From the NCBI RefSeq assembly GCF_007845675.1, contig NZ_VOBR01000007.1:62001-126000 (forward strand): a stretch of DNA of 64,000 nt, written 5' to 3'. The translations under genes were made by a program, and so were the position numbers. This document shows, piece after piece, positions 1 through 64,000 of this stretch (the first letter of the stretch is position 1; every line of letters starts with the position of its first letter). This stretch comes from Lentzea tibetensis. Its GTDB lineage: Bacteria > Actinomycetota > Actinomycetes > Mycobacteriales > Pseudonocardiaceae. Under the pieces are notes generated by a model. That model was not told where the DNA came from. It ran no database searches and worked only from the letters and a program-made list of their open reading frames with translations.

Positions 1-151
1 TGGTGTTCAGCCGCTCCGCAGCCTCCTGCTGCGTCCAGCCCTCACGCTGGCGATACCAGCGGATTACCTCGCCGACGTCGGAGCCATCAGGTGGAGCGGC
101 AGCGCTTCCAGCCACGTGCAACCAACCTCCTGAACTCGCTGCGGTAGCCAT
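1..151 (-). CDS. XRE-type helix-turn-helix protein, partial (N-terminus only)
   Basis: The minus strand opens at an ATG at 151-149 and stays open to the window edge, giving about 50 residues. Residues ~30-50 read VIRWYRQREGWTQQEAAERL, which is the first part of a Cro/C1-type helix-turn-helix (TQQEAAERL is the recognition-helix pattern). The family binds DNA as a regulator, often in the N-terminus of larger actinomycete proteins. A weak GGGAA lies about 10 bases before the ATG. The rest of the gene lies outside the window, so its effector domain is unknown. Confidence 0.6.
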   Translation of the reverse strand, partial: MATAASSGGWLHVAGSAAAPPDGSDVGEVIRWYRQREGWTQQEAAERLNT

Positions 152-292
152 CGCGCTTGTTCCCGTCGCCGTTACGATCTTCCCCGTCCTCAGCTTTGCA
201 CGGTGAGTCCTTCGAGGCACTGACATCACACGGCAAAGCGGTACGAAGGCGTTGTCGAGGTGGGCTAGCGGTTGCCGGGGGTGACGCGCACA

Positions 293-420
293 TCGGAACC
301 TCAAGCGTCGTTCGACACGCCCGTAGGTTCCGAGGCAAGTCGATGGCGTGTCACGAGGGCGGTACGGTAATTGCGTCCATTTCTGATCAGCTTGTGTGGT
401 GTCTTGCCTGCTTGCGCAGG
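293..420 (+). promoter_or_regulatory. CRISPR array 1 leader
   Basis: The 128 bases before the first repeat contain a perfect 9-bp inverted repeat, TCGGAACCT (293-301) and AGGTTCCGA (325-333). The same block (AGCGTCGTTC-ACACGCC between the arms) precedes array 2 at the same distance (87-88 bp from the block end to the first repeat). Conservation at both arrays, together with repeat decay at the opposite end of array 1, marks this as the leader end where spacers are added and from which the array is transcribed rightward. The inverted repeat could be a site for Cas1-Cas2 or a host factor; that is inference. Confidence 0.75.
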
Positions 421-3400
421 GCAGCGCTGGGCGTCCGCGCTCGGCGAGGATCGCAACCCGAGGACCGCCGCCTCATCGAGTGGTGCCAAGGCGCAGCGCT
501 GGGCGTCCGCGCTCGGCGAGGATCGCAACACCATCGCCGGTGGCCGGGTGCTCATCACGTCCCTCGGCAGCGCTGGGCGTCCGCGCTCGGCGAGGATCGC
601 AACGCTTCTGTGAGAACCCTCAGTGCCTCGGTGTAGGCAGCGCTGGGCGTCCGCGCTCGGCGAGGATCGCAACTCCGATGTGCCGAGGATGCGGGCTTCC
701 CAGGCGGGGGCAGCGCTGGGCGTCCGCGCTCGGCGAGGATCGCAACGTGCACTGTTAACTTGAGTTGCCTGGTGCCTAGCGGGCAGCGCTGGGCGTCCGC
801 GCTCGGCGAGGATCGCAACTGGTGCGGGTGTGCGAGGAACACGCCGACGAGTCGCAGCGCTGGGCGTCCGCGCTCGGCGAGGATCGCAACTTGGCAGACG
901 CGGCGCGGAGGGGCCCCTTGTTTTGCAGCGCTGGGCGTCCGCGCTCGGCGAGGATCGCAACAACGGCGTCATCGTCACCGGGGAGAGCCCAGGAGGCAGC
1001 GCTGGGCGTCCGCGCTCGGCGAGGATCGCAACGAACGACAAGCAGTAGAACGGATGAAGAAGCTCGACGGCAGCGCTGGGCGTCCGCGCTCGGCGAGGAT
1101 CGCAACTTGCCGAGGATGAACGTGACCTCGCCCGTACGTTCGCAGCGCTGGGCGTCCGCGCTCGGCGAGGATCGCAACCGCGTCGAACGTGACGCCCAGC
1201 CGGTGATCCTCCATGCAGCGCTGGGCGTCCGCGCTCGGCGAGGATCGCAACCAGTTTCTTCAGTCGCGCGAACATCGCCTCGTTCGGCAGCGCTGGGCGT
1301 CCGCGCTCGGCGAGGATCGCAACCCCGACCGGGTGGTCGAGTTCCCGACCAACGTGGAAAGCAGCGCTGGGCGTCCGCGCTCGGCGAGGATCGCAACTGG
1401 ACCGACCCGCGCAACAACCTCGGCAACATCCAGCAGCGCTGGGCGTCCGCGCTCGGCGAGGATCGCAACTTGGAGGAGGCCAACAAGATCGGTAAGCGCT
1501 GCTACGCAGCGCTGGGCGTCCGCGCTCGGCGAGGATCGCAACAGTCTGTGCTGCTGCAGCGGTGAGGCTGAGACCCGCAGCGCTGGGCGTCCGCGCTCGG
1601 CGAGGATCGCAACGCTGGCACCGTCCCGAGGATCCGGCGCATGCTGCAGGGGCAGCGCTGGGCGTCCGCGCTCGGCGAGGATCGCAACTGGAAGGTCTGC
1701 GTCAAGCGGCTGCGTCACGCTCGCCGGGCAGCGCTGGGCGTCCGCGCTCGGCGAGGATCGCAACGACGTGGACGCGGACAAATGGAAACTCTACGAAGGC
1801 AGCGCTGGGCGTCCGCGCTCGGCGAGGATCGCAACTGGACAACACGCGGCTGGTGTTCGAACGCGCGCAGGGCAGCGCTGGGCGTCCGCGCTCGGCGAGG
1901 ATCGCAACGTGATCGGCGAACTCGACGCCGAACCGAACGCCCCGCAGCGCTGGGCGTCCGCGCTCGGCGAGGATCGCAACGACACCACGATCGACGGTGA
2001 GGGCTTCTGGGAGGCCGGCAGCGCTGGGCGTCCGCGCTCGGCGAGGATCGCAACAGCGCCCACTGCGCGGCGGCCCACGCCTGAACCCAGGCAGCGCTGG
2101 GCGTCCGCGCTCGGCGAGGATCGCAACATCGGGCCCAAGATGGGCTTGTTGTTCGTGTCGTTGCAGCGCTGGGCGTCCGCGCTCGGCGAGGATCGCAACC
2201 GCGACGACGTGCAACACGTACGTCTGCAATGCCTTGCAGCGCTGGGCGTCCGCGCTCGGCGAGGATCGCAACAACAAGATCGCGGCGAGACCGACCATGC
2301 CGCCAGCGCAGCGCTGGGCGTCCGCGCTCGGCGAGGATCGCAACACGGTGGGGTTCGCGGTGAACGCCTGCATCTGCGCGCAGCGCTGGGCGTCCGCGCT
2401 CGGCGAGGATCGCAACAAGTCCGAGGGCGACGAGGTGTCCGGTGACTCCTGAGCAGCGCTGGGCGTCCGCGCTCGGCGAGGATCGCAACTGCTGGAGGTA
2501 CTGCACGGCCTCGGTGGCGAGCTGCTGGTGGCAGCGCTGGGCGTCCGCGCTCGGCGAGGATCGCAACCAGAACGCGCAGGCCGCGCGGGACGCGTTCATC
2601 ACCAGCAGCGCTGGGCGTCCGCGCTCGGCGAGGATCGCAACGGCGTGTGGATGTGGCTCACCGACCCGCTCACCGGCAAGCAGCGCTGGGCGTCCGCGCT
2701 CGGCGAGGATCGCAACCGCCCTGAAACGTGTCCGCCCCGATGTCTGTGCGACCGCAGCGCTGGGCGTCCGCGCTCGGCGAGGATCGCAACCACAGCCTCA
2801 CTGACCTGCGACGATGAGCGAAACCGCAGCGCTGGGCGTCCGCGCTCGGCGAGGATCGCAACGCCGAGCAGGTCGGTGAGTGGATCCCGCCCGGTGTGCA
2901 GCGCTGGGCGTCCGCGCTCGGCGAGGATCGCAACGGGACCTGCATCGCGGTGACGGTCTGGTCGCAGCGGCAGCGCTGGGCGTCCGCGCTCGGCGAGGAT
3001 CGCAACTCGTAGATGTCGCGCATGTCCGTGAGCAGCTGCGCGCAGCGCTGGGCGTCCGCGCTCGGCGAGGATCGCAACGACAGCCTGTACTACCAGTTGT
3101 CGCAGACCAACGCAGCGCTGGGCGTCCGCGCTCGGCGAGGATCGCAACAACCGCGACGTGTGGGAACTAGTGGAGCCTGGCACGGCAGCGCTGGGCGTCC
3201 GCGCTCGGCGAGGATCGCAACGTGGACGGCGGCGGCGGCGATGCGCCACACCTGTCCGGCAGCGCTGGGCGTCCGCGCTCGGCGAGGATCGCAACATGGA
3301 GACCGCCGGGGGCGGACACGCCAACCCGACCCGCAGCGCTGGGGGTCCGCGCTCGGCGAGGATCGCAACCGTGAAGGGCTCGAGCGGATGCAGGCCCGGC

Positions 3401-4025
3401 AGGCCGCAGCGCTGGGCGTCCGCGCTCGGCGAGGATCGCAACCCAGATCTGATCGTCACACTGTCTCAAACACCAGCTGCAGCGCTGGGCGTCCGCGCTC
3501 GGCGAGGATCGCAACAGACACGACTGCCGCGCTGGACACCTGCGGCACAGGCAGCGCTGGGCGTCCGCGTTCGGCGAGGATCGCAACAGGCCGAAGGGGA
3601 GCTTCGAGAGCTTCACGAAGCCGGCAGCGCTGGGCGTCCGCGCTCGGCGAGGATCGCAACACCATCACGTGGAGCGGCCAGACGACCGCGTCGATCACAG
3701 CGCTGGGCGTCCGCGCTCGGCGAGGATCGCAACAAGAAGCGGAGGACCAATGGCTGAGCCCGTCTACCCGCAGCGCTGGGCGTCCGCGCTCGGCGAGGAT
3801 CGCAACTCGACGATGACGACCTTGTAGCCGTGGTACTCGGCGCAGCGCTGGGTGTCCGCGCTCGGCGAGGATCGCAACATCGCGGGAACGCGCAAGGTCG
3901 ACAAGGCGACCTACGGCAGCGCTGGGCGTCCGCGTTCGGCGAGGATCGCAACGTCGCAACCTGTGTGGTCTATGGCGCAGCCACGCAGGCAGCGCTGGGC
4001 GTCCGCGCCCGGCGAGGATCGCAAC
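421..4025 (+). CRISPR. CRISPR array 1, 50 repeats of 37 bp, type I-C associated
   Basis: I count 50 copies of a 37-bp repeat beginning GCAGCGCTGGGCG and ending GAGGATCGCAAC, at a mean period of about 73 bp, so 49 spacers of roughly 33-38 bp. Repeat bases 8-13 and 18-23 can form a 6-bp hairpin with a TCCG loop, including two G.U pairs. The array is uniform from 421 to about 3300. Toward the right end repeats vary at 3333, 3551, 3697, 3842, 3916 and 3989, which marks the old, leader-distal end. The last copy (3989-4025) carries the array-2 base at repeat position 21. Transcription is toward cas3, which starts about 150 bp further on. I found no duplicated spacer by eye; targets need a database search. 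Confidence 0.98.
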
Positions 4026-4175
4026 ATGCGGCCTTGCCCTGTCTGGTCGGCCAGGAGTGGCTACTCCATTTGGGTGTTTGTTGTGGTGCCTGCGCACTGG
4101 TCCACCGGTTTTGTCGGTGGTCGTCTCTATGGTCGCGTCGTTCGTCGGGGACGGGCGATACGAAAGGGTTTGTTT

Positions 4176-6365
4176 GTGTGGGCGCATAGTCCCAGCACAA
4201 CGACCGGCCGGTGGCATTCGTTGGCCGATCATGTTCGTTCGACTTCAGAGTTAGCGCGCAGTTTCGCGAACTCGTTCGGCGCGGGAGATCTCGCGGCCGC
4301 GCTGGGCCTGGTTCACGATGCCGGGAAAGCCAGCTGCGCGTGGCAGACGAAGTTGGCCGAGGTGAGTGGAACCGGCGAGAAGGTCGGCATCAACCACAAG
4401 AACCTAGGTGCTCTGCTGGTACGGAACCGCGCGCAGGCTGCGGCCATGGCGGTGCTGGGGCATCACGGTGGGCTCGATCGTGTGCAGAAGCTGGTCAACC
4501 TCATCCACGGGCCGGACGATGTCGAGGCGCTCGAGCGGTTCTTCGGCGTGGTTCCGGAGGCGCGGGCGCTGCGGGACGGGCCGTCGCTGCTGCCCGAGGC
4601 GTGGGGCGAGTTGATGCTGCTGGGGGAGATGGGGATCCGGTTGGTTTTCTCCGCCTTGGTGGATGCCGATCACCTGGACACGGCCGCTCACGCGGAAGGG
4701 CTGTCCCGGCCGCGGGTCGCGCCACCGACCGACATGAACGAGTTGGTGCGGCGGTTCGAGCACAACCGCGCCGCGCTGCTGGCCGATCGTGGCGAGCCAT
4801 CCGACGTCGACCGTGTGCGGGTCGGCCTGTACGAGGACGTCGTGCGGCGGGCGATGCGCGAGCCGGGCGTATACCGGTTGCCGGCGCCTACGGGCTCGGG
4901 CAAGACGATGACCGCCGCCGGATTCGCCTTGCATCACGCTGCGCGGCGCGGCAAGGCACGGGTGATCGTGGCGGTGCCGTTCACGACGATCACCGAGCAG
5001 AACGCGGGGGTGTACCGGCATCTGCTCGGCGAGCAGGCCGTGCTGGAGCACCACTCGAACGCGGAACTGGATGACCGTCGGCTGCGGCTGGCGGCGGAGA
5101 ACTGGGATGCGCCGTTTGTGGTGACCACGACCGTGCAGTTGTTCGACTCGCTGTTCGGGCGCCGCCCGGCCCGATCACGCAAGCTGCATCGGCTGGCGAA
5201 CGCGGTGGTGGTGCTGGACGAGGTGCAGGCGCTGCCGGTGCCGCTGCTGGTACCGATCCTGGACGGGCTGCGGCTGCTGTCCCAGCACTTCGGCACCACG
5301 GTGCTGCTCGCGTCGGCGACCCAACCCAGCTTCGAGCACCTGGCGGTGTGGAAAACGCTGGAGATCACCCCGCTGGTCGACGACCCGGTGGAGTTGTTCA
5401 CCCGGCTCAAGCGGGCGCGCTACGAGTGGCAACTCAAGCCGCGGCCGACGCTGGAGCAGATCGCGGCGCAGATCTGCGAACAGCGGCAGGCGTTGGCCAT
5501 CGTCAACACCGTAGGCCACGCCCGCACCCTGTACCGGCTGGTGGCTGAGCGGAAACCCGACGCTGAGGTCGTGCACCTGTCCACGCGGATGTGCCCGCGG
5601 CACCGCGAGCATGTGCTGACGCGGATCCGCGCGCTGCTGGCCGAGGACAAGCCGGTGCTGGTGGTGTCCACACAGCTGGTCGAAGCCGGTGTGGACGTCG
5701 ACTTCCCCGTGGTGTTCCGCGCGCTCGCGCCTGCGGAGTCGCTGCAGCAGGCCGCGGGCCGGGCCAACAGGGAAGGCAAGCTGCCGGGGCTGGGGCGGGT
5801 GGTGGTGTTCGACGCCTCCGACGCGCCGGTTCCCGAGTTCTACCGGGCCGGTGTGGCCAAGACCCTGGCGTTGTTCGGACCGGGCCGTGACCCAGACGAC
5901 CCGGCCCTGCTGGCCGAGTACTACCAGCGGCTGTACACCGGGTTGAACGTCGACGAGGCCCGGCGCGGCGCGGCGATCCAGGACAACAGGGCGGAACTGG
6001 ACTTCCGCGCCGTCGCCGACGGACCCAAGCCCACCGGCACAGGTGCCGGCCGGGACCGCCGCCTGGCGTTCCGCATGATCGACGAGGACCCGGTGTCGGT
6101 GATCGTGACCACCTGGGACGAGCAGGGCCGCGCCACCGAACTGGTGCGGCAGCTCCGCATCGGCGTGGGCCCGCTGCGCGGGGTGCTGCGGGAACTGCGG
6201 GGCTACATGGTGCCGCTGCCGCGGGCGGTGGCGTCCGCTCCCGACGTGCGGGCGTTGTGCCGCCCAGTGATCGACGGCCACGACGAGTTGTGGGAATGGC
6301 GCGGCGACTACGACCCGCAGGTGGGAGTCGACGAACGTGCGATCGGAGAGGAGACCGTGTGGTGA
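4176..6365 (+). CDS. cas3: CRISPR-associated nuclease-helicase Cas3 (type I)
   Basis: 729 aa. Cas3 is recruited to a Cascade-bound target and nicks, unwinds and degrades DNA. The N-terminal HD nuclease domain shows HSLADH near residue 15, HDAGK near 46 and a later HHGG. The superfamily 2 helicase follows: Walker A PTGSGKT near 238, DEVQ box near 348, SATQP near 380 and the motif VI-like QAAGRANREG near 525. I chose the GTG at 4176 because GAAAGGG lies 7 bases upstream and the protein then begins VWAHSPS; the open frame continues back into the array without meaning. The length fits I-C Cas3 with HD and helicase in one chain. Its stop overlaps the cas5 start (GTGA). Confidence 0.96.
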   Translation: MWAHSPSTTTGRWHSLADHVRSTSELARSFANSFGAGDLAAALGLVHDAGKASCAWQTKLAEVSGTGEKVGINHKNLGALLVRNRAQAAAMAVLGHHGGLDRVQKLVNLIHGPDDVEALERFFGVVPEARALRDGPSLLPEAWGELMLLGEMGIRLVFSALVDADHLDTAAHAEGLSRPRVAPPTDMNELVRRFEHNRAALLADRGEPSDVDRVRVGLYEDVVRRAMREPGVYRLPAPTGSGKTMTAAGFALHHAARRGKARVIVAVPFTTITEQNAGVYRHLLGEQAVLEHHSNAELDDRRLRLAAENWDAPFVVTTTVQLFDSLFGRRPARSRKLHRLANAVVVLDEVQALPVPLLVPILDGLRLLSQHFGTTVLLASATQPSFEHLAVWKTLEITPLVDDPVELFTRLKRARYEWQLKPRPTLEQIAAQICEQRQALAIVNTVGHARTLYRLVAERKPDAEVVHLSTRMCPRHREHVLTRIRALLAEDKPVLVVSTQLVEAGVDVDFPVVFRALAPAESLQQAAGRANREGKLPGLGRVVVFDASDAPVPEFYRAGVAKTLALFGPGRDPDDPALLAEYYQRLYTGLNVDEARRGAAIQDNRAELDFRAVADGPKPTGTGAGRDRRLAFRMIDEDPVSVIVTTWDEQGRATELVRQLRIGVGPLRGVLRELRGYMVPLPRAVASAPDVRALCRPVIDGHDELWEWRGDYDPQVGVDERAIGEETVW

Positions 6366-7021
6366 GGCATAACTGGCCTCGATCGGCGTCCGGAGCGCCG
6401 CCGCTGGCGGTGCAGGTGTGGGGAGACGCTGCGCTGTTCACCCGCCCCGAGCTGAAGGTCGAACGGGTGACCTACCCCGTGATGACCCCGTCGGCCGCGG
6501 TCGGCGTGCTGGAGTCGATCTACTGGAAGCCGCAGTTCCGGTGGCGGGTCGTGGGCATCGAGGTGCTGTCGGAGATCAAGCAGTTCACCCAGCGCCGCAA
6601 CGAGACCACCGATATCGCATCGCTGGCCGACGCAGCCTCGGGACGGCGACGCCTGGACACCGTGGCGAACCGGGTGCAGCGCAACGCGATCTGCTTGCGC
6701 GACGTGGCCTACCGAATCCACGCCCACACCGAGTTGGGGGAGACGGCGGACAAGCCCGAAGCGGCCTACCGCGACCAGTTCCGCCGCCGGGTCACCCGCG
6801 GCAGCTGCTTCTCCCAGCCGTACCTGGGGGTGCGGGAGTTCACCGCGTTCTTCGGCGACCCTGACGACCGGCTCGCCTGGCCGCACACCGAGAAGTTGGG
6901 GTTGATGCTGCACTCGGTCGACCACTCCACCACCCCGCCGTCGTTCACCTGGTTCCACGCCGAGCTGGATGTCGGAGTGCTGCACGTCCCCGAACGCGGC
7001 ATCCCCGCAGAGGGGGCCTGA
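6362..7021 (+). CDS. cas5c: Cas5c (Csd5), crRNA-processing Cascade subunit
   Basis: 219 aa from a GTG at 6362 that overlaps the cas3 stop as GTGA; an adjacent GTG at 6359 is also possible, and both share the GGAGAGGAG ribosome site just upstream. The N-terminus (PPLAVQVWGDAALFTRPELK-type opening) is the RAMP fold of Cas5, followed by the VTYPVMTPSAAVGVLESIYW segment typical of Cas5d/c. In type I-C, which lacks Cas6, this protein cuts the pre-crRNA repeat hairpin and then stays on the 5' handle. The assignment rests on sequence pattern and on its place between cas3 and cas8c. Confidence 0.94.
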   Translation: MRHNWPRSASGAPPLAVQVWGDAALFTRPELKVERVTYPVMTPSAAVGVLESIYWKPQFRWRVVGIEVLSEIKQFTQRRNETTDIASLADAASGRRRLDTVANRVQRNAICLRDVAYRIHAHTELGETADKPEAAYRDQFRRRVTRGSCFSQPYLGVREFTAFFGDPDDRLAWPHTEKLGLMLHSVDHSTTPPSFTWFHAELDVGVLHVPERGIPAEGA

Positions 7022-8811
7022 TGCTGGTCCAACGATTGGTGCAGCACGCTGCGCAGGACCCGTCCGCGAAGCCGTTTCACCGCATGCTGCGGTTCGACTG
7101 GGAACTACGCCTGGACCTCGACGGCGCCGTGATCAGCGACGGCCTGGAGCCGATCACTGTCCCGGATGCCGCGGGCAAATCACGCGGCGCCGAGCACCTG
7201 GTGCCCGCCGTGGTCCGCACGGTTGGTGTGGCCCCCAACCTGGCCGCCGACGACGCGCAGTACGTGCTGGGCTGGGCCGACGCCGACAGCAAACCTGAGC
7301 GGGTCGCGCAATGCCACCAGGCCTTCATCGACCTGACCCGCCGCTGGGCCGACAGCGCCGAAGGCCGCCAGGACCCGATCGCCCAGGCAATGGCCCGCTT
7401 CTACAGCACCGGCGAATCCACCAGGCTGCGACCCGACCCCGACGCGGCCGCGAAACAGCGCGTGCTAATCACCGTCGATACCACCCCGGCCTACCGCGCG
7501 CCGTCCGTACCGACGTTCTGGGCCGCAGAAGTCGCCCGCCGCAAAGGCGGCGGCAAACACGGCCTGTGCCTGGTCTGCGGCAAGACCGGGCCGCTGCTGG
7601 ACACCTTGCCCGGCAAGGTCCCCGCTCGGCTGGTGCCCGGTGCCTCCAACGATGCGGCGCTGGTCAGCATCAACGAACGCGTCTTCGGCTACGACCTGAC
7701 CACCCAGCTGGTGTGCTCACCGATCTGCATCACGTGCGGAGAAGGCCTCTCCGCCGGCCTGGTCCGTGCACTCGACTCCGACCAGACCACCTCCTACGGC
7801 GGCCAGGACAGCCGCCTGGCGTGGTGGGTCACCGAGCCCGTGCCGCGTAACCCGATGAAGCTGATCCTCGACGCGGACCCTATGCAGGTCGGCGACCTGC
7901 TCGAGTCCATCCACACCGCACAGACCGCACCGTCGCCCGACACAGCGAAGTTCTGCGCGCTGACCGTCGGCGGCAACGTTGCCCGCGTCATGGTGCGCGA
8001 CTGGCTGGAAATGCCACTGTCCACAGTGGAGAAAAACGTCGCCGCGTGGTTCCTCGATCACGAAATCGCCACCTTGCACCCCGACGAACCAGTACGGCAG
8101 CCGCTTCAACGCCTCGTCCGCGTCACCGGACGCTGGCAGCGAGCCGAACGCCGCTACGCCTTCCTTGGCGCCAAAGGAGGAGCGCATCCGCACGGCGCCC
8201 AACGCGACCTGCTCCGAGCGGCACTGCGCAACACCCCGCTGCCACCGTCGCTGCTGACCCACCTGCTGCACCGCGTGCGCACCGACGGCCGCTTGGACAC
8301 ACCCCGCGCGGCCCTGATCCGCCTCGCACTGCTGCGCTCGCCACTGACCACGGAGACACCGATGCCCGGACTCGACGACACCAACACCGACCCCGCCTAC
8401 GTGTCGGGCCGGGTGTTCGCCGCCCTGGAATCCCTGCAGTACGACGCCTTCGAAGGCAAGCTCAACACCACCTACGCCAACCGCTACTTCGCCGGCGCCG
8501 TCACCAACCCCCGCGCCGCCCTGATCACCGGCCGCAAACTTGCCGACGCCTGGCTGCGTAAGTTCCGCGGCCCCCGCACAGGCACAGCGATCAACCACAG
8601 CCGCGACTTGGACCAACTGTTCGAACTCCTCGACGCCTCGACCGGCATCCCTGGCCGCACCACACCCAAACAGCAGGCACTGTTCCTGCTCGGCTACCAC
8701 CACCAGCGCGCATACCGATTCGCCACCCTGCGGCAACGTGCCGCCGCCCGCACCACCCCAGAAGACACCACGACCACCGGCGCCGAGCTCAACCAGGAGA
8801 TCTCCGCATGA
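7021..8811 (+). CDS. cas8c: Cas8c (Csd1), large subunit of type I-C Cascade
   Basis: 596 aa, the normal size for Csd1. The ATG at 7021 overlaps the last base of the cas5 stop. Cas8c recognises the PAM and helps open the target duplex. The chain opens MLVQRLVQHA and has two CxxC pairs around residues 181-240 (CLVCG and CITCG), possibly a zinc site. Much of the C-terminal third is helical and matches the part that is known in type I-C systems to be re-translated as the small subunit. The next gene, cas7, starts inside the last codons (ATGA). Confidence 0.95.
   Translation: MLVQRLVQHAAQDPSAKPFHRMLRFDWELRLDLDGAVISDGLEPITVPDAAGKSRGAEHLVPAVVRTVGVAPNLAADDAQYVLGWADADSKPERVAQCHQAFIDLTRRWADSAEGRQDPIAQAMARFYSTGESTRLRPDPDAAAKQRVLITVDTTPAYRAPSVPTFWAAEVARRKGGGKHGLCLVCGKTGPLLDTLPGKVPARLVPGASNDAALVSINERVFGYDLTTQLVCSPICITCGEGLSAGLVRALDSDQTTSYGGQDSRLAWWVTEPVPRNPMKLILDADPMQVGDLLESIHTAQTAPSPDTAKFCALTVGGNVARVMVRDWLEMPLSTVEKNVAAWFLDHEIATLHPDEPVRQPLQRLVRVTGRWQRAERRYAFLGAKGGAHPHGAQRDLLRAALRNTPLPPSLLTHLLHRVRTDGRLDTPRAALIRLALLRSPLTTETPMPGLDDTNTDPAYVSGRVFAALESLQYDAFEGKLNTTYANRYFAGAVTNPRAALITGRKLADAWLRKFRGPRTGTAINHSRDLDQLFELLDASTGIPGRTTPKQQALFLLGYHHQRAYRFATLRQRAAARTTPEDTTTTGAELNQEISA
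8362..8811 (+). CDS. cas11c: Possible internal Cas11c small subunit within cas8c
   Basis: Type I-C systems are known to make a small subunit from an internal in-frame start near the 3' end of cas8c. Here an in-frame ATG at 8362 (MPGLDDTNTD) is preceded by CGGAGACACC, a GGAG at suitable spacing, and would give 149 aa of mostly helical sequence. The position and ribosome site are visible; that it is used is inference. Other in-frame GTG codons nearby could serve instead. Confidence 0.5.
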   Translation: MPGLDDTNTDPAYVSGRVFAALESLQYDAFEGKLNTTYANRYFAGAVTNPRAALITGRKLADAWLRKFRGPRTGTAINHSRDLDQLFELLDASTGIPGRTTPKQQALFLLGYHHQRAYRFATLRQRAAARTTPEDTTTTGAELNQEISA

Positions 8812-9701
8812 CCACCGTTCACCCACACCTGGACCCCGCCGTCCGCCACGACATGGTCTTCCTGTTCGACGTGACCGACGGCAACCCCAACGGCGACCCC
8901 GACGCGGGCAACCGGCCCCGTACCGACGACGAAACTGGCCAAGGCCTGGTCACCGACGTAGCGCTCAAACGCAAGATCCGCGACACCCTCGCGCTCGCCG
9001 CGGGCGACAACCCGCGCTACGGGATCTTTGTCCAGGCTGGCTATGCCCTCAACCCGCGCCTGGAAGCCTCCTACGAGGCGACCGGCCTCAAGCTCGCCGC
9101 CAAGGTCACCAAGCAGGAAGCCGAGCGGGCTCGCGCGTGGCTGTGCGATCGGTACGCCGACATCCGATTGTTCGGCGGGGTCCTGTCGGTCGGCAAAACC
9201 CAGGCGCTCGGACAGGTCCGCGGACCGCTGCAAGTCGGTATGGCCCGCAGCATCGACCCAGTCTTCCCGATGGATCACACCATCACCCGCGTCACCCAGA
9301 CCAAACAGGACGACATCGACAAGGGCGAGACTACCGAGATGGGCGGCAAATGGACCGTGCCCTACGGCCTCTACCGCGCCGAGCTGTACTACTCGGCCAC
9401 CCGCGGCTCGCAGACCGGCGTCGACTCCACCGACCTGGAACTGCTGTACCGAAGCCTGGAAATGATGTTCGACCACGACAGGTCCGCCACCCGCGGCCGA
9501 CTCACCGCTCGCGGGCTCTACGTCTTCAGCCACCCCAACGCGTTCGGCGCGGCCCCGGCACACAAACTCACCGAACGCGTCGTGGCCGCTCGCACGACGT
9601 CCGACGCCGATGTGCCTACCAGGACGTTCGGTGACTACAACGTCTCTGTTGATGAGGCCGATCTTTCTGCCGGGATCACCATGACGAAACTGATCAGCTA
9701 G
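8808..9701 (+). CDS. cas7c: Cas7c (Csd2), Cascade backbone subunit
   Basis: 297 aa, starting at an ATG that overlaps the cas8c stop (ATGA). Near residue 20 it reads FDVTDGNPNGDPDAGNRP, the hallmark of Csd2/Cas7. Several copies of this RAMP protein line the crRNA and form the Cascade filament. A conserved MARSIDPVFPMDHTITR stretch lies mid-protein, and the length is standard. A GGAG (9701-9704) just after its stop serves the following cas4. Confidence 0.97.
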   Translation: MTTVHPHLDPAVRHDMVFLFDVTDGNPNGDPDAGNRPRTDDETGQGLVTDVALKRKIRDTLALAAGDNPRYGIFVQAGYALNPRLEASYEATGLKLAAKVTKQEAERARAWLCDRYADIRLFGGVLSVGKTQALGQVRGPLQVGMARSIDPVFPMDHTITRVTQTKQDDIDKGETTEMGGKWTVPYGLYRAELYYSATRGSQTGVDSTDLELLYRSLEMMFDHDRSATRGRLTARGLYVFSHPNAFGAAPAHKLTERVVAARTTSDADVPTRTFGDYNVSVDEADLSAGITMTKLIS

Positions 9702-9712
9702 GAGCCACCGCA

Positions 9713-10347
9713 GTGACCGACGCAACGCGGGATGGGCGCCGCAGCGTGCCCATCTCCGCGCTGGAGCACTACGTCTACTGCCCGCGCCAGGCGGCGCTGA
9801 TCCACGTTGAGGCCTACTTCGACTCCAACATTGACACCGTGCGTGGTGACCTCGCTCATGCCGCAGTGGATCGAGCGGGTGCGGGCCAGGACCGGCGCAT
9901 GCAACGTGTATGGCGCTCGTTACCCGTGTGGAGCGACGAGGTGGGGGTGCACGGTATCTGTGATGTGGTCCAGTTCGGCGACACCGGCCCGATACCCATC
10001 GAACACAAGTCCGGCACCTACCGCCCTGGTGGCCCGGCTGACGTCCAGGTCGCCGCGCAAGTGCTGTGCCTGCGCGAGATGTTCGACGCCGCGGTCCCGA
10101 TCGGTGTGTTGTTCTCCAATCGGGACCGCCGTCGGCACGATGTCGTTGTGGACACTGAACTCGCCGACCGCGTGAAGGTCGCGGCGCAGGAGGTTCGGCG
10201 ACTGTTGGACACCGGATCGGTTCCGGCGCCGGTTAACGACACACGATGCCGGCGGTGCTCGCTACGTCCAGGCTGCATGCCAGAGGCTCCGACGCATGTG
10301 ACGCACGCCCTGTTCGAACCGCGCCCCGCGGGCGCGTGGGAGTGGGA

Positions 10348-10351
<4 letters not shown>
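9713..10351 (+). CDS. cas4: Cas4 exonuclease, PAM selection in spacer acquisition
   Basis: 212 aa from GTG at 9713 with GGAG eight bases before it. Cas4 trims prespacers and checks the PAM with Cas1-Cas2. The iron-sulfur ligands are visible: one Cys in YVYCPRQAALIHVE near residue 22 and three in the C-terminal CRRCSLRPGC near 178-188. The PD-(D/E)xK-type nuclease core is represented by IEHKSGTYRPGG near 97 and VQVAAQVLCLREM. Its stop overlaps the cas1 start (ATGA), as expected for a coupled acquisition module. Confidence 0.95.
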
Positions 10352-11654
<1,303 letters not shown>

Positions 11655-11702
11655 GGGGTGTCATGTCGTCCCAGGTTGCTCTGACCTGGAACCGGTGGTT
11701 GA

Positions 11703-11826
11703 GAACCTCCAGCGTCGTTCAACACGCCTGTAGGTTCCGAATCGTTGAACTGGCGTGTTGCGCGTAGAGCAGCTCCAGTCTGTGACATGCATGGATACGC
11801 AATGGAATCATTCCTGTTCGAGCAGG
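11703..11826 (+). promoter_or_regulatory. CRISPR array 2 leader
   Basis: This stretch between cas2 and array 2 shares a ~35-bp block with the array 1 leader: GAACCT (11703-11708), AGCGTCGTTC, ACACGCC, then AGGTTC (11732-11737), an inverted repeat here reduced to 6 bp. The distance to the first repeat is the same as at array 1. Both leaders end in a CAGG next to the repeat. The rest is A/T-richer than its surroundings, as leaders usually are. Confidence 0.75.
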
Positions 11827-13033
11827 GCAGCGTCGGGCGTCCGCGCCCGGCGAGGATCGCAACGTCAAGTGGGACGGCGGATACAACAACGAGAAGCGGC
11901 AGGCAGCGTCGGGCGTCCGCGCCCGGCGAGGATCGCAACAATAAGAGTCCGACGGGTCGCCGAGCTTGATCACGCAGCGTCGGGCGTCCGCGCCCGGCGA
12001 GGATCGCAACTGGTTATGCGAGGCTCATGCGGCCTCCCGAAGTGCGGGCAGCGTCGGGCGTCCGCGCCCGGCGAGGATCGCAACCCTTTTGCGATGTTGA
12101 ATACGCCGTCTGACATTTTCGCAGCGTCGGGCGTCCGCGCCCGGCGAGGATCGCAACGCAATGGACGTGATGCGCTCGTCCCGCAGCGTCAGCGCAGCGT
12201 CGGGCGTCCGCGCCCGGCGAGGATCGCAACCGACTAGCTCTGGCCTTAGGCGGCATGACCGTAGACGCAGCGTCGGGCGTCCGCGCCCGGCGAGGATCGC
12301 AACGTGGTCGGCACCAGCGGGTAGGTGAGTCGGCGCGGCAGCGTCGGGCGTCCGCGCCCGGCGAGGATCGCAACCCACCCACGATCGCGGCGGACAGCCA
12401 CTTCTCCCCAGCAGCGTCGGGCGTCCGCGCCCGGCGAGGATCGCAACACGGCGGACGGGTGGTTGTCCGACACCCAAGTCAAGCAGCGTCGGGCGTCCGC
12501 GCCCGGCGAGGATCGCAACGATCAGCACGTCGGCATATCCCCTGATAGCAGCCCCTAGCAGCGTCGGGCGTCCGCGCCCGGCGAGGATCGCAACCTGCAA
12601 ACGGATGATCAGGTCACTGATGTGAATTGCGCAGCGTCGGGCGTCCGCGCCCGGCGAGGATCGCAACCGTAACTACATCCCCGTAGTGAACGACACCGCG
12701 TTGGCAGCGTCGGGCGTCCGCGCCCGGCGAGGATCGCAACAAGACCAACGACCCGATCGACGTGCTCGACATCGGCGGCAGCGTCGGGCGTCCGCGCCCG
12801 GCGAGGATCGCAACAACCCGATGGCGCTGCAGACCGGTGGTGACGTCGAGGCAGCGTCGGGCGTCCGCGCCCGGCGAGGATCGCAACGACCAGCTGCGCC
12901 GGGCCAAGGCCCGCATCACGGATGCAGCGTCGGGCGTCCGCGCCCGGCGAGGATCGCAACTGGTGGTCGAACAAGACGCTGGTCACCCGCGTGCGCGCAG
13001 CGTCGGGCGTCCGCGCCCGGCGAGGATCGCAAC
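11827..13033 (+). CRISPR. CRISPR array 2, 17 repeats of 37 bp
   Basis: Seventeen identical 37-bp repeats and 16 spacers of about 33-39 bp. The repeat differs from array 1 at three bases: positions 7 and 8 (CT becomes TC) and position 21 (T becomes C). Bases 8 and 21 lie in the hairpin stem and turn two G.U pairs into G-C pairs, so the crRNA fold is kept and strengthened. Repeats are uniform to the end. A short CTCAG/CTGAG hairpin at 13049-13062 follows. The same Cas set presumably serves both arrays. Confidence 0.98.
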
Positions 13034-13164
13034 TTGTCCGCCGAGCCTCTCAGCGGACTGAGCGCGTGATCGAGCGTGTGTAGGTCGGGTGGGCTGTTGT
13101 TCGTAGGGGTGGTCAGAGTCGCCGTACAACTGCTGCATCACCGATCGCGGCTAGCACCACACTG

Positions 13165-13332
13165 TCACTCTCCCAGGAGCTGTTTGCACAGGTCGAGCGT
13201 GCGCACGAGGTCGGGTTGACTAACCGGCACGCGTGCGCCCACCAGTCGTTCGATCTCGGCTTGCCGCTCGATGAGCAAATCCAGCGTGCGTGGGATGATC
13301 TGGTCGACCATCGGTGGTGGTGTGGGTGCCAT
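13165..13332 (-). CDS. Small protein of unknown function, 55 aa
   Basis: The ATG at 13332 is preceded by AGAGGAG seven bases upstream, an excellent ribosome site. The product opens MAPTPPPMVDQIIPRTLDLL and continues as an amphipathic helix rich in Leu, Glu and Arg (IERQAEIERLV), ending DLCKQLLGE. No family recognised. The strong start signal and codon pattern make it a likely real gene, in the spacer between the CRISPR locus and mobile DNA. Confidence 0.5.
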   Translation of the reverse strand: MAPTPPPMVDQIIPRTLDLLIERQAEIERLVGARVPVSQPDLVRTLDLCKQLLGE

Positions 13333-13644
13333 AGCGCGCTCCTCTGGTCGGGCGCCCTGCTGGTGCTTCCCTTCACCAGCAGGGCGGCGCAGAGTCTCGC
13401 ACATGTGTTCGATTCCGTGTCAAGTGGAAGACTGCATGAGGCCCGCAGTTGGGGCTCCTGTGGGGAATGTGCGGGGCCGTGCTGCGCCTCGGAGGGGTCG
13501 TTACGCCATCCCCGCAGCTCAGAGGTGGTCATGATCATTGGAAGCGGAACCACTCAAAATCCGTGCGGCACCTGTACCCCGCGAAGGCTGTCACGCGTCG
13601 GTGGTCGAACGACGAACCGCCGTACTGACCGCTGGAATGTTCGG
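13333..13644. other. Intergenic stretch with no supported gene
   Basis: Between two leftward small genes. Open frames exist on both strands but none combines a ribosome site with a recognisable product. It presumably holds the promoter of the 13332 gene. I see no repeat or hairpin of note. Confidence 0.4.
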
Positions 13645-13899
13645 TCACCGCTCTGCGTTCTGGACGTGCCACGCGGTAAGGATCTTGTCGATGTTCTTGT
13701 GCCAGTTGAGCTCGCAGGCCGTGACCGTGACGTGATGGCCATCCGCTCCAACGAGATGCCATAGGACGTCAACTACCTGGTAGGAGTGGTCGAAGTCGAA
13801 CGTGACCAGTTCGCCGACTCGCGGAACATGCTCAGACCGCTTCTCCTCGTACTGGATTTCACCGTCGTCGCAGTGCAGGGTGTAATCGATCTTAATCAC
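13645..13899 (-). CDS. Small acidic protein of unknown function, 84 aa
   Basis: GTG start at 13899 with TAGGAGGG seven bases upstream. The sequence alternates hydrophobic and charged residues (KIDYTLHCDDGEIQYEEKRS, then VGELVTFDFDHSYQVVDVLW), which suggests a small beta-barrel fold. No known family. Its base composition is slightly less GC-rich than the cas genes, in line with an accessory origin. Confidence 0.6.
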   Translation of the reverse strand: MIKIDYTLHCDDGEIQYEEKRSEHVPRVGELVTFDFDHSYQVVDVLWHLVGADGHHVTVTACELNWHKNIDKILTAWHVQNAER

Positions 13900-14221
13900 G
13901 CAGTGCCCTCCTAGCCGGTAGTTGATCTCCCAAGAGACTTACCGCCTCAGCAGGCCTTTGCCAACCCGGTAGGCGGAGTTGGGGGCATCGACAGCTTGAT
14001 CACATGCGAATCCGCAGCGTCCGGTCCCATCGATCGGCCAGCTAGACCAATCGTCGACGAGCTCGAACGGCTGTGATGGCCGTATCTGTGCCCAGGTTGG
14101 TAGCCGGTCGGGATGCGACGAGATGTCACGCGTGGGGATGTGTTGAGACGTCTTGCGACATACGAGCATGTCAGGATGGTTGTGGCGCGACACGGTGCGA
14201 CGGTTGGGATATACCCGGTGC
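13900..14221. other. Intergenic stretch left of the tRNA remnant
   Basis: No supported gene. A leftward open frame at 13939-14193 has no convincing ribosome site. Just before the tRNA fragment there are related short words (GATGTCACGC, GTTGAGACGTCTTGCGAC) that could belong to an attachment or recombinase arm site, but I cannot show this. Confidence 0.35.
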
Positions 14222-14265
14222 CGTTCACACCGAAGAGGTCACTGGTTCGATCCCAGTATCGCCCA
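14222..14265 (+). other. 3' half of tRNA-Val(CAC), probable attachment-site remnant
   Basis: Bases 14224-14230 form a TTCACAC anticodon loop (anticodon CAC), followed by CGAAG, a variable loop, a perfect T arm (ACTGG-TTCGATC-CCAGT, 14241-14257), the acceptor strand ATCGCCC and discriminator A at 14265. The upstream bases do not pair as an anticodon stem and there is no D arm or 5' acceptor, so this is not a complete tRNA. A block running from the anticodon loop to the 3' end is the classic identity segment (att) of tRNA-targeting integrative elements. A tyrosine integrase remnant lies 110 bp away. Confidence 0.7.
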
Positions 14266-14273
14266 TTTCCACT

Positions 14274-14309
14274 AAGAGGCTCCTGACCAGCAATGGTCAG
14301 GAGCCTCTT
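14274..14309 (+). terminator. Strong hairpin terminator behind the tRNA remnant
   Basis: A perfect 16-bp stem, 14274-14289 with 14294-14309, around a GCAA loop, followed by GGGTTT. It sits 9 bp after the tRNA 3' end, where a tRNA transcript would normally stop, so it was probably carried along with the tRNA half. It can also terminate the leftward integrase transcript. Confidence 0.8.
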
Positions 14310-14342
14310 GGGTTTCCTGGGCACGGTGAATGACCCGGAAAC
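14300..14342 (+). repeat. Dispersed short element, copy 1
   Basis: GGAGCCTCTT, then a 7-bp inverted repeat GGTTTCC...GGAAACC around a CACGGTGAATG core. A diverged copy occurs at 40950-40990 behind the serine hydrolase gene, with the same order of parts. It may be a mobile terminator-like unit or the end of an insertion element. Confidence 0.55.
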
Positions 14343-14374
14343 CGCCTGCGGTGCCCGAACGGTGTCTTATGCGG

Positions 14375-14869
14375 TCACTCGGACTCGTCGTCTCCCTTCG
14401 GCAGGAATAGACCACCGATGTCCTCTGCGGCTTGTTGGTCCAGGTCGGGGATGTCGGCGGAGTAGGTGTCGAGGGTGAAGGCGACCGTTGCGTGTCCGAG
14501 TCGGCTGCTCACGATCTTGGGGTGCACGCCGGACCGGAGTGCGATGGTGGCGTAGCTGTGTCGCACGTCGTGCAGCCGGATCAGCGGCACCTTCGCGAGG
14601 TCCACCAACCGGTTGAACTGCTCGGTGACCGTGTCCGGGTAGAGCGGGCGCCCGTTGTCCCAGCAGAAGACCAGTCGGCCGGCCTGGTAGCCGCTTCCCC
14701 AGGCGGCCTTCTCGTCCTCCAGTTGCTCGAGGTGCTCCCGGAGCACCGTCACCGTGAACTTGTCGAGCGCGAGCGGCCGACGGCTCCGCGCGCTCTTGCC
14801 ACCGCCGGTCCTCACCGAGCCGCCGGCCACGACGCTGTAAGTGCCGAAAACGTCGTCCAGGCAGGTCAA
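14375..14869 (-). pseudogene. Tyrosine recombinase (integrase), C-terminal fragment
   Basis: About 164 residues of the catalytic domain remain: KSARSRRPLALD, RLHDVRHSYAT (box II HxxR), LGHATVAFTLDTY with the nucleophile tyrosine. The N-terminal arm-binding and core-binding domains and box I with the first catalytic arginine are missing. The fragment ends where the transposase gene begins (the two overlap by 4 bases), so insertion of that element most likely truncated it. Its position beside the tRNA-Val remnant identifies it as the integrase of a former tRNA-inserted element. Confidence 0.85.
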
Positions 14870-15957
14870 GCGGCGTGATGGTACTCGTGGAGGACGCCGC
14901 CGAGTCGATCGTGTCGTCGGATGTCGAGATGGGTGAGTGCATCAGGATCGGTGATCGGCGCGGGTAGTGGGCATGTGGGTGCTGCGGCGTGCAGTGCGCG
15001 GTGGGTTCGGTGTTGGTTGTAGAAGATTTCGTATTCGCGAAGTGCGTGCAGTAGGTGCGATCGGTTGAGGATGAGGGTCCGGTCGAGGAGTTCGGCTCGG
15101 CACGTGCGGATCCAACGCTCGATGATCGCGTTCATCCGTGGGACGCGGATTCCGGTCTTGACGATCGTGATCTCGCTGTCGGCGAGAACGGCGTCGAACT
15201 GCGCGGTGTACCTGCTGTCGCGATCGCGGATCAGGTACTTCACGGTGGCGTCGGTGTCGTGTAGGTCCATGACGAGGTTGCGTGCTTGCTGGGTGGTCCA
15301 GGCCGCGGTGGGATGGGCGGTCGTGCCGAGGATGTGAATGACACGTGTGGCGTGTTCGATCACGGCGAGGACGTACAGCCATGCGCCGGTCAGGGTTCTG
15401 GTTTCGAAGAAGTCGGCGGCGAGGATGGCGTGTGCCTGGCTGCGCAGAAAGGTCGTCCAGGTGACCTGATTGCGGAGTGGTGCCGGTTCGATGCCGTGGA
15501 CCTTGAGGATCTCCCAGACTGTCGAGGGAGCGATCTTGACGGCGAGGGTGGCGAGTTCGCCGTGGATGCGGCGGTAGCCCCAGCGGGGATTCTCGCGGGC
15601 GAGCCGTAGGACGAGTGTCTGGATGCTGCGGATAGTGGGCGGTCGGCCTGGTCGCTTCGGGCGGGATGCATGTGCGTCTCTGCGCCGGAGGAGGTTGCGG
15701 TGCCACCGTAGAACGGTGTCGGGGGAGACGATCAGCTGTAGTCGCCGCAGGGCCGGTCGAGGTATGTGCTGTAGCAGGGCGGCGAGGAACGCGCGGTCGG
15801 GTGTGGTGAGGCGTGGTTTGTCGACCTGGCGCTGCAGGATCGCGAGTTGGTGGCGCAGTACGAGGATCTCGATGTCCTTGTCGGTGCTGCTCAGCGGCAG
15901 CAGCCGGAGGCAGGTGACCATTCCGGTCAGGGCGAGGTAGGACAGCCGGAGGAGCAT
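14866..15957 (-). CDS. DDE integrase-core transposase (IS3/IS481-like)
   Basis: 363 aa from ATG 15957; longer upstream starts to about 16011 are possible. An N-terminal helix-turn-helix part (DIEILVLRHQLAILQRQ, then RPGRPPTIRS) is followed by an rve-type core with all three acidic residues: D in ILAADFFET, D in YLIRDRDSRY and E in NAIIERWIRTCRAELL. This is the common actinomycete integrase-core transposase type. The gene looks intact. I could not define terminal inverted repeats. The insertion cut the integrase gene to its left. Confidence 0.8.
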   Translation of the reverse strand: MLLRLSYLALTGMVTCLRLLPLSSTDKDIEILVLRHQLAILQRQVDKPRLTTPDRAFLAALLQHIPRPALRRLQLIVSPDTVLRWHRNLLRRRDAHASRPKRPGRPPTIRSIQTLVLRLARENPRWGYRRIHGELATLAVKIAPSTVWEILKVHGIEPAPLRNQVTWTTFLRSQAHAILAADFFETRTLTGAWLYVLAVIEHATRVIHILGTTAHPTAAWTTQQARNLVMDLHDTDATVKYLIRDRDSRYTAQFDAVLADSEITIVKTGIRVPRMNAIIERWIRTCRAELLDRTLILNRSHLLHALREYEIFYNQHRTHRALHAAAPTCPLPAPITDPDALTHLDIRRHDRLGGVLHEYHHAA

Positions 15958-16170
15958 GGTTGGCGATGATGCCTGCCGGACGGCCTGCGTCGGTGAGCAA
16001 CTGCAGGTCATGCACCGTGGACCGAGTTTCCGGCACCTACAACGGCAACGGTGACATTGTGCGCGAGCTGTTCATCGCCGTGAGCACGGTGGGCCGTGTC
16101 ATGACAACCGTGTAAGCCACGGATAGACCAAGATCGGGTCACCTTCGGTGCCCCAGAAAGGTCCCATTCT

Positions 16171-16440
16171 GTGACTCAGGACACATCGCGTTCGCCGGAT
16201 GATCCGAACACGGGCGAGCTGATCGCTGGCGTTCTGTCACCCGAGACGTTGGACGCATTAGTGAAGGACGCTCACGCAAATGGCGGTTCACTGGGCGTTC
16301 AGGAACTGCTGAACCACATGACGAAAGCCGTTCTTGAACGTGCCCTGGAAACCGAGATGACGCACCACCTCGGCCACACCGCACTCGCAGGCCTCCCACC
16401 CATCAGCCGCGTTCCCAACCTCCCAGGTCAATACACCTAG
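16171..16440 (+). pseudogene. IS256-family transposase, N-terminal remnant
   Basis: GTG start with GAAAGG upstream. The 89 residues include LLNHMTKAVLERALETEMTHHLGH, the conserved opening region of IS256/Mutator transposases, after which the sequence diverges (ISRVPNLPGQYT) and stops. The catalytic domain is absent. A short rightward frame just before it (GNGDIVRELFIAVSTVGRV, ending near 16113) may be another fragment I do not recognise. Confidence 0.7.
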
Positions 16441-16527
16441 GCAGTGCACGCTCACCTCGATGCCGGTGCCCCCAGGGCGTGGTAACGCATCGTCATGCGC
16501 ACCGTGTGTGCTGGAGCGCGCTCCAGG

Positions 16528-17505
16528 TCAAGACCCGGCGCGGCGCAACCGTTCCGCGGCCTCGACGAGCGCCGCACCCAGCGACGGCGGTTCGACGGCC
16601 GTGAAGTCGACGGTGAGGCTCCCCAGCATGAACACGATGTCCTGCAGGGTTTCCCCGCCGACGTGCAGGTGGCACGAGGATGCGGACACCGGCTCGACCC
16701 GGCCGTAGCTGAGCCAGCCGCGCATCTCGGGCGAGTCGGCGGCGACCTGGACGAGCACGGTCGCCTGGGCGGGCCAGCGCTGGGCGACGCTGCGCGCGAC
16801 GAACTCCGCCGCGTCGCCGCCAGGTACAGAGCGGGGCGTGAAACGCGGCCCCACCGGTACCTGAGGCCGCACTCGGTCGACGCGGAAGGTGCGCCACCCG
16901 TCGCGGCCGACGTCCCACGCGACGAGGTACCAGCGCCTGCCCCAGGTGACGAGCTGGTGCGGCTCGACGTCGCGGTCCGAGGGCGAACCCCCGTGTGAGG
17001 CATAGGAAAAGCGAAGCCGCTGCCGGTCGCGGCACGCCGTGGCGATCGCGGTCAGCGTCTCGAGGTCGACGGTGGGGCCCGACCCCGTGTTCGGCACGGT
17101 CGTGATGTCCAGTGCGGCGACGCGGTTGCGCAGCCGAGAGGGCAGGACCTGTTCGACCTTCAGCAACGCGCGCAGGGCGGTCTCGCCGATGCCCGAGACG
17201 CTGCTGCCGGTGGCGGTGCGCAGGCTGATCGCGACGGCGACGGCCTCCTCGTCGTCCAGCAGCAGCGGCGGGAGTTGCGCGCCGGAGCCGAGCCGGTAGC
17301 CGCCGCCGGACGTGCCCATGCTCGCGAATACCGGATAGTCGAGGTCGCGCAGCTTGCCGACGTCGCGGCGGATCGTGCGGGTGGTGACGCCGAGCCGGTC
17401 GGCCAGCTCGGTTCCCGACCACTCGCGGCGGGTCTGCAGCAACGTCAGCAGGCGGAGCAGTCGCGCGGAAGTTTCCTTCACAGCGTCCAGTGTAGGATCA
17501 AACAT
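16528..17505 (-). CDS. WYL-domain transcriptional regulator (YafY/PafBC-like)
   Basis: 325 aa. Residues ~15-60 form a DeoR-type HTH_11 domain (LLRLLTLLQTRREWSGTELA, then VTTRTIRRDVGKLRDLDYPV) and a WYL domain follows (RLRFSYASHGG, then RRWYLVAWDVGRDGWRTFRV). These regulators bind a small ligand or nucleic acid through the WYL fold. Either the ATG at 17505 or a GTG eight codons in may be the start; a palindrome covers the ATG. It is divergent from an epoxide hydrolase, which it probably controls. Confidence 0.85.
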   Translation of the reverse strand: MFDPTLDAVKETSARLLRLLTLLQTRREWSGTELADRLGVTTRTIRRDVGKLRDLDYPVFASMGTSGGGYRLGSGAQLPPLLLDDEEAVAVAISLRTATGSSVSGIGETALRALLKVEQVLPSRLRNRVAALDITTVPNTGSGPTVDLETLTAIATACRDRQRLRFSYASHGGSPSDRDVEPHQLVTWGRRWYLVAWDVGRDGWRTFRVDRVRPQVPVGPRFTPRSVPGGDAAEFVARSVAQRWPAQATVLVQVAADSPEMRGWLSYGRVEPVSASSCHLHVGGETLQDIVFMLGSLTVDFTAVEPPSLGAALVEAAERLRRAGS

Positions 17506-17513
17506 GTCCTACA
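17491..17513. promoter_or_regulatory. Operator-like palindrome between WYL regulator and epoxide hydrolase
   Basis: TGTAGGA (17491-17497) and TCCTACA (17507-17513) form a perfect 7-bp inverted repeat with a 9-bp spacer centred on ACATGT. It lies in the only gap between the divergent genes, exactly over one potential ATG on each strand. It is the best candidate for the WYL regulator's own operator. Confidence 0.55.
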
Positions 17514-17533
17514 GCCGCACTAGCTTTGCTGAC

Positions 17534-18625
17534 ATGAAGCCTTTCCGCATCGACATCCCGCAGTCCGCACTCGACGACCTCCACGCGCGCCTGGACCTGA
17601 CCCGCTGGCCGCACGAGCCCGCCGGAATCGGCTGGCAGCAGGGCACTCCCGTGTCCTACCTGCGGGAGCTGGTGCGGTACTGGCGGCACGAGTTCGACTG
17701 GCGTGCGGCCGAGAAGCGGCTCAACTCCTACCCGCAGTTCACGACGGCGATCGACGGCCACGAGGTCCACTTCGTCCACGTCCGGTCGGCCAACGAGAAC
17801 GCGCTGCCGCTGCTTCTCACGCACGGCTGGCCCGCGACGTTCACCGAGTTCCTCGAGGTCGTCGAGCCGCTGAGCGAGGACTTCCACCTGGTAATCCCGT
17901 CTATTCCCGGCTTCGGCTTCTCCGGCCCGACCCAGGAACTCGGCTGGACGGTCAAGCGCGTCGCCGGGGTGTGGGCGGAGCTGATGCGTGGGCTCGGCTA
18001 CGACCGGTACGTCGCGCACGGCAACGACTTCGGCTCGCTGGCCACCCGCGAGCTCGCCCTGCTCGATGACGAGCACGTCCTCGCCATCCACGTCAACCAG
18101 ATCTTCTCGGCGGGAGTGACGGCGGAGAACGCGGACTTCTCGGTGGAGGCCGAGAAACGCAGCGTCGAGAAGGCCCAGATCTACGAGTGGCAGCAGGGCG
18201 CTTACGCGATGATCATGGGTACGCGTCCGCAGTCCGTCGCGTATGGCCTGACCGACTCACCGGTGGCGCAGCTGGAGTGGATCGCGTGGGGGTTCCGGAC
18301 GTGGAGCGACCCGGACACCCCGGTCGACAGGGATGCCCTGCTCGCCAACGTGATGATCTACTGGCTGACGGGGACGGCCGGGTCGTCCGCGCGCTACTAC
18401 CAGGAGGGCACCGAGGCCTGGGGTGAGCTGGAGCCGGACCTGCGGGTGCCGACGGCCGTGGCGCTGTTCCCGCACGACCTCGGCGTCCCCATCCGGCGAA
18501 TGGCCGAGCGCAACCACAACATCGTGCGCTGGACCGAGTTCGACCGTGGCGGCCACTTCGCTGGGCTCGAAGTGCCCGGCCTCCTGGCGGCCGACATCCG
18601 CGCCGCGTTCGAGCCCTACTTGTAG
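17534..18625 (+). CDS. Epoxide hydrolase family protein (EHN N-terminal domain)
   Basis: 363 aa from ATG 17534; an in-frame ATG at 17504 inside the palindrome has a better ribosome site (AGGA) and would add 10 residues. The EHN domain opens KPFRIDIPQSALDDLHARL. The alpha/beta hydrolase core shows the oxyanion motif THGWPATFTEF, the nucleophile aspartate in AHGNDFGS (near 165) and the catalytic histidine in GGHFAGLEVP (near 340). The family opens epoxides to diols with water. The substrate is unknown; linkage to the WYL regulator suggests inducible detoxification or catabolism. Confidence 0.88.
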   Translation: MKPFRIDIPQSALDDLHARLDLTRWPHEPAGIGWQQGTPVSYLRELVRYWRHEFDWRAAEKRLNSYPQFTTAIDGHEVHFVHVRSANENALPLLLTHGWPATFTEFLEVVEPLSEDFHLVIPSIPGFGFSGPTQELGWTVKRVAGVWAELMRGLGYDRYVAHGNDFGSLATRELALLDDEHVLAIHVNQIFSAGVTAENADFSVEAEKRSVEKAQIYEWQQGAYAMIMGTRPQSVAYGLTDSPVAQLEWIAWGFRTWSDPDTPVDRDALLANVMIYWLTGTAGSSARYYQEGTEAWGELEPDLRVPTAVALFPHDLGVPIRRMAERNHNIVRWTEFDRGGHFAGLEVPGLLAADIRAAFEPYL

Positions 18626-18699
18626 GCCTCGATCAAGAACGCTCGGTGTGCGAGGCGAACGGCATCCGCTCGTGCAGCGCGGCGAGATTGGGGCCGGTA

Positions 18700-18893
18700 C
18701 TTCTCAACGCTGAAGCCGGGCACGAGCCACACGACGTTCCGCAGGTAGACCACGATCACGGCGACGTCGCGGGAAACGGCTCGAGCGCCCGCAAGGACCT
18801 CCTGCGCTTGCTGTCCTTCGCGGGCGCGGGCCTGGCCGCATCACCCGGCCTCGCCTCCGCCGCCCACGCAAGCACGTTGACCAGCGTTGTTGC
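18700..18893 (+). pseudogene. Unrecognised coding remnant with exported-type segment
   Basis: A rightward frame reads SSARKDLLRLLSFAGAGLAASPGLASAAHAS, which looks like a KR/RK-led hydrophobic segment of the kind seen in Tat signals or in the middle of actinomycete XRE-type regulators. It has no start and breaks at the insertion-sequence debris that begins about 18900. Too little remains to name it. Confidence 0.3.
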
Positions 18894-18928
18894 GACGAGT
18901 TTCAGAACTCACCATTGTAGGTGTGTAG

Positions 18929-19321
18929 TCACCTTGGTAGTGCTCGCTGGCGTTCGGTCTCGGACTGGTAGGGCCGTGCGTAGGCCCACTCGTCGAGCAG
19001 GGTGAGGTTGAACCGTTCCACCTTGCCGTTGGTCTGTGGCCGGTAGGGGCGGATGCGTGTGTGCGTGATCCCGGCGTCGGTGAGGGTGTCGCGCCACAGT
19101 TGTGAGCGGTAGCAGGCGCCGTTGTTGGTGAGCACTCGCTGGACGGTGATCCCGTTGGCCTGGAAGAAGTTCTGTGCTCTGGTCCAGAACGCGACCGCGG
19201 TCAGCTTGGTTTCGTCGGGCAGGATCTCGGTGTAGGCCAGGCGTGAGTGGTCGTCCACGGCGTTGTGCAGGTAGCTGTAGCCCAGGTTCGGGCGGTTACT
19301 CAGTTTGCGGGGCCTGGCGGG
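18929..19321 (-). pseudogene. IS481-family transposase, C-terminal fragment
   Basis: About 130 residues of an rve-type core: LGYSYLHNAVDDHSRLAYTE, VLTNNGACYRSQLW and RPYRPQTNGKVERFNLTL. The motif VLTDNG has become VLTNNG, which removes a catalytic aspartate, and the N-terminal half is missing. It is joined in frame to unrelated IS5-like sequence, so this is a dead element. Confidence 0.75.
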
Positions 19322-19449
19322 TGATCTGTCCGCGTCGGCCGCGTCCGGCGCGGACTGCGGCAGGTCACCCGCAGCACCTGTTGCTGTGTGGGCAATGGGG
19401 CCCATTTTTCCTCGGTCAGCGCCTGTTCCAGCGCGTCGAGGGTCTCCCC

Positions 19450-19660
19450 GGCGATCGCCAGTCCCGGCCGATTCGTGGTGCGTCCGCACGATCGTGGAGT
19501 CCACGCTGACCAGTTCCAGCCCGATCTGTCCGCGAGAGGCGGCCTCCGCGATCAGCGCGTCCATCACTGTCTGGAACACCCCGGCCTTGGCCCAGGTGTT
19601 GAACCGGGAGTAGATCTGTCCGCGGACCGCGTCCAGTCGTGCTCGCAGCGCCGAGATCTG
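19450..19660 (-). pseudogene. IS5-family transposase fragment
   Basis: Reads IYSRFNTWAKAGVFQTVMDA and then LVSVDSTIVRTHHESAG, the first DDE aspartate region of IS5-type transposases. Flanks on both sides do not continue the family, and the downstream frame runs into the IS481 fragment. It is one piece of a mosaic left by nested insertions. Confidence 0.6.
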
Positions 19661-19758
19661 CGTGGTGGCAGAGGTTCCGTGTGCGTCGGCGACGGTGTGC
19701 GGGCAGTCGATCACCTCGTTGAACGTGCGCGGTTCCAGGCTGAGCACCCGAACTGCAC

Positions 19759-20047
19759 TCAAGCGCCTGTGTGAATGTGCGCGGCCCATAGGCTGGGCGT
19801 GTCAGGGAAGCGCGCGCGTGTGGTGTGGATCGCGTGGTCCAACGCGTGTGCCGATCGGCTGGTGTCGGCTTCGGTGAGTGCGGCGTAGAAGTTGTCGGCG
19901 ATGTCGGCGGCGATGCGATCGTTGATGGCCCAAAGAGTACCGATTACGTGCGGGTAGCCGGCCAGTTGGAGGGCCGACATGAGGTGAATGGACTCGTCGG
20001 CGAGTGCGCTGTTGGTGCTGAGGGCAGTCTCGCAGGCAGAAAGGGGC
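19759..20047 (-). pseudogene. CHAT-domain protein, C-terminal fragment
   Basis: LSACETALSTNSALADESIH followed by LMSALQLAGYPHVIGTLWAI is the cysteine-containing half of a CHAT (caspase-like) protease domain. The histidine half and all N-terminal domains are lost: homology stops just before LSACETA, at about 20047, where SRPBCC-like sequence of the opposite strand begins. The remainder is a clean C-terminus with its own stop. Confidence 0.75.
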
Positions 20048-20061
20048 TTCCCGTTCTGGGA

Positions 20062-20264
20062 GGGCTCGACCTGGGAGTGGGAGCTCGGCGAGCCCGCCCG
20101 CACCGAGTCCGGTACCGGGGTGTTGTTCCGCCACTACGGTTTCGGCGACGGGTACGCCGGGATCGATCTCGGCCACGGCGCAGACGTGGGCATTGATCCT
20201 GGACCGGCTGGTACGCCACATAGCCACCGGTGAGCCGCAGCCGTTCTTCCCGGCGGCCGCCTGA
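20062..20264 (+). pseudogene. SRPBCC/AHSA1-like protein, frameshifted C-terminal fragment
   Basis: One frame gives TGVLFRHYGFGDGYAGIDLG and the next continues TAQTWALILDRLVRHIATGEPQPFF, together the normal C-terminal end of an activator-of-Hsp90-like SRPBCC protein. A frameshift therefore lies near 20165-20185. The 5' part is missing. Its stop overlaps the start of the next gene (TGATG), so the two were once coupled. Confidence 0.65.
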
Positions 20265-20710
20265 TGACCGTTGACGTTCGTCCTTCGGTGCTCGTCCGCC
20301 GTCCGCCCGCGGAAGTTGCCGCTGTCATGTTCGACCCGGCACAGGACCTGCGGTGGACCGGTGGGATCACGTCGAGCAGGCCTGCTCGACCGGGGCCGCT
20401 GGTCGAAGGCACGATCGTCGAGCGGACGGCGACATTCCTCGGTCGCACCTTTACCTACGGCTACGTCGTCACCCGGCACGAGCCGGACCGGCTGGTCGAG
20501 ATGACGGTCGACCGTCCCTTCCCGATGGTCGTCCGCTACGAACTGGCCGCCGACGCCGAGGGCACGCGGGTCGCCATCCACGCCACGGGCGGGCCAGGTC
20601 GCTTCTTCGGGTGGCTGAGCCCGGTACTCGCGCGCCAGGTGCGCAGGAGCATCGCGGGAGACCTCGACCGACTGCGGATCTGTCTCGAATCCGCGCCCGG
20701 TCAGGATTAG
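20264..20710 (+). CDS. SRPBCC family protein (polyketide cyclase/dehydrase-like)
   Basis: 148 aa. ATG overlaps the stop of the preceding fragment. The chain follows the START-like helix-grip pattern: LVRRPPAEVAAVMFDPAQDL, then LVEGTIVERTATFLGRTFTY, RLVEMTVDRPFPMVVRYELA and a long C-terminal helix. Members bind hydrophobic ligands or act as cyclases, and no specific role can be read here. The gene appears intact though its upstream partner is broken. Confidence 0.75.
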   Translation: MTVDVRPSVLVRRPPAEVAAVMFDPAQDLRWTGGITSSRPARPGPLVEGTIVERTATFLGRTFTYGYVVTRHEPDRLVEMTVDRPFPMVVRYELAADAEGTRVAIHATGGPGRFFGWLSPVLARQVRRSIAGDLDRLRICLESAPGQD

Positions 20711-20911
20711 GTGTCCGTCCACTGTGGATGGTTGATGGCGAGTCCGCTCGCGTCCTTCGTGGAAGAAGAGAATGATGGTGGCGCAGGGACTTGCTCATGT
20801 ACTGCGATTCTCACACTGTACTAAGTGGAGCAAAACTGGAGCACGGTGTGGAGCTGGCTGGCAGTGTGAGGGTCAGGGGCTCTACACCATCGCCCTCTAC
20901 GGTCAAGACCA

Positions 20912-20947
20912 ATCGGGGAAAGCCTGGCACGCCAGGTTTTCCCCGAT
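20912..20947 (-). terminator. Hairpin terminator of the LamG-protein gene
   Basis: ATCGGGGAAAGCCTGG (20912-20927) pairs with CCAGGTTTTCCCCGAT (20932-20947) around a CACG loop, with one G.U pair. It lies 10 bp past the stop of the leftward giant gene and can also stop rightward transcripts from the SRPBCC gene. Confidence 0.8.
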
Positions 20948-20957
20948 CAGTTCAGGC

Positions 20958-23900
20958 TCACACGGGCGGAATCGGCAGCATGCCGCCCGCGTAGCCGGCC
21001 TGGAAGTACTGCACCGTGGCGGCCATCAACCGGTTCAGCAGCGCGACGTCGCCCGGATCGGGGTGGGCCGACCGGGTGCGTCGAACGAACGCGGCCCACC
21101 ACGGCACCAGCGCGCCGAGCAGCGACGGCGTGCCGTCGGGCGGTGCCAGTACGGCGGCGACCGCGCCGCCCACGTTGGCGGCGGTGGGCGGGTTCTTGCC
21201 CAGCGCCTGCTCGACCAGTTTGATCAGGAACGCGTTGTCGTCGACGTCGATCACCAGTTCCGGAGCGGGGGCAACGGTCTGCGCCGGATTGGTGTCGAAC
21301 TTCGGTGGCACCCGGCTGACGTAGGTGACCCGATGCAGTACCCGCCACGCGCCGTTGGTCTGCGGCCTGAGGTTGCGCAGTGCGACAGCGTTGGGATCAC
21401 TGCTGAACCGCAGCCAATCCTGATCGACCACGGTGGACTTGAACGCCTCGTAGTTGTCGATCGACGGCGGCAGGTAGAACGACATGAACCGGTAGGCGTC
21501 GACCTTTCCGGGGCACGGATTGTCGCTGTAGCCATTCGACCGGTAGGCGAGCAACATCGGATCGCACGCGTTGGTCACGTTCAGCGCGACGCCCCGGTTG
21601 TCGCTCTGCTTCTTGCCCACCTGCATCTTGATCTCCCCGCCGAACAGCAGGTCGATGTTGGTGTATGGCCCGGCGAACCCGTCGTACTCGTACTCGAAGG
21701 CGGGCCCGGCGCTGGAGTTCAGCGAGTAGAGCCCGGCATAGGTGTTGTCGTGGGTCGCCGAGAAACTCTCGGTCTCGGTGTGCAGGCCACCGGCCGCGGT
21801 CCACACGTACCGGTTGGCGATTCCCCGTGCCGGCACTCCTCCGGCGAAGTCGTAGAATTGGCGGACTGGCTGCTTGTTCAGCGGTGAGTTCGGGAAAGGT
21901 CCGCGCTGACCGAGGGACTGCGCATTGAACTGGTTGCCGTAGGTGGCGAGATCCGCGTCCGCCTTCGCGATCCGGTCGGCCAGCCGGTACGCCTCGCGGG
22001 GTCTGAAGTAGCTGCCGCGCTCCACATCGGCACCGGGGTAGTGCGGGTCGTTGACCAGGCCCACCTTGCCGTCCAGGGTGCCGTTCTTCACGTACTCGGG
22101 CCGGATGCGGAAGACCAGCACGTTGCGGTCCGGCGGGATCGCCAGGTCGGGCAGCACCATCTTGCCGACCATCGCGCCGGTGGAGCGCAGCCGCATCGCG
22201 TACAGGTCCGCGGTCAGCGACTCGACCAGCGCGTAGCCGGTGTTGTGCGGCTGATAGCGGCGGCCCACAGCCGCGTTCAGCTGCTCGTCGGACTCCCACG
22301 CGCCGCGCAGGCCGAGCGTGTCCGTCCTCGTCCTGACCCAACCGGAGGCGTATGCCTCATCGTGCTGCTCCGCCTGGGTCAGAGCCGTCTTGTTGTGCGC
22401 GGACAACCTGAGCTTGCCTTTGCCGATCCTCTCGATGAGCCCGCCGGGGACCCCGTCCTGGCTGTCCACCTTCCAGGTCGAGGCGAGGCCCAGCTTCGCG
22501 TCGAGGGTCATCGCGAAGGTCGTGCGGTAGTCCGAGCTGGTGAAGCTGAACGAGGTCGTGTCCGTCTGTGCCAGCTGGACGGACGTGGCGTCGAAGTAGG
22601 CGTTGTATCCGGTAGGACTGGCGTACAGCGGTCTGGACAGGTTCTCACTGGGCACCGGCGGAGCACCTTCGATGTAACCGATCAGGCTCGGCCTTGTCTG
22701 CACCTGCCCCAGGTAGGTCAGCAGCATCTCGCCGAGACCGTAGCCGGTGAACACGGCGAGCGCCGGGTCGTACAGGAAGTATGCGCGGCGCATCACCGCC
22801 GCCGGACTGCCGTCCGGACCGATGTCGCTGTCGGCGTACTCGATCACCGACGGCCTGCCGGTCACCGACTCCTGGAACTCGGTGACGGGGCCGGCGTAGA
22901 CGTTGCGCACCTGTGGCCCCTCGTTCGCGACGGGCGCTGCCGACGGCACGAAGGCGGGGGCGCCGACCGGTGTTCCGGTGCTGCCGAGGCTGGTCAGGTC
23001 CGCGTAGTTGCCGTCCAGCGGCCAGTACGCGCTCAGGTTCGGCTCGGATCCGGTCAGTGGCCGGTACATCGTGTCCAGCACCTGGTCCTGCGTCCGGGCC
23101 GCCTGCCACACCCGGATCTCCGCCAGCTGTCCGTCGAAACCCTGACTGACAACGGAATTGTCGAGGTACGCGCCGATGGTGCACTGGGTGGCGCCCTGGT
23201 AGCCGGCACTCGCCTCGGCCGACGCCGGCGCCACCAAGCCGACCGGCACGCCGTCGCAGTAGAAATTCGTGGTCGAGATCGAGGCGAACTCCGCCCACAT
23301 GTCGGTGTCGCTGAGCGCGAAGTCGTTGTCGGACACCGAGTCGGCCGCGAAGGTACCGGTCTGTTCGTCGAACCACCACGCCGACACCGTCGCCTCGCCG
23401 CCGTCGTAGTCCCGGTTGGCGCTCATCGCCGCCAGGACCTGCGCGTCGGTGAACGCGACCGACGAGAGCCGCACGCCGGTGAGCAGTCCCTGGAATGGTT
23501 CCTGCACTTCCAGTGCGACCGACGCAGTCGGCCGCGCCGGCACTGTGCTGACGCCCAGGGTGAGCGGCCGGCTGGAGGTGACGGCCATCATCTCCATGGA
23601 CAGGGGGAAGTCGGCCTTGGTCTGGGGCGCCGGCACGCCGTCGACGTACACGGTCAGCGTGCACGTGACTCCTCCTACGCCGGTGGCCTTCCGCGAGTTG
23701 AACACCGCCGTGATGTGGTGCGGCTTGCCGTCGCAGACCATCGTGGTGTGCTCGGCCCGCAGCGCCGACGTCGTCCCGAACGTCACGTCCTGCACCGTCA
23801 CCAGGCAGAACACGGTGCCCTTGCCGGTCACTCCGAACCGGAACGCCTGGTCGGACTGGCTCGCGCCCCACTGGGCCAGCACTGTCTGGTTCAGCCCGGT

Positions 23901-26900
23901 CGGCTTCGGCACCTGGACCCACGCCTCGACGGTCGCGTGCTCGCCGAACTCAGTGCCGGCCGCGTCGCACCTGCCGTAGTCGCGCCGGCCGTCGAGACCG
24001 TCCGGGTTCATCCTCAGGCCGCCGGTCGTCTCGTAGACCACGGCCAGGTGATGCCAGTGGTCCGCCCGGAGGAAACTCCGGGCCACCAGCGGTTCGGCGC
24101 CGCCCACCCCGGCGACGACGTTGACGAACTCACCCGCGCTGAACGCCGTCACCGGCTGACCCGAGCCGGCCATCGTGCCGTCGAGTGCCTTGCCGTACCG
24201 CACGGCCCGGTTGACGAACTTGGTCGCGGTCGCCGGGTTCTCGCCCAGCGGCCAGTATCCGACGAGACCGGGTTCGGTGCCGCGCAACGAGGTGTTCATC
24301 GTCCGCCGCAACTCCGCCGACGTCCGTGCGGCGGACCAGTACCGCATCTCGGTGATGCTGCCGAACATGCTGACGTTCTTGACGTCGCTCGCGCCGAGGC
24401 AGGCGACCGGGGCCCCGGCGCCCTCAGCCGGGTACAGCCACGCGGCGTCGTCGGCCGCGACCGCCTCGCCGTTGACGTACAGGGTCAGCGCGTACTGGAT
24501 CATCCCCTGCAACGGGGCAGCACCGGTCCGCGCTCCCGTGACGGCCACGTGCGTCCACTTCTCGGCCGGCAACGGGAGGCGCGCGGCCACTGTGGACTCT
24601 GTGACGGGAGACCCGGTGCGGTAGCCGAACGTGAGCACGCGTTTCGCGTCCAGGTAGAGCTGACCCTGGGCGATCGCCGGGAACAGCTGGTCCTGCACCT
24701 GGAAAACGCAGCCGAACCGGCTGTCCTTGCCCGGACCGGCTGCCTTGTCCGGCCGGATCCATGCCTCCCAGGTGAAGCCGGCATTCGCCGCCGGAGCGAG
24801 GAAGGGCTGCGCCGGAACGTTCACGTAGCGACCGGCGTAGGTGCCCTTCGGCTTGAACGACCCGAACCGGAGTGTCGGCATGCCGTCCGTACCGAGGAAG
24901 AACGACGGCGTGATCCCTCCGAGGTTCTTCACCGGCCCGTTGTTGTAACTGACCACGCGCGCGGGATCGCCGTCCTGGGGACGCGTCCAGGCCTCGATGG
25001 TGGTGCCACGGACAGGCGCCAGTCGCGCGCTGGGAGCGGGGATGCTCACCGCGCTGTGTTCCTCGAGCGCCAACGCATCAGGCATGTGCGCGGCGATCCA
25101 GCGGCCGTTGTCGCCGCTGGTCGTCAGGGCGCTGGTCGCGTCACCCACCACGGCCTGCTCGCCGAGCAACGGCACGGTCGGCCGCGCCGCCGTCGCACCG
25201 AGCATGCCGTGCCCGGTGTCGGCACCAGGAGGCGGGATGGTGTCGAACGACCTGCCCTGCAGGGCGGTGGCGGCGGCGGAACCGGGGGCGAGCTTGCCAC
25301 CGTCCGGCACCGGGCGTGCCACGTCGAACAGGGTCGAACCACTCTGCAGGTCCGTCGGGTCCACCGTGGACTGATCGAACACAGCGCCCGCGCAGGCGTC
25401 CGGCGAGACGTGGTCGAACAGGGCCATGACGTCGCCGGAACCGCGCAGCGCCTTCACCACAGCGGCCTGGTCCCGGCCGATGTTCGGCAGCGTGATCACG
25501 GGCGAACCCGTTGGCTCCACGACGATGTCGCAGTGCGCGGCCAGACCGTCGGTCGCCTTCTGCACGGTCAGCTTCGCCGACGTGGCTGGCTTGGCGATCA
25601 GCAGAATGCTGCCGAGGGCGGTCGCCAGGGCGTAGATCGGCGTGTCGCTTTCCGGACGCCGGTAGGGATACGTCGCCGCGTCTCCGTCGAGCACGGCGAC
25701 CAGATCGGTCACGGCGGTGGGAACCAGCGGCCAGGTCTGGGTCACCTGGGCGCCGCTCGGCAACGCGTAGGACAGCACGAGGTTCGACCGCTTCGGGTCA
25801 GGCGCGGCGGTCACGGTCACCTGGGCGAGGCGCATGTCCCCGCGGTGGGAGACGAGTGTCAACGGGCCCGCGCCGTTCACCGTGCCCAGGCGTGCCATGG
25901 TCACCGTGCCGGTCTGGTCGTAGAACGGGGTCTTCCCGGACCGGACCGCCGGGTCGGCAGGGTCGCCCGACGACCCGCCGTTCAGGATTGCCGACATGCG
26001 GACCAGGTCGCGCGGCACACCGCGCCACGTCTCGGTCGGCAGTCCCGCGGTCTTGCCGTAGTCGACGCTCACCGTGCAGAGGTCGGACTGGCCGGCGCAC
26101 GAGTCGACACGCACGGTCAGCCCGTTGAGCGTGCTGCCGGGCTGGCGCGCCACGAACCGCAGGTCACCGGCGATCCCGCTCGCCGTGATCCACGGCACCG
26201 CGGCCGTGGCACGGGTGACGATGGGATCCATCTGCGCCACCAGGAACGGCCCGGTCTTGGTGGAGCCGGGCGGGCCGGCGAAGTAACAGTGCAGCAGGCC
26301 GTCGGCGCTGTTGAGCAGTGCGGGCGCACCGGCGGCCGCCGCCTGGCCGAGCAGGACGGCGCTGATCGTGGTGGCGTCGACGGTGTGCACGGCGTCGGCC
26401 GGAATGCCGTACCCGTACGGGTTCACGACCGGCGTGAAGGTCTTGTCGCGCATCGTGCCGTCCAGCAGGACGCACGCCGTGCCGGGCGGCAGCTCGGGGA
26501 TGGTGCCGCCCGGCTGGATCGCGAAGTCGAAGACGGCGAGCGCGCCCGGCAGGCCGATGTCGGTGTTGCGCACCGGCACCGCCATCGCCAGCCGGATGCT
26601 GCGGCGCAGCGAGCCGCTGGTGCCGTCCGGCATCGTGGTCCGCTCCTGCTCCTCGTAGCAGGACAGGGCGATTCCGGCGAACGGAGTGAGCGCCTCGATG
26701 TCGCCTGCCACGGGCACGGTCGGCGTGATCGTGAACGAGCGCGCCGACCACGGCGACACGTCGACCCGGCCGGTGCTGTCCTGCGGGAACGACCAGCAGG
26801 TGATCGTGCGGCCGGTGATCACCGCGATGTGCCACCGCATCCCGCTGGTCCCGGTGGGGACGAGGGCGATGTCGAAGCCGTCCGCCGTCACCCCCGGCAC

Positions 26901-27518
26901 CGGCAGTTCGACGGTCGGCTCGCGGAACGGCTCGTCCAGCATGTTCATCGAGCCGCGCGCGTCACCCGCCCCGGCGGGCAGATCCCGGGTCTGGCTGCGC
27001 CGATACCTCGTCTCCCAAGCTCTTTCGAGCACGTACACGGGCGCCTCGTCGTCGCGTTCCTCCCTCCCGTCGAGAGGATCCTGGACGAGCACGAACCTGT
27101 CGACGTACAGGGTGCCGGTGTCGGACGGGCGGAAACACGAGACGTAGCGATCGTCGGCCACGACCCGGAACGGTGCGTCGCCCGGCACCGGGATGGTCAC
27201 GTCGGTGCCCACGGTGATCAGCGAGCACCCGCCCAGCCGCAGCATCGGCTGGGCGTCCGCGCTCGGGGTGCCGGGCGTCGTCCGCTGGGACGGCTCCGCC
27301 ATCGACAGCTGCCGCCACCCGGTCCACTCCCCGGCCGCGCCGGGTTCGACGCCGATCGGGCGGACGTTGTAGTAGAGGAAGTCGACCGGCGCACCGGCTT
27401 TCCTGGCGAACAGCACGACGTTGCCCTGCACCGTCACGCTGACGGGGTCGATGAGTGGGATGCCGTTGCAGTCGGTCGACGGCCACGTTTGCCGCCGGGC
27501 GACATCTTCGGTGATCAT
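20958..27518 (-). CDS. Giant LamG-domain (concanavalin A-like lectin) protein, 2186 aa
   Basis: ATG 27518 with GGAG eight bases upstream. No signal peptide or membrane segment is evident. The first ~770 residues are beta-rich and unrecognised. Then come LamG/jellyroll modules, seen as TIEAWTRPQDG (~830), TWEAWIRPDKAAG (~920) with EMRYWSAARTSAELRR and LVGYWPLGE, VEAWVQVPKPTG (~1195), and QLAEIRVWQAARTQDQ with SAYWPLDGN (~1470). A ~500-residue C-terminal region (for example YLPPSIDNYEAFKSTVVDQD near 2015) belongs to no family I know. LamG domains usually bind glycans or proteins. It lies downstream of an unknown 233-aa protein and a LAL regulator. The opposite strand is also open for most of its length, a high-GC artefact. 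Confidence 0.8.
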   Translation of the reverse strand: MITEDVARRQTWPSTDCNGIPLIDPVSVTVQGNVVLFARKAGAPVDFLYYNVRPIGVEPGAAGEWTGWRQLSMAEPSQRTTPGTPSADAQPMLRLGGCSLITVGTDVTIPVPGDAPFRVVADDRYVSCFRPSDTGTLYVDRFVLVQDPLDGREERDDEAPVYVLERAWETRYRRSQTRDLPAGAGDARGSMNMLDEPFREPTVELPVPGVTADGFDIALVPTGTSGMRWHIAVITGRTITCWSFPQDSTGRVDVSPWSARSFTITPTVPVAGDIEALTPFAGIALSCYEEQERTTMPDGTSGSLRRSIRLAMAVPVRNTDIGLPGALAVFDFAIQPGGTIPELPPGTACVLLDGTMRDKTFTPVVNPYGYGIPADAVHTVDATTISAVLLGQAAAAGAPALLNSADGLLHCYFAGPPGSTKTGPFLVAQMDPIVTRATAAVPWITASGIAGDLRFVARQPGSTLNGLTVRVDSCAGQSDLCTVSVDYGKTAGLPTETWRGVPRDLVRMSAILNGGSSGDPADPAVRSGKTPFYDQTGTVTMARLGTVNGAGPLTLVSHRGDMRLAQVTVTAAPDPKRSNLVLSYALPSGAQVTQTWPLVPTAVTDLVAVLDGDAATYPYRRPESDTPIYALATALGSILLIAKPATSAKLTVQKATDGLAAHCDIVVEPTGSPVITLPNIGRDQAAVVKALRGSGDVMALFDHVSPDACAGAVFDQSTVDPTDLQSGSTLFDVARPVPDGGKLAPGSAAATALQGRSFDTIPPPGADTGHGMLGATAARPTVPLLGEQAVVGDATSALTTSGDNGRWIAAHMPDALALEEHSAVSIPAPSARLAPVRGTTIEAWTRPQDGDPARVVSYNNGPVKNLGGITPSFFLGTDGMPTLRFGSFKPKGTYAGRYVNVPAQPFLAPAANAGFTWEAWIRPDKAAGPGKDSRFGCVFQVQDQLFPAIAQGQLYLDAKRVLTFGYRTGSPVTESTVAARLPLPAEKWTHVAVTGARTGAAPLQGMIQYALTLYVNGEAVAADDAAWLYPAEGAGAPVACLGASDVKNVSMFGSITEMRYWSAARTSAELRRTMNTSLRGTEPGLVGYWPLGENPATATKFVNRAVRYGKALDGTMAGSGQPVTAFSAGEFVNVVAGVGGAEPLVARSFLRADHWHHLAVVYETTGGLRMNPDGLDGRRDYGRCDAAGTEFGEHATVEAWVQVPKPTGLNQTVLAQWGASQSDQAFRFGVTGKGTVFCLVTVQDVTFGTTSALRAEHTTMVCDGKPHHITAVFNSRKATGVGGVTCTLTVYVDGVPAPQTKADFPLSMEMMAVTSSRPLTLGVSTVPARPTASVALEVQEPFQGLLTGVRLSSVAFTDAQVLAAMSANRDYDGGEATVSAWWFDEQTGTFAADSVSDNDFALSDTDMWAEFASISTTNFYCDGVPVGLVAPASAEASAGYQGATQCTIGAYLDNSVVSQGFDGQLAEIRVWQAARTQDQVLDTMYRPLTGSEPNLSAYWPLDGNYADLTSLGSTGTPVGAPAFVPSAAPVANEGPQVRNVYAGPVTEFQESVTGRPSVIEYADSDIGPDGSPAAVMRRAYFLYDPALAVFTGYGLGEMLLTYLGQVQTRPSLIGYIEGAPPVPSENLSRPLYASPTGYNAYFDATSVQLAQTDTTSFSFTSSDYRTTFAMTLDAKLGLASTWKVDSQDGVPGGLIERIGKGKLRLSAHNKTALTQAEQHDEAYASGWVRTRTDTLGLRGAWESDEQLNAAVGRRYQPHNTGYALVESLTADLYAMRLRSTGAMVGKMVLPDLAIPPDRNVLVFRIRPEYVKNGTLDGKVGLVNDPHYPGADVERGSYFRPREAYRLADRIAKADADLATYGNQFNAQSLGQRGPFPNSPLNKQPVRQFYDFAGGVPARGIANRYVWTAAGGLHTETESFSATHDNTYAGLYSLNSSAGPAFEYEYDGFAGPYTNIDLLFGGEIKMQVGKKQSDNRGVALNVTNACDPMLLAYRSNGYSDNPCPGKVDAYRFMSFYLPPSIDNYEAFKSTVVDQDWLRFSSDPNAVALRNLRPQTNGAWRVLHRVTYVSRVPPKFDTNPAQTVAPAPELVIDVDDNAFLIKLVEQALGKNPPTAANVGGAVAAVLAPPDGTPSLLGALVPWWAAFVRRTRSAHPDPGDVALLNRLMAATVQYFQAGYAGGMLPIPPV

Positions 27519-27557
27519 GTTCTTGCTCCGTTCTGCGGTCCGGATCCGGTGGCGTCG

Positions 27558-28259
27558 CTATCGCGTGTAGCTGTGCTCCGCGAAGGTGTTGCCAGGAGTC
27601 GGATCCAGGACCAGCAGGACCGTCCAGGTCGTTCCCTGGCCGTGCCACGCGCTGTGCGAGCCGATGGCATCCAGGTCGTAGGCGGCGTTGCGGGGGCCGG
27701 TCGTCGTGGCGGTCAACGTCGAGGTCTGCCCGACGGCGAACTGCATGTCGAAGTTGACGGTGAGGCCGGTGCCGTCGGCCAGCCCGAAGCCGACCGAGCC
27801 CTGCGGCCCGATCTCCGCGCCGCTGACGCTGCTCACCCGGAACACCTGCGTGTAGGAGTCCTCGGGGGCTCCGGCCGGGTAGTCGAGGTAGATGCCGTGG
27901 TCCAGGTTCGGCACGCTGGTCACGTTCAACGGCATGGTCGTCTTGTTGTGCACGCGGACTTCCAGCACGTCCCAGTACAGGCCGCCTTCCCGGGGGTCTC
28001 GCACGAGCTCGCCGGTGAGAGCGTCGTGCAGCCAACTGACGACGGTGGCGCGGCTCAGCACGGACGGCAGGTATCTGATGTCGAGGCTCGCCGACCGGGT
28101 CTTCTCGTCGTACCGCAGCGCCCCGTGGGCGCCGAAGCACCGCAGCTCGGTGTCGCTCCCGTTGACCAGTTCACCGCCCAAGTCGGTCAGCAGCCTCTTC
28201 TGGACCGCCTCGAACGTCGGCCGGGTGACGTCGTGGAACGTGATGGCCCCTGTGGACAT
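27558..28259 (-). CDS. Unknown beta-rich protein, 233 aa, partner of the LamG protein
   Basis: ATG 28259 preceded by a GGGGAGAA-type ribosome site. The sequence is all-beta in character: SASLDIRYLPSVLSRATVVS, VLEVRVHNKTTMPLNVTSVP, GLTVNFDMQFAVGQTSTLTA. No signal peptide, no known domain. Only 39 bp separate it from the LamG gene, so the two form an operon. The name-worthy function is unknown; shared beta architecture suggests a two-component extracellular or toxin-like assembly, which is speculation. Confidence 0.65.
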   Translation of the reverse strand: MSTGAITFHDVTRPTFEAVQKRLLTDLGGELVNGSDTELRCFGAHGALRYDEKTRSASLDIRYLPSVLSRATVVSWLHDALTGELVRDPREGGLYWDVLEVRVHNKTTMPLNVTSVPNLDHGIYLDYPAGAPEDSYTQVFRVSSVSGAEIGPQGSVGFGLADGTGLTVNFDMQFAVGQTSTLTATTTGPRNAAYDLDAIGSHSAWHGQGTTWTVLLVLDPTPGNTFAEHSYTR

Positions 28260-28368
28260 GGTTCTCCCCTTGTGTGCAATGGATCCGGCTGGAACGAATC
28301 TGGCAATCGGCGGAATGTCTCGCCGCGCCGAGGACGCCGACTCTATGGACGTCCGGTGCCGGTCTCAT

Positions 28369-28383
28369 CGGGGAAATCCCTAC
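28369..28383 (-). promoter_or_regulatory. Possible LuxR/LAL-type operator
   Basis: On the minus strand the site reads GTAGGGATTTCCCCG, close to the GGGAWWTCCC palindrome core bound by PimM-class PAS-LuxR regulators. It lies about 110 bp before the 28259 start and just after the LAL gene, where such a regulator could act. Short and degenerate, so only a candidate. Confidence 0.35.
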
Positions 28384-28405
28384 AGAAACCCCGCATGTTC
28401 GCAGG

Positions 28406-31237
28406 TCACGTGCGGGCGGGGGCCAGCTGCGCCACGAGCTGCGTCCGGGATCGAATGCCGAGTTTGCGGAACGTGCGGCTGAGATGTGCTTCCACGGTCT
28501 TCTCGCTGACGAACAGGCGCTCCGCGATCTGCCGGTTGGTCAGCGCGTCGGCGACCAACCGGGCCACCCGCCGTTCGGACGGCGTCAGCGCGTGCACGCC
28601 GGAGACGCGCAACGGGGACGGGCGTCCACCGCCCGCGGCGAGACCGGCGCTCAACCGCTCGGCCATCGCCGGCGCGTGGCATTCCAGTGCCAGCTCGGCG
28701 GCCTGCCGGATCTTCTCCCGCGCGGTGCGCCGGTCCCCGTCTCGCATCAACAGGTCCCCCAGATCCGCCAGCGTCCGGGCGAACTCCAGCCGCGCGGGCC
28801 CGTCCCGCAGCAGGTCGACGGCCTCGGTCAGGTACCGGCGCGCGTCCGTGGCGCCGGCGAGCCGGGCCGCGGCGCGCAACGCGACGGCGATGTGGCGCGA
28901 CACGGCGAAGGAACGCGTGAGCCGCAACTGCTCGTCGACGAGATCAGCCGCCTGTTCCCGTTGCCCCGCGAGGAGATGAGCCTGGGCCGCGGACAACCGC
29001 CACTGCACGTCCCACAGCCGCGTGACGCCCAGTCGCTCGCAGAGCCGCCGGCACGCAAGGGCGCCTGCCACCCCCGCGCCGTGGTCGCCCTGGGCGATGC
29101 GCAACCGGGTCCGAGCGCCCAGCAACCACAGGTGGGTCGATGCGTGGGGTGGCCGATCCCCTGCCAGCACACCGGATTCGACCACGGCGTCGGCTTCGGC
29201 CAGGCGCCCGTGCTCGATCAGCAGGTGCACCGCCGTCGACTCCAGCAACGGCAGGCCGATGTTCGGTTTCGGCACCGCTGCCGTGCCCAGTTCGACGTGT
29301 TCGGTGGCCTGGGCCAGATCTCCGCGCAGCAGCGCGATTCTCGCGAGGTAGCCCCGGATGATGCCCATGGGGAGCAACAGTCCACGTGCGACCGCCGCAT
29401 CCAGCGACCGCTGCATCCGCCGTTCCGCTTCGTCCAGTTGGTCGGCCATCATCAGCGTGTTGATGGCACCCCAGAGCCCGGTGCGCTCCGGGGTGAGCGC
29501 GTCACCGGCCAGCGCCGAGCGCGCCGGCGGCAGTGCCTCGCCGACCGGCAGGCCGCCGAACACGGCTTCCACCGCGCGCTGGGAGTCCAGAATCGCGTCC
29601 GATCGTCCGGCGCGGCGTTCGAAGGAATCGATCCGGCGCAACATCTCGGCACGGCTGCCCAGGTCGCAGCGGGCGACGCCGATAAGCTCGGCTTCGGTTT
29701 CCAGCACCAGCGGTAGATTCTCGGCCTCAGCCGGCCCGTCGAGCTCGTCGAGCGCCTGCACGAGCAGCGGCGCGGCTTCCCTCGGCTCACCGCAGGCGTT
29801 GCGGAATCGGGCGAGGCTGTACGCGCACGGCGCACGTTGCCGCGGGGTGTCCGCCAGGGCAAGCGCTTCCCGCAGATGGAACTCGGCGTCGGCGAGGGCT
29901 AGGTGGTGCGCCCGGCAGTTGCCCAGCTGGCGGCTGATCTCGGCGCGCAGCGCGGGAATGGGAGGTTCGGCCCGAGCACGGACCAGGAACACGGCCGCGC
30001 CTTCCGGTGAGCCGCTGCGGAACGCCTGTTCGGCCGCGGCGAGCAGCACCCCCACCCGCTCCGGGGCACCGCTGGGGGTGGTGCGCAGCAGGTGCGAGGC
30101 GACCTGGGCGAGGGGCGCGCCCGCCTGCCGCAACACCGCCGCGGCCCGCTCGTGTTCGGTGCTGCGGTCGGCCACCGGCACCAGCGAGAGCACGACGTCC
30201 CGCACGATCGCGTGCACGAACGCCGGTGGATCCGCCCGGTCGAAGATCCGTTGCCGGGTCAGCGTTTCCGCCGCATTCGTGGCCGCTTCCAAGGACAGCC
30301 CGGCCTGGCTGGCCACCAACGCGAGTGTCGTATCGCTGCCCAGCATGGCGACGGCGCGCGCCACGCCGCGTACCTCCGCGGGCTGACGGCGCAGTCGTGC
30401 CGCGACGTACCAGCGGACCGCGTCCGGGCCGACGGCCTCGACCGACGCCACCCCGGCCGCGTCCGGGCGCACGTTGTCGGCGACCAGAACGCGCAGCAGT
30501 TCCCTGACGAACAACGGATTGCCGTTCGTGACGGTATGACAGGCGAGACAGAACTCATCCTGGGCATCCGGCCCCATCTCCCGGCGCACCAACCTGGTGA
30601 TCGCGCGATCGCTGAGGCTCTTCAACCGCAGCAACGTGAGCTCGTCGGCCGCCAGGATGTCCTCGAGCAGGCCATCGTCGCCGTGCTCCGCAGCCCTGGT
30701 CGCGATGATCACCAGCACCGCGACCGAGTCCAGTCGGCGGGCCAGGAAACCCAGGAACTGCAGGGACGGCGAGTCGCCCCACTGCGCGTCGTCCACGAGC
30801 AGGACCAGGGATGCGCTGTCCGCCAGGTTGACCAGCAGCCAGTACAGGCCGTTGAGCAACGGGTACAGTGATCCCGTCACGTCGGCTCCAGCGGTGAAAA
30901 GGCCCGCCGTGGTCAGGGCGGCGCCCGTGAGCACCTTCTCCCAGGTGGCGTCGTCCCGGGGCAGAGCCGGCTCGAAAAGCTGTCGCACCACACCAAAAGT
31001 GAACTCTTGCTCGAGCTCCGCGCCGCGTGCCGACAACACCGTGCAGCCCTCGTTCACCGCGAGTTCCCTGGCGTGCCTCAGCAGTGCCGTCTTGCCGAGC
31101 CCGGCACCCGCGTCCAGGACCACCAGACCACCCTGTCCGGCTTGCAGACGTGCCAGCGAACGCTTGAGGGTACGGATCTCCGATTCGCGCTCGATCAAGC
31201 CGGTCACCGCGTCGCCCGCTCCGATCGTCCGTGTCAC
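28406..31237 (-). CDS. LAL-family LuxR transcriptional regulator with AAA/NTPase domain
   Basis: 943 aa. The N-terminal NTPase module has Walker A DAGAGLGKTALL near residue 45 and Walker B LVLLVDDAQWGD near 145; the middle ~500 residues are helical repeats; the last ~60 hold a LuxR HTH (LTPSERRVARLVADALTNRQ, then RLFVSEKTVEAHLSRTFRKL). LAL proteins are pathway activators of secondary metabolism or sugar use. GTG at 31237 is taken as start; it overlaps the stop of a 33-codon frame (MELAFVHGVQW...), perhaps a coupled leader peptide. The likely target is the two-gene operon just downstream. Confidence 0.88.
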   Translation of the reverse strand: MTRTIGAGDAVTGLIERESEIRTLKRSLARLQAGQGGLVVLDAGAGLGKTALLRHARELAVNEGCTVLSARGAELEQEFTFGVVRQLFEPALPRDDATWEKVLTGAALTTAGLFTAGADVTGSLYPLLNGLYWLLVNLADSASLVLLVDDAQWGDSPSLQFLGFLARRLDSVAVLVIIATRAAEHGDDGLLEDILAADELTLLRLKSLSDRAITRLVRREMGPDAQDEFCLACHTVTNGNPLFVRELLRVLVADNVRPDAAGVASVEAVGPDAVRWYVAARLRRQPAEVRGVARAVAMLGSDTTLALVASQAGLSLEAATNAAETLTRQRIFDRADPPAFVHAIVRDVVLSLVPVADRSTEHERAAAVLRQAGAPLAQVASHLLRTTPSGAPERVGVLLAAAEQAFRSGSPEGAAVFLVRARAEPPIPALRAEISRQLGNCRAHHLALADAEFHLREALALADTPRQRAPCAYSLARFRNACGEPREAAPLLVQALDELDGPAEAENLPLVLETEAELIGVARCDLGSRAEMLRRIDSFERRAGRSDAILDSQRAVEAVFGGLPVGEALPPARSALAGDALTPERTGLWGAINTLMMADQLDEAERRMQRSLDAAVARGLLLPMGIIRGYLARIALLRGDLAQATEHVELGTAAVPKPNIGLPLLESTAVHLLIEHGRLAEADAVVESGVLAGDRPPHASTHLWLLGARTRLRIAQGDHGAGVAGALACRRLCERLGVTRLWDVQWRLSAAQAHLLAGQREQAADLVDEQLRLTRSFAVSRHIAVALRAAARLAGATDARRYLTEAVDLLRDGPARLEFARTLADLGDLLMRDGDRRTAREKIRQAAELALECHAPAMAERLSAGLAAGGGRPSPLRVSGVHALTPSERRVARLVADALTNRQIAERLFVSEKTVEAHLSRTFRKLGIRSRTQLVAQLAPART

Positions 31238-31643
31238 ATCGGCGGCAGAACATTGTTATATAGGAGAATCACCGCCGTGGCGTCGTCTCCGCGGCGCATC
31301 CTCCACTGCACACCATGGACGAACGCCAATTCCATCCAACCTTGATGGACGTATCTCGCCGCAGTCGGAAATCGTCCCTTTGGACATCCCGGTCCCGTGG
31401 ACCGTGAGCTGTGCGCCGTTCGCCGAGCTGCCACGGTACGTGCGCCTGCGAACTGGTGCACGGCAACTACCGAGACCGCACACCTCAGTCGCCCTCGCGG
31501 CAGTGGCACCCAGGTTGTACTGCCTGGCCCAGTCGATGTCTCCGTTGACTCGGCCGACCTGCTGTCAATCCCCCTCAAACAGGACTCGGTCATGGTCCTT
31601 GACCTTGGTCGGTGTCAAGTACCGGGTTTGATGGAGGGTGTGA
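31238..31643. other. Intergenic region upstream of the LAL gene
   Basis: About 400 bp without a supported gene. A 33-codon leftward frame (start near 31335) ends on the LAL start codon as ATGTGA and might be a coupled leader peptide. A leftward frame upstream reads DIDWARQYNLGATAARATE..., coding-like but unrecognised. To the right lie transposon fragments, so part of this DNA may be insertion debris. Confidence 0.35.
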
Positions 31644-31757
31644 TTACCCGCTCGGTGCCGAGGCGGGTGCGGTTGTGTGGTGATGGTTGGTCTCGTGTTC
31701 CACGGGCGGGATCAGGCCGAGTTCGCCGTGTAGCCGCCGGTGGCTGTATTTATGCGG
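31644..31757 (-). pseudogene. IS3-family transposase, C-terminal tail
   Basis: The minus strand reads HKYSHRRLHGELGLIPPVEH and then ETNHHHTTAPASAPSG before a stop. RRLHGELGLIPP is the typical end of IS3-type OrfB transposases. Nothing upstream continues the family, so only about 35 codons remain. Confidence 0.7.
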
Positions 31758-31779
31758 GTGATCCTGTCAAGGACTCGGG

Positions 31780-31950
31780 TCATGAGGCTTCGTTCGCGAG
31801 GCGGTCGAGGAGTCCGTCGAAGATCTTCTGGCGGCCGACCTGCCCTTTGCGCTGGGCGTCGTCTCGCTGGGCTTGCAAGGTAGGTCGGTACTCGATCGTG
31901 GTGACGAAGAACGTGCAGCTCTCGCAGAGGGTCTGCTGCACGAGTTGGTG
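31780..31950 (-). pseudogene. Transposon-type tyrosine recombinase, C-terminal tail
   Basis: Reads LCESCTFFVTTIEYRPTLQA, then QRDDAQRKGQVGRQKIFDGL and a stop. This resembles the cysteine-containing C-terminal extension of actinomycete transposon-borne site-specific integrases, as I remember that family. The catalytic domain is gone. The fragment abuts, on the opposite strand, the truncated DUF4097 gene, so its arrival or a later deletion removed that gene's beginning. Confidence 0.55.
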
Positions 31951-31955
31951 CCAGG

Positions 31956-32717
31956 GTGCGGATCGCCGCGAGCGAGCGGCAGGACACGGTGGTGCGGGTC
32001 GAGCCCGTCGACAGCGCGAACTCCACGGACGTGCGGGTGGCCGAGAAGACCAAGGTCGACTTCTCCGGCGGCGTGCTGGCGATCAAGACGACCAAGTCGG
32101 GTGCCAAGAACGGCTCGGTCGCCATCACGATCGAGCTGCCGGTCGGATCCAGGCTGGTCCTCAACACGGCGTGGACCGAAGTGCACGCGGACGGCCTGCT
32201 CGGCGACTGCGAGCTGAACATCGCGTCGGGACAGGTCCGGCTGGACCGGGTCGGCGCGCTGTGCGGGAACTTCGGGGCCGGTGGGGTCGAGATCGGTCAC
32301 GTCGCCGGGAACGCCGATGTGGAAGGCAGCTCGGCAGGGTTGCGGATCGGCGAGGTCGAGGGCGTCGTCAGGTACCAGGGGACGAGCGGCAAGGTCTGGA
32401 TCGGCCACGCCCGCACCGACGTCGACCTCGGCGGTTCCAGCGGCAGCTTCGACATCGACCGTGCCGAGGGCAGCGTGATCGCCAAGGCCGCCAACTGTCC
32501 TATCCGGATCGGCAGGTTGACCCGCGGGCAAGCGGAGCTGATGAACGCCTCAGGTGGCATAGAGGTCGGCATCAGCGAGGGCACCGCCGCGTCGGTGGAC
32601 GCCAAGAGCACGAAGGGCCTGGTGCGCAGCTCGGTGCCCACGCAGGACAACCCCGAGGTCAGGATCTACGCCCGCACGCGGCTCGACGACATCGTCATCC
32701 ACCGCGTTGCCGCCTGA
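31956..32717 (+). CDS. DUF4097-type beta-strand repeat protein, N-terminus lost
   Basis: 253 aa from GTG 31956. The sequence VRIAASERQDTVVRVEPVDS and repeated short strands (FGAGGVEIGHVAGNADVEGS, GSSGSFDIDRAEGSVIAKAA) match the DUF4097 family, a right-handed beta-solenoid often encoded near regulators. Intact members begin about 20 residues earlier with a first beta strand; here that part is replaced by recombinase debris on the other strand. Whether the GTG is used is uncertain, as no good ribosome site precedes it. The body shows no internal stop. Confidence 0.65.
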   Translation: MRIAASERQDTVVRVEPVDSANSTDVRVAEKTKVDFSGGVLAIKTTKSGAKNGSVAITIELPVGSRLVLNTAWTEVHADGLLGDCELNIASGQVRLDRVGALCGNFGAGGVEIGHVAGNADVEGSSAGLRIGEVEGVVRYQGTSGKVWIGHARTDVDLGGSSGSFDIDRAEGSVIAKAANCPIRIGRLTRGQAELMNASGGIEVGISEGTAASVDAKSTKGLVRSSVPTQDNPEVRIYARTRLDDIVIHRVAA

Positions 32718-32763
32718 GTCCGGTGTCAGAGGTCTGCCAGCCGGTAGTGGCAGGATCGGGTGG

Positions 32764-35700
32764 GTGCAGATCGGGATTCTGGGACCGTTCGAGGTTCGCG
32801 CGGACGACGGCACTCTCGCGGACGTGCCAGGTGCACGGCTGCGTGCGCTGCTGGTCGCCCTCGCGCTCCAACCGGGTCGCATGGTCCCGAAGGCGGCGCT
32901 CGTCGACTGGATCTGGGGCGAGCACCCGCCTGCCGACGCGGCGAATTCCTTGCAACGCTTGGTCTCCCGGCTGCGCAAGGCGCTGCCGGAGGCGTCGGTC
33001 GATGGGCTGACGGACGGGTACCGCCTGGCGGTGGATCCCGACGCTGTGGACGCGGTGCGGTTCGAACGCCTCGGCGCCCATGCTCGCGGCGACGAGGGGT
33101 CGTTGCGGGTGCAGCGGCTGCGTGACGCTCTCGAGTTGTGGCGCGGCCCGGCCTTGCAGGACGTCGGTTTGCAGGACAGCGAGGCGTTCGACGCCGCGGC
33201 CGCCCGGCTCGAGGGGCTGCGCCTGGCCGCCGTGGAGGACCGGTTCGACGCGGAGATTCACCTCGGCCGTGGTGCGGAACTGGTCCCTGAACTGACTGAC
33301 CTGGTGGCCGCGAATCCTGTGCGGGAAAAGCTCGCCGCCGCGCTGATGCGTGCTCTCGTCGCGGCCGGTCGCAACAGCGAAGCGCTGCTTGCGTATCAGC
33401 GCACGAGGGAAGCCCTGGCTGACGAGTTGGGCGTCGACCCCTCACCGGAGCTGTCCGCGCTGCACGTCGCGCTGTTGCGAGGTGAGGTCGGGCGCCGGGA
33501 GGAGAACCGCAAGACCAACCTGCGGGCCGAGCTGACCAGCTACATCGGCAAGGACGCGGATGTCACCGCGGTGCGCGAGCTGGTCGCGGGTCATCGGCTC
33601 ACGACCCTGATCGGACCGGGTGGCTCGGGAAAGACCAGGCTGGCAACGGAAACCGCCCGCACACTGCTCGGCGACCTGCCGGACGGTGTCTGGCTTGTGG
33701 AGCTCGCGCCCCTCGGCCCGGACAGTGAGGGGGGTGGGCCCGAAGGGCAGGGGGGCGGGAAGAACACCGTGGCGCAGTCGACGCTCGCGGCGCTGAGCCT
33801 CCGGGACGCGCTGCTCGGTGAAGCGACGAACGCCGAACCGATGGAACGACTCATCGCTGTGATCCGCGAGCGTGAGGCGTTGCTTGTTCTGGACAACTGC
33901 GAGCACGTGATCGAGTCGGCGGCGGTGTTCGCACATCGGCTGCTGGGGGAGTGCCGTCGGCTGCGAATCCTGGCGACCAGCAGGGAACCGCTCGGCATCA
34001 CCGGTGAGGCGCTGTGGTCGGTCGGACCGCTGGCCCTGCCGGACGAGCACGCCGGCCCCACCGAGATCGAGAACGCACCAGCCGTTCAGCTGCTGCGGGA
34101 CCGGGCCGCTGCGGTGCGCACGGATCTCGTGGTCGGCGCTGGCACGTTGTCGACGATGGCACGCGTGTGCCGGGCGCTGGACGGGATGCCGCTCGCGATC
34201 GAACTGGCCGCGGCAAGGTTGCGCACGATGTCCATCGACCGGTTGGCCAACCGGCTCGATGACAGGTTCCGCCTGCTGACTGGCGGCAGCCGTACCGCGT
34301 TGCCCCGGCATCGGACGTTGCGGGCGATGGTCGACTGGAGCTGGGAGCTGCTGACCGACGCAGAACGGGTGGTGTTGCGCAGGCTTTCGGTGTTCGCCGG
34401 CGGGGCGAGCCTGGAAGCGGTCGAGCGGGTGTGCGCGGGCGAACAGTACGAGGTCCTGGATCTGCTCACCTCGCTGACCGAGAAGTCGCTGCTGGTCGTC
34501 AGCGATGACGGCGCACCGCGGTACCGGATGCTCGGCACGATCAAGGAGTACGCCGTACACCGGCTCGCTGAGTCGGGGGAGTCCGAGCCGGCGCGGCAGG
34601 CGCATCTCGCCTACTTCACCGAGCTCGCCGAAGCAGCGGCCCCTCACCTGCTGCGCGCCGAGCAGTTGGTCTGGCTCGCCGCGCTCAACGCTGAGCACGA
34701 CAACATCAGTGCCGCGATGCGTGGTGCACTCGCGGCCGGTGAAGCGCATGCGGCGATGCGGCTCGCGGCGGGCGCCGGCTGGTACTGGTGGCTCGTCGGA
34801 CACAAAGCCGAAGGACTGGAGCTGATCCTCGCGGCCACCGAGTTGCCGGGCGAGGTGCCCGACGAGATCCGGGCCTGGGTGTACGGCCTCGTCGTGACGT
34901 TCGTGAGCTCGGGGCTGGGCGACGAGCGCCAGGCGGCGGAGTGGGTCCACAAGGCCTACGAGCTCTTCCAGCGCGGCCAGGTTCACCATCCGTTGCTGGG
35001 ACTGGTCGCGCCGCTGGAACGCATGTTGCGGGAGCCGGACAGGGGGCCGTCCGTGTGGGAAGAGTTGCTGGACAGCGAGGATCCCTGGGTGCGCGCGATG
35101 GGCCGGCTGCATCTCGGGAAGATGCGGATCGCGGTCGGCCAAGGTGGGACGGAGGCGGAGGAGTTCCTGGAGGAGGCGCTCGTCGAGTTCCGGGTGCTCG
35201 GCGAACGGTTCGGGATCTCGTTCGCCCTGACCGAGCTGGCGGACCAGATCGCCACGCGCGGAGAGTTCGCCGAGGCGTGCGAGCACTACGAGGAGGCGAT
35301 CGCGATCGTCACCGAGATCGGTGCCATCGACGACGTCATCCGGATGCGCGCGCGACAGGCTCAGCTGTACTGGCTGATGGGCGACAAGGACGCAAGCCTC
35401 GCCGCCATGGCCGAGGCCGGGCGGCGCGCGGAAGGCGTCACCTGGCCGGACGCGCTGGCCATGCTCGCTCTCGCGAAGGCGGACCTCGCCCGGTGGAGCG
35501 GCGATACTGATGCGGCATATGAACAACTAGGTGTCGCGACCACCGTGTGGGGCGCCGAAGCGGACCAGGTAAGCATCCGCGGCGTGACACACGCACTGTT
35601 CGGCTACCTGACCGACGATCTCGGCGAGGCGCGGGAATTCCTCGCCGGGGCGTGCCAGGCGGCGGCCGAGGTGGGGTACGCGCCCTCGATCGCGCAGGTG

Positions 35701-35931
35701 CTCGTCGCCGTCGCGGACCTGGCCATGCGCCGCGACCAGTACGAGCAGGCCGCAAAGCTGCTCGCGGCGAGTACCGCCGTGCGCGGACTACTGGATCGTT
35801 CGCTCCCCGACGTGGACCGGATCGAGCGGGCAGCACGAAGCCGCCTTGGTGACGCGGCGTTCGACGAGGCAGCTCGGGTGGGTGCGGAGAAGTCCTGGAA
35901 CGAGCTGGTCGAGGTCACGCTCGCCCCCTGA
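32764..35931 (+). CDS. AfsR-like SARP transcriptional activator with NTPase and TPR domains
   Basis: 1055 aa from GTG 32764. Residues 1-95 are an OmpR-type winged helix (IGILGPFEVRADDGT, then LPEASVDGLTDGYRLAVDPD), ~100-240 the BTAD domain, ~260-520 an NB-ARC-type ATPase with Walker A GPGGSGKT near 286 and LLVLDNCEHVIESA near 375, and the rest TPR-like repeats. These proteins bind direct heptamers 11 bp apart and recruit RNA polymerase. Four such heptamers stand between this gene's end and the P450 operon, so that operon is the probable target. Confidence 0.93.
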   Translation: MQIGILGPFEVRADDGTLADVPGARLRALLVALALQPGRMVPKAALVDWIWGEHPPADAANSLQRLVSRLRKALPEASVDGLTDGYRLAVDPDAVDAVRFERLGAHARGDEGSLRVQRLRDALELWRGPALQDVGLQDSEAFDAAAARLEGLRLAAVEDRFDAEIHLGRGAELVPELTDLVAANPVREKLAAALMRALVAAGRNSEALLAYQRTREALADELGVDPSPELSALHVALLRGEVGRREENRKTNLRAELTSYIGKDADVTAVRELVAGHRLTTLIGPGGSGKTRLATETARTLLGDLPDGVWLVELAPLGPDSEGGGPEGQGGGKNTVAQSTLAALSLRDALLGEATNAEPMERLIAVIREREALLVLDNCEHVIESAAVFAHRLLGECRRLRILATSREPLGITGEALWSVGPLALPDEHAGPTEIENAPAVQLLRDRAAAVRTDLVVGAGTLSTMARVCRALDGMPLAIELAAARLRTMSIDRLANRLDDRFRLLTGGSRTALPRHRTLRAMVDWSWELLTDAERVVLRRLSVFAGGASLEAVERVCAGEQYEVLDLLTSLTEKSLLVVSDDGAPRYRMLGTIKEYAVHRLAESGESEPARQAHLAYFTELAEAAAPHLLRAEQLVWLAALNAEHDNISAAMRGALAAGEAHAAMRLAAGAGWYWWLVGHKAEGLELILAATELPGEVPDEIRAWVYGLVVTFVSSGLGDERQAAEWVHKAYELFQRGQVHHPLLGLVAPLERMLREPDRGPSVWEELLDSEDPWVRAMGRLHLGKMRIAVGQGGTEAEEFLEEALVEFRVLGERFGISFALTELADQIATRGEFAEACEHYEEAIAIVTEIGAIDDVIRMRARQAQLYWLMGDKDASLAAMAEAGRRAEGVTWPDALAMLALAKADLARWSGDTDAAYEQLGVATTVWGAEADQVSIRGVTHALFGYLTDDLGEAREFLAGACQAAAEVGYAPSIAQVLVAVADLAMRRDQYEQAAKLLAASTAVRGLLDRSLPDVDRIERAARSRLGDAAFDEAARVGAEKSWNELVEVTLAP

Positions 35932-35978
35932 CAGCACGGGTCCCAGGCCGTGTCAGCGCCGTGACAGCCCTGTGTCTG
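35928..35978 (+). promoter_or_regulatory. SARP operator: heptamers on an 11-bp grid
   Basis: CTGACAG (35928), GTGTCAG (35950), GTGACAG (35961) and GTGTCTG (35972) are spaced 22, 11 and 11 bp. This is the arrangement SARP activators bind, on one face of the helix. It ends 47 bp before the P450 start codon. The first heptamer overlaps the SARP stop codon. Confidence 0.7.
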
Positions 35979-35991
35979 ACGGGTCGGCGAC

Positions 35992-36013
35992 CGTGGTGGC
36001 ACCAACCACCACG
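35992..36013 (+). promoter_or_regulatory. Hairpin just before the P450 ribosome site
   Basis: CGTGGTGG (35992-35999) and CCACCACG (36006-36013) form a perfect 8-bp stem with a CACCAA loop, immediately before GAAGGGA and the ATG at 36025. It lacks a T run, so it is more likely a 5'-leader structure than a terminator. Confidence 0.45.
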
Positions 36014-36024
36014 AAGGGAATCCG

Positions 36025-37239
36025 ATGAGCCAGACGGTTTCCGTCCCGCAGGGCCTGCCGATGGAGCGCGACGCGGGCCCCTTCGACCCGCCCAGCCAGA
36101 TCACAGCGCTGCGCGAGGCCCGCCCCGTCAGCCCCATGGCGTTTCCCGACGGGCACGAGGGCTGGCTGGTCACCGGATACGACGCGGTGCGCCAGGTCAT
36201 GGCCGACACCCGGTTCAGCAACCGCCAGGACATCGGCGTGCTGCACGTGCCCTTCGAGACTCCAGGCATGCCGGAGGCGACCGAGCCGTCCCCTCAGACG
36301 CCCGGCCTGTTCATCAGCATGGACCCGCCGGATCACACCCGGTTGCGCCGCAAGCTCACCGGCGCTTTCACCGTCAAGCGGATGAAGCAGCTCGAAGAGC
36401 AGATCATCGACATCACCGAGCAGCAGCTGGACGAACTGGCGAAGCTCACCCCGCCGGTCGACCTGGTCAAGGAGCTCGCGCTGCCGGTGCCGTCACTGGT
36501 GATCTGCGAGCTGCTCGGCGTCCCCTACGCGGACCGGGAGATCTTCCAGGCCAACTCCTCGAAGTTCATGGAACGGGACGTGACGCTCGAGGACAAGATG
36601 GCCGTGGTCGGCGCGATGTTCGGGTACCTGGCCGAACTGGTCACGGGGAAGCGCGCGAACCCCGGCGAGGACATCCTCTCCGACCTCGCGCGCGACGAGG
36701 ACCTCAGCATCGAAGAGCTGACCGGTATGGCGTTCCTGCTGCTGCTCGCGGGCCACGAGACCACCGCGAACATGCTGGCGCTGGGCACGTTCGCGCTCCT
36801 GGAACACCCTGCGGAACTGGCGGAGCTGCGCGAGAACCCGGAGCTGCTCCCCGACGCCGTCGAGGAGCTCATGCGCTACCTCTCGGTGGCCGACATCTTC
36901 TTCCGCTACGCCACCGAGGACATCGAGCTCGGCGGCGAAACGATCCCAGCAGGCTCGACCGTCGTCGTCTCGTTGCTGGCCGCCAACCGCGACCCGCAAC
37001 GGTTCGAGAACCCGGATGTGCTGGACGTGCACCGCAAGGTCCGTGGTCAGGTCGCGTTCGGGCACGGCATCCACCAGTGCCTCGGCCAGCAGTTGGCCCG
37101 CATCGAGATGCGCGCGGGTTTCGAGGGACTGCTGCGCCGCTTCCCGACCCTTCAGCTCGCCGCCGAGGCGCGCGAGGTGAAGCTCAGGACCAACATGCAC
37201 ATCTACGGCGTCCACGAACTCCCGGTCACCTGGGCTTGA
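36025..37239 (+). CDS. Cytochrome P450
   Basis: 404 aa, ATG with GAAGGGA ribosome site. The I-helix shows LLLLAGHETTANMLAL, the K-helix ELMRYL (ExxR variant) and the haem loop FGHGIHQCLGQQLARIEM with the axial cysteine near residue 352. These soluble bacterial P450s hydroxylate or epoxidise small molecules, commonly in natural-product pathways. It is the first gene after the SARP operator and leads an operon with a hydrolase and an exporter. Confidence 0.95.
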   Translation: MSQTVSVPQGLPMERDAGPFDPPSQITALREARPVSPMAFPDGHEGWLVTGYDAVRQVMADTRFSNRQDIGVLHVPFETPGMPEATEPSPQTPGLFISMDPPDHTRLRRKLTGAFTVKRMKQLEEQIIDITEQQLDELAKLTPPVDLVKELALPVPSLVICELLGVPYADREIFQANSSKFMERDVTLEDKMAVVGAMFGYLAELVTGKRANPGEDILSDLARDEDLSIEELTGMAFLLLLAGHETTANMLALGTFALLEHPAELAELRENPELLPDAVEELMRYLSVADIFFRYATEDIELGGETIPAGSTVVVSLLAANRDPQRFENPDVLDVHRKVRGQVAFGHGIHQCLGQQLARIEMRAGFEGLLRRFPTLQLAAEAREVKLRTNMHIYGVHELPVTWA

Positions 37240-37264
37240 CCCGCAGTCTACTTAGGAGAGAGCC

Positions 37265-38050
37265 ATGAACTCGCCCGCCTGGACCGGCATGCTCCCGGTC
37301 GACGACACCGAGCTGTACGTACGTGACACAGGAGGCCCCGGCCGTCCCGTGGTTTACCTCAACGGCGCCTACGCCGACCAGAAGCACTGGAAGCGCGTCA
37401 TCGCCGACCTCGGCAGCGACTACCGCCACATCACCTTCGACGAGCGCGCCCGCGGCAAGTCCAAGCGCTCTGCGGACTACACCTTCGAAGCGTGCCTGCG
37501 CGATCTGGACGCCGTGCTCACCGCGAGAGGAGTGGAGAAGCCGTTGCTGGTCGGCTGGTCCTACGGAGGCATCATCGGGTGGCACTGGGCCGACCGGAAT
37601 CCGGACCGCGTCCAGGGACTGGTGACGGTGGACGCGTTTCCGGTCGGCTTGACCGGTGAGGCCGGCCGGGAACGGATCCGGAAGATGTTCCGCCAGTGGC
37701 GGTTGGTGCTGCCGATCGCCGCTCGGTTCGGCCTGGGCGCGCGGATGAGCGCCGACGAGCACGCCGACGTCAACATCGAGCTCAACGAGATCGCCCCCGC
37801 CAGCGTCCCGGTTCTCGATCGCCTGGTCTGCCCGGTGCGGTTCGTCATGGCCACCGGCGACAGCCTCGGCAGCGAGGCGGGGGAGATGGAACAGGGCAGG
37901 AAGGTGCTCGACCAGGTGCTCGCCGCCAACCCGAACATCAAGGTGAGCGCGAAGGTCGCGAGCAACCACAGCAAGATCCTCCGCAACGACTCCCCAGCTG
38001 TCGCTCTGGCCGTGCGCGAGCTCGCAGTGAGCCTCGGGACTGTCCAATGA
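37265..38050 (+). CDS. Alpha/beta hydrolase
   Basis: 261 aa, ATG preceded by AGGAGAGAG. The nucleophile elbow GWSYGGIIG (Ser near 99), the oxyanion-side YLNGAYADQKHW and the late PVRFVMATGDS strand identify an alpha/beta hydrolase of the small-molecule esterase type; a catalytic histidine is probably in ASNHSKI near 240. It starts 25 bp after the P450 and its stop overlaps the ABC ATPase start (ATGA), so they act together, perhaps in modifying or resisting the exported compound. Confidence 0.88.
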   Translation: MNSPAWTGMLPVDDTELYVRDTGGPGRPVVYLNGAYADQKHWKRVIADLGSDYRHITFDERARGKSKRSADYTFEACLRDLDAVLTARGVEKPLLVGWSYGGIIGWHWADRNPDRVQGLVTVDAFPVGLTGEAGRERIRKMFRQWRLVLPIAARFGLGARMSADEHADVNIELNEIAPASVPVLDRLVCPVRFVMATGDSLGSEAGEMEQGRKVLDQVLAANPNIKVSAKVASNHSKILRNDSPAVALAVRELAVSLGTVQ

Positions 38051-38817
38051 CGACGCAATCCGTGATTCACGTGCAAGGCCTGGAGAAGTCGTACAAGACG
38101 CTGAAGGTGCTGCGCGGCGTGGACTTCGACGTGGCGCGGGGCAGCATCTTCGCGCTGCTCGGCTCCAACGGCGCAGGCAAGACCACGGTCGTGAAAATCC
38201 TGTCCACGCTGCTGAAAGCGGATGCAGGCACGGCCGGCGTCAACGGTTTCGACGTCGCCACGCAGGCTGCGAACGTGCGGGAGTCCATCAGCCTCACCGG
38301 TCAGTTCGCGGCCGTCGACGAGATCCTCAGCGGGTGGGAGAACCTCGTGCTCGTCGCCCGGCTGCGGCACCTCAAGGGTCCCGGCAAGATCGCTGATGAT
38401 CTGCTGGCCCGATTCTCGCTGACCGAGGCGGGCGCGCGGAGGGTGTCGACCTATTCGGGTGGCATGCGCCGCCGCCTCGACATCGCGATGAGCCTCGTCG
38501 GGAACCCGCCGGTCATCTTCCTCGACGAGCCGACCACCGGGCTCGACCCCGAGGGACGGCTTGAGGTGTGGCAGGCCGTCAGGGAGCTGGCAGGCAAGGG
38601 CACGACAGTGCTGCTCACGACGCAGTACCTGGACGAGGCCGAACAACTCGCCGACCGGATCGCGATCCTGCACGAGGGCCGGATCATCGTGAACGGCACC
38701 CTCGCCGAACTCAAGCAGATGCTCCCACCGGCCAAGCTCGAGTACGTCGAGAAACAACCGACTCTCGAGGACGTCTTTCTTGCACTTGTCGGTGCCGCCG
38801 GTAAGGAGCAGCGATGA
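38047..38817 (+). CDS. ABC transporter ATP-binding protein (DrrA-like)
   Basis: 256 aa. Walker A GSNGAGKTT near 40, signature YSGGMRRRLDIAMSL near 136, Walker B VIFLDEPTTGLDPEGR near 156, and the DrrA-type C-terminal tail KLEYVEKQPTLEDVFLALVG. It powers the adjacent ABC-2 permease. This class exports antibiotics such as daunorubicin and gives self-resistance. Starts and stops overlap with both neighbours. Confidence 0.94.
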   Translation: MTTQSVIHVQGLEKSYKTLKVLRGVDFDVARGSIFALLGSNGAGKTTVVKILSTLLKADAGTAGVNGFDVATQAANVRESISLTGQFAAVDEILSGWENLVLVARLRHLKGPGKIADDLLARFSLTEAGARRVSTYSGGMRRRLDIAMSLVGNPPVIFLDEPTTGLDPEGRLEVWQAVRELAGKGTTVLLTTQYLDEAEQLADRIAILHEGRIIVNGTLAELKQMLPPAKLEYVEKQPTLEDVFLALVGAAGKEQR

Positions 38818-39575
38818 CCAAGAATTTCCTCGTCGACACAGCCGTCCTGTTGGGACGATCACTGAGCCACATCACGCGCAGCCTGGACACCATCCTCACG
38901 ACGGTCATCACGCCGATCGCCATGATGCTGATGTTCGTCTACGTGTTCGGCGGCGCGATCCAAACCGGGTCGGACTCGTATGTGAACTACCTGCTGCCCG
39001 GGATACTGCTCATCACGGTCGCCTCCGGCATCTCGTACACCGCGTTCCGGCTCTTCCTTGACATGAAGAGCGGGATCTTCGAGCGTTTCCAGTCCATGCC
39101 GATCGCGCGGTCGTCCGTGCTGTGGGCTCACGTGCTGACCTCGCTCGTCGCCAACCTGATCTCGCTCGTGGTCGTCGTGCTCGTCGCCCTGCTCATGGGC
39201 TTCCGCTCGGGAGCGGGAGTGTCAGCGTGGCTCGCGGTCGTCGGCATCCTGATCCTGTTCACCCTGGCGCTGACATGGCTCGCCGTCATCCCGGGTCTCA
39301 CCGCGAAGTCCGTGGACGGCGCGAGCGCGTTCTCCTACCCGCTCATCTTCCTGCCGTTCCTCAGCTCGGCCTTCGTCCCCACCGACACCATGCCCGGCCC
39401 GGTGCGCGCCTTCGCCGAGAACCAGCCGGTGACGTCCATCGTCAACGCCCTCCGTGCCCTGTACACGGAACAGCCCGTCGGCACCGACATCTGGATCGCC
39501 TTGGCCTGGTGCGTCGGCATCCTCGTCGTCGCGTACGTCTTCGCCACGATCACCTACCGCCGCAAGATCTCCTAG
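38814..39575 (+). CDS. ABC-2 type transporter permease (DrrB-like)
   Basis: 253 aa with about six hydrophobic segments (for example TVITPIAMMLMFVYVFGGAI, LISLVVVVLVALLMGF, VVGILILFTLALTWLAVIPG) and the PLIFLPFLSSAFVPTDTMPG loop typical of DrrB-type permeases. ATG 38814 overlaps the ATPase stop. It forms the membrane channel of the exporter. Confidence 0.93.
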   Translation: MTKNFLVDTAVLLGRSLSHITRSLDTILTTVITPIAMMLMFVYVFGGAIQTGSDSYVNYLLPGILLITVASGISYTAFRLFLDMKSGIFERFQSMPIARSSVLWAHVLTSLVANLISLVVVVLVALLMGFRSGAGVSAWLAVVGILILFTLALTWLAVIPGLTAKSVDGASAFSYPLIFLPFLSSAFVPTDTMPGPVRAFAENQPVTSIVNALRALYTEQPVGTDIWIALAWCVGILVVAYVFATITYRRKIS

Positions 39576-39613
39576 CGGCGCTCGGGCAACACGAACAAGG
39601 GGGGAGATTTGTC

Positions 39614-40939
39614 ATGCCCAAGAACGGACACATCGCACGCCGAACGCTGTTAGGGGGTGCGCTGGGTGCCGGTGCGCTCGCAGGCTTTTCCGGGCGCGCC
39701 AACGCCTCTGGCGGTGACGATGCCGAGAACGGCGTCGACCACGGCTGGGGAAAGGTCGCCGACGCGTTCCGCGCGAACTTCAAGGGAAACCCAGGCGAGA
39801 TCGGTGCGGCGTGCAGCGTCTACGTGGGCGGTCGCCAAGTCGTCAACCTGTGGGGCGGCCTCGCCCACCGCGAGGCGAAACGACCGTGGCGCAAGGACAC
39901 CATCGTCCGGGTCGCGTCCACGACGAAAGGCGCTACCGCGATCTGTGCCCACTTGCTGGCACAGCGCGGGAAGCTGGATCTGGACGCCCCGGTGTCCAGG
40001 TACTGGCCGGAGTTCGGCGCCAACGGCAAGGGCCGGATCCCGGTGCGCTGGCTGCTGTCCCACCAGGCCGGTCTACCGATCGTCGACGGACCGCTGACCT
40101 TCGAGCAGGCGTGCGCATGGCACCCGGTCATCCGTGCTCTCGAGGCGCAGAAACCGTTGTGGCAGCAGGGTGCGGAGCACATCTACCACGCCATGACGTA
40201 CGGGTTTCTGGTCGGGGAGGTCGTGCGTCGGATCTCCGGCAAGTCACTCGGCAGGTTCTTCGCCGACGAGGTGGCCCGTCCTCTCGGACTGAGCGCCTGG
40301 ATCGGGCTGCCGGAGTCCGAAGAGCGACGGATAGCCCGGATCGAGGACGCCGCGCCGTTGACCCTGGAGGAGCTCATCGCTGGGATGGTCAACCTGACCG
40401 GGCTGGACGTGGACACGGTCACCGCATGGGTAAAAGCCTTGTACAGTCCGGGTTCGGTCCTGGCCCGCGCAGGCGAGCTCGGCGGTGCCTTGGACGTCAC
40501 GACCAAGTACTGGACCACTCGTGCCTGGCGCGCGGCGGAGTTCCCGGCCGCGAACATGCTCTCGGATGCGCGATCGCTGGCCCGGATGTACGCCGCCACG
40601 GTGAGCACGGTCGACGGCGTGCGGCTGCTCAATCCGGCGACGGTCAAGAGGATGACAGCCGTCCAGACCGACAAGACTCCGATGCACGGGTTGCCGCCAG
40701 GCCTGAACATCCCGGCTGACCGCTCTTTCTACATGTCGCTCGGGTTCATGCGGGCGTGCCTGCCGATGCCGATGGTCGGGCCGGGGTCGTTCGGCCATCC
40801 TGGCTCGGGCGGATCGATCGGCTTCGCGGACCCTGATGCCGGTGTCGGCTTCGGCTACGTCACGAACCTCTGGTCCTACCGGCCAGACGACCCGCGGGCG
40901 GCGGGCCTCGCCAAGGCCGTCCGATCCTGCCTCGGTTGA
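39614..40939 (+). CDS. Tat-exported serine hydrolase (class C beta-lactamase/esterase family)
   Basis: 441 aa, ATG with AAGGGGGGAG upstream. Residues 1-35 are a Tat signal (ARRTLLGGALGAGALAGFSG, then RANA). The SxxK nucleophile is STTK near residue 102 and the tyrosine motif is likely YHAMTYGF near 194, as in EstB-like and LACTB-type enzymes. Such proteins hydrolyse esters, D-peptides or beta-lactams outside the cytoplasm. As the last gene after an exporter it may act on the released product or give protection. Confidence 0.88.
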   Translation: MPKNGHIARRTLLGGALGAGALAGFSGRANASGGDDAENGVDHGWGKVADAFRANFKGNPGEIGAACSVYVGGRQVVNLWGGLAHREAKRPWRKDTIVRVASTTKGATAICAHLLAQRGKLDLDAPVSRYWPEFGANGKGRIPVRWLLSHQAGLPIVDGPLTFEQACAWHPVIRALEAQKPLWQQGAEHIYHAMTYGFLVGEVVRRISGKSLGRFFADEVARPLGLSAWIGLPESEERRIARIEDAAPLTLEELIAGMVNLTGLDVDTVTAWVKALYSPGSVLARAGELGGALDVTTKYWTTRAWRAAEFPAANMLSDARSLARMYAATVSTVDGVRLLNPATVKRMTAVQTDKTPMHGLPPGLNIPADRSFYMSLGFMRACLPMPMVGPGSFGHPGSGGSIGFADPDAGVGFGYVTNLWSYRPDDPRAAGLAKAVRSCLG

Positions 40940-40949
40940 CGACAGCCAC

Positions 40950-40990
40950 GGAGCCTCTTAGTTTCCGGGACATGGTGAATGGCCGGAAAC
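40950..40990 (+). repeat. Dispersed short element, copy 2, with hairpin
   Basis: GGAGCCTCTTAG followed by an 8-bp inverted repeat GTTTCCGG (40961-40968) and CCGGAAAC (40983-40990) around GACATGGTGAATGG. It matches the element at 14300-14342 base for base over most of its length. Just after the serine hydrolase stop, it may work as that operon's terminator. Confidence 0.55.
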
Positions 40991-41186
40991 AGGCTTGTTG
41001 CAACCTGAACCGGGTCTAGAAGGTGGTTGAGCTCGTTACCGAAGCCCCTCCATATCCGCGCATGCCGCATGTCAAGGATGTCTGAGGGCTGTTCGCGCAG
41101 TTGGCCGTTTCCCGAGAGCAGCGGAACAGGCAGGCTCGAGCATGTAGATCGTCCCCAACTTGCCCACAGCAAGGAGGGCTTCCAGG

Positions 41187-42326
41187 ATGAGCGCCCCCCA
41201 GCCGGTATGCCCGGTCACGCTGCCCAACGGCCTCGATGGGTGGATCACCACCGGATATGACGACGCCCGCGCCGTTCTTGCCGATCCGCGGTTGTGCAAG
41301 GACGCCGCACTGGTCGGCAGGGTGCTGCAGGCGAAACTGGCAGCGGCAGGACGACCCACCGACCTGTCCGGCATGTTCTACCCGCACATGATGTTCGCGG
41401 ATGGTGCGGACCACGCCCGGTTGCGGGGCCTGGTGTCGAAGCAGTTCACCGCTCGCCGGGTCGAAGACCTGCGGCCGCGCATCGCACACATCACCGAGAC
41501 GCTGTTGGGCGAGCTGCCCGTCGACGAACCGGTCGACCTCATCGCCGCCTTCGCGGCCCCGTTGCCGATCACCGTGATCTGCGACCTGCTCGGCGTTCCC
41601 GAGACCGACCGGACCTCCTTCCGCGCGTGGGCCGGTGCACTGATGGAGGACACGGCCGAGGTGAGCGGTCCGGCCACGGCCGCGATGGGCCAGTACCTCG
41701 CCGACCTGATCGCTGCCAAACGACGCGACCCCGACGAGGACCTGTTGTCTGCGCTCACGGCCGCTGGGGACTCCGACCAGCTGAGCGCGGACGAGCTGAT
41801 CGGCACCTGCTTCCTGCTGCTGACCGCCGGACACGAGACCACCACGGCCATGATCGGTAGCGCCGTCGTGCTGCTCCTCCTGCACGACCCGGCGGCCTGG
41901 CGAGCCATCGGGGCCGATCCCGCTCTGCTCGCCGGCGCGATCGACGAGACGTTGCGGCTCGAATCCCCGGTCCGGATGGCTTCTCATCGGGTCACCACGG
42001 CACCTGTCACTCTCGGCGGCGTCACCATCCCGCGGGACGAGTTCGTGTTCGCCGGCCTCGGCGCCGCCAACCAGGACACGACCCGGTTCTCTGATCCCGA
42101 GACGTTCGACCCCACCCGCAGGGGTTCCCAGCACCTCGCGTTCGGCCACGGGCCGCACCACTGTCTCGGCGCGCAGCTCGCCGAGCTCGAAGGGCGGATC
42201 GCACTGGCCGCGTTGAGCAACCGATTCCCCGATGCCCGGCTCGTCGACCCGCAACGACCGCCACGTCAGCCGTCGGAGTTCCTGAACGGCCCGGATCGGG
42301 TGATGGTGACGTTGTCCCACGCTTAG
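41187..42326 (+). CDS. Cytochrome P450 (second, short form)
   Basis: 379 aa from ATG 41187, chosen for the AAGGAGGG eight bases upstream. Motifs: FLLLTAGHETTTAMIG (I-helix), ETLRLESPVRMASHR (ExxR) and FGHGPHHCLGAQLAELEG with the haem cysteine near 327. It is shorter at the N-terminus than most. It stands alone between a repeat element and the protease operon; it may still serve the same metabolite as the first P450. Confidence 0.94.
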   Translation: MSAPQPVCPVTLPNGLDGWITTGYDDARAVLADPRLCKDAALVGRVLQAKLAAAGRPTDLSGMFYPHMMFADGADHARLRGLVSKQFTARRVEDLRPRIAHITETLLGELPVDEPVDLIAAFAAPLPITVICDLLGVPETDRTSFRAWAGALMEDTAEVSGPATAAMGQYLADLIAAKRRDPDEDLLSALTAAGDSDQLSADELIGTCFLLLTAGHETTTAMIGSAVVLLLLHDPAAWRAIGADPALLAGAIDETLRLESPVRMASHRVTTAPVTLGGVTIPRDEFVFAGLGAANQDTTRFSDPETFDPTRRGSQHLAFGHGPHHCLGAQLAELEGRIALAALSNRFPDARLVDPQRPPRQPSEFLNGPDRVMVTLSHA

Positions 42327-42392
42327 CCAGTGGCGTGTCACGCAGCCTTGGCGATTGCTCACCATGAGCAGCTGCCGGGTGTGTTATCTCCT

Positions 42393-42453
42393 CGTTACCC
42401 AACTCCCTGGATCTGGCAACGGATACAGCCCTCTCAACGACGTATGGGTAACG
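42393..42453. promoter_or_regulatory. Inverted repeat upstream of the S8 protease operon
   Basis: CGTTACCC (42393-42400) and GGGTAACG (42446-42453) are perfect 8-bp inverted copies, 45 bp apart, ending 18 bp before the protease start codon. They could be paired operator half-sites for a looping regulator or for the sigma factor encoded in the operon. The site is visible; its role is inference. Confidence 0.4.
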
Positions 42454-42471
42454 GATCAGAAGGGGGCTGTG

Positions 42472-44040
42472 ATGACCATCCGATTCCCGGAAGCGTCGAA
42501 TATCGCTACGGGACAAGCGGAACTGCCCGAATGGCCGCAGTGGTTGCTCGACAGGTACGGCGCGAGAATGCTCCATCCGAACGAGGTGGTCCGCGCTCCG
42601 GGCGCACCGGTCCCTCGGTCGACGGTTTATCGGACGGCGATCTTGTTGTTTCCGCGGGGGGTGCTGGCGGACGGTGTGCTGGTCCCGCAGATCGAGCAGG
42701 CGCTCAGCGAGATCGGGCTGACCATCAGGTTGCCCAACGGGGAGTTTCCGTCGAGCGCCCTTCACCCAGCGCTCGCCGGGTTGGACGACAACGTAATGGC
42801 GGACGTGCCGATTCCCGTGGTGATCCGGGTCGGCGCCGCCGGGCCCGCGGTGGTCGACGCTTGGGCCGCGCTGCAACAGATCCGGGCGCGGGTCTCGTCG
42901 CCGAACACCAGGTTCGAGCGGATCTCCTTGGAGCATCTTCTTGTCGGCACCAACTACGGCGGTGTGCCCACGTGGAGTCCGCACGATGTCCGGCCCAGTT
43001 CCTTCGGGTCGCCCTATCGGCTGATGCCGGTGGCTTTCCGCGGTACTGGGCCCGTGCGGCAGCCCACGCCGCCGAACGGGCGCCGGGTGGTGGCCGCGGT
43101 GCTGGACACGGGACTGGTCCGGCACCCGTTGTTCGGCAACGCCGCGCCGGGTTCGGGTCTCCCGTCCGGTGGGTTCGTCCGCGAGTTCACGACGTCCGCG
43201 AACGCGATCGCGCAGCAGAACAAGTACCTCAACGGGCTGACGCCGACCAACATCCTGCTGAACATCTGGGAGGCGCCGGTCTACGGTGACGTGCTCACGG
43301 AGGAAATCGGCCGCGCGACCGGGCATTGCTGTTTCATCAGTGGGCTGATCCATCAGGGCGCGCCGGACGCGGACGTGCTCGTGACGCGCGTGATGCAGAC
43401 CGACAACATCTGCCGTGAGGCCGATCTGTTGCTGGCGTTGTGGTTGATCGTCGCGAGGGTCACCGCGGCGCAGAAGCCTGGCGGGAACATCTCCGAGATC
43501 GTCGACATCGTGTCCCTGTCGCTGGGCGGGTACGTGGAATCCACGTCCACGAAGGCGTCCAACCTCCGCACGGTCATCATGGATCTCACCGGCCGTGGCG
43601 TACTGGTGGTCGCCGCGGCGGGCAACGACGCCACCACACGCGAGTTCTACCCGGCGGCGCTGGCGACAGAGCCCAACCCGTGGCCGGGGCAGCGTGTGCT
43701 CGGTGTTGGCGCGCTCAACCCGGACGACACGACGGCGTGGTTCAGCAACGCCGGGCCGAACATCACCATCGAGGCCACGGGGGCTTGCATGATCAGCACG
43801 TTCCCTCCGGACGTGAAGGGTTCGCACGGTACGGGGAGGAGGACGGAGTCGGGTGGCCGGCAGACGGCTGACCCGGACAAGTTCAGCGGCGCGTGGGCGA
43901 TGGGGTCCGGAACCTCGTACGCGGTGGCGCACGTCGTCGCCAGGGCCGCCGACCTGTTGTCGAAGGATCCGACGATCACGACGGTCGACGCCGCTTCGAT
44001 GCGCACCCGCGCGATCAACGTGGTCCAGCAGCTGCCATGA
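42472..44040 (+). CDS. S8 family (subtilisin-like) serine protease, cytoplasmic
   Basis: 522 aa from ATG 42472 (MTIRFPEASN) with AGAAGGGGG upstream. The catalytic triad is present in order: D in VVAAVLDTGLVRHPLF near 214, H in RATGHCCFISGLIHQG near 285 and S in GSGTSYAVAHVVARAADLL near 480; AAGND near 383 gives the oxyanion-hole asparagine. No signal peptide or prodomain export signal is seen, so it acts in the cytoplasm, unlike most subtilases. Its stop overlaps the sigma gene (ATGA), placing it first in a four-gene operon with a CHAT protease. Confidence 0.9.
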   Translation: MTIRFPEASNIATGQAELPEWPQWLLDRYGARMLHPNEVVRAPGAPVPRSTVYRTAILLFPRGVLADGVLVPQIEQALSEIGLTIRLPNGEFPSSALHPALAGLDDNVMADVPIPVVIRVGAAGPAVVDAWAALQQIRARVSSPNTRFERISLEHLLVGTNYGGVPTWSPHDVRPSSFGSPYRLMPVAFRGTGPVRQPTPPNGRRVVAAVLDTGLVRHPLFGNAAPGSGLPSGGFVREFTTSANAIAQQNKYLNGLTPTNILLNIWEAPVYGDVLTEEIGRATGHCCFISGLIHQGAPDADVLVTRVMQTDNICREADLLLALWLIVARVTAAQKPGGNISEIVDIVSLSLGGYVESTSTKASNLRTVIMDLTGRGVLVVAAAGNDATTREFYPAALATEPNPWPGQRVLGVGALNPDDTTAWFSNAGPNITIEATGACMISTFPPDVKGSHGTGRRTESGGRQTADPDKFSGAWAMGSGTSYAVAHVVARAADLLSKDPTITTVDAASMRTRAINVVQQLP

Positions 44041-44618
44041 GCGACCGTCGGCCGCTCAGTCACGAGCAGTTGGGTGCCCTGCTGACGGCAGCCGGCAAGG
44101 GTGACCGGGCGAGCCTCGAGGCCATCGTGCGCGAGCTGACCCCGTTGCTCTGGCAGGTGGCCAGAGCACAGGGGCTCGACCGCGAGGCGAGTGCGGATGT
44201 CGTGCAGACGACGTGGCTGCGGCTGCTCCGTTCGCTGACCGACATCCGCGCGCCGGGTGCACTCGTCAGCTGGCTCGTCACCGTGGCGAAGCGGGAGGCG
44301 TGGCAGGTCAGCCGGGCGCAACGGTCCGAACGGGTGGTCGCGGAGCTCCCCGACGAGCCGGACTCCGGAGCGGAACCGGGGGAGCGAGTCGCGATCTCCG
44401 ATCGCAATCGGCGGTTGTGGACCGCGGTAAGCATGTTGTCGGAGCGCTGCCAGTACCTCCTGCGCGTCGTCGCGTTCATGCACCGGCCGGACTACGACCT
44501 GATCGCCGCCGCGCTGGGGATGCGGCGCGGCTCGGTCGGACCGCAGCGCGGACGCTGCATCGACCGGCTGCGGCGTCTGCTCACCTCGGTCCCAGCCGAG
44601 CAGGGAGGCGAATGGTGA
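44037..44618 (+). CDS. ECF-like RNA polymerase sigma factor
   Basis: 193 aa. Region 2 spans LEAIVRELTPLLWQVARAQG to SWLVTVAKREAWQVSRAQR; region 4 is LSERCQYLLRVVAFMHRPDY followed by DLIAAALGMRRGSVGPQRGR, an HTH. ECF factors redirect RNA polymerase to a small regulon. There is no classical anti-sigma gene; the protease before it and the small protein after it are translationally coupled and may control its activity, which is inference. Confidence 0.88.
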   Translation: MSDRRPLSHEQLGALLTAAGKGDRASLEAIVRELTPLLWQVARAQGLDREASADVVQTTWLRLLRSLTDIRAPGALVSWLVTVAKREAWQVSRAQRSERVVAELPDEPDSGAEPGERVAISDRNRRLWTAVSMLSERCQYLLRVVAFMHRPDYDLIAAALGMRRGSVGPQRGRCIDRLRRLLTSVPAEQGGEW

Positions 44619-45049
44619 CCACCGACGAGGCGATGCTGGCTCAGGTCAGGCAGATGTGGGACGAGCTGGACCCGGTGCCTGACGAGCTCGCCGACCACGC
44701 CTGTTTCGGGCTTGCCCTGGCCACCGTCGAAGCGGAGGTCGCACGGGTGCTGCGACATGCCCATCCGGTCGGCGCGCGCGGCGACGAGCGGTCCCGCGTG
44801 ATCACGTTCGACAGCACCACGCTGACGGTCATGATCAGCATCGCCGACAACGCGGACGGCACACTGCGGCTCGACGGCTGGATCACCCCGGCCGCGAGCC
44901 ACACCGTCGAGTTGCGGGCCGCGACCGGTGTGCGGACGGGGTCGTCCGACCGAAATGGACGGTTCGCGTTCGACAACGTGGCCGCGCAACTGACCCAGCT
45001 GGCCGTGCGGACCAACGGCACGGTCATCACGCCGGCGATCGCGTTGTGA
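44612..45049 (+). CDS. Small helical plus carboxypeptidase-regulatory-like beta-sandwich protein
   Basis: 145 aa. Either ATG 44612 or GTG 44615 (overlapping the sigma stop as GTGA) follows GGGAGG. The first ~60 residues are helical (AMLAQVRQMWDELDPVPDEL), the rest a beta-sandwich: LRLDGWITPAASHTVELRAA then GSSDRNGRFAFDNV, the carboxypeptidase regulatory-like pattern. Position after a sigma gene suggests an anti-sigma or adaptor role; the fold alone does not prove this. Confidence 0.7.
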   Translation: MVTTDEAMLAQVRQMWDELDPVPDELADHACFGLALATVEAEVARVLRHAHPVGARGDERSRVITFDSTTLTVMISIADNADGTLRLDGWITPAASHTVELRAATGVRTGSSDRNGRFAFDNVAAQLTQLAVRTNGTVITPAIAL

Positions 45050-45050
45050 C

Positions 45051-47567
45051 ATGACCGCGGTCGAGGAAAGGGCACGGGCACTGCACGCCCGAGGGCTCGC
45101 CGCGACCGGCCGCGGCCGGTCCGCGCAGGGGTGCCGGCTGTTCCGTGCGGCACTGGCGTTGCTGGACTGGCCCGAGACGACGCAACGGGACAGACACGCC
45201 GTCGTCACGCGGATACTGATCAGCCTGGCTGCGGCCGAGGTGCACCTCGGCCGCAGCGAGGTGGGGTTCGCGCTGCTCGACGACGCGGAAGCCCTTGCGG
45301 AACAGGATGATCGCGGCATCCTGTTGCTGCAGCGAGGTCTGCTCTGCGTCCTCGTGGGCCGGATGGACGAGGCGTTGCACCACCTCAACGAGGGAATATC
45401 GGCGCTGGAGGGGCATGCGGAGGGCTACGACCTCGCCAGTGCCCTGCTGAACCGCGCCATGCTGCACAGCCTGGCGGGGCGGGCCCGGCTCGCCAGGGCG
45501 GATCTGCTGCGGTGCGGGGACATCGCGCGTCGGGCAGGGCTCGCGCTGCTGGTGGCGAAGTCCGAGCTCAACCGGGGCTACTGCGAGATGCTGATGGGTG
45601 ACATCCCGGCCGCGTTGCGCGCGTTCGACCTGGCGAAGCCGGAGTTCACGAGGCGCGCGACGGACCTGCTGCCCGTGCTCGCGGTGGACCGGGCGAGGAC
45701 GCTGATGCAGGCCGGGCTCGCCGACGAGGCCGCCGCCGAGCTGGACGAGGCGATCCGCCTGCTGGGCCACGCACGTCCCACCTACGAGCGGGCGGAAGCC
45801 GCGCTCACCCGCGCGCAGGTGGCACTGGTGCAGGGTGACCATCCGACGGCGAGGCTGTGGGCGCGCCGGGCGGAACGGTGTTTCCTGCGTCGTGGCGACC
45901 GGAGCTGGGCCGCGGTCGCCACGCTCACCCGGCTGCGGGCGGACTTCCGGACGGGACGGCGGTTGTCCGCGATCGCGTCCGAGGCGGCCGCGCTGGCGCT
46001 GCGGCTGCGCGGCCTCGGTCTGCCGAACGACGCCGAGGCAGCCGCACTGCTGGCGGCCCGCGTCTGCGTGCGGCGCGGCGACCTGCGCGAGGCCCGCAGG
46101 CACATGTCGCACCGCCGCAGCACGTCACCGGTGCTGGAGACGAAGCTGTTGCGCAGGCTGACGGCGGCCGAACTGCATGCCGCCGAGGGCGACACCGGGC
46201 GGGTGTACCGCGACGCGCGGGCCGGGCTGGACCTGCTGCACGACCACCGGGCGCGCCTCGCGAGTCTCGATCTGCGCACCGGAACCGCCGCACTGGGCGC
46301 CGAGCTCGCGGCCGTCGGACTGGGCACCGCTGTGCGCCACAGCAGGGTGCCGGTGATCTTCGCGTGGTCGGAGCGCTCGAGGGCGCAGGCGTTCCTGGTG
46401 CCCCCGGTGCGCCCACCCACCGACGTCGACACGTCCGACGCCGTGGCCGAACTGCGTCAGCAGGCCATGGTGGTGCGGGCCGCGGAACTCTCCGGTCGGC
46501 CCGACCCCGGCGCGTCGCGGCGGTGTGCCGAGCTGGAGCACGTGATCCGGGCACGCGGCTGGCAGGCCGATGGCGACGGTGAACGCACGGGCGTGGCCGG
46601 TTTCCACGACGTCGCAGCGGAACTCGGCCGCACCGGTGAGGTGATGGTGACCTTCCTGCCGGTGGTCGGCCAGGTGCTCGCCGTGGTCATCGCCGATGGC
46701 AGGGGACGGGTGGTCCGGTTCGGGGATCTCGCCGCGGTGTCCGAGGCGATCGCGAGACTGCGCAGCGACCTGGACGCGATCTGCGGTCGCACGCTGCCAC
46801 TGGCACTGGCCGAAGTGATCACCGCCTCGATCCGGCATCAGCTCGCGGTGCTCGACGAGCACCTGTTGCGACCGCTGGGGGACATGCTCGTCGATCGGGA
46901 TCTGGTCGTGGTGCCGACCGGGCCGTTGTCCGGCATTCCGTGGGGCCTGCTGCCACCACTGCGCGGGCGGCCCGTCACGGTAGCGGCATCGGCCTCGGCG
47001 TGGCTGCAGGGCCGCAGAGCGGTGTCGGCTCCGATGATCTCCGAGCCGCTGCTGGTCGCGGGCCCGCACCTCAGGTTCGCGGCGGCCGAGATCAGCAAGA
47101 TCGCCGGAATGCTGCCCGCCAGCACCGTGCTCACCGGCGCCGACGCGTCGGTCGACGCGACGCTGGCAGCCATGGACAACCGGCGGATCGTGCACGTTGC
47201 CGCGCATGGACATCACGAGCCGGGCAACTTCCTCTTCTCCAGACTGGACCTCGCCGACGGGCCGCTGATGGCGTACGACATCAGCAGGCTGCCCACGGCC
47301 CCGCAACACGTCGTGCTGTCGTCCTGCGACACCGGCCGGACGGTGATGCGGGTCGGCGACGAGATGCTCGGCTTCGCCGCGGCTTTCCTGTACAGCGGAA
47401 CGAAAACGGTCGTGGCGGGTGTCGCACGGGTGCCGGACGACACGGTCACCGGTGTCATGGCGGCCTACCACGACCTGTTGCTGCGCGGTGCCCGGCCGTC
47501 GCGGGCACTCGCCGAGGCGGCGGTCGCCGAGCCGTTGATCCCGCTCGTGTGCTTCGGCAGCTGCTGA
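45051..47567 (+). CDS. TPR-CHAT protease (caspase-like)
   Basis: 838 aa. Residues 1-~400 are TPR-like helical repeats; the C-terminal third is a CHAT domain with both catalytic residues: His in IVHVAAHGHHEPGN near 716 and Cys in VVLSSCDTGRT near 759. CHAT enzymes are clan CD cysteine proteases, including the TPR-CHAT partner in some CRISPR systems and in programmed-death systems. It begins 1 bp after the upstream stop. With an S8 protease and a sigma factor in the same operon, a proteolytic signalling relay is plausible. Confidence 0.9.
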   Translation: MTAVEERARALHARGLAATGRGRSAQGCRLFRAALALLDWPETTQRDRHAVVTRILISLAAAEVHLGRSEVGFALLDDAEALAEQDDRGILLLQRGLLCVLVGRMDEALHHLNEGISALEGHAEGYDLASALLNRAMLHSLAGRARLARADLLRCGDIARRAGLALLVAKSELNRGYCEMLMGDIPAALRAFDLAKPEFTRRATDLLPVLAVDRARTLMQAGLADEAAAELDEAIRLLGHARPTYERAEAALTRAQVALVQGDHPTARLWARRAERCFLRRGDRSWAAVATLTRLRADFRTGRRLSAIASEAAALALRLRGLGLPNDAEAAALLAARVCVRRGDLREARRHMSHRRSTSPVLETKLLRRLTAAELHAAEGDTGRVYRDARAGLDLLHDHRARLASLDLRTGTAALGAELAAVGLGTAVRHSRVPVIFAWSERSRAQAFLVPPVRPPTDVDTSDAVAELRQQAMVVRAAELSGRPDPGASRRCAELEHVIRARGWQADGDGERTGVAGFHDVAAELGRTGEVMVTFLPVVGQVLAVVIADGRGRVVRFGDLAAVSEAIARLRSDLDAICGRTLPLALAEVITASIRHQLAVLDEHLLRPLGDMLVDRDLVVVPTGPLSGIPWGLLPPLRGRPVTVAASASAWLQGRRAVSAPMISEPLLVAGPHLRFAAAEISKIAGMLPASTVLTGADASVDATLAAMDNRRIVHVAAHGHHEPGNFLFSRLDLADGPLMAYDISRLPTAPQHVVLSSCDTGRTVMRVGDEMLGFAAAFLYSGTKTVVAGVARVPDDTVTGVMAAYHDLLLRGARPSRALAEAAVAEPLIPLVCFGSC

Positions 47568-47591
47568 GGTGAATCCAGCCGCTCCGTCGCG

Positions 47592-47621
47592 CCTCCTGGT
47601 GGCATGTCCTTGCCTAGGAGG
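47592..47621 (+). promoter_or_regulatory. Hairpin that sequesters a ribosome binding site
   Basis: CCTCCT (47592-47597) pairs with AGGAGG (47616-47621) and GGCA (47601-47604) with TGCC (47611-47614), leaving a TGTCCT loop. The AGGAGG is the ribosome site of the SARP gene starting at 47627. Folding would block initiation, so translation may need unfolding, for example by ribosomes finishing the CHAT gene at 47567 or by a factor. Confidence 0.5.
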
Positions 47622-47626
47622 GGGCC

Positions 47627-48400
47627 ATGGCGACGGGATGGCGTTTCGGCGTGCTGGGACCACTGGAGGTGTGTTACGACGGCAGACTGGTACTGATCGG
47701 AGCGGCGAAGCAACGGGTGCTGCTGGCCTCGTTGCTGATCGCGGCGAACCAGGTCGTCCCGACCGGGACGCTCGTGGCACGGCTGTGGGGTGAGTCGCCG
47801 CCACGAGGACACCGCAACACGCTGCAGAACCACGTGCTGCGGCTGCGCAGGGTGCTGGGTGAGGCCGGTTCCCGCGTCCCGGTGCACACCCGCCCCGGCG
47901 GGTACGTGGTGCAGGTGGGACACGACGAACTGGACCTGATCACGTTCCAGCGCATGCTGTCGGCCGCGCGCGTGTCGGCACGGGCAGGCGACCTGGCACG
48001 CATGTCCTGCCTGCTGCACGACGCACTGGGCCTGTGGCGAGGCCCCGCGCTGGCCGACGTTCCCTCGGACGCGCTGCAGCGGGAGGTCGTGCCGGCATTG
48101 GTCGAGAACCGGCTGCGCGCCGCCGAACTGCGCATCGGCGCCGACATCTCACTGGGCGATCACCACGAGGTTCTCGCTGAACTGCACGAGCTCACGTGCT
48201 CGAACCCGCTGCGCGAACCGTTGTGGGCACTGCGGATGCTCGCCCTGTACCGCTGCGGACGCCAGGCCGAGGCACTCGCCTGCTATCACGAGGTGCGCGG
48301 CCATCTGGCCGGCCAGCTGGGCATCGATCCCGGTGCGGAACTGAGCCTGCTGCACCAGCGGATGCTGACCGCGGATCCCGGTCTGGTGCTCGCGAAGTGA
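47627..48400 (+). CDS. Small SARP family regulator (winged helix plus BTAD)
   Basis: 257 aa. Winged-helix domain WRFGVLGPLEVCYDGRLVLI through GSRVPVHTRPGGYVVQVG, then the BTAD domain ending QLGIDPGAELSLLHQRML. It lacks the ATPase and TPR parts of the larger SARP. It lies 59 bp after the CHAT gene and 68 bp before a secreted protease gene, which may be its target. Translation seems limited by the hairpin over its ribosome site. Confidence 0.9.
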   Translation: MATGWRFGVLGPLEVCYDGRLVLIGAAKQRVLLASLLIAANQVVPTGTLVARLWGESPPRGHRNTLQNHVLRLRRVLGEAGSRVPVHTRPGGYVVQVGHDELDLITFQRMLSAARVSARAGDLARMSCLLHDALGLWRGPALADVPSDALQREVVPALVENRLRAAELRIGADISLGDHHEVLAELHELTCSNPLREPLWALRMLALYRCGRQAEALACYHEVRGHLAGQLGIDPGAELSLLHQRMLTADPGLVLAK

Positions 48401-48468
48401 CCGGGAGGTGACCGGAACGTCAGGCGGTGGCTCGACCGTGGACGGGACGACAAGGGGAGGAGTCCACA

Positions 48469-49725
48469 ATGCACTTTCGAAAACCTACGTGTGCCGCAGT
48501 CGCGACGCTGGTCGCGCTCGGAGCTCTCGTCCACGGTGGCGCCTCGGCCGGCGGCGCACCGCGGTCTCCGGCAGATGGCAAGGATCCGTTGCTGGTGGCC
48601 GCGCAGGCCTACCGGAAGTCCTATCCGCAGATGTCCGAGGAGGCGGCGCGAGCCGCTGCCGCGCAACAAGACCAGCGAAAGGCGTTGTACGAGGAACTGA
48701 CGAGGAACGGGGACGCGGGATTCGGCGGTGCGTGGTTCGACCCGCCGTCCGGCGTGTTGCACGTCGCCGTGACGAACGACGACACCGCGGCTCAGCTGGC
48801 CGCGCTGGGGAAGCGACTCGACGTCAAGGTCGAATCGCTTCGGGTGCAACGGAGTTTCGCCGAACTGCAGAGCCTCGCCGACAGCATCCGCGGCGGCAAG
48901 GACGTGCTCGCCGAGGCGGCGCGCGGCCGGGTCGGCATCGATGTCAGGACGAACGGGGTCGTCGTCGCCGTCGAGGCCGCACAACAGGGTGCGCTGGCAT
49001 CGGCGGCGGCATCAGCGGGCGTGACCGTGGTGGCGAACCGGGAGTCGCGAACCGAGGAGGACGCGGGCTGCGTCGACCGCAGGTCGTGCGACTGGACGAT
49101 CCGAGCCGGTTCCGCACTGTGGCGCGGCGCGGACGGTCACGTCTGTTCCACGGGATTCACCGGACGGGACGCCGGCGGTCAGCGCTACGTGCTCACCGCG
49201 GGGCACTGCTCCACCGGTGGGGGTGTGCAATGGGGCACCGGCGGGCAGCAGATCGGCCCGCTGACCGTCGCCGGCACGTGGGGGTCACTGGACGCCGCGC
49301 TGATCGCGGTCACGAACCCGTGGTTCACCGGCGATCTCGGCGGTGAGATCTACAACCGGTACGCGCCGAACAAGTCGGTCCCGCTCAACGGAGTCGCCCC
49401 GAACCTGGGCTACATCTGGTCCGGTGAAGTGGTCTGCCTGGCGGCGAACTTCGCCGAACCGGACGGTGACAGCTTCTGCGGCACCATCGGCACCAACAGC
49501 GATCCGTGGGAGTCCGGCCTGGCCAAGGTCGACAACGTGGACGCCTGTGGCGGAGACAGCGGTGGTGGCTGGTACTGGCTGACCTCAACGGGCAGGCGGA
49601 TCGGCTACGGCCTGCACAGCCGCAGCAGCACCGGGTGCCACAACCACGCGGGCAGCGCCTCGTGGTTCAGCCCGTTGCCCGTCGTGAAGTCGTGGGCGCC
49701 ATGGCTCGATGTGGAGGTCGTGTGA
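48469..49725 (+). CDS. Secreted trypsin-like (S1) serine protease with prodomain
   Basis: 418 aa, ATG with AAGGGGAGGAG upstream. Signal peptide at 1-~28 (VATLVALGALVHGGASAGG). A ~170-residue prodomain of the alpha-lytic/streptogrisin kind follows (TEL-like LYEELTRNGDAGFGGAWFDP, KRLDVKVESLRVQRS). Catalytic residues: His in VLTAGHCS near 245, Asp in GSLDAALIAV near 275, Ser in CGGDSGGGW near 363. It digests extracellular proteins or processes co-secreted peptides. Two further exported proteins follow in the same operon. Confidence 0.92.
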   Translation: MHFRKPTCAAVATLVALGALVHGGASAGGAPRSPADGKDPLLVAAQAYRKSYPQMSEEAARAAAAQQDQRKALYEELTRNGDAGFGGAWFDPPSGVLHVAVTNDDTAAQLAALGKRLDVKVESLRVQRSFAELQSLADSIRGGKDVLAEAARGRVGIDVRTNGVVVAVEAAQQGALASAAASAGVTVVANRESRTEEDAGCVDRRSCDWTIRAGSALWRGADGHVCSTGFTGRDAGGQRYVLTAGHCSTGGGVQWGTGGQQIGPLTVAGTWGSLDAALIAVTNPWFTGDLGGEIYNRYAPNKSVPLNGVAPNLGYIWSGEVVCLAANFAEPDGDSFCGTIGTNSDPWESGLAKVDNVDACGGDSGGGWYWLTSTGRRIGYGLHSRSSTGCHNHAGSASWFSPLPVVKSWAPWLDVEVV

Positions 49726-50132
49726 TGAGCGTGCGATCAACGCTCGCGACCGCCGCACTGCTGGCGGGTGCACTGGTCAGCGACATCGCAGGTTCCGCGC
49801 AGGCGGCGGTGGGTCTGGATCTCCACGTGGTTCGGCCGGCGGAGGGCGAATCGGTAGCCGCGGGCGGCGTCCTCAAGGTCTCGGGCTCCGCGTCGGACCG
49901 CGGATACCCCGAGCCGATCATGATCGACTCGGTCACGGTGAGCATCGATGGCGGACCGGAGATTCCGGCCGAGCTCAGGCCGGGGCTGCCGACGACGAGA
50001 ACGGTGTTCCTGTTCGAGCTGCGAACGCCCGCTCCCGCGGTCGTCGGCGCGCACCGGGTCCGGGTGACGGCGACCAACGACCAGCTCCGCACGCTGTCCA
50101 AGTCCGTGCAGTTCTTCGTCGTGAACCAGTGA
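49725..50132 (+). CDS. Secreted Ig-like domain protein, 135 aa
   Basis: ATG shares a base with the protease stop. A signal peptide (TLATAALLAGALVSDIAGSA, then QAA) precedes one beta-sandwich domain: LHVVRPAEGESVAAGGVLKV, IDSVTVSIDGGPEIPAEL, VVGAHRVRVTATNDQLRT. It resembles the bacterial Ig-like modules used for binding on cell surfaces. It is coupled to the S1 protease and may be its inhibitor, partner or substrate; none of these can be read from sequence. Confidence 0.75.
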   Translation: MSVRSTLATAALLAGALVSDIAGSAQAAVGLDLHVVRPAEGESVAAGGVLKVSGSASDRGYPEPIMIDSVTVSIDGGPEIPAELRPGLPTTRTVFLFELRTPAPAVVGAHRVRVTATNDQLRTLSKSVQFFVVNQ

Positions 50133-50144
50133 GGGGGAGGTGTC

Positions 50145-50756
50145 GTGAAACGTGTCACGAGCAGCTTGGGTGTGGCGCTGTTCCTGTTGGCGGGCAACGG
50201 CGTCGCTCGTGGAGACCGGACAGCTGAGCCGGCTTCCGCCATCGCGCTCACCGAGATCGCGACACACGGCCCGTCCGGGCCGCGTGACGAGTTCGTGGAA
50301 CTCCAGAACGTCAGCTCCGAACCTCAGCGGTTGGGCGACTACCGCCTGGAGTTCGCGGGCGCGGACCGGCGCATCGTGGCGTTGCCCGCGTTCCCGGAGG
50401 ACTTCGTCCTGCGGCCGCACGGCGTGTACGTGTTGGCGGGCGTGGACTTCAGCGGGCCGCGGAAGGTCGTGAACCAGATCATCGACGACCGGATCGACAT
50501 CCCGGAGGAGTTCGCACTGCAGTTGACCGATCTCGGCGGAAACACGATCGACGACTGCGGCACCCTGCCCCGGCCGAGGTGGCCGTGGTGGCCGCCGCGG
50601 TGGCCATGTCCGTGTCCTCCAGCCCCGTGGCAGTCGCGGGTGGATCTGTCCATCACGCGTCACCACATCACGGGCGATCTGGCACGTGACTACCAACTCG
50701 ACTTCCGCACACCGGGTGCGGTCGAGTGGCTGCCCCAGGACCCGGTTCCAGCGTGA
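50145..50756 (+). CDS. Secreted lamin-tail-domain (LTD) protein with a Pro/Trp-rich insert
   Basis: 203 aa from GTG 50145 with GGGGGAGG upstream. Signal peptide at 1-~25. The LTD fold shows as ALTEIATHGPSGPRDEFVEL, then QNVSSEPQRLGDYRLEFAG and GVYVLAGVDF. Near residue 145 lies an odd low-complexity insert, RPRWPWWPPRWPCPCPPAPW, inside the domain. LTD proteins often accompany nucleases or proteases outside the cell. Third gene of the secreted-protein operon. Confidence 0.75.
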   Translation: MKRVTSSLGVALFLLAGNGVARGDRTAEPASAIALTEIATHGPSGPRDEFVELQNVSSEPQRLGDYRLEFAGADRRIVALPAFPEDFVLRPHGVYVLAGVDFSGPRKVVNQIIDDRIDIPEEFALQLTDLGGNTIDDCGTLPRPRWPWWPPRWPCPCPPAPWQSRVDLSITRHHITGDLARDYQLDFRTPGAVEWLPQDPVPA

Positions 50757-50894
50757 CCGATGAGTGCTCAGCCGTCGGGACTCCACCTCCCGCGGAACGT
50801 CGGCCAGGCGCCGCACGCTCCACCGTGTCGTCTCACGGGGGGAGGCACAGGACAAACAATTCGGTGATGAACTACGTCTCAGAAGGGCATCCCC

Positions 50895-51032
50895 TTGCGT
50901 ACCACCTTTCTCAGATGGATCGTCGCCCGGCACAACGGCGAGTGCCTGACGACACGTAGCCGGACCTATGCGGCGATCCAGTACACCTGCAACGGTGGGC
51001 ACAATCAGCACTTCTCGGTTTTTGGACCCTAG
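50895..51032 (+). CDS. Short ricin-type lectin module, possibly a remnant
   Basis: From a TTG at 50895 (AAGGG eight bases upstream) the frame gives 45 aa: RHNGECLTTRSRTYAAIQYT, then CNGGHNQHFSVFGP and a stop. This is one QxF/QxW-type beta-trefoil repeat, related to the units of the next gene. No signal peptide, so it may be the surviving end of a larger secreted lectin rather than a working gene. Confidence 0.4.
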   Translation: MRTTFLRWIVARHNGECLTTRSRTYAAIQYTCNGGHNQHFSVFGP

Positions 51033-51076
51033 CAATCCAGCGGATCCTGTCATCAAACACCATCTCGGAGGAGATC

Positions 51077-51535
51077 ATGTTGAGCACGCGGCTGGCACGA
51101 CGAAAACTGGTCGGATTTCTGGCAGGTCTACTGGGCGCGACAATTCTGATGGCGGGCACGTCAGTCGCCGCCGCTGGCAACGGCGGCACCAGTCGCGAGT
51201 CTGCCGTCAGCGGCATAGCAGCTTGGCAATACTACGAGTTGCGGGCGCGGCACAGCGACAAGTGTTTGGATGTTGATGGTCGCGGTGCGGGTGGCGCGGG
51301 TGCGGACTTTGCCAACGTGATGCAGTACCAGTGTTGGGGTGGCGCTAATCAGCAATGGCGCTTCGCCTACGTCGGTAACGGTTACTACGAGTTGCGGGCG
51401 CGGCACAGCGACAAGTGTCTGGATGTTGATGGTCGCGGTGCGGGTGGCGCGGGTGCGGACTTCGCCAACGTCATGCAGTACCAGTGTTGGGGAGGCGTCA
51501 ACCAGCAATGGCGCTTCGCCTACATCGGCAGCTGA
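51077..51535 (+). CDS. Secreted ricin-type beta-trefoil lectin with two near-identical repeats
   Basis: 152 aa, ATG with GGAGGAG upstream. Signal peptide at 1-~33 (FLAGLLGATILMAGTSVAAA). Two tandem units of 51 aa (153 bp, starting at 51231 and 51384) read YYELRARHSDKCLDVDGRGA then GGAGADFANVMQYQCW and NQQWRF; QQW is the QxW signature and the two cysteines of each unit form a loop. Units differ at only a few bases, a recent duplication. It probably binds galactose-type sugars. A full trefoil needs three units, so this one is short. Confidence 0.85.
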   Translation: MLSTRLARRKLVGFLAGLLGATILMAGTSVAAAGNGGTSRESAVSGIAAWQYYELRARHSDKCLDVDGRGAGGAGADFANVMQYQCWGGANQQWRFAYVGNGYYELRARHSDKCLDVDGRGAGGAGADFANVMQYQCWGGVNQQWRFAYIGS

Positions 51536-51710
51536 CTCGGCCTCGTCGAAGTCCGCAGGGGTTCATCGAAGATGGGGGTGGCGTGGAGTCATCGTCTCCA
51601 TGTCACCCCTGTAGCCCGAAGAGGACCCGCGTCATGAGCCGCTGGACCGACCTTCTCACCGCCCGCCATCAGCAACCGTCATCTGACAAGTCGCTCGGTG
51701 GTATCCCCCC

Positions 51711-51745
51711 CGTTCCACCGCAGAAGGAACGGGATGGAACGCCGT
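51711..51745 (+). promoter_or_regulatory. GGAAC direct-repeat operator, site 1
   Basis: GGAAC at 51726 and 51736, one helical turn apart, inside GGAACGGGATGGAACGCCG. CGTTCC (51711-51716) makes an inverted partner to the first. The same arrangement precedes the leftward genes at 58155 and 60074 and the rightward gene at 58316. It lies 71 bp before the start at 51811. Confidence 0.65.
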
Positions 51746-51810
51746 ACGAGGTGAGACGGGGAAACTACCGACCCGATCTCGGATCCATCGTCGTGGGAAG
51801 GGCGGCTGTG

Positions 51811-51978
51811 ATGCGTTGCGTTTTCATCGGGACGGGCGGGGTCCTGGGTCGGATCGACAGCGAGACGCGGTGCGCGTTCTGGGCCGAGGAGCCGGTCGAT
51901 CACGGCGCACCCCAACGCGGCGCACTGTTCTTGGTCAGCGGCCAACTCTCGAGCGAGCTACCCGTGGAGTCACGATGA
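51811..51978 (+). pseudogene. Internally deleted copy of the 59424-60074 protein
   Basis: 55 residues. The first 32 (RCVF...GRID-ETRCAFWAEEPVDHG) match the start of the 216-aa protein at 59424-60074, and the last part (APQRGALFLVSGQLSS) matches its C-terminus; about 165 residues between are missing without a frameshift. The upstream region, including the GGCGGCTGTGATG start and the GGAAC operator, is also shared. The stop overlaps the next gene (ATGA). It may still make a short peptide. Confidence 0.75.
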
Positions 51979-52235
51979 ACGACAGACCCGAGCCAGCAAC
52001 CAACTCCCGCAAATCGCTCGTCGCGAATCAACCGCGGAGCTTGCGTGTCGCCGCGCTGCTGGTGGCCGCCGCGCCGGTAGCTGTCGCGCTCGTCGCCCTC
52101 GCCTCGCCGATGGCCGCCCCGATCCGGATCGGCTCAGCACCTGCCGACACAACGCTCGTCCAACCCACGTGCGACGTCGCGATCCCTTCTGGTGCGCTCA
52201 ACCCGGTGAAGTGGCCGGAATGCGGCGGCGACTGA
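51975..52235 (+). CDS. Single-TM peptide with C...SGALN...C tail (copy 1)
   Basis: 86 aa, GGAG ribosome site. A basic N-terminal part is followed by one membrane helix (VAALLVAAAPVAVALVALAS) and an outer tail TCDVAIPSGALNPVKWPECG-GD. The paralogue at 59183-59413 keeps Cys, SGALN, K, P, Cys and the final GD. The two cysteines could form a loop outside the membrane. Function unknown. Second gene of the duplicated cassette. Confidence 0.7.
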   Translation: MNDRPEPATNSRKSLVANQPRSLRVAALLVAAAPVAVALVALASPMAAPIRIGSAPADTTLVQPTCDVAIPSGALNPVKWPECGGD

Positions 52236-52274
52236 GCGATCGTCCGCGCGCCACACGAATCCCGAGGAGTCACG

Positions 52275-52430
52275 ATGGACAAGGAGCCCAAGGCGTCCGC
52301 ACCGCCGGTTGCCGCGAAGCGATCGCCTCGTGTGCGGGCCGCCGCGCTGTTCAACAGTTCCGTCCTGCTGGCCACCACCGCGCTGATCATTGCGATCGAG
52401 CCCAAAGCTCCGCCCTTCAAAGGTGACTAG
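52275..52430 (+). CDS. EPKxPPFKGD-family single-TM peptide (copy 1)
   Basis: 51 aa, ATG with GAGGAG upstream. Pro/Ala/Lys-rich start, basic stretch (RSPRVR), a membrane helix LFNSSVLLATTALIIAI and the tail EPKAPPFKGD. Three paralogues lie at 57281, 57985 and 58983 on the other strand. By the positive-inside rule the tail would face outward. Unknown family; the strict tail suggests recognition or cleavage by a partner. Confidence 0.75.
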   Translation: MDKEPKASAPPVAAKRSPRVRAAALFNSSVLLATTALIIAIEPKAPPFKGD

Positions 52431-52493
52431 CGGACCGCGCAAGGCGTTTTCAGTGACCGTGCTGCATTACCAGTGAGGTGGGGGAACATCGCC

Positions 52494-54173
52494 ATGTCGA
52501 CCGCATCCGGGGTTCTGAGATCCATCGCGACCAGCGCCTTGGCTGTCGTCGCGGTCCTGTCTGCTGCTGTCGGGTCGTCGGTGAGCGCGGCCGTCGTCGA
52601 GTCGCCGCAGGTGATCCGCTTTCACGGCGGTGGTGACGACCGTGCCGGCGCCATCGCTCTCGACGGTGCGGGCAACATGTACCTCGGGGGTGCGGTGGGC
52701 ACGCCCAACACCGGCATCACCTTCGCGGTGGTCAAGCTGAACGCGCGCGGTGAACTGATCTGGCGCACCACGTACAGCGGTGCGCGCGGCGGGACCCTCG
52801 GCGCCGTGAGCGCGCTGGCCGTCGACGCGGCCGGTAACGTCTTCGCGGGTGGCCACATCAGCGATGACCGCAACGTGGACTCGTTGGTGCTCAAGCTGGG
52901 GCCCGACGGCTCGGAGCGCTGGGCGCAGCGCTACGACGGACCAGGCGGAGGCTATGACCAGGTCATCGGGCTTGCGGTCGACCAATCCGGTGCCGTGTAC
53001 GCCACCGGGAACTCATATGGCACCGGCTTCGACTGGGTGACGCAGCGGTTCGGGTCCGACGGAACGTTGCAGTGGACGCGGCGGCACAGCGGCCCGGGAT
53101 CCGCCGACGACGTGGTCGGCGACATGATGCTCGGGCCCAACGGCGACCTCGTTGTCGCTGGGGTCACGAGGAACACCCCCGACGCGCTGACCAACGACAT
53201 CGAGATCGTGAGCTACCGCCCGTCGGGCGAGATCAACTGGCGACAGCAGTGGACCGACACGCCCATCAGCCACGAGCTCGTCGAGGACATGGACGTCGAC
53301 GCCGCCGGGGGGATCACGGTGACCGGCTCGACGGCCCGGAATCCCAGCCCCGAGTTCGGCGTACCGTTGCCGATCACCTTGCGGTACAACGCTTCAGGCT
53401 CGCTCCAGCAGACGATCCGTGCCGGTGGTAACGCCGTCGCCGTCGACTCGAACGGCGGCGCCGCCTACCTCGTTGGGTCCTTCATGGACAAACCTCAGCT
53501 GTCGCAGACAACGAAGTACGACGCGGCCGGCAACCTGGTGTGGGTCACGCCACTCGCGTTGAACACCAACGAATTTCTGGTTGTCACCGGCATCGTGGTG
53601 GACGCGCAGGGCGTCGCCACCGTCGCAGGCACGGTTCACAACCCTCGCATGCCCGCCGTTGACTACCTCACCATCCGGTACTCCTCCGACGGAAGGGAGT
53701 TGTGGCGCCACCGGTTCAACGGCCTGGGCAACGGTGACGACCGCGTGGCCGGGCTCGCGGTCGACAGCGCGAACGGGGTCCTGGTCACCGGGACCTCGTG
53801 GGGCGACTACTCCTCCTCGGGCGATACCGACAACGACATCCTGACGTTGAGGTTCCCCGCAGGCGTCACCCCGAGCCCGGACCTGCCGCCGGTCGCGCCG
53901 AGCCACCTCGTCGCCACATCCGCGTCCAGGAGCCAGATCCGCTTGAACTGGCACGACAATTCGGATGTCGAGACCGGACTCCGGATCGAGCGCTGCCGGG
54001 GTTCGAGATGCACCGACTTCGCCCAGATCGCCGTGCTCGGCTCTGACGTGACGACGTTCCTCGACAGCGGTCTGGCCCGGAACACCTCGTACACCTATCG
54101 GGTGCAAGCAACCAACACAGCCGGAAGCTCGCTGTTCTCCAACCCGTTCAGCGCCAAGACTCGCGTCAGCTGA
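52494..54173 (+). CDS. Secreted beta-propeller protein (SBBP-like repeats) with fibronectin III domain
   Basis: 559 aa from ATG 52494. Signal peptide to ~33. Six or so repeats of the pattern AIALDGAGNMYLGG, ALAVDAAGNVFAGG, GLAVDQSGAVYATG form a propeller, and residues ~470-559 a fibronectin type III domain (SHLVATSASRSQIRLNWHDN). These repeats occur in extracellular binding proteins. It ends 5 bp before the lanthipeptide synthetase start, so the two are probably co-transcribed. Confidence 0.85.
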   Translation: MSTASGVLRSIATSALAVVAVLSAAVGSSVSAAVVESPQVIRFHGGGDDRAGAIALDGAGNMYLGGAVGTPNTGITFAVVKLNARGELIWRTTYSGARGGTLGAVSALAVDAAGNVFAGGHISDDRNVDSLVLKLGPDGSERWAQRYDGPGGGYDQVIGLAVDQSGAVYATGNSYGTGFDWVTQRFGSDGTLQWTRRHSGPGSADDVVGDMMLGPNGDLVVAGVTRNTPDALTNDIEIVSYRPSGEINWRQQWTDTPISHELVEDMDVDAAGGITVTGSTARNPSPEFGVPLPITLRYNASGSLQQTIRAGGNAVAVDSNGGAAYLVGSFMDKPQLSQTTKYDAAGNLVWVTPLALNTNEFLVVTGIVVDAQGVATVAGTVHNPRMPAVDYLTIRYSSDGRELWRHRFNGLGNGDDRVAGLAVDSANGVLVTGTSWGDYSSSGDTDNDILTLRFPAGVTPSPDLPPVAPSHLVATSASRSQIRLNWHDNSDVETGLRIERCRGSRCTDFAQIAVLGSDVTTFLDSGLARNTSYTYRVQATNTAGSSLFSNPFSAKTRVS

Positions 54174-54178
54174 CCGGC

Positions 54179-56893
54179 ATGGCTGGACATGACGACTCAC
54201 GGCTGCTGATCGACATCGTCACGGCTGTACTCGCGCGAGCGGGTGCTGACTGGACGATTGACACCGGCGCGTTCTGGTGCTCGCTGAGCCCTCCTGACGG
54301 GCGCATGCCTGATCAGGGTTGGAAGTTGCACGTGTCGGCAACCCAGCTGTCCGCGCCGGTGGTGCTTTCGCGCGCCGCGGACGTGCTGATCGCGGAGGGC
54401 TGTGCGTTCAAGTTCGCACGTGGGCTGGACGAGGTGGCGGCACTTCTGTCCAGTCGGTGTGATCGGGGCAGCGGTGGGAAGTTCATCACCGCGTATCCGT
54501 TGGACGACGAGACGTTCCGTCGGGTGGCGGCGAGGTTGGACCTGGCGACTGATGGTTTGCCGGGGCCGGCGATTCTGTCCGACCGCCGGCTGCGCCCGAA
54601 CAGCCTTGTGCACTACCGCTACGGCGTTTTCGGCGCCGAGGCGGTGCTCACCAACGACGGCGGTCTCGAGCCCGTGCTGACGGGGCCGGACGGGGAGAAG
54701 ATCGTTGACGAAAGGCCGGCGTGGTTCAGCCCACCGGAGTGGGCGGTGGCGCCGCTGCCCGAGCCGTCCGGAGCTGACGGAGGCCGCGTACCTGAGTCGG
54801 TGCTCATCGCCGACCGGTTCGTCGTCCGTGAGGCCGTCCGGCATTCCTACCGGGGCGGTGTCTACCGGGCGACCGATCGGGACACCGGCGACGAGGTCAT
54901 CGTCAAGCAGGCTCGCCCGCACGTGATGGGTCTGTTGACCGGCATGGACGCGCGTGATGTGTTGCGTCACGAGGCAGAGATGCTCGACCTGCTCAGCCCA
55001 CTCGGCCTGGCGCCGCGCAAGATCGCCCTGGTCCGTCAGCAGGACAACCTGTTCCTCGCCGAGGAGTTGGTGCCAGGGGTCACGTTGCGCCGGTGGGTTG
55101 CTGAGCGCTGCATCGATGTGTGGCGAGGTGCGGGCGCTCCGGTGGCCGAGGCGGTCGACAAGGCGGGCCGGCTGGTGGGGATCGTGACCGCGGTCCACCG
55201 GCAGGATCTCGTGTTGCGTGATTTCACGCCCAACAACGTGATGGTCACCCCGGATGAGCGCCTGCGGCTGATCGACCCGGAGCTCATCGTCGCGACCGGC
55301 TCCCGTGCCTCGGCGGCACACACGGCGGCTTACGGCGCGCCGGAGCAGGTCTCCGCGCCGAGGTTCGGCCCGGTGCCGTCGCAGCGGGCCGACCTGTACA
55401 GCCTCGGCGCCACCATCATGTTCCTGGTCTCCGGTGTCGACCCGCTGCTGCCCGCGGACGAGCGCCCGCTGCAGGCCCGCATCGCCGAGTTCGTGACTGC
55501 GCTGGGGACATCCATGCCGGCGGTGCGTGCGTTTGCCCCGCTGATCCTTGGCCTTCTGCGAGATGCCCCGGAAGAGCGGTGGACAACGGCGCAGGCACAC
55601 GCTTTCCTCGCCGACGAGCGCCACGCCGAGGCGGTGGCCCCCGCGCGGCTGCGGGCCGCGACGGTCGACCGCGTGTTGGCCGACGGGCTCAACCACGCGC
55701 TGCGGACCATGAGCCCCACCAACCCGCGGCTGTGGCCGGTCGACGAGCAGCGTGGCAACACGGACCCCGCCAACGTGCAGCACGGCGTTGCGGGTGTGCT
55801 CGGGGTGCTGACCAGGGCCGCGAGGGTGCTCGGTGATGACCATCTGCGTGAAGGCGTTGCCACCGCGGCTGGTTGGCTCGACCGTCGGCTGTTCGACGTG
55901 CCACGCCTCCTGCCGGGTCTGTACTTCGGCAGAGCCGGTACGGCGTGGGCGATGTACGACGCGGCCCGGCTGCTGGGCGACGACGAGATGGCCGCGCGAG
56001 CCGTCGAGTTGGCGAAGCGGTTGCCGGTGCGGTGGCCCAATCCGGACGTCTGTCACGGCACCGCCGGTGCCGGAATGGCGTACCTGCGCCTCTGGCTGGC
56101 GACCGGTGACTCCGAACTGGAACGCCGTGTCGAGGATGCCGCGGACTGCGTGCTCGACGCGGCACAGGAGCGCGACGGCCACCTGACGTGGCCGATTCCG
56201 GCGACGTTCGACTCGCGGCTGTCCGGGTTGGCGCACTACGGCTTCGCCCATGGAGTGGCAGGCGTCGGAGCCTTCCTGTTGTACTGCGGTGTCAGCACCG
56301 GCCGAGCCGACTGCGTGACAGCCGCCCGCCAGGCGGGCAACACGTTGGCGGCCGCGGCCGACCTCGACCACGGGGCGGCGTGGTGGCCCAGTGGCACGCA
56401 ACGCGACCCGGCCGCCTCACGGATGTGGCATTGGTGCAGCGGATCGTCCGGCGTCGGAACCTTCCTGATCCGGCTGTGGTCGGTCACGGGGGAGCCGCGT
56501 TTCCGCGACCTCGCGGAGGCCGGGGCGGTCGCGATCCGCCGCGCGGGCTGGTACTCCTCGACAGCGGCCTGCCACGGCTTGGCAGGCGACGGGGAGTTCC
56601 TGCTGGACCTGGCCGCCTGCACCGGCGACCACCGCTACCACGAATGGGCCTCAGAACTCGCCGCGATCGCTCACACCCGTCACGCGATTCGCGACGGGCT
56701 CGCGGTCCTGCCGGACGAGTCCGGTGCGGACACCGTCGCCGTCGGCTACAGCACCGGGCTCAGCGGCGTACTCGGGTTCCTGCTCCGGCTGCGCCACGGC
56801 GGCCAGCGGTGGTGGATGCCCGATGAGATCCTTGCCCCAGAAGGGAAATGGCCCGTCTTCGTTGCTCGGACACCTGAGCTGACTGTCCACTGA
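54179..56893 (+). CDS. lanL: Lanthipeptide synthetase, class IV-like (lyase-kinase-LanC cyclase)
   Basis: 904 aa. Residues 1-~210 correspond to the lyase part, ~215-490 to a Ser/Thr kinase-like domain (RGGVYRATDRDTGDEVIVKQ, catalytic LRDFTPNNVMV, metal-binding LIDPELI), ~520-900 to a LanC cyclase. The cyclase keeps the zinc ligands: Cys in WHWCSGSSGV near 752 and Cys-His in ACHGLAGDG near 798, which points to class IV (LanL) rather than class III. The enzyme phosphorylates and eliminates Ser/Thr of a precursor and adds Cys to make lanthionine rings. Two precursor genes follow directly. Confidence 0.9.
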   Translation: MAGHDDSRLLIDIVTAVLARAGADWTIDTGAFWCSLSPPDGRMPDQGWKLHVSATQLSAPVVLSRAADVLIAEGCAFKFARGLDEVAALLSSRCDRGSGGKFITAYPLDDETFRRVAARLDLATDGLPGPAILSDRRLRPNSLVHYRYGVFGAEAVLTNDGGLEPVLTGPDGEKIVDERPAWFSPPEWAVAPLPEPSGADGGRVPESVLIADRFVVREAVRHSYRGGVYRATDRDTGDEVIVKQARPHVMGLLTGMDARDVLRHEAEMLDLLSPLGLAPRKIALVRQQDNLFLAEELVPGVTLRRWVAERCIDVWRGAGAPVAEAVDKAGRLVGIVTAVHRQDLVLRDFTPNNVMVTPDERLRLIDPELIVATGSRASAAHTAAYGAPEQVSAPRFGPVPSQRADLYSLGATIMFLVSGVDPLLPADERPLQARIAEFVTALGTSMPAVRAFAPLILGLLRDAPEERWTTAQAHAFLADERHAEAVAPARLRAATVDRVLADGLNHALRTMSPTNPRLWPVDEQRGNTDPANVQHGVAGVLGVLTRAARVLGDDHLREGVATAAGWLDRRLFDVPRLLPGLYFGRAGTAWAMYDAARLLGDDEMAARAVELAKRLPVRWPNPDVCHGTAGAGMAYLRLWLATGDSELERRVEDAADCVLDAAQERDGHLTWPIPATFDSRLSGLAHYGFAHGVAGVGAFLLYCGVSTGRADCVTAARQAGNTLAAAADLDHGAAWWPSGTQRDPAASRMWHWCSGSSGVGTFLIRLWSVTGEPRFRDLAEAGAVAIRRAGWYSSTAACHGLAGDGEFLLDLAACTGDHRYHEWASELAAIAHTRHAIRDGLAVLPDESGADTVAVGYSTGLSGVLGFLLRLRHGGQRWWMPDEILAPEGKWPVFVARTPELTVH

Positions 56894-56903
56894 GGAGTGT
56901 TTC

Positions 56904-57110
56904 ATGATCGAGACGGATATCAGCACACTGGATCTGCTTCCGGCAGACGCGAACACACCCGTGTTCTCGGGCGTCATCACTTGTCCTACCGGCAGCGGAT
57001 TCCCGGGGTCGGCTGTGGCCGCCGAATCGGGCGCGGGCTGCCCCGTTTCGGAGTACCGAACGACCTTCGTCGCGCGGCCGTGTCCGTGGCACTCGAGTCA
57101 AGGTCGATAG
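56904..57110 (+). CDS. lanA1: Lanthipeptide precursor peptide 1
   Basis: 68 aa, ATG with GAGGAG upstream, 10 bp after the synthetase. The leader carries DISTLDLLPADANTP, the LDLLP-type recognition motif of class III/IV precursors. The core begins near ITCPTGSG and has several Ser/Thr and three Cys (TCP, GCP, PCP), enough for up to three thioether rings. A near-copy of the leader recurs in the next gene. No protease gene dedicated to leader removal is adjacent; the S1 protease upstream is a candidate. Confidence 0.85.
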   Translation: MIETDISTLDLLPADANTPVFSGVITCPTGSGFPGSAVAAESGAGCPVSEYRTTFVARPCPWHSSQGR

Positions 57111-57129
57111 TGAGCAAGGGAGTACGTCA

Positions 57130-57294
57130 ATGATCGAGATCGACATCAGCAAACTGGATCTGTTGCCGGCCGACGCGAACACACCCACGTTCTCGGGCAC
57201 CATCACTTGTCCCATGAGCAGCTTCCTGGGACCGGCAGTGGTCACCGACTCAACCGCCAAATCCTGCGACGTCCCTCGAGTCAGTCACCTCTGA
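57130..57294 (+). CDS. lanA2: Lanthipeptide precursor peptide 2
   Basis: 54 aa, ATG with AAGGGAG seven bases upstream. The first 23 residues differ from precursor 1 at three positions only; the core diverges after ITCP (ITCPMSSFLGPAVVTDSTAK, then SCDVPRVSHL) and holds two Cys. It arose by tandem duplication of the leader with a new core, the usual way to diversify such peptides. Its last codons overlap the end of a leftward peptide gene by 14 bp. Confidence 0.85.
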   Translation: MIEIDISKLDLLPADANTPTFSGTITCPMSSFLGPAVVTDSTAKSCDVPRVSHL

Positions 57295-57445
57295 AGGGGG
57301 GAGACTTGGGCTCGATCGCGGCGACCAACGCCGTGGTGGTCAGCACCGCGGTGGTGTTGAAAAATGCGGCGATCCGCAGGAGGCTTGGCTGCTTGGAGGT
57401 TGCCGGCGGCACGGGCGAATCGGCTGGACGGGGATTCTTGTTCAT
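57281..57445 (-). CDS. EPKxPPFKGD-family single-TM peptide (copy 4)
   Basis: 54 aa from the second of two adjacent ATGs (57445), GGAG seven bases upstream. Opens NKNPRPADSPVPP, then LLRIAAFFNTTAVLTTTALV and the tail EPKSPPFRGD (Lys replaced by Arg). Last gene of the leftward set peptide-protease-peptide; 38 bp separate it from the protease-like gene. Confidence 0.75.
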   Translation of the reverse strand: MNKNPRPADSPVPPATSKQPSLLRIAAFFNTTAVLTTTALVAAIEPKSPPFRGD

Positions 57446-57483
57446 CATTGCTCCGGTGAGTTGGGGTTCCGCAGCGCGGGCGG

Positions 57484-57978
57484 TCAGCTGAAGGCCGAGG
57501 CTTCGACGAGGATGTGGGTGAACGCGGGGTTGAAGCCGTCGGCGGTGGAGTGGCTCTTGAGGAGTGGCTTCAGCGTTCCGAAGACCGGCAGGTCCAAGGT
57601 GCGGGCGAGCATGCGAAGCGTGCGTTGGCCGGCCTCGGTCACCGCGGTCTCGCAGCCGAGCAGCCGCACGGCGGTGATCCGCAGGCGGGGGAGCAGACGG
57701 GCCTCGGCAAGCGCGTGAAAGAACCGCGCGACCGTCGGGTCGAGCATGTTGATCGGTGTGTCGCCGAGGCGGAGCAGGTGGTGCTCGCGGGTCGAATGGC
57801 CGAGCAGGTCGAGCGTCGCGGGCGATCCGACGGTGTTGAGATGACCTTCGAGAACCGTGCGCAGCTCGGCGAGCGAGCCCGCGTGCCGCAGGTTCACGCA
57901 GCGCGCGGCTCGCCCGGCGAAGAATGCCTCGGCGCAGTCAGGCGAGGCGACGTTGAGGCTGGGCACCGGGGTGGACAT
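57484..57978 (-). CDS. Compact caspase-like (clan CD) protein, DUF4347/CHAT-like
   Basis: 164 aa, ATG 57978. It has a His motif LDLLGHSTREHHLLRLGD near residue 60 and a Cys motif ITAVRLLGCETAV near 105, in the order and spacing of the caspase-haemoglobinase fold (H after one strand, C after the next). LLGCETA followed by AGQRTLRMLARTLDLPVFGT resembles DUF4347. It is far smaller than usual CHAT proteins and has no partner domain. It starts 6 bp after one EPKxPPFKGD peptide gene and is followed by another, so these peptides are candidate substrates or regulators. Confidence 0.6.
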   Translation of the reverse strand: MSTPVPSLNVASPDCAEAFFAGRAARCVNLRHAGSLAELRTVLEGHLNTVGSPATLDLLGHSTREHHLLRLGDTPINMLDPTVARFFHALAEARLLPRLRITAVRLLGCETAVTEAGQRTLRMLARTLDLPVFGTLKPLLKSHSTADGFNPAFTHILVEASAFS

Positions 57979-57984
57979 GGTCGG

Positions 57985-58155
57985 CTAGTCGCCCTTGAAG
58001 GGCGGGTTCTTCGGCTCGATCGCGATGATCAGCGCGGTGGTGGCCAGCAACGCGGTGCTGTTGAACAACTCGGCAACGCGCCAACGACGTGACCGCTGAG
58101 CGGCGGCCGGGGGGCCGGACGGTTCGGCGGCTGCCGGTTCGACGTCCTCTTTCAT
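57985..58155 (-). CDS. EPKxPPFKGD-family single-TM peptide (copy 2)
   Basis: 56 aa, ATG with AAGGAG six bases upstream. Basic RSRRWR, membrane helix LFNSTALLATTALIIAI, tail EPKNPPFKGD. Its stop codon overlaps the region that supplies the ribosome site of the caspase-like gene, so the pair is translationally linked. Expression likely starts from the GGAAC-type promoter at 58197-58214. Confidence 0.8.
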   Translation of the reverse strand: MKEDVEPAAAEPSGPPAAAQRSRRWRVAELFNSTALLATTALIIAIEPKNPPFKGD

Positions 58156-58196
58156 CGTGACTCCTTGAGGTTGTGGCCGGTCTCATCCGTACCGGC

Positions 58197-58270
58197 GTTC
58201 CACCTCGTTCCACCGGTGGGCGTGAGGACGTTCCACCGTTGTTGGGTGAGGAGTTGGAACGGGGTGGAAC
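58197..58270. promoter_or_regulatory. Divergent GGAAC direct-repeat operators, sites 2 and 3
   Basis: On the minus strand GGAAC occurs at 58207-58211 and 58197-58201 (10 bp apart), facing the peptide gene at 58155. On the plus strand GGAAC occurs at 58256 and 58266 (10 bp apart), facing the gene at 58316. A lone GTTCC at 58230 lies between. Flanking bases (TGGAACG, then CGCC) match sites 1 and 4. Confidence 0.7.
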
Positions 58271-58315
58271 GCCTTGGTGGCGAAGGTGAATCAGCCACCA
58301 GGTTGGAGGAGTTCC

Positions 58316-58864
58316 TTGAAGATCACTGATCGAGTTCGCGGCTGGCACGTCCGGCTCGCTGTGGTCGCTGCCCTGCTCTGCATCGCCACCAGCATCGGTG
58401 TGGCCACAACGTCTCCCGGCTCGGGCCTCGCCTGCGGCTCCTCGCCGAAATGCGCTGACGGTCCGCCGCCAGCAGGAATCGTGCGAACCAACCCGGAACG
58501 GGATCGCAGCTCACACCTCGCCTGCGGCGGCGACCCGAAATGCGCTGGCGGCCCACCGCCAGCAGGAGTCGCCCGAGCCGTCCCGCAACGGGTTCATGGC
58601 CCGCACCTCGCCTGCGATACGCCGAAATGCTCCGGCGGCCCACCGCCTACGGCAATTTTCGCCTGCAACAGCTCGCCGAAATGCTCCGGCGGTCCGCCGC
58701 CTGCGGTCGCTGTCCTGCTCGGCGTCTCCGCCGGTGTAGGTGCGGCCACGACGCCCGCTGGCTCTCCTGGCGCGGACCTCGCCTGTGGTGCCTCGCCGAA
58801 TTGCGGTCAAGGCCCACCGCCGGTGACTCTCGTCCGAGTTGGCCTCGGGGTCGCTGTTCCGTAG
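58316..58864 (+). CDS. Exported protein with five Cys-PKC-GPPP repeats
   Basis: 182 aa from TTG 58316, which has GGAGGAG six bases upstream. A membrane/signal segment (RLAVVAALLCIATSIGVATT) is followed by five units: ACGSSPKCADGPPP, ACGGDPKCAGGPPP, ACDTPKCSGGPPP, ACNSSPKCSGGPPP and ACGASPNCGQGPPP. Each has two cysteines 4-5 residues apart, Pro-Lys (Asn in the last) before the second, and a triple proline. Linkers vary in length; one contains a second hydrophobic stretch. I know no such family. It could be a repetitive surface protein or a multi-core precursor peptide. Confidence 0.7.
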   Translation: MKITDRVRGWHVRLAVVAALLCIATSIGVATTSPGSGLACGSSPKCADGPPPAGIVRTNPERDRSSHLACGGDPKCAGGPPPAGVARAVPQRVHGPHLACDTPKCSGGPPPTAIFACNSSPKCSGGPPPAVAVLLGVSAGVGAATTPAGSPGADLACGASPNCGQGPPPVTLVRVGLGVAVP

Positions 58865-58882
58865 GAGCCGGTAGTCGCCGGT

Positions 58883-58912
58883 GCTCGGGCCCTGCCCCAA
58901 CAGGGCCCGAGC
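58883..58912. terminator. Bidirectional hairpin terminator
   Basis: A perfect 12-bp stem, GCTCGGGCCCTG (58883-58894) with CAGGGCCCGAGC (58901-58912), loop CCCCAA. It separates the convergent repeat-protein gene (ends 58864) and the leftward peptide gene (ends 58983) and can serve both. Confidence 0.8.
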
Positions 58913-58982
58913 TGACCTTCACCGCAGATGCTTCACAACGCCAAGGGCGCTTGAGACAAGCCGTCGGACTTTCATCTACAAG

Positions 58983-59153
58983 CTAGTCACCTTTGTAAGG
59001 AGGGAGCTTGGGTTCGACGGCGATGACCAGTGCGGTGGTGGCCAGCACCGCGGTGGCGTTCAGCAGCTGAGCGGCCCGGCGATGGCGTGGCAACTTGGCG
59101 GTGACCGACGGCGCGGGTGGGACGGACTCGGCTGGATCGGGATCGTTCTTCAT
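58983..59153 (-). CDS. EPKxPPFKGD-family single-TM peptide (copy 3)
   Basis: 56 aa, ATG 59153 with AAGGAG five bases upstream. Membrane helix LLNATAVLATTALVIAV and tail EPKLPPYKGD. Third gene of the intact cassette, the same place as copy 1 in the duplicated cassette at 51811-52430. Confidence 0.78.
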   Translation of the reverse strand: MKNDPDPAESVPPAPSVTAKLPRHRRAAQLLNATAVLATTALVIAVEPKLPPYKGD

Positions 59154-59182
59154 GTGACTCCTTCGGTTGCGGACGGTTGCGG

Positions 59183-59413
59183 CTAGTCTCCAGCGCAGAC
59201 CGGAACTTTCATGGTGTTGAGCGCTCCGGAGTGGACTGACACGACGCACTCCGTGGGGATGAGCGTTGCGCCGGGGTGTGGCGTGGTCGCTGCGCCGATC
59301 GTGACGGTCAGCGGTGCGGCGAGTGCCAAGGCGGTGGCCACCGGCGCTGCGGCGATCAGTAGCGCGGCGATCCGGTGACGGCGTCGTTCGGTGGGTTCGG
59401 GTTTGCTGTTCAC
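59183..59413 (-). CDS. Single-TM peptide with C...SGALN...C tail (copy 2)
   Basis: 76 aa from GTG 59413, GGAG seven bases upstream. Membrane helix AALLIAAAPVATALALAAPL, tail ECVVSVHSGALNTMKVPVCA-GD. Aligns with the 51975-52235 peptide along its whole length. Sits 10 bp after the large cassette gene. Confidence 0.72.
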   Translation of the reverse strand: MNSKPEPTERRRHRIAALLIAAAPVATALALAAPLTVTIGAATTPHPGATLIPTECVVSVHSGALNTMKVPVCAGD

Positions 59414-59423
59414 CGCGTGCTCC

Positions 59424-60074
59424 TCAGGGTTGTGACGGGAGGTGGCCGCTGATCAAGAACAGCGCGCCACGTTTGGGGGCGGAGCCGACGCCGATCGTGG
59501 TGAGGCTGTCGGGGCCGGCGTCGCATTGCTCCGGCGACGCCAAGTCGATCCACATGGGAACCGGGCGCACGTCTGGCTGATCCGACCTGCCCGGCGGGTA
59601 GACCGCCACCCGCGCCAGCGAACCCTGTTCGTCGAGAATCTCCGCGCAGTGCCCGGCGTAGCGGCTGCCGGCCCGCGGATCATCACCGTCGGGCCAGTAG
59701 ACCGTCGTCATGCATTCGTAGGACTGGCCGCTCATCCCCGCAGGCGGACACGCCGGGCGCAGCTCTGCCGGGAGTGTGGCCAGGAAACCGCGCTCCAGGT
59801 ACACCGCGCCGCCCAGCTGCAACTCCGGCCACCGCGGTCCCAGCGTCGTCCCGGACAGCGCGCCGTTGGGGCCGGTGAAGCAGTCGTCGACCTGCACCTC
59901 GTCCCAGCCGATCTCCTTCGCCACCGCGGCAGACGGCGTCCGTCCGAGGTCCACCTCGATCAGCAGGGCCGGGTCGAAGCCGTGATCAACAGGTTCCTCC
60001 GCCCAGAACGCGCACCGCGTCTCACCATCGATCCGGCCCAAGAACCCCGGCGTCCCGACGAACACACACCGCAT
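59424..60074 (-). CDS. Unknown protein, 216 aa, first gene of the cassette
   Basis: ATG 60074 (a GTG just before it is also possible); ribosome site GGAAAAGG upstream. Opens RCVFVGTPGFLGRIDGETRC, then AFWAEEPVDHG, contains seven further cysteines scattered through the chain and ends APKRGALFLISGHLPS. No membrane segment or known domain. An internally deleted paralogue is at 51811. Both have the same promoter element and are followed by the same two peptide types. Confidence 0.7.
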   Translation of the reverse strand: MRCVFVGTPGFLGRIDGETRCAFWAEEPVDHGFDPALLIEVDLGRTPSAAVAKEIGWDEVQVDDCFTGPNGALSGTTLGPRWPELQLGGAVYLERGFLATLPAELRPACPPAGMSGQSYECMTTVYWPDGDDPRAGSRYAGHCAEILDEQGSLARVAVYPPGRSDQPDVRPVPMWIDLASPEQCDAGPDSLTTIGVGSAPKRGALFLISGHLPSQP

Positions 60075-60126
60075 CACAGCCGCCTTTTCCTCACCACGAT
60101 GAGCCGATCCGGCTGACCCCTACGGC

Positions 60127-60144
60127 GTTCCACCCCGTTCCACC
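60127..60144 (-). promoter_or_regulatory. GGAAC direct-repeat operator, site 4
   Basis: Minus strand GGTGGAACGGGGTGGAAC with the two GGAAC words 10 bp apart, 53 bp before the start at 60074. The 75-bp gap after the upstream gene contains little else, so this is probably the promoter of the intact cassette. Confidence 0.7.
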
Positions 60145-60149
60145 GGGAG

Positions 60150-62033
60150 TCAGGTAGGTCGGTACCAGCAGCGAATTCCGGTGTGGACCCCGGCGCGCAG
60201 GTGCGCACCGATCGTGGGGTCGGCCCGCTCGATGTGGGTGAGGGCACGCCGGATCGCCCGGCCCACCGCCAGTCGCGCGCGTTCGGGGTTGTCCGGAAAA
60301 GCGCGGGCTCGGCCGCCCAGACCTGAACCCGCAGCCAGCTCGGCGAGCACCCAGTCGCGTTCCAGCTGTACCTGGTCGTCGCCGCTGCCGTCCGGGTCCG
60401 CCTGGTCGAGCTCGGTGAGCCGCTGCCGGTAGCGCTGGACCGCGGCGCGGTCGAGCACCGGCTGGGCGGCCGCGCTGCCGGCCACCCTGGCCAGCGCGTC
60501 GAGGCCGACCGCCAGGTCCAGGGCGGGGATCTCGACCTCCGGGTTCGCTGTCAACACAGCCAGGTGGAGCAGGCCGACACTCTGGTCGACGAGGACGGCC
60601 CGGCCTCCCAGTTGGATCCGCCACCGGCGGCCGTGCCGGGTGCAGGTGGCCCTGCCGCTGGGCGACCGCGGTGACGCGGTACCGAGTGTCGACGCCAGCT
60701 CGGTCGCCAGGGCGCGCTGCTCCTTCGCCGCGGCCTCGTCATCGGGTTGCCCCCGGCGCTCCAATGCCTCAGCAAACCGTTGCCGGGCAACCAGCAGCGC
60801 GGGCCAGTGGCCCAACGCGAGGTCGCGGTGCACGGCCTCGCGCAGATGAGCCACCGCTCGCTCCGTCTCGCCCGTGGTCAACGAGGCGACGCCGAGCGCG
60901 TGGTGGACCGAACCGAAGCAGACGACTGCGGGACCCGCCACCACCGGCAGGTCGGCGAACGGGGCCAACAGCTCGTAGGCCGCGGCGGACGCCTTCGCGT
61001 CGCCGAGCAGACGTGCCGCCTCGACGATGCCGTACATGGTGACCAGCCAGTTGCCCGACCGCGGCAGGTCGGCCAGCGCACGACCGCGCAGCGCGGCCAG
61101 CAGCCGCTCGGCGGTCCGGTGATCTCCGGCTGTCGCCGCCGCGACGGCCAGCGCGGCGAAGAACGAGTTGTCCACCACGCTCAGCGTCGGTGAGTTGACC
61201 AGCTCGGTGAGCATCGGCAGCAACTCGCCGAGCCGGCCTTGGTACCAGCGGATCGCAACGATCTGCGCGGCGAACCAGGCCGGCGCATCGACATGGCCCG
61301 CACTGGTGCCCTGCTCGAGGCAGTCCCGCGCGAGCTGCTCGGCTTCCTCCAACCGACCGGCGCGAACAGCCAGCATCACCTCGATGGCCTCGACCACAAC
61401 GCTGATCGCCCGATGCTCGTCCTCAGCCAACAAGCCGCGCAGTTCACCCAGCCGCCGCTCCGCGTGCGGATCGGCATCCAGAAACCGGTCGACCACCTGC
61501 CAGAGCAGACCCATCAACAGATCCGTGCGACGCGCACCCTGTGCCGCGTCACCGACCAACTCATCAGCCAGCGCCCGACGCAGCACACCGTGGTCGGGCC
61601 CGCGCAGACACTGGTGGGCCAGGCTCAACGCCTCCGCGCGCGCCACCGGGTCCGACGATGCTCGGGCCTCGTCGAGCACGGCCAGCGTCGCGGTGTGCGC
61701 GCCGGCGCGGTAGTCGGCCTCGGCGGCCAACCTGATCCGGACTCGCAGCGCCACAGCGGATTTCGGATCGATCAACCGCAATGATCGCCGCAGCCGCGCG
61801 CACAGCGAACCCGACCCGGCGGCCGTGCGGTGCTCGTCCACCCACAAACCGCCCAACCCCAACGCGGCCTCCGCCATCACCAGCGCATCACCGGTCTGCT
61901 CGCCCGCGCCGTACGCAGCGTCGAACCACCGCCGCCCGGCCAGCAGATCACCGTCGGCGTGCAGCGCCCGGATCCCCGCCGCGAGAAACGACTCAGCATC
62001 CTCGACAACCGCGACAATCGCCCCGAACGTCAC
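60150..62033 (-). CDS. TPR-repeat protein with actinomycete-type C-terminal domain, possible regulator
   Basis: 627 aa from GTG 62033, chosen because GAGGAG lies eight bases upstream; a GTG at 62042 is possible. Residues ~10-450 are helical repeats (paired helices rich in Ala/Leu). The C-terminal ~150 residues begin WRIQLGGRAVLVDQSVGLLH and end RAIRRALTHIERADPTIGAH, LRAGVHTGIRCWYRP. That ending is widespread at the C-terminus of actinomycete signalling and regulator proteins, as I recall it. It lies directly upstream of the cassette, in the same direction, and is a candidate regulator of the GGAAC sites. Confidence 0.65.
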   Translation of the reverse strand: MTFGAIVAVVEDAESFLAAGIRALHADGDLLAGRRWFDAAYGAGEQTGDALVMAEAALGLGGLWVDEHRTAAGSGSLCARLRRSLRLIDPKSAVALRVRIRLAAEADYRAGAHTATLAVLDEARASSDPVARAEALSLAHQCLRGPDHGVLRRALADELVGDAAQGARRTDLLMGLLWQVVDRFLDADPHAERRLGELRGLLAEDEHRAISVVVEAIEVMLAVRAGRLEEAEQLARDCLEQGTSAGHVDAPAWFAAQIVAIRWYQGRLGELLPMLTELVNSPTLSVVDNSFFAALAVAAATAGDHRTAERLLAALRGRALADLPRSGNWLVTMYGIVEAARLLGDAKASAAAYELLAPFADLPVVAGPAVVCFGSVHHALGVASLTTGETERAVAHLREAVHRDLALGHWPALLVARQRFAEALERRGQPDDEAAAKEQRALATELASTLGTASPRSPSGRATCTRHGRRWRIQLGGRAVLVDQSVGLLHLAVLTANPEVEIPALDLAVGLDALARVAGSAAAQPVLDRAAVQRYRQRLTELDQADPDGSGDDQVQLERDWVLAELAAGSGLGGRARAFPDNPERARLAVGRAIRRALTHIERADPTIGAHLRAGVHTGIRCWYRPT

Positions 62034-62185
62034 CTGAACCACTCCTCACCCAACCCCGCTCGCGCGGCTCAGCCGCCCGCGACGAGGGTGGCAACAAGGC
62101 CTGCAACCGAGCTGGAACGGGGCTGGCACGGCGGTGGCACGGGTCTCGGCATCGGTTCCAGGTCCGAGGACCGACAGGGCGCGAA

Positions 62186-62700
62186 TCAGCCTTGCTGGGG
62201 AAGGAGTCCCGCTTCGCGATCGGGCTCAGGAGCCGCAGCGAGGTGGTGGAGTTTGGCCCGGACCTGGGCGGCTTCGGGTTGGTCGAGCTCGTCGAGCACG
62301 CTGAGGGCCTGTTGCGAGGCGGTCCGGGCGGCGTCGGTGTCGCCGGCCGCGCGGTGGGTGTCCCCGAGGCTGGTGAGGGTTTCGGCTTCGTCGCAACGGT
62401 TGCCGAGCTGCCGGTACAGGTCGAGGGACCGCTGGTAGCAGGTGATGGCGGCGGTGTGGTGGCCGAGATGTCGGTGGATGTAGCCGAGGCTGTCCCACGT
62501 GTCGGCCTGCCCCCGGCGTTCACCGAGCTCCTGGAGCAGCGTGAGGGCCTGCCGACAGCAGCTGAGGGCCTCCTGGTGCTCGCCGAGCAGGGCGTGGAAC
62601 CAGCCGACCGCGCCGAGCGCGTTCGCCTGCCCGCTCTGGTAGCTGGTGGTTCGGTACAGGTCGAGGGCCTGCCGGGCGTGGCTGAGGGCGGCGGTGGCCG
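62186..62700 (-). pseudogene. TPR domain fragment of a SARP/AfsR-type protein
   Basis: Four to five clean tetratricopeptide repeats remain (ARQALDLYRTTSYQSGQANA, ALTLLQELGERRGQADTWDS, AITCYQRSLDLYRQLGNRCD), the typical tail of AfsR-like regulators. Upstream of ~62700 the frame enters unrelated sequence that belongs to a rightward gene, so the DNA-binding and ATPase parts are missing. Confidence 0.7.
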
Positions 62701-63182
62701 GGGAGGTCAGCCTCACCGTCGCGGGCCCCGTGCACGCCGCGGACGCCGGCACCGTGCAGGTGAACGGCTGGCAACTGGTGTTCACCGCGGGCGACCGCGG
62801 CAACAAGATCGAAATGTCGCGCGCGGGTGACACCTTCTTCTTCTGGGACAACCGGGAGATCACACCGCAGGCCGGGTGCTGGCGCCCGGTCCCGACCGAG
62901 CCCAAGCTCGCTCAGTGCAGCGCGGCCGGCGTCGGGCAGATCGTCGTCTGGGCCAACGGCGGAGACGACGAGGTCAACACCCTCACCCTGAACATGAACA
63001 CGCCCCTGTTCCTGTCCGGCGGCACCGGCAACGACACCCTGCGTGCCAACGACGGGGACGACTTCCTGTACGGCGAAGAGGGAGCGGACTTCGTCGACGG
63101 CGGCGCCGGACGGAACAACGTCAACCGCGGGCCCGACGTCGACACCTGTTGGAACGGGCCGGTGTTCGTCAACTGCCCGTAG
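62694..63182 (+). CDS. RTX-like calcium-binding protein, N-terminus truncated
   Basis: 162 aa from GTG 62694. The C-terminal half has nonapeptide-type repeats GGTGNDTLRANDGDDFLYGE, then EGADFVDGGAGRNNV, which bind calcium in hemolysin-type proteins. VAGPVHAADAG looks like the end of a signal peptide whose basic start and most of its hydrophobic core are lost, exactly where the TPR fragment of the other strand begins. Probably no longer secreted. Confidence 0.65.
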   Translation: MAGEVSLTVAGPVHAADAGTVQVNGWQLVFTAGDRGNKIEMSRAGDTFFFWDNREITPQAGCWRPVPTEPKLAQCSAAGVGQIVVWANGGDDEVNTLTLNMNTPLFLSGGTGNDTLRANDGDDFLYGEEGADFVDGGAGRNNVNRGPDVDTCWNGPVFVNCP

Positions 63183-63195
63183 CACTTCACCTGTC

Positions 63196-63220
63196 GCACC
63201 ACCGGCATCGCCGGTGGTGC
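63196..63220. terminator. Bidirectional hairpin terminator
   Basis: GCACCACCGGC (63196-63206) and GCCGGTGGTGC (63210-63220) form a perfect 11-bp stem with an ATC loop between the convergent RTX-like and NTF2-like genes. Confidence 0.75.
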
Positions 63221-63233
63221 GGCGGGGTCGGCT

Positions 63234-63562
63234 TCAGCAGCGGAAAGCACGAACCCCGGTCAGTGACCACGCGCGCGAGATCCGGCCCTCGTGCGTGGTC
63301 AGCAGGTCGACCCCACCAACGGCGACGCCGTCCGCGGCTGTCCAGAGGAACACGACGGACCCTCGGGCGACGTGAACACGTTGACGTGCCGCGCGCGATA
63401 GTCGGTGACGAACCGTTCCTGTTGGTCCGGGCCGACCACCGCGTCCAAGCTCTCCACGCGGTTCGACCACTGCACGCAACTGCCTGTCATAAGCTCGTGC
63501 GCCAGCGAGGGGTCCTCGTTCCACATCCGGCACCAGTCGATCATGCGCTGCTCGTTGTCCAT
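63234..63562 (-). pseudogene. NTF2-like (SnoaL-type) protein, frameshifted
   Basis: One frame from ATG 63562 reads DNEQRMIDWCRMWNEDPSLA and on to YRARHVNVF; the neighbouring frame continues VARGSVVFLWTAADGVAVGG and VDLLTTHEGRISRAWSLTGV to a stop at 63234. Together they make a normal ~110-aa nuclear-transport-factor-2-like domain. The shift lies near 63365-63380. It could be a real mutation or a sequencing error. Confidence 0.65.
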
Positions 63563-63630
63563 GATCGACAGCCTCGCAATCGCCGGCGACAGCGTCCTGT
63601 CGGTGTTTCAGGCAACCGAGGAGGTCGTGG

Positions 63631-64000
63631 ATGCGCTTGCATCCGGGTGAGGTCGAGGCCACGGGCTGGCGGGTCGAGAAGCTGGCCGATGTCGTGCAAC
63701 GACTGCGCGACGCAGCACCCGACGTCACCGGACGTCCTCTTCTCATCGCGATCGACGGGCGCGGCGGCGCCGGGAAGTCCACCCTCGTCGCACGGCTGCA
63801 CAAGCTCGTCCCCGCGTCCGAGGTCGTGCACACCGATGACGTCGCCTGGCACCACGCGTACTTCGACTGGGGAGACCTGATGGTCGAGAACGTCCTGCGG
63901 CCCCTTCACCGCGGCGAGGCGGTGGAGTTCCGGCCGTCGGCCTGGATCGAGCACGACCGGCCCGACGCGATCCGCGTCCCGGCCGGGACGGACGTCGTGT
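63631..64000 (+). CDS. P-loop nucleoside (uridine) kinase-like protein, partial
   Basis: ATG 63631 with GAGGAGG upstream; the frame runs off the window after about 123 residues. Walker A is IAIDGRGGAGKSTLVARLHK near residue 42, followed by VVHTDDVAWHHAYFDWGDLM, the pattern of uridine kinase-type ATP-dependent kinases of actinomycetes. The C-terminus is outside the window. Confidence 0.8.
   Translation, partial: MRLHPGEVEATGWRVEKLADVVQRLRDAAPDVTGRPLLIAIDGRGGAGKSTLVARLHKLVPASEVVHTDDVAWHHAYFDWGDLMVENVLRPLHRGEAVEFRPSAWIEHDRPDAIRVPAGTDVV

What the first reader, a model, noticed from the sequence alone, without database searches (positions are those of the whole stretch)
52275..59153. Family of four short membrane peptides with a fixed EPKxPPFKGD tail
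Four genes (52275-52430, 57281-57445, 57985-58155, 58983-59153) encode 51-56 aa peptides with a Pro-rich start, a basic patch, one membrane helix (L(L/F)N.T..LATTALIIAIEPK-like) and a C-terminal tail EPKxPP(F/Y)(K/R)GD. All have strong ribosome sites and lie in three transcription units around a lanthipeptide locus and a caspase-like gene. Conserved tails on otherwise varied peptides suggest recognition by a partner, modification, or release of a C-terminal signal.
Basis: partly seen in the sequence, partly recalled or inferred. Interest (0 to 1): 0.85.

Follow-up and report, generated by a model that had tools for sequence, protein, structure and literature searches.

The report
Orphan membrane peptide family sharing one switch
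One bacterial genome carries four related short membrane-type peptides with an almost fixed tail, each in a gene group that begins with the same DNA signal found before genes for exported, partly sugar-binding-type proteins; what the peptides do is unknown and no relatives were found elsewhere.

Summary
The four peptide genes are real: one on the + strand, three on the - strand, all ending EPKxPP(F/Y)(K/R)GD. dN/dS is 0.17-0.55 in the six pairs, and the tail is the best-conserved part. They match no family model and no credible relative turned up in 391 family genomes, 364 class genomes, two scans of the 84,980-species collection, plasmids, phages or viral contigs. A second peptide pair (pepB) also ends in GD.

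It occurs 8 times in the genome (up to 1 mismatch; reversed control 0): 4 here, 3 before lectin-like or FG-GAP proteins, 1 inside a gene. In the genus it marks FG-GAP and DUF6289 genes (8 of 8 sites) and tracks close homologues of a TPR protein (window 60150-62042). Its form is that of a SARP operator. The first run continues into a class IV lanthipeptide synthetase.

Best reading: exported peptide precursors in an inducible extracellular regulon, tail displayed or released outside. Regulation, export and release are inferred. The 'caspase-like' neighbour is unproven (no profile hit, model pLDDT 41).

The parts
52275..52430 (+). pepA1, 51 aa, tail IEPKAPPFKGD
57281..57448 (-). pepA2, 55 aa, tail IEPKSPPFRGD; 3' end overlaps lanA2 by 14 bases
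57985..58155 (-). pepA3, 56 aa, tail IEPKNPPFKGD; first gene of its run, 6 bases before the caspase-like gene
58983..59153 (-). pepA4, 56 aa, tail VEPKLPPYKGD
51975..52235 (+). pepB1, 86 aa, longer sibling peptide with two Cys and C-terminal GGD
59183..59413 (-). pepB2, 76 aa, paralogue of pepB1 (52% identical), C-terminal AGD
59424..60077 (-). 217 aa protein of unknown family (MRCVF protein), first gene of the pepB2-pepA4 run
51808..51978 (+). short copy of the MRCVF protein (56 codons and stop): both ends alike, middle missing; first gene of the pepB1-pepA1 run
57484..57978 (-). 164 aa caspase-like candidate (LLGHS ... LLGCETA by eye), between pepA3 and pepA2
58316..58864 (+). secreted-looking protein with five repeats like CGSSPKCAGGPPPA, TTG start
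52473..54173 (+). SBBP beta-propeller repeats plus fibronectin type III domain
54179..56893 (+). class IV lanthionine synthetase LanL
56904..57110 (+). candidate lanthipeptide precursor 1
   Evidence: 93 nt 84% identical to precursor 2; no family model hit
57130..57294 (+). candidate lanthipeptide precursor 2
   Evidence: no family model hit
51725..51743 (+). operator-like element with one mismatch, before the first run
58194..58212 (-). operator-like element before pepA3
58255..58273 (+). operator-like element before the repeat protein
60124..60142 (-). operator-like element before the MRCVF-pepB2-pepA4 run
60150..62042 (-). TPR protein (630 aa) whose close homologues track the element in the genus; candidate regulator

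Best explanation
The four pepA genes make short exported peptide precursors: a variable basic N-terminus stays inside, a weakly hydrophobic segment works as signal sequence or membrane anchor, and the near-fixed tail (I/V)EPKxPP(F/Y)(K/R)GD faces outside, anchored or cut free after an invariant alanine (A|IEPK). Their gene runs are switched on together through TGGAACG direct repeats (SARP-type operator), in step with secreted lectin-like and FG-GAP proteins and a class IV lanthipeptide, as part of an inducible extracellular or envelope programme. Shown: genes, conservation, the shared element, its genome-wide and genus-wide placement. Inferred: that the element is an operator, its binding by the TPR protein or a SARP, co-transcription, export, orientation, release, any function outside the cell.
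For: Four paralogues, six dN/dS values 0.17-0.55, tail most conserved, net charge before the helix +2 to +5 against -1 after it. Element found 8 times in the 9.36 Mb genome with up to 1 mismatch, reversed control 0: 4 here, 3 on contig C17 before a fascin-like protein (below Pfam cut-off), an FG-GAP protein and a pair of ricin-B lectins, 1 inside a coding frame. In the genus 7 of 25 genomes, the own included, have the exact element; its 8 sites outside the own genome lie before 6 FG-GAP and 2 DUF6289 genes, all 8 products above their Pfam cut-off and secreted-looking by eye. The 7 genomes all lie among the 8 with a TPR homologue of at least 52% identity (hypergeometric 1.7e-5). Two or three heptamers in 10- or 11-bp units are the described form of SARP operators (PMC5930380, passages). 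Outside the genus, G316 has repeats before a 76% identical MRCVF homologue and, divergently, before a 59 aa one-helix peptide.
Against: No expression, binding or export data. Hydropathy is borderline (19-residue maximum 1.57-2.01), and Ile or Val at -3 is not an ideal signal peptidase site (by eye). The hypergeometric number ignores relatedness, and its identity cut was chosen after seeing the gap: 7 more of the 25 genomes have TPR homologues of 38-42% and no exact element. G251 has the closest TPR homologue (60%) but no exact element, only a GGCAC variant seen by eye. The TPR protein has no recognised DNA-binding domain. No pepA-like peptide was found beside the TPR gene in the other genus members (tblastn E 1e-4). 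The G316 peptide is an analogue at most: same search, no similarity. One of the 8 own-genome sites is inside a gene, and the fascin-like gene's longest frame overlaps its site, so its start was set by eye.
Confidence: 0.5

Rival explanations
1. pepA3 and its neighbours are bitopic membrane partners of the caspase-like protein: a membrane peptide senses damage or invasion and activates a protease, as proposed for the EACC1-caspase two-gene systems.
For: pepA3 ends 6 bases before the caspase-like gene and pepA2 follows it; a 5' one-helix gene with a 3' caspase gene is the layout of System 4 in PMC7159879 (section read).
Against: Caspase assignment rests on GH...GC by eye; no profile match at E 0.1, one unrelated PDB match at E 0.25, low-confidence model. 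pepA1 and pepA4 are in runs without it. The conserved tail is predicted outside, away from a cytoplasmic protease. The 164 aa protein leaves no room for a fused effector domain.
Confidence: 0.2
2. pepA peptides are short membrane toxins or regulators of the type I toxin kind, multiplied in one strain, with no exported tail function.
For: Short one-helix peptides, several copies, found in one genome only.
Against: The tail is more conserved than the helix, and the genes share an element with secreted-protein genes; antisense RNA was not sought.
Confidence: 0.15
3. pepA peptides are substrates of the neighbouring LanL, that is, lanthipeptide precursors.
For: pepA1 lies in the same run of + strand genes as LanL; the only terminator-like site between them is inside the SBBP gene, and such sites are no commoner here than in shuffles.
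Against: No Cys in any of the four; the tail has one Ser in one of four copies. The run already has two Cys/Ser/Thr-containing precursor candidates with a shared leader.
Confidence: 0.05
4. Remnants or non-coding repeats: the similarity is DNA duplication and the frames are not used.
For: The first run carries a shortened MRCVF copy; no relatives elsewhere.
Against: dN/dS 0.17-0.55; intact starts and stops in four copies and clear ribosome sites in three.
Confidence: 0.05

Closest known systems
SARP-type operators (PimR and relatives, PMC5930380)
   Same: Direct heptamer repeats in 10- or 11-bp units, two or three copies, just upstream of the first gene
   Different: Heptamer here is TGGAACG; binding untested; the SARP of the window (47627-48400) has no close homologue that tracks the element, whereas a TPR protein does
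EACC1-caspase two-gene conflict system (System 4, PMC7159879)
   Same: 5' one-helix membrane gene followed by a caspase-like candidate
   Different: 51-56 aa peptides with no family match; caspase unproven; no room for a fused effector domain
FxSxx-COOH and RxD peptides of VMAP-linked peptide-processing systems (PMC7159879)
   Same: Small proteins whose conserved part is the C-terminal end
   Different: Partner metallopeptidase, radical SAM and vWA-MoxR genes not seen among the window proteins scanned with Pfam (not all genes); pepA has a membrane-type helix
Class IV lanthipeptide clusters
   Same: LanL with two candidate precursors in the same run of genes
   Different: pepA lacks Cys and so cannot be a lanthionine substrate
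Craspase TPR-CHAT/sigma switch (PMC10028731)
   Same: Window 42.5-47.6 kb holds S8 peptidase, sigma factor and TPR-CHAT genes in a row
   Different: No CRISPR part was looked for or linked; no link to pepA shown

Membership tests
EACC1-caspase two-gene system | 5' gene with an EACC1 domain | tested here: not met
   No Pfam family at E up to 10 for any of the four pepA; whether the library holds an EACC1 model was not checked
EACC1-caspase two-gene system | 3' gene with a caspase-superfamily peptidase | tested here: inconclusive
   GH...GC by eye; no profile match, PDB best E 0.25 and unrelated; model pLDDT 41.4
EACC1-caspase two-gene system | variable effector domain fused after the caspase domain | tested here: not met
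   protein is 164 aa in all
Lanthipeptide precursor (for pepA) | Cys plus Ser/Thr in the core | tested here: not met
   no Cys in the four sequences
Class IV lanthipeptide cluster (for 54179-57294) | LanL above curated cut-off | tested here: met
   NF038150, 1083.5 bits, cut-off 650
SARP-type operator | two or more heptamer direct repeats in 10- or 11-bp units upstream of target genes | tested here: met
   17 sites lined up (the G237 site L058 is not in that listing); published form from passages
SARP-type operator | binding by a SARP or related regulator | not testable with these tools
   none
VMAP peptide-processing (FxSxx/RxD) | neighbouring zincin metallopeptidase and vWA-MoxR genes | tested here: inconclusive
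   none among the window proteins scanned with Pfam; not every window gene was scanned
Exported signal-peptide precursor | cleavage and presence outside the cell | not testable with these tools
   charge and hydropathy only

The most novel reading that the evidence does not exclude
A new extracellular peptide system: four precursors release near-identical 11-mers (I/V)EPKxPP(F/Y)(K/R)GD that, with the Cys-containing pepB peptides also ending in GD, are read by a C-terminal-GD receptor or protease, and are made on demand with lectins and a lanthipeptide through one TGGAACG regulon.
Probability: 0.2. Interest if true: 0.75.

Novelty: new variant of a known kind. Interest (0 to 1): 0.45.

Why it matters
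If right, it gives a testable switch (a TPR protein and/or SARP acting on TGGAACG repeats) that turns on a set of exported peptides, lectin-like proteins and a lanthipeptide together, and a peptide family whose fixed tail invites direct chemical testing as a synthetic 11-mer.

Tried and rejected
Relatives of pepA: the 14 weak profile hits in other family genomes (E 4e-4 to 9e-3) and the 2 in other class genomes (6e-4 and 9e-4) were read. One search read the six minus-strand hits on the wrong strand; one search reads all 16 on the right one: none has the tail before a stop. The nearest look-alike, L016, shares TALAIAVEPKLP, but its frame runs on for 82 residues without the tail; several hits have stops inside. 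The 13 tail-pattern hits in genome contigs and the 2 in viral contigs are chance: none follows a precursor like pepA.

Homology of pepA and pepB: not significant (E 0.27 and 0.30). Caspase-like protein against the window's TPR-CHAT protein: no similarity. Caspase-like protein elsewhere: 1 of 391 family and 1 of 394 class genomes, both times the own genome; plasmids none. MRCVF: plasmids none; of 391 family genomes 4 pass E 0.001, the own, G316, and two weak ones. The G020 match (E 2.4e-5, 30% over 146 residues) lies in frame within an epimerase-plus-glycosyltransferase protein, across the border of its two domains; I took it as unrelated but did not disprove it. G013's was not examined.

Window SARP as the regulator: all 15 genomes given have SARP homologues; the best outside the own genome, 57%, is in G236, which lacks the exact element. 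Only 15 of the 25 genus genomes were given. Fold search was not run because the model was too poor. A model of the TPR protein could not be made.

Papers: the three tail strings give 0 papers. Other searches listed nothing on such peptides or on this mix of genes; of long result lists only the top rows were shown. Only listings were seen, apart from PMC7159879 (outline and two sections), PMC5930380 (passages) and PMC10028731 (abstract and the opening text shown with the outline).

Full report
The four frames encode peptides of 51, 55, 56 and 56 aa; pepA1 is on the + strand, pepA2-4 on the - strand. They share 19 invariant columns and the tail (I/V)EPKxPP(F/Y)(K/R)GD. The tail pattern followed by a stop has 4 matches in the window and none in 100 shuffles. 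Six pairwise comparisons give dN/dS from 0.17 to 0.55, and identity rises from N-terminus (0.39) through helix (0.63) to tail (0.77). Coding under constraint is the simplest reading, though no expression data exist.

The family is confined to this genome as far as I could look. The own genome has the four with E below 1e-26, the next match at 0.155. Of 391 genomes of the family searched with the profile, 15 passed E 0.01; the 14 others lack the tail on inspection. Of 364 genomes of the class, 3 passed E 0.001, the 2 others again without tail. In genome contigs 56 stretches matched the pattern drawn from the profile and none was confirmed, and 13 tail-pattern matches were chance. Viral contigs, plasmids and phages gave no relative. 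Records close to the window may be left out of some collections, only parts of the class were searched, and very diverged relatives could be missed. No Pfam, NCBIfam, PHROG or PADLOC model matches any of the four.

Two longer peptides, pepB1 and pepB2 (52% identical), stand directly before pepA1 and pepA4; they too end in GD, with a Cys pair before it. Of 636 frames of 30 aa or more in the window, 8 end in GD and 6 of these are pepA or pepB. Among 278 frames scored as genes in the window and 16 related loci, one ends in GD, and it is pepA3 in a shortened form (that scan misses the other short genes). Before pepB2 lies a 217 aa protein of unknown family (MRCVF); before pepB1 a version of it lacking the middle. 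Similarity of pepA to pepB was tested and is not significant.

Gene order gives three runs for pepA: 51808 to 57294 on + (short MRCVF, pepB1, pepA1, SBBP/fn3 protein, LanL, two precursor candidates), 58155 to 57281 on - (pepA3, caspase-like, pepA2), and 60077 to 58983 on - (MRCVF, pepB2, pepA4). The terminator scan found 4 sites against 3.6 expected from shuffles: one at the very start of the first run (51802-51819), one inside the SBBP gene (53557-53571), one inside pepA2, one on the strand opposite pepA4. So nothing marks a clear break inside the first run, but co-transcription is not shown.

Each run, and the divergent repeat-protein gene 58316-58864, begins with a direct repeat TGGAACG-N3-TGGAACG (one base off at 51725). 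In the whole genome this element (TGGAACNNNNTGGAACGCC) occurs 5 times exactly and 8 times with up to one mismatch; the reversed control gives 0, and about 0.02 exact sites would be expected in uniform random DNA. Beyond the 4 here, two lie back to back on contig C17 before a fascin-like protein (Pfam match below its cut-off; start set by eye, since the longest frame overlaps the site) and an FG-GAP protein, one before a pair of ricin-B lectins, and one inside a coding frame. Some weaker Pfam matches of these repeat and lectin proteins to toxin-domain models are below their cut-offs, and I give them no weight. In the genus 7 of 25 genomes, the own included, have the exact element. Its 8 sites outside the own genome precede 6 FG-GAP and 2 DUF6289 genes, all 8 above their Pfam cut-off. 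At 5 of the 8 the element sits directly between the FG-GAP gene and a homologue of the window's TPR protein 60150-62042.

Homologues of that TPR protein with 52-60% identity, plus the window's own, occur in 8 of 25 genomes; 7 further genomes have only homologues of 38-42% and 10 none at E 1e-50. The 8 include all 7 element-bearing genomes (hypergeometric 1.7e-5, ignoring relatedness, with the cut made after seeing the gap). The eighth, G251, has a TGGCAC version of the repeat by eye. Repeat units of 10 or 11 bp match the published form of SARP operators, where two heptamers are the minimum for binding by PimR (PMC5930380, passages). The window's own SARP has no close homologue that follows the element among the 15 genomes tested. 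So a SARP-type element is likely; whether the TPR protein, a SARP, or both act on it is open.

One genome of another genus of the family, G316, holds a homologue of MRCVF (about 76% identical over 187 residues, with a stop inside, near a contig end) behind four GGAAC repeats, and divergently two repeats before a 59 aa one-helix peptide that overlaps an AMP-ligase-like frame (ligase named by eye). Its peptide shows no similarity to pepA at E 1e-4, but the layout (element, small membrane-type peptide, enzyme) is of the same kind.

Interpretation. Net charges (+2 to +5 before the helix, -1 after) put the tail outside; the hydrophobic segment is weak (19-residue hydropathy 1.57-2.01), so it could be a signal sequence as well as an anchor. 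An invariant Ala with Ile or Val at -3 precedes (I/V)EPK in pepA1, pepA3 and pepA4, and Ala with Val at -3 precedes it in pepA2: a possible signal peptidase site by eye. Together with the secreted company of the element, I favour an exported peptide precursor at 0.5, with release of the tail the least certain step. The rival that pepA works with the caspase-like protein rests on pepA3 and pepA2 flanking it and on the resemblance to System 4 of PMC7159879; it is weakened by the absence of any profile match and by a model of pLDDT 41.

Value. The peptides are a real orphan family in what looks like a coherent regulon, which makes them testable. Without relatives, expression data or a partner, and with the caspase link unproven, I score interest 0.45.

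Noticed in passing
window 42469-47567 (+): S8 peptidase, sigma factor (Sigma70 region 2 match), a small protein and a TPR-CHAT protein in a row, then a SARP at 47627: resembles in parts the TPR-CHAT/sigma switch of Craspase. In G240 a CHAT homologue (47-66% identical) ends about 8 kb from the FG-GAP/TPR pair.
   Followed up: partly
window 58316-58864 (+): Five repeats of a Cys-xxx-PKC-xGGPPP kind in a secreted-looking protein behind the same element; looks like a multi-copy disulfide or core peptide.
   Followed up: no
window 51808-51978 (+): Shortened copy of the MRCVF protein, keeping both ends and losing the middle.
   Followed up: no
L103 about 11500-11620 (G251): Repeat variant TGGCAC in place of TGGAAC beside the closest TPR homologue: possible co-change of operator and regulator, by eye.
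   Followed up: no
window 62113-62150 (+): Degenerate repeats TGGAAC/TGGCAC upstream of the TPR gene itself, possible autoregulation.
   Followed up: no
L045 10175-11928 (G316): One-helix 59 aa peptide whose stop overlaps the start of an AMP-ligase-like frame, behind two GGAAC repeats.
   Followed up: partly
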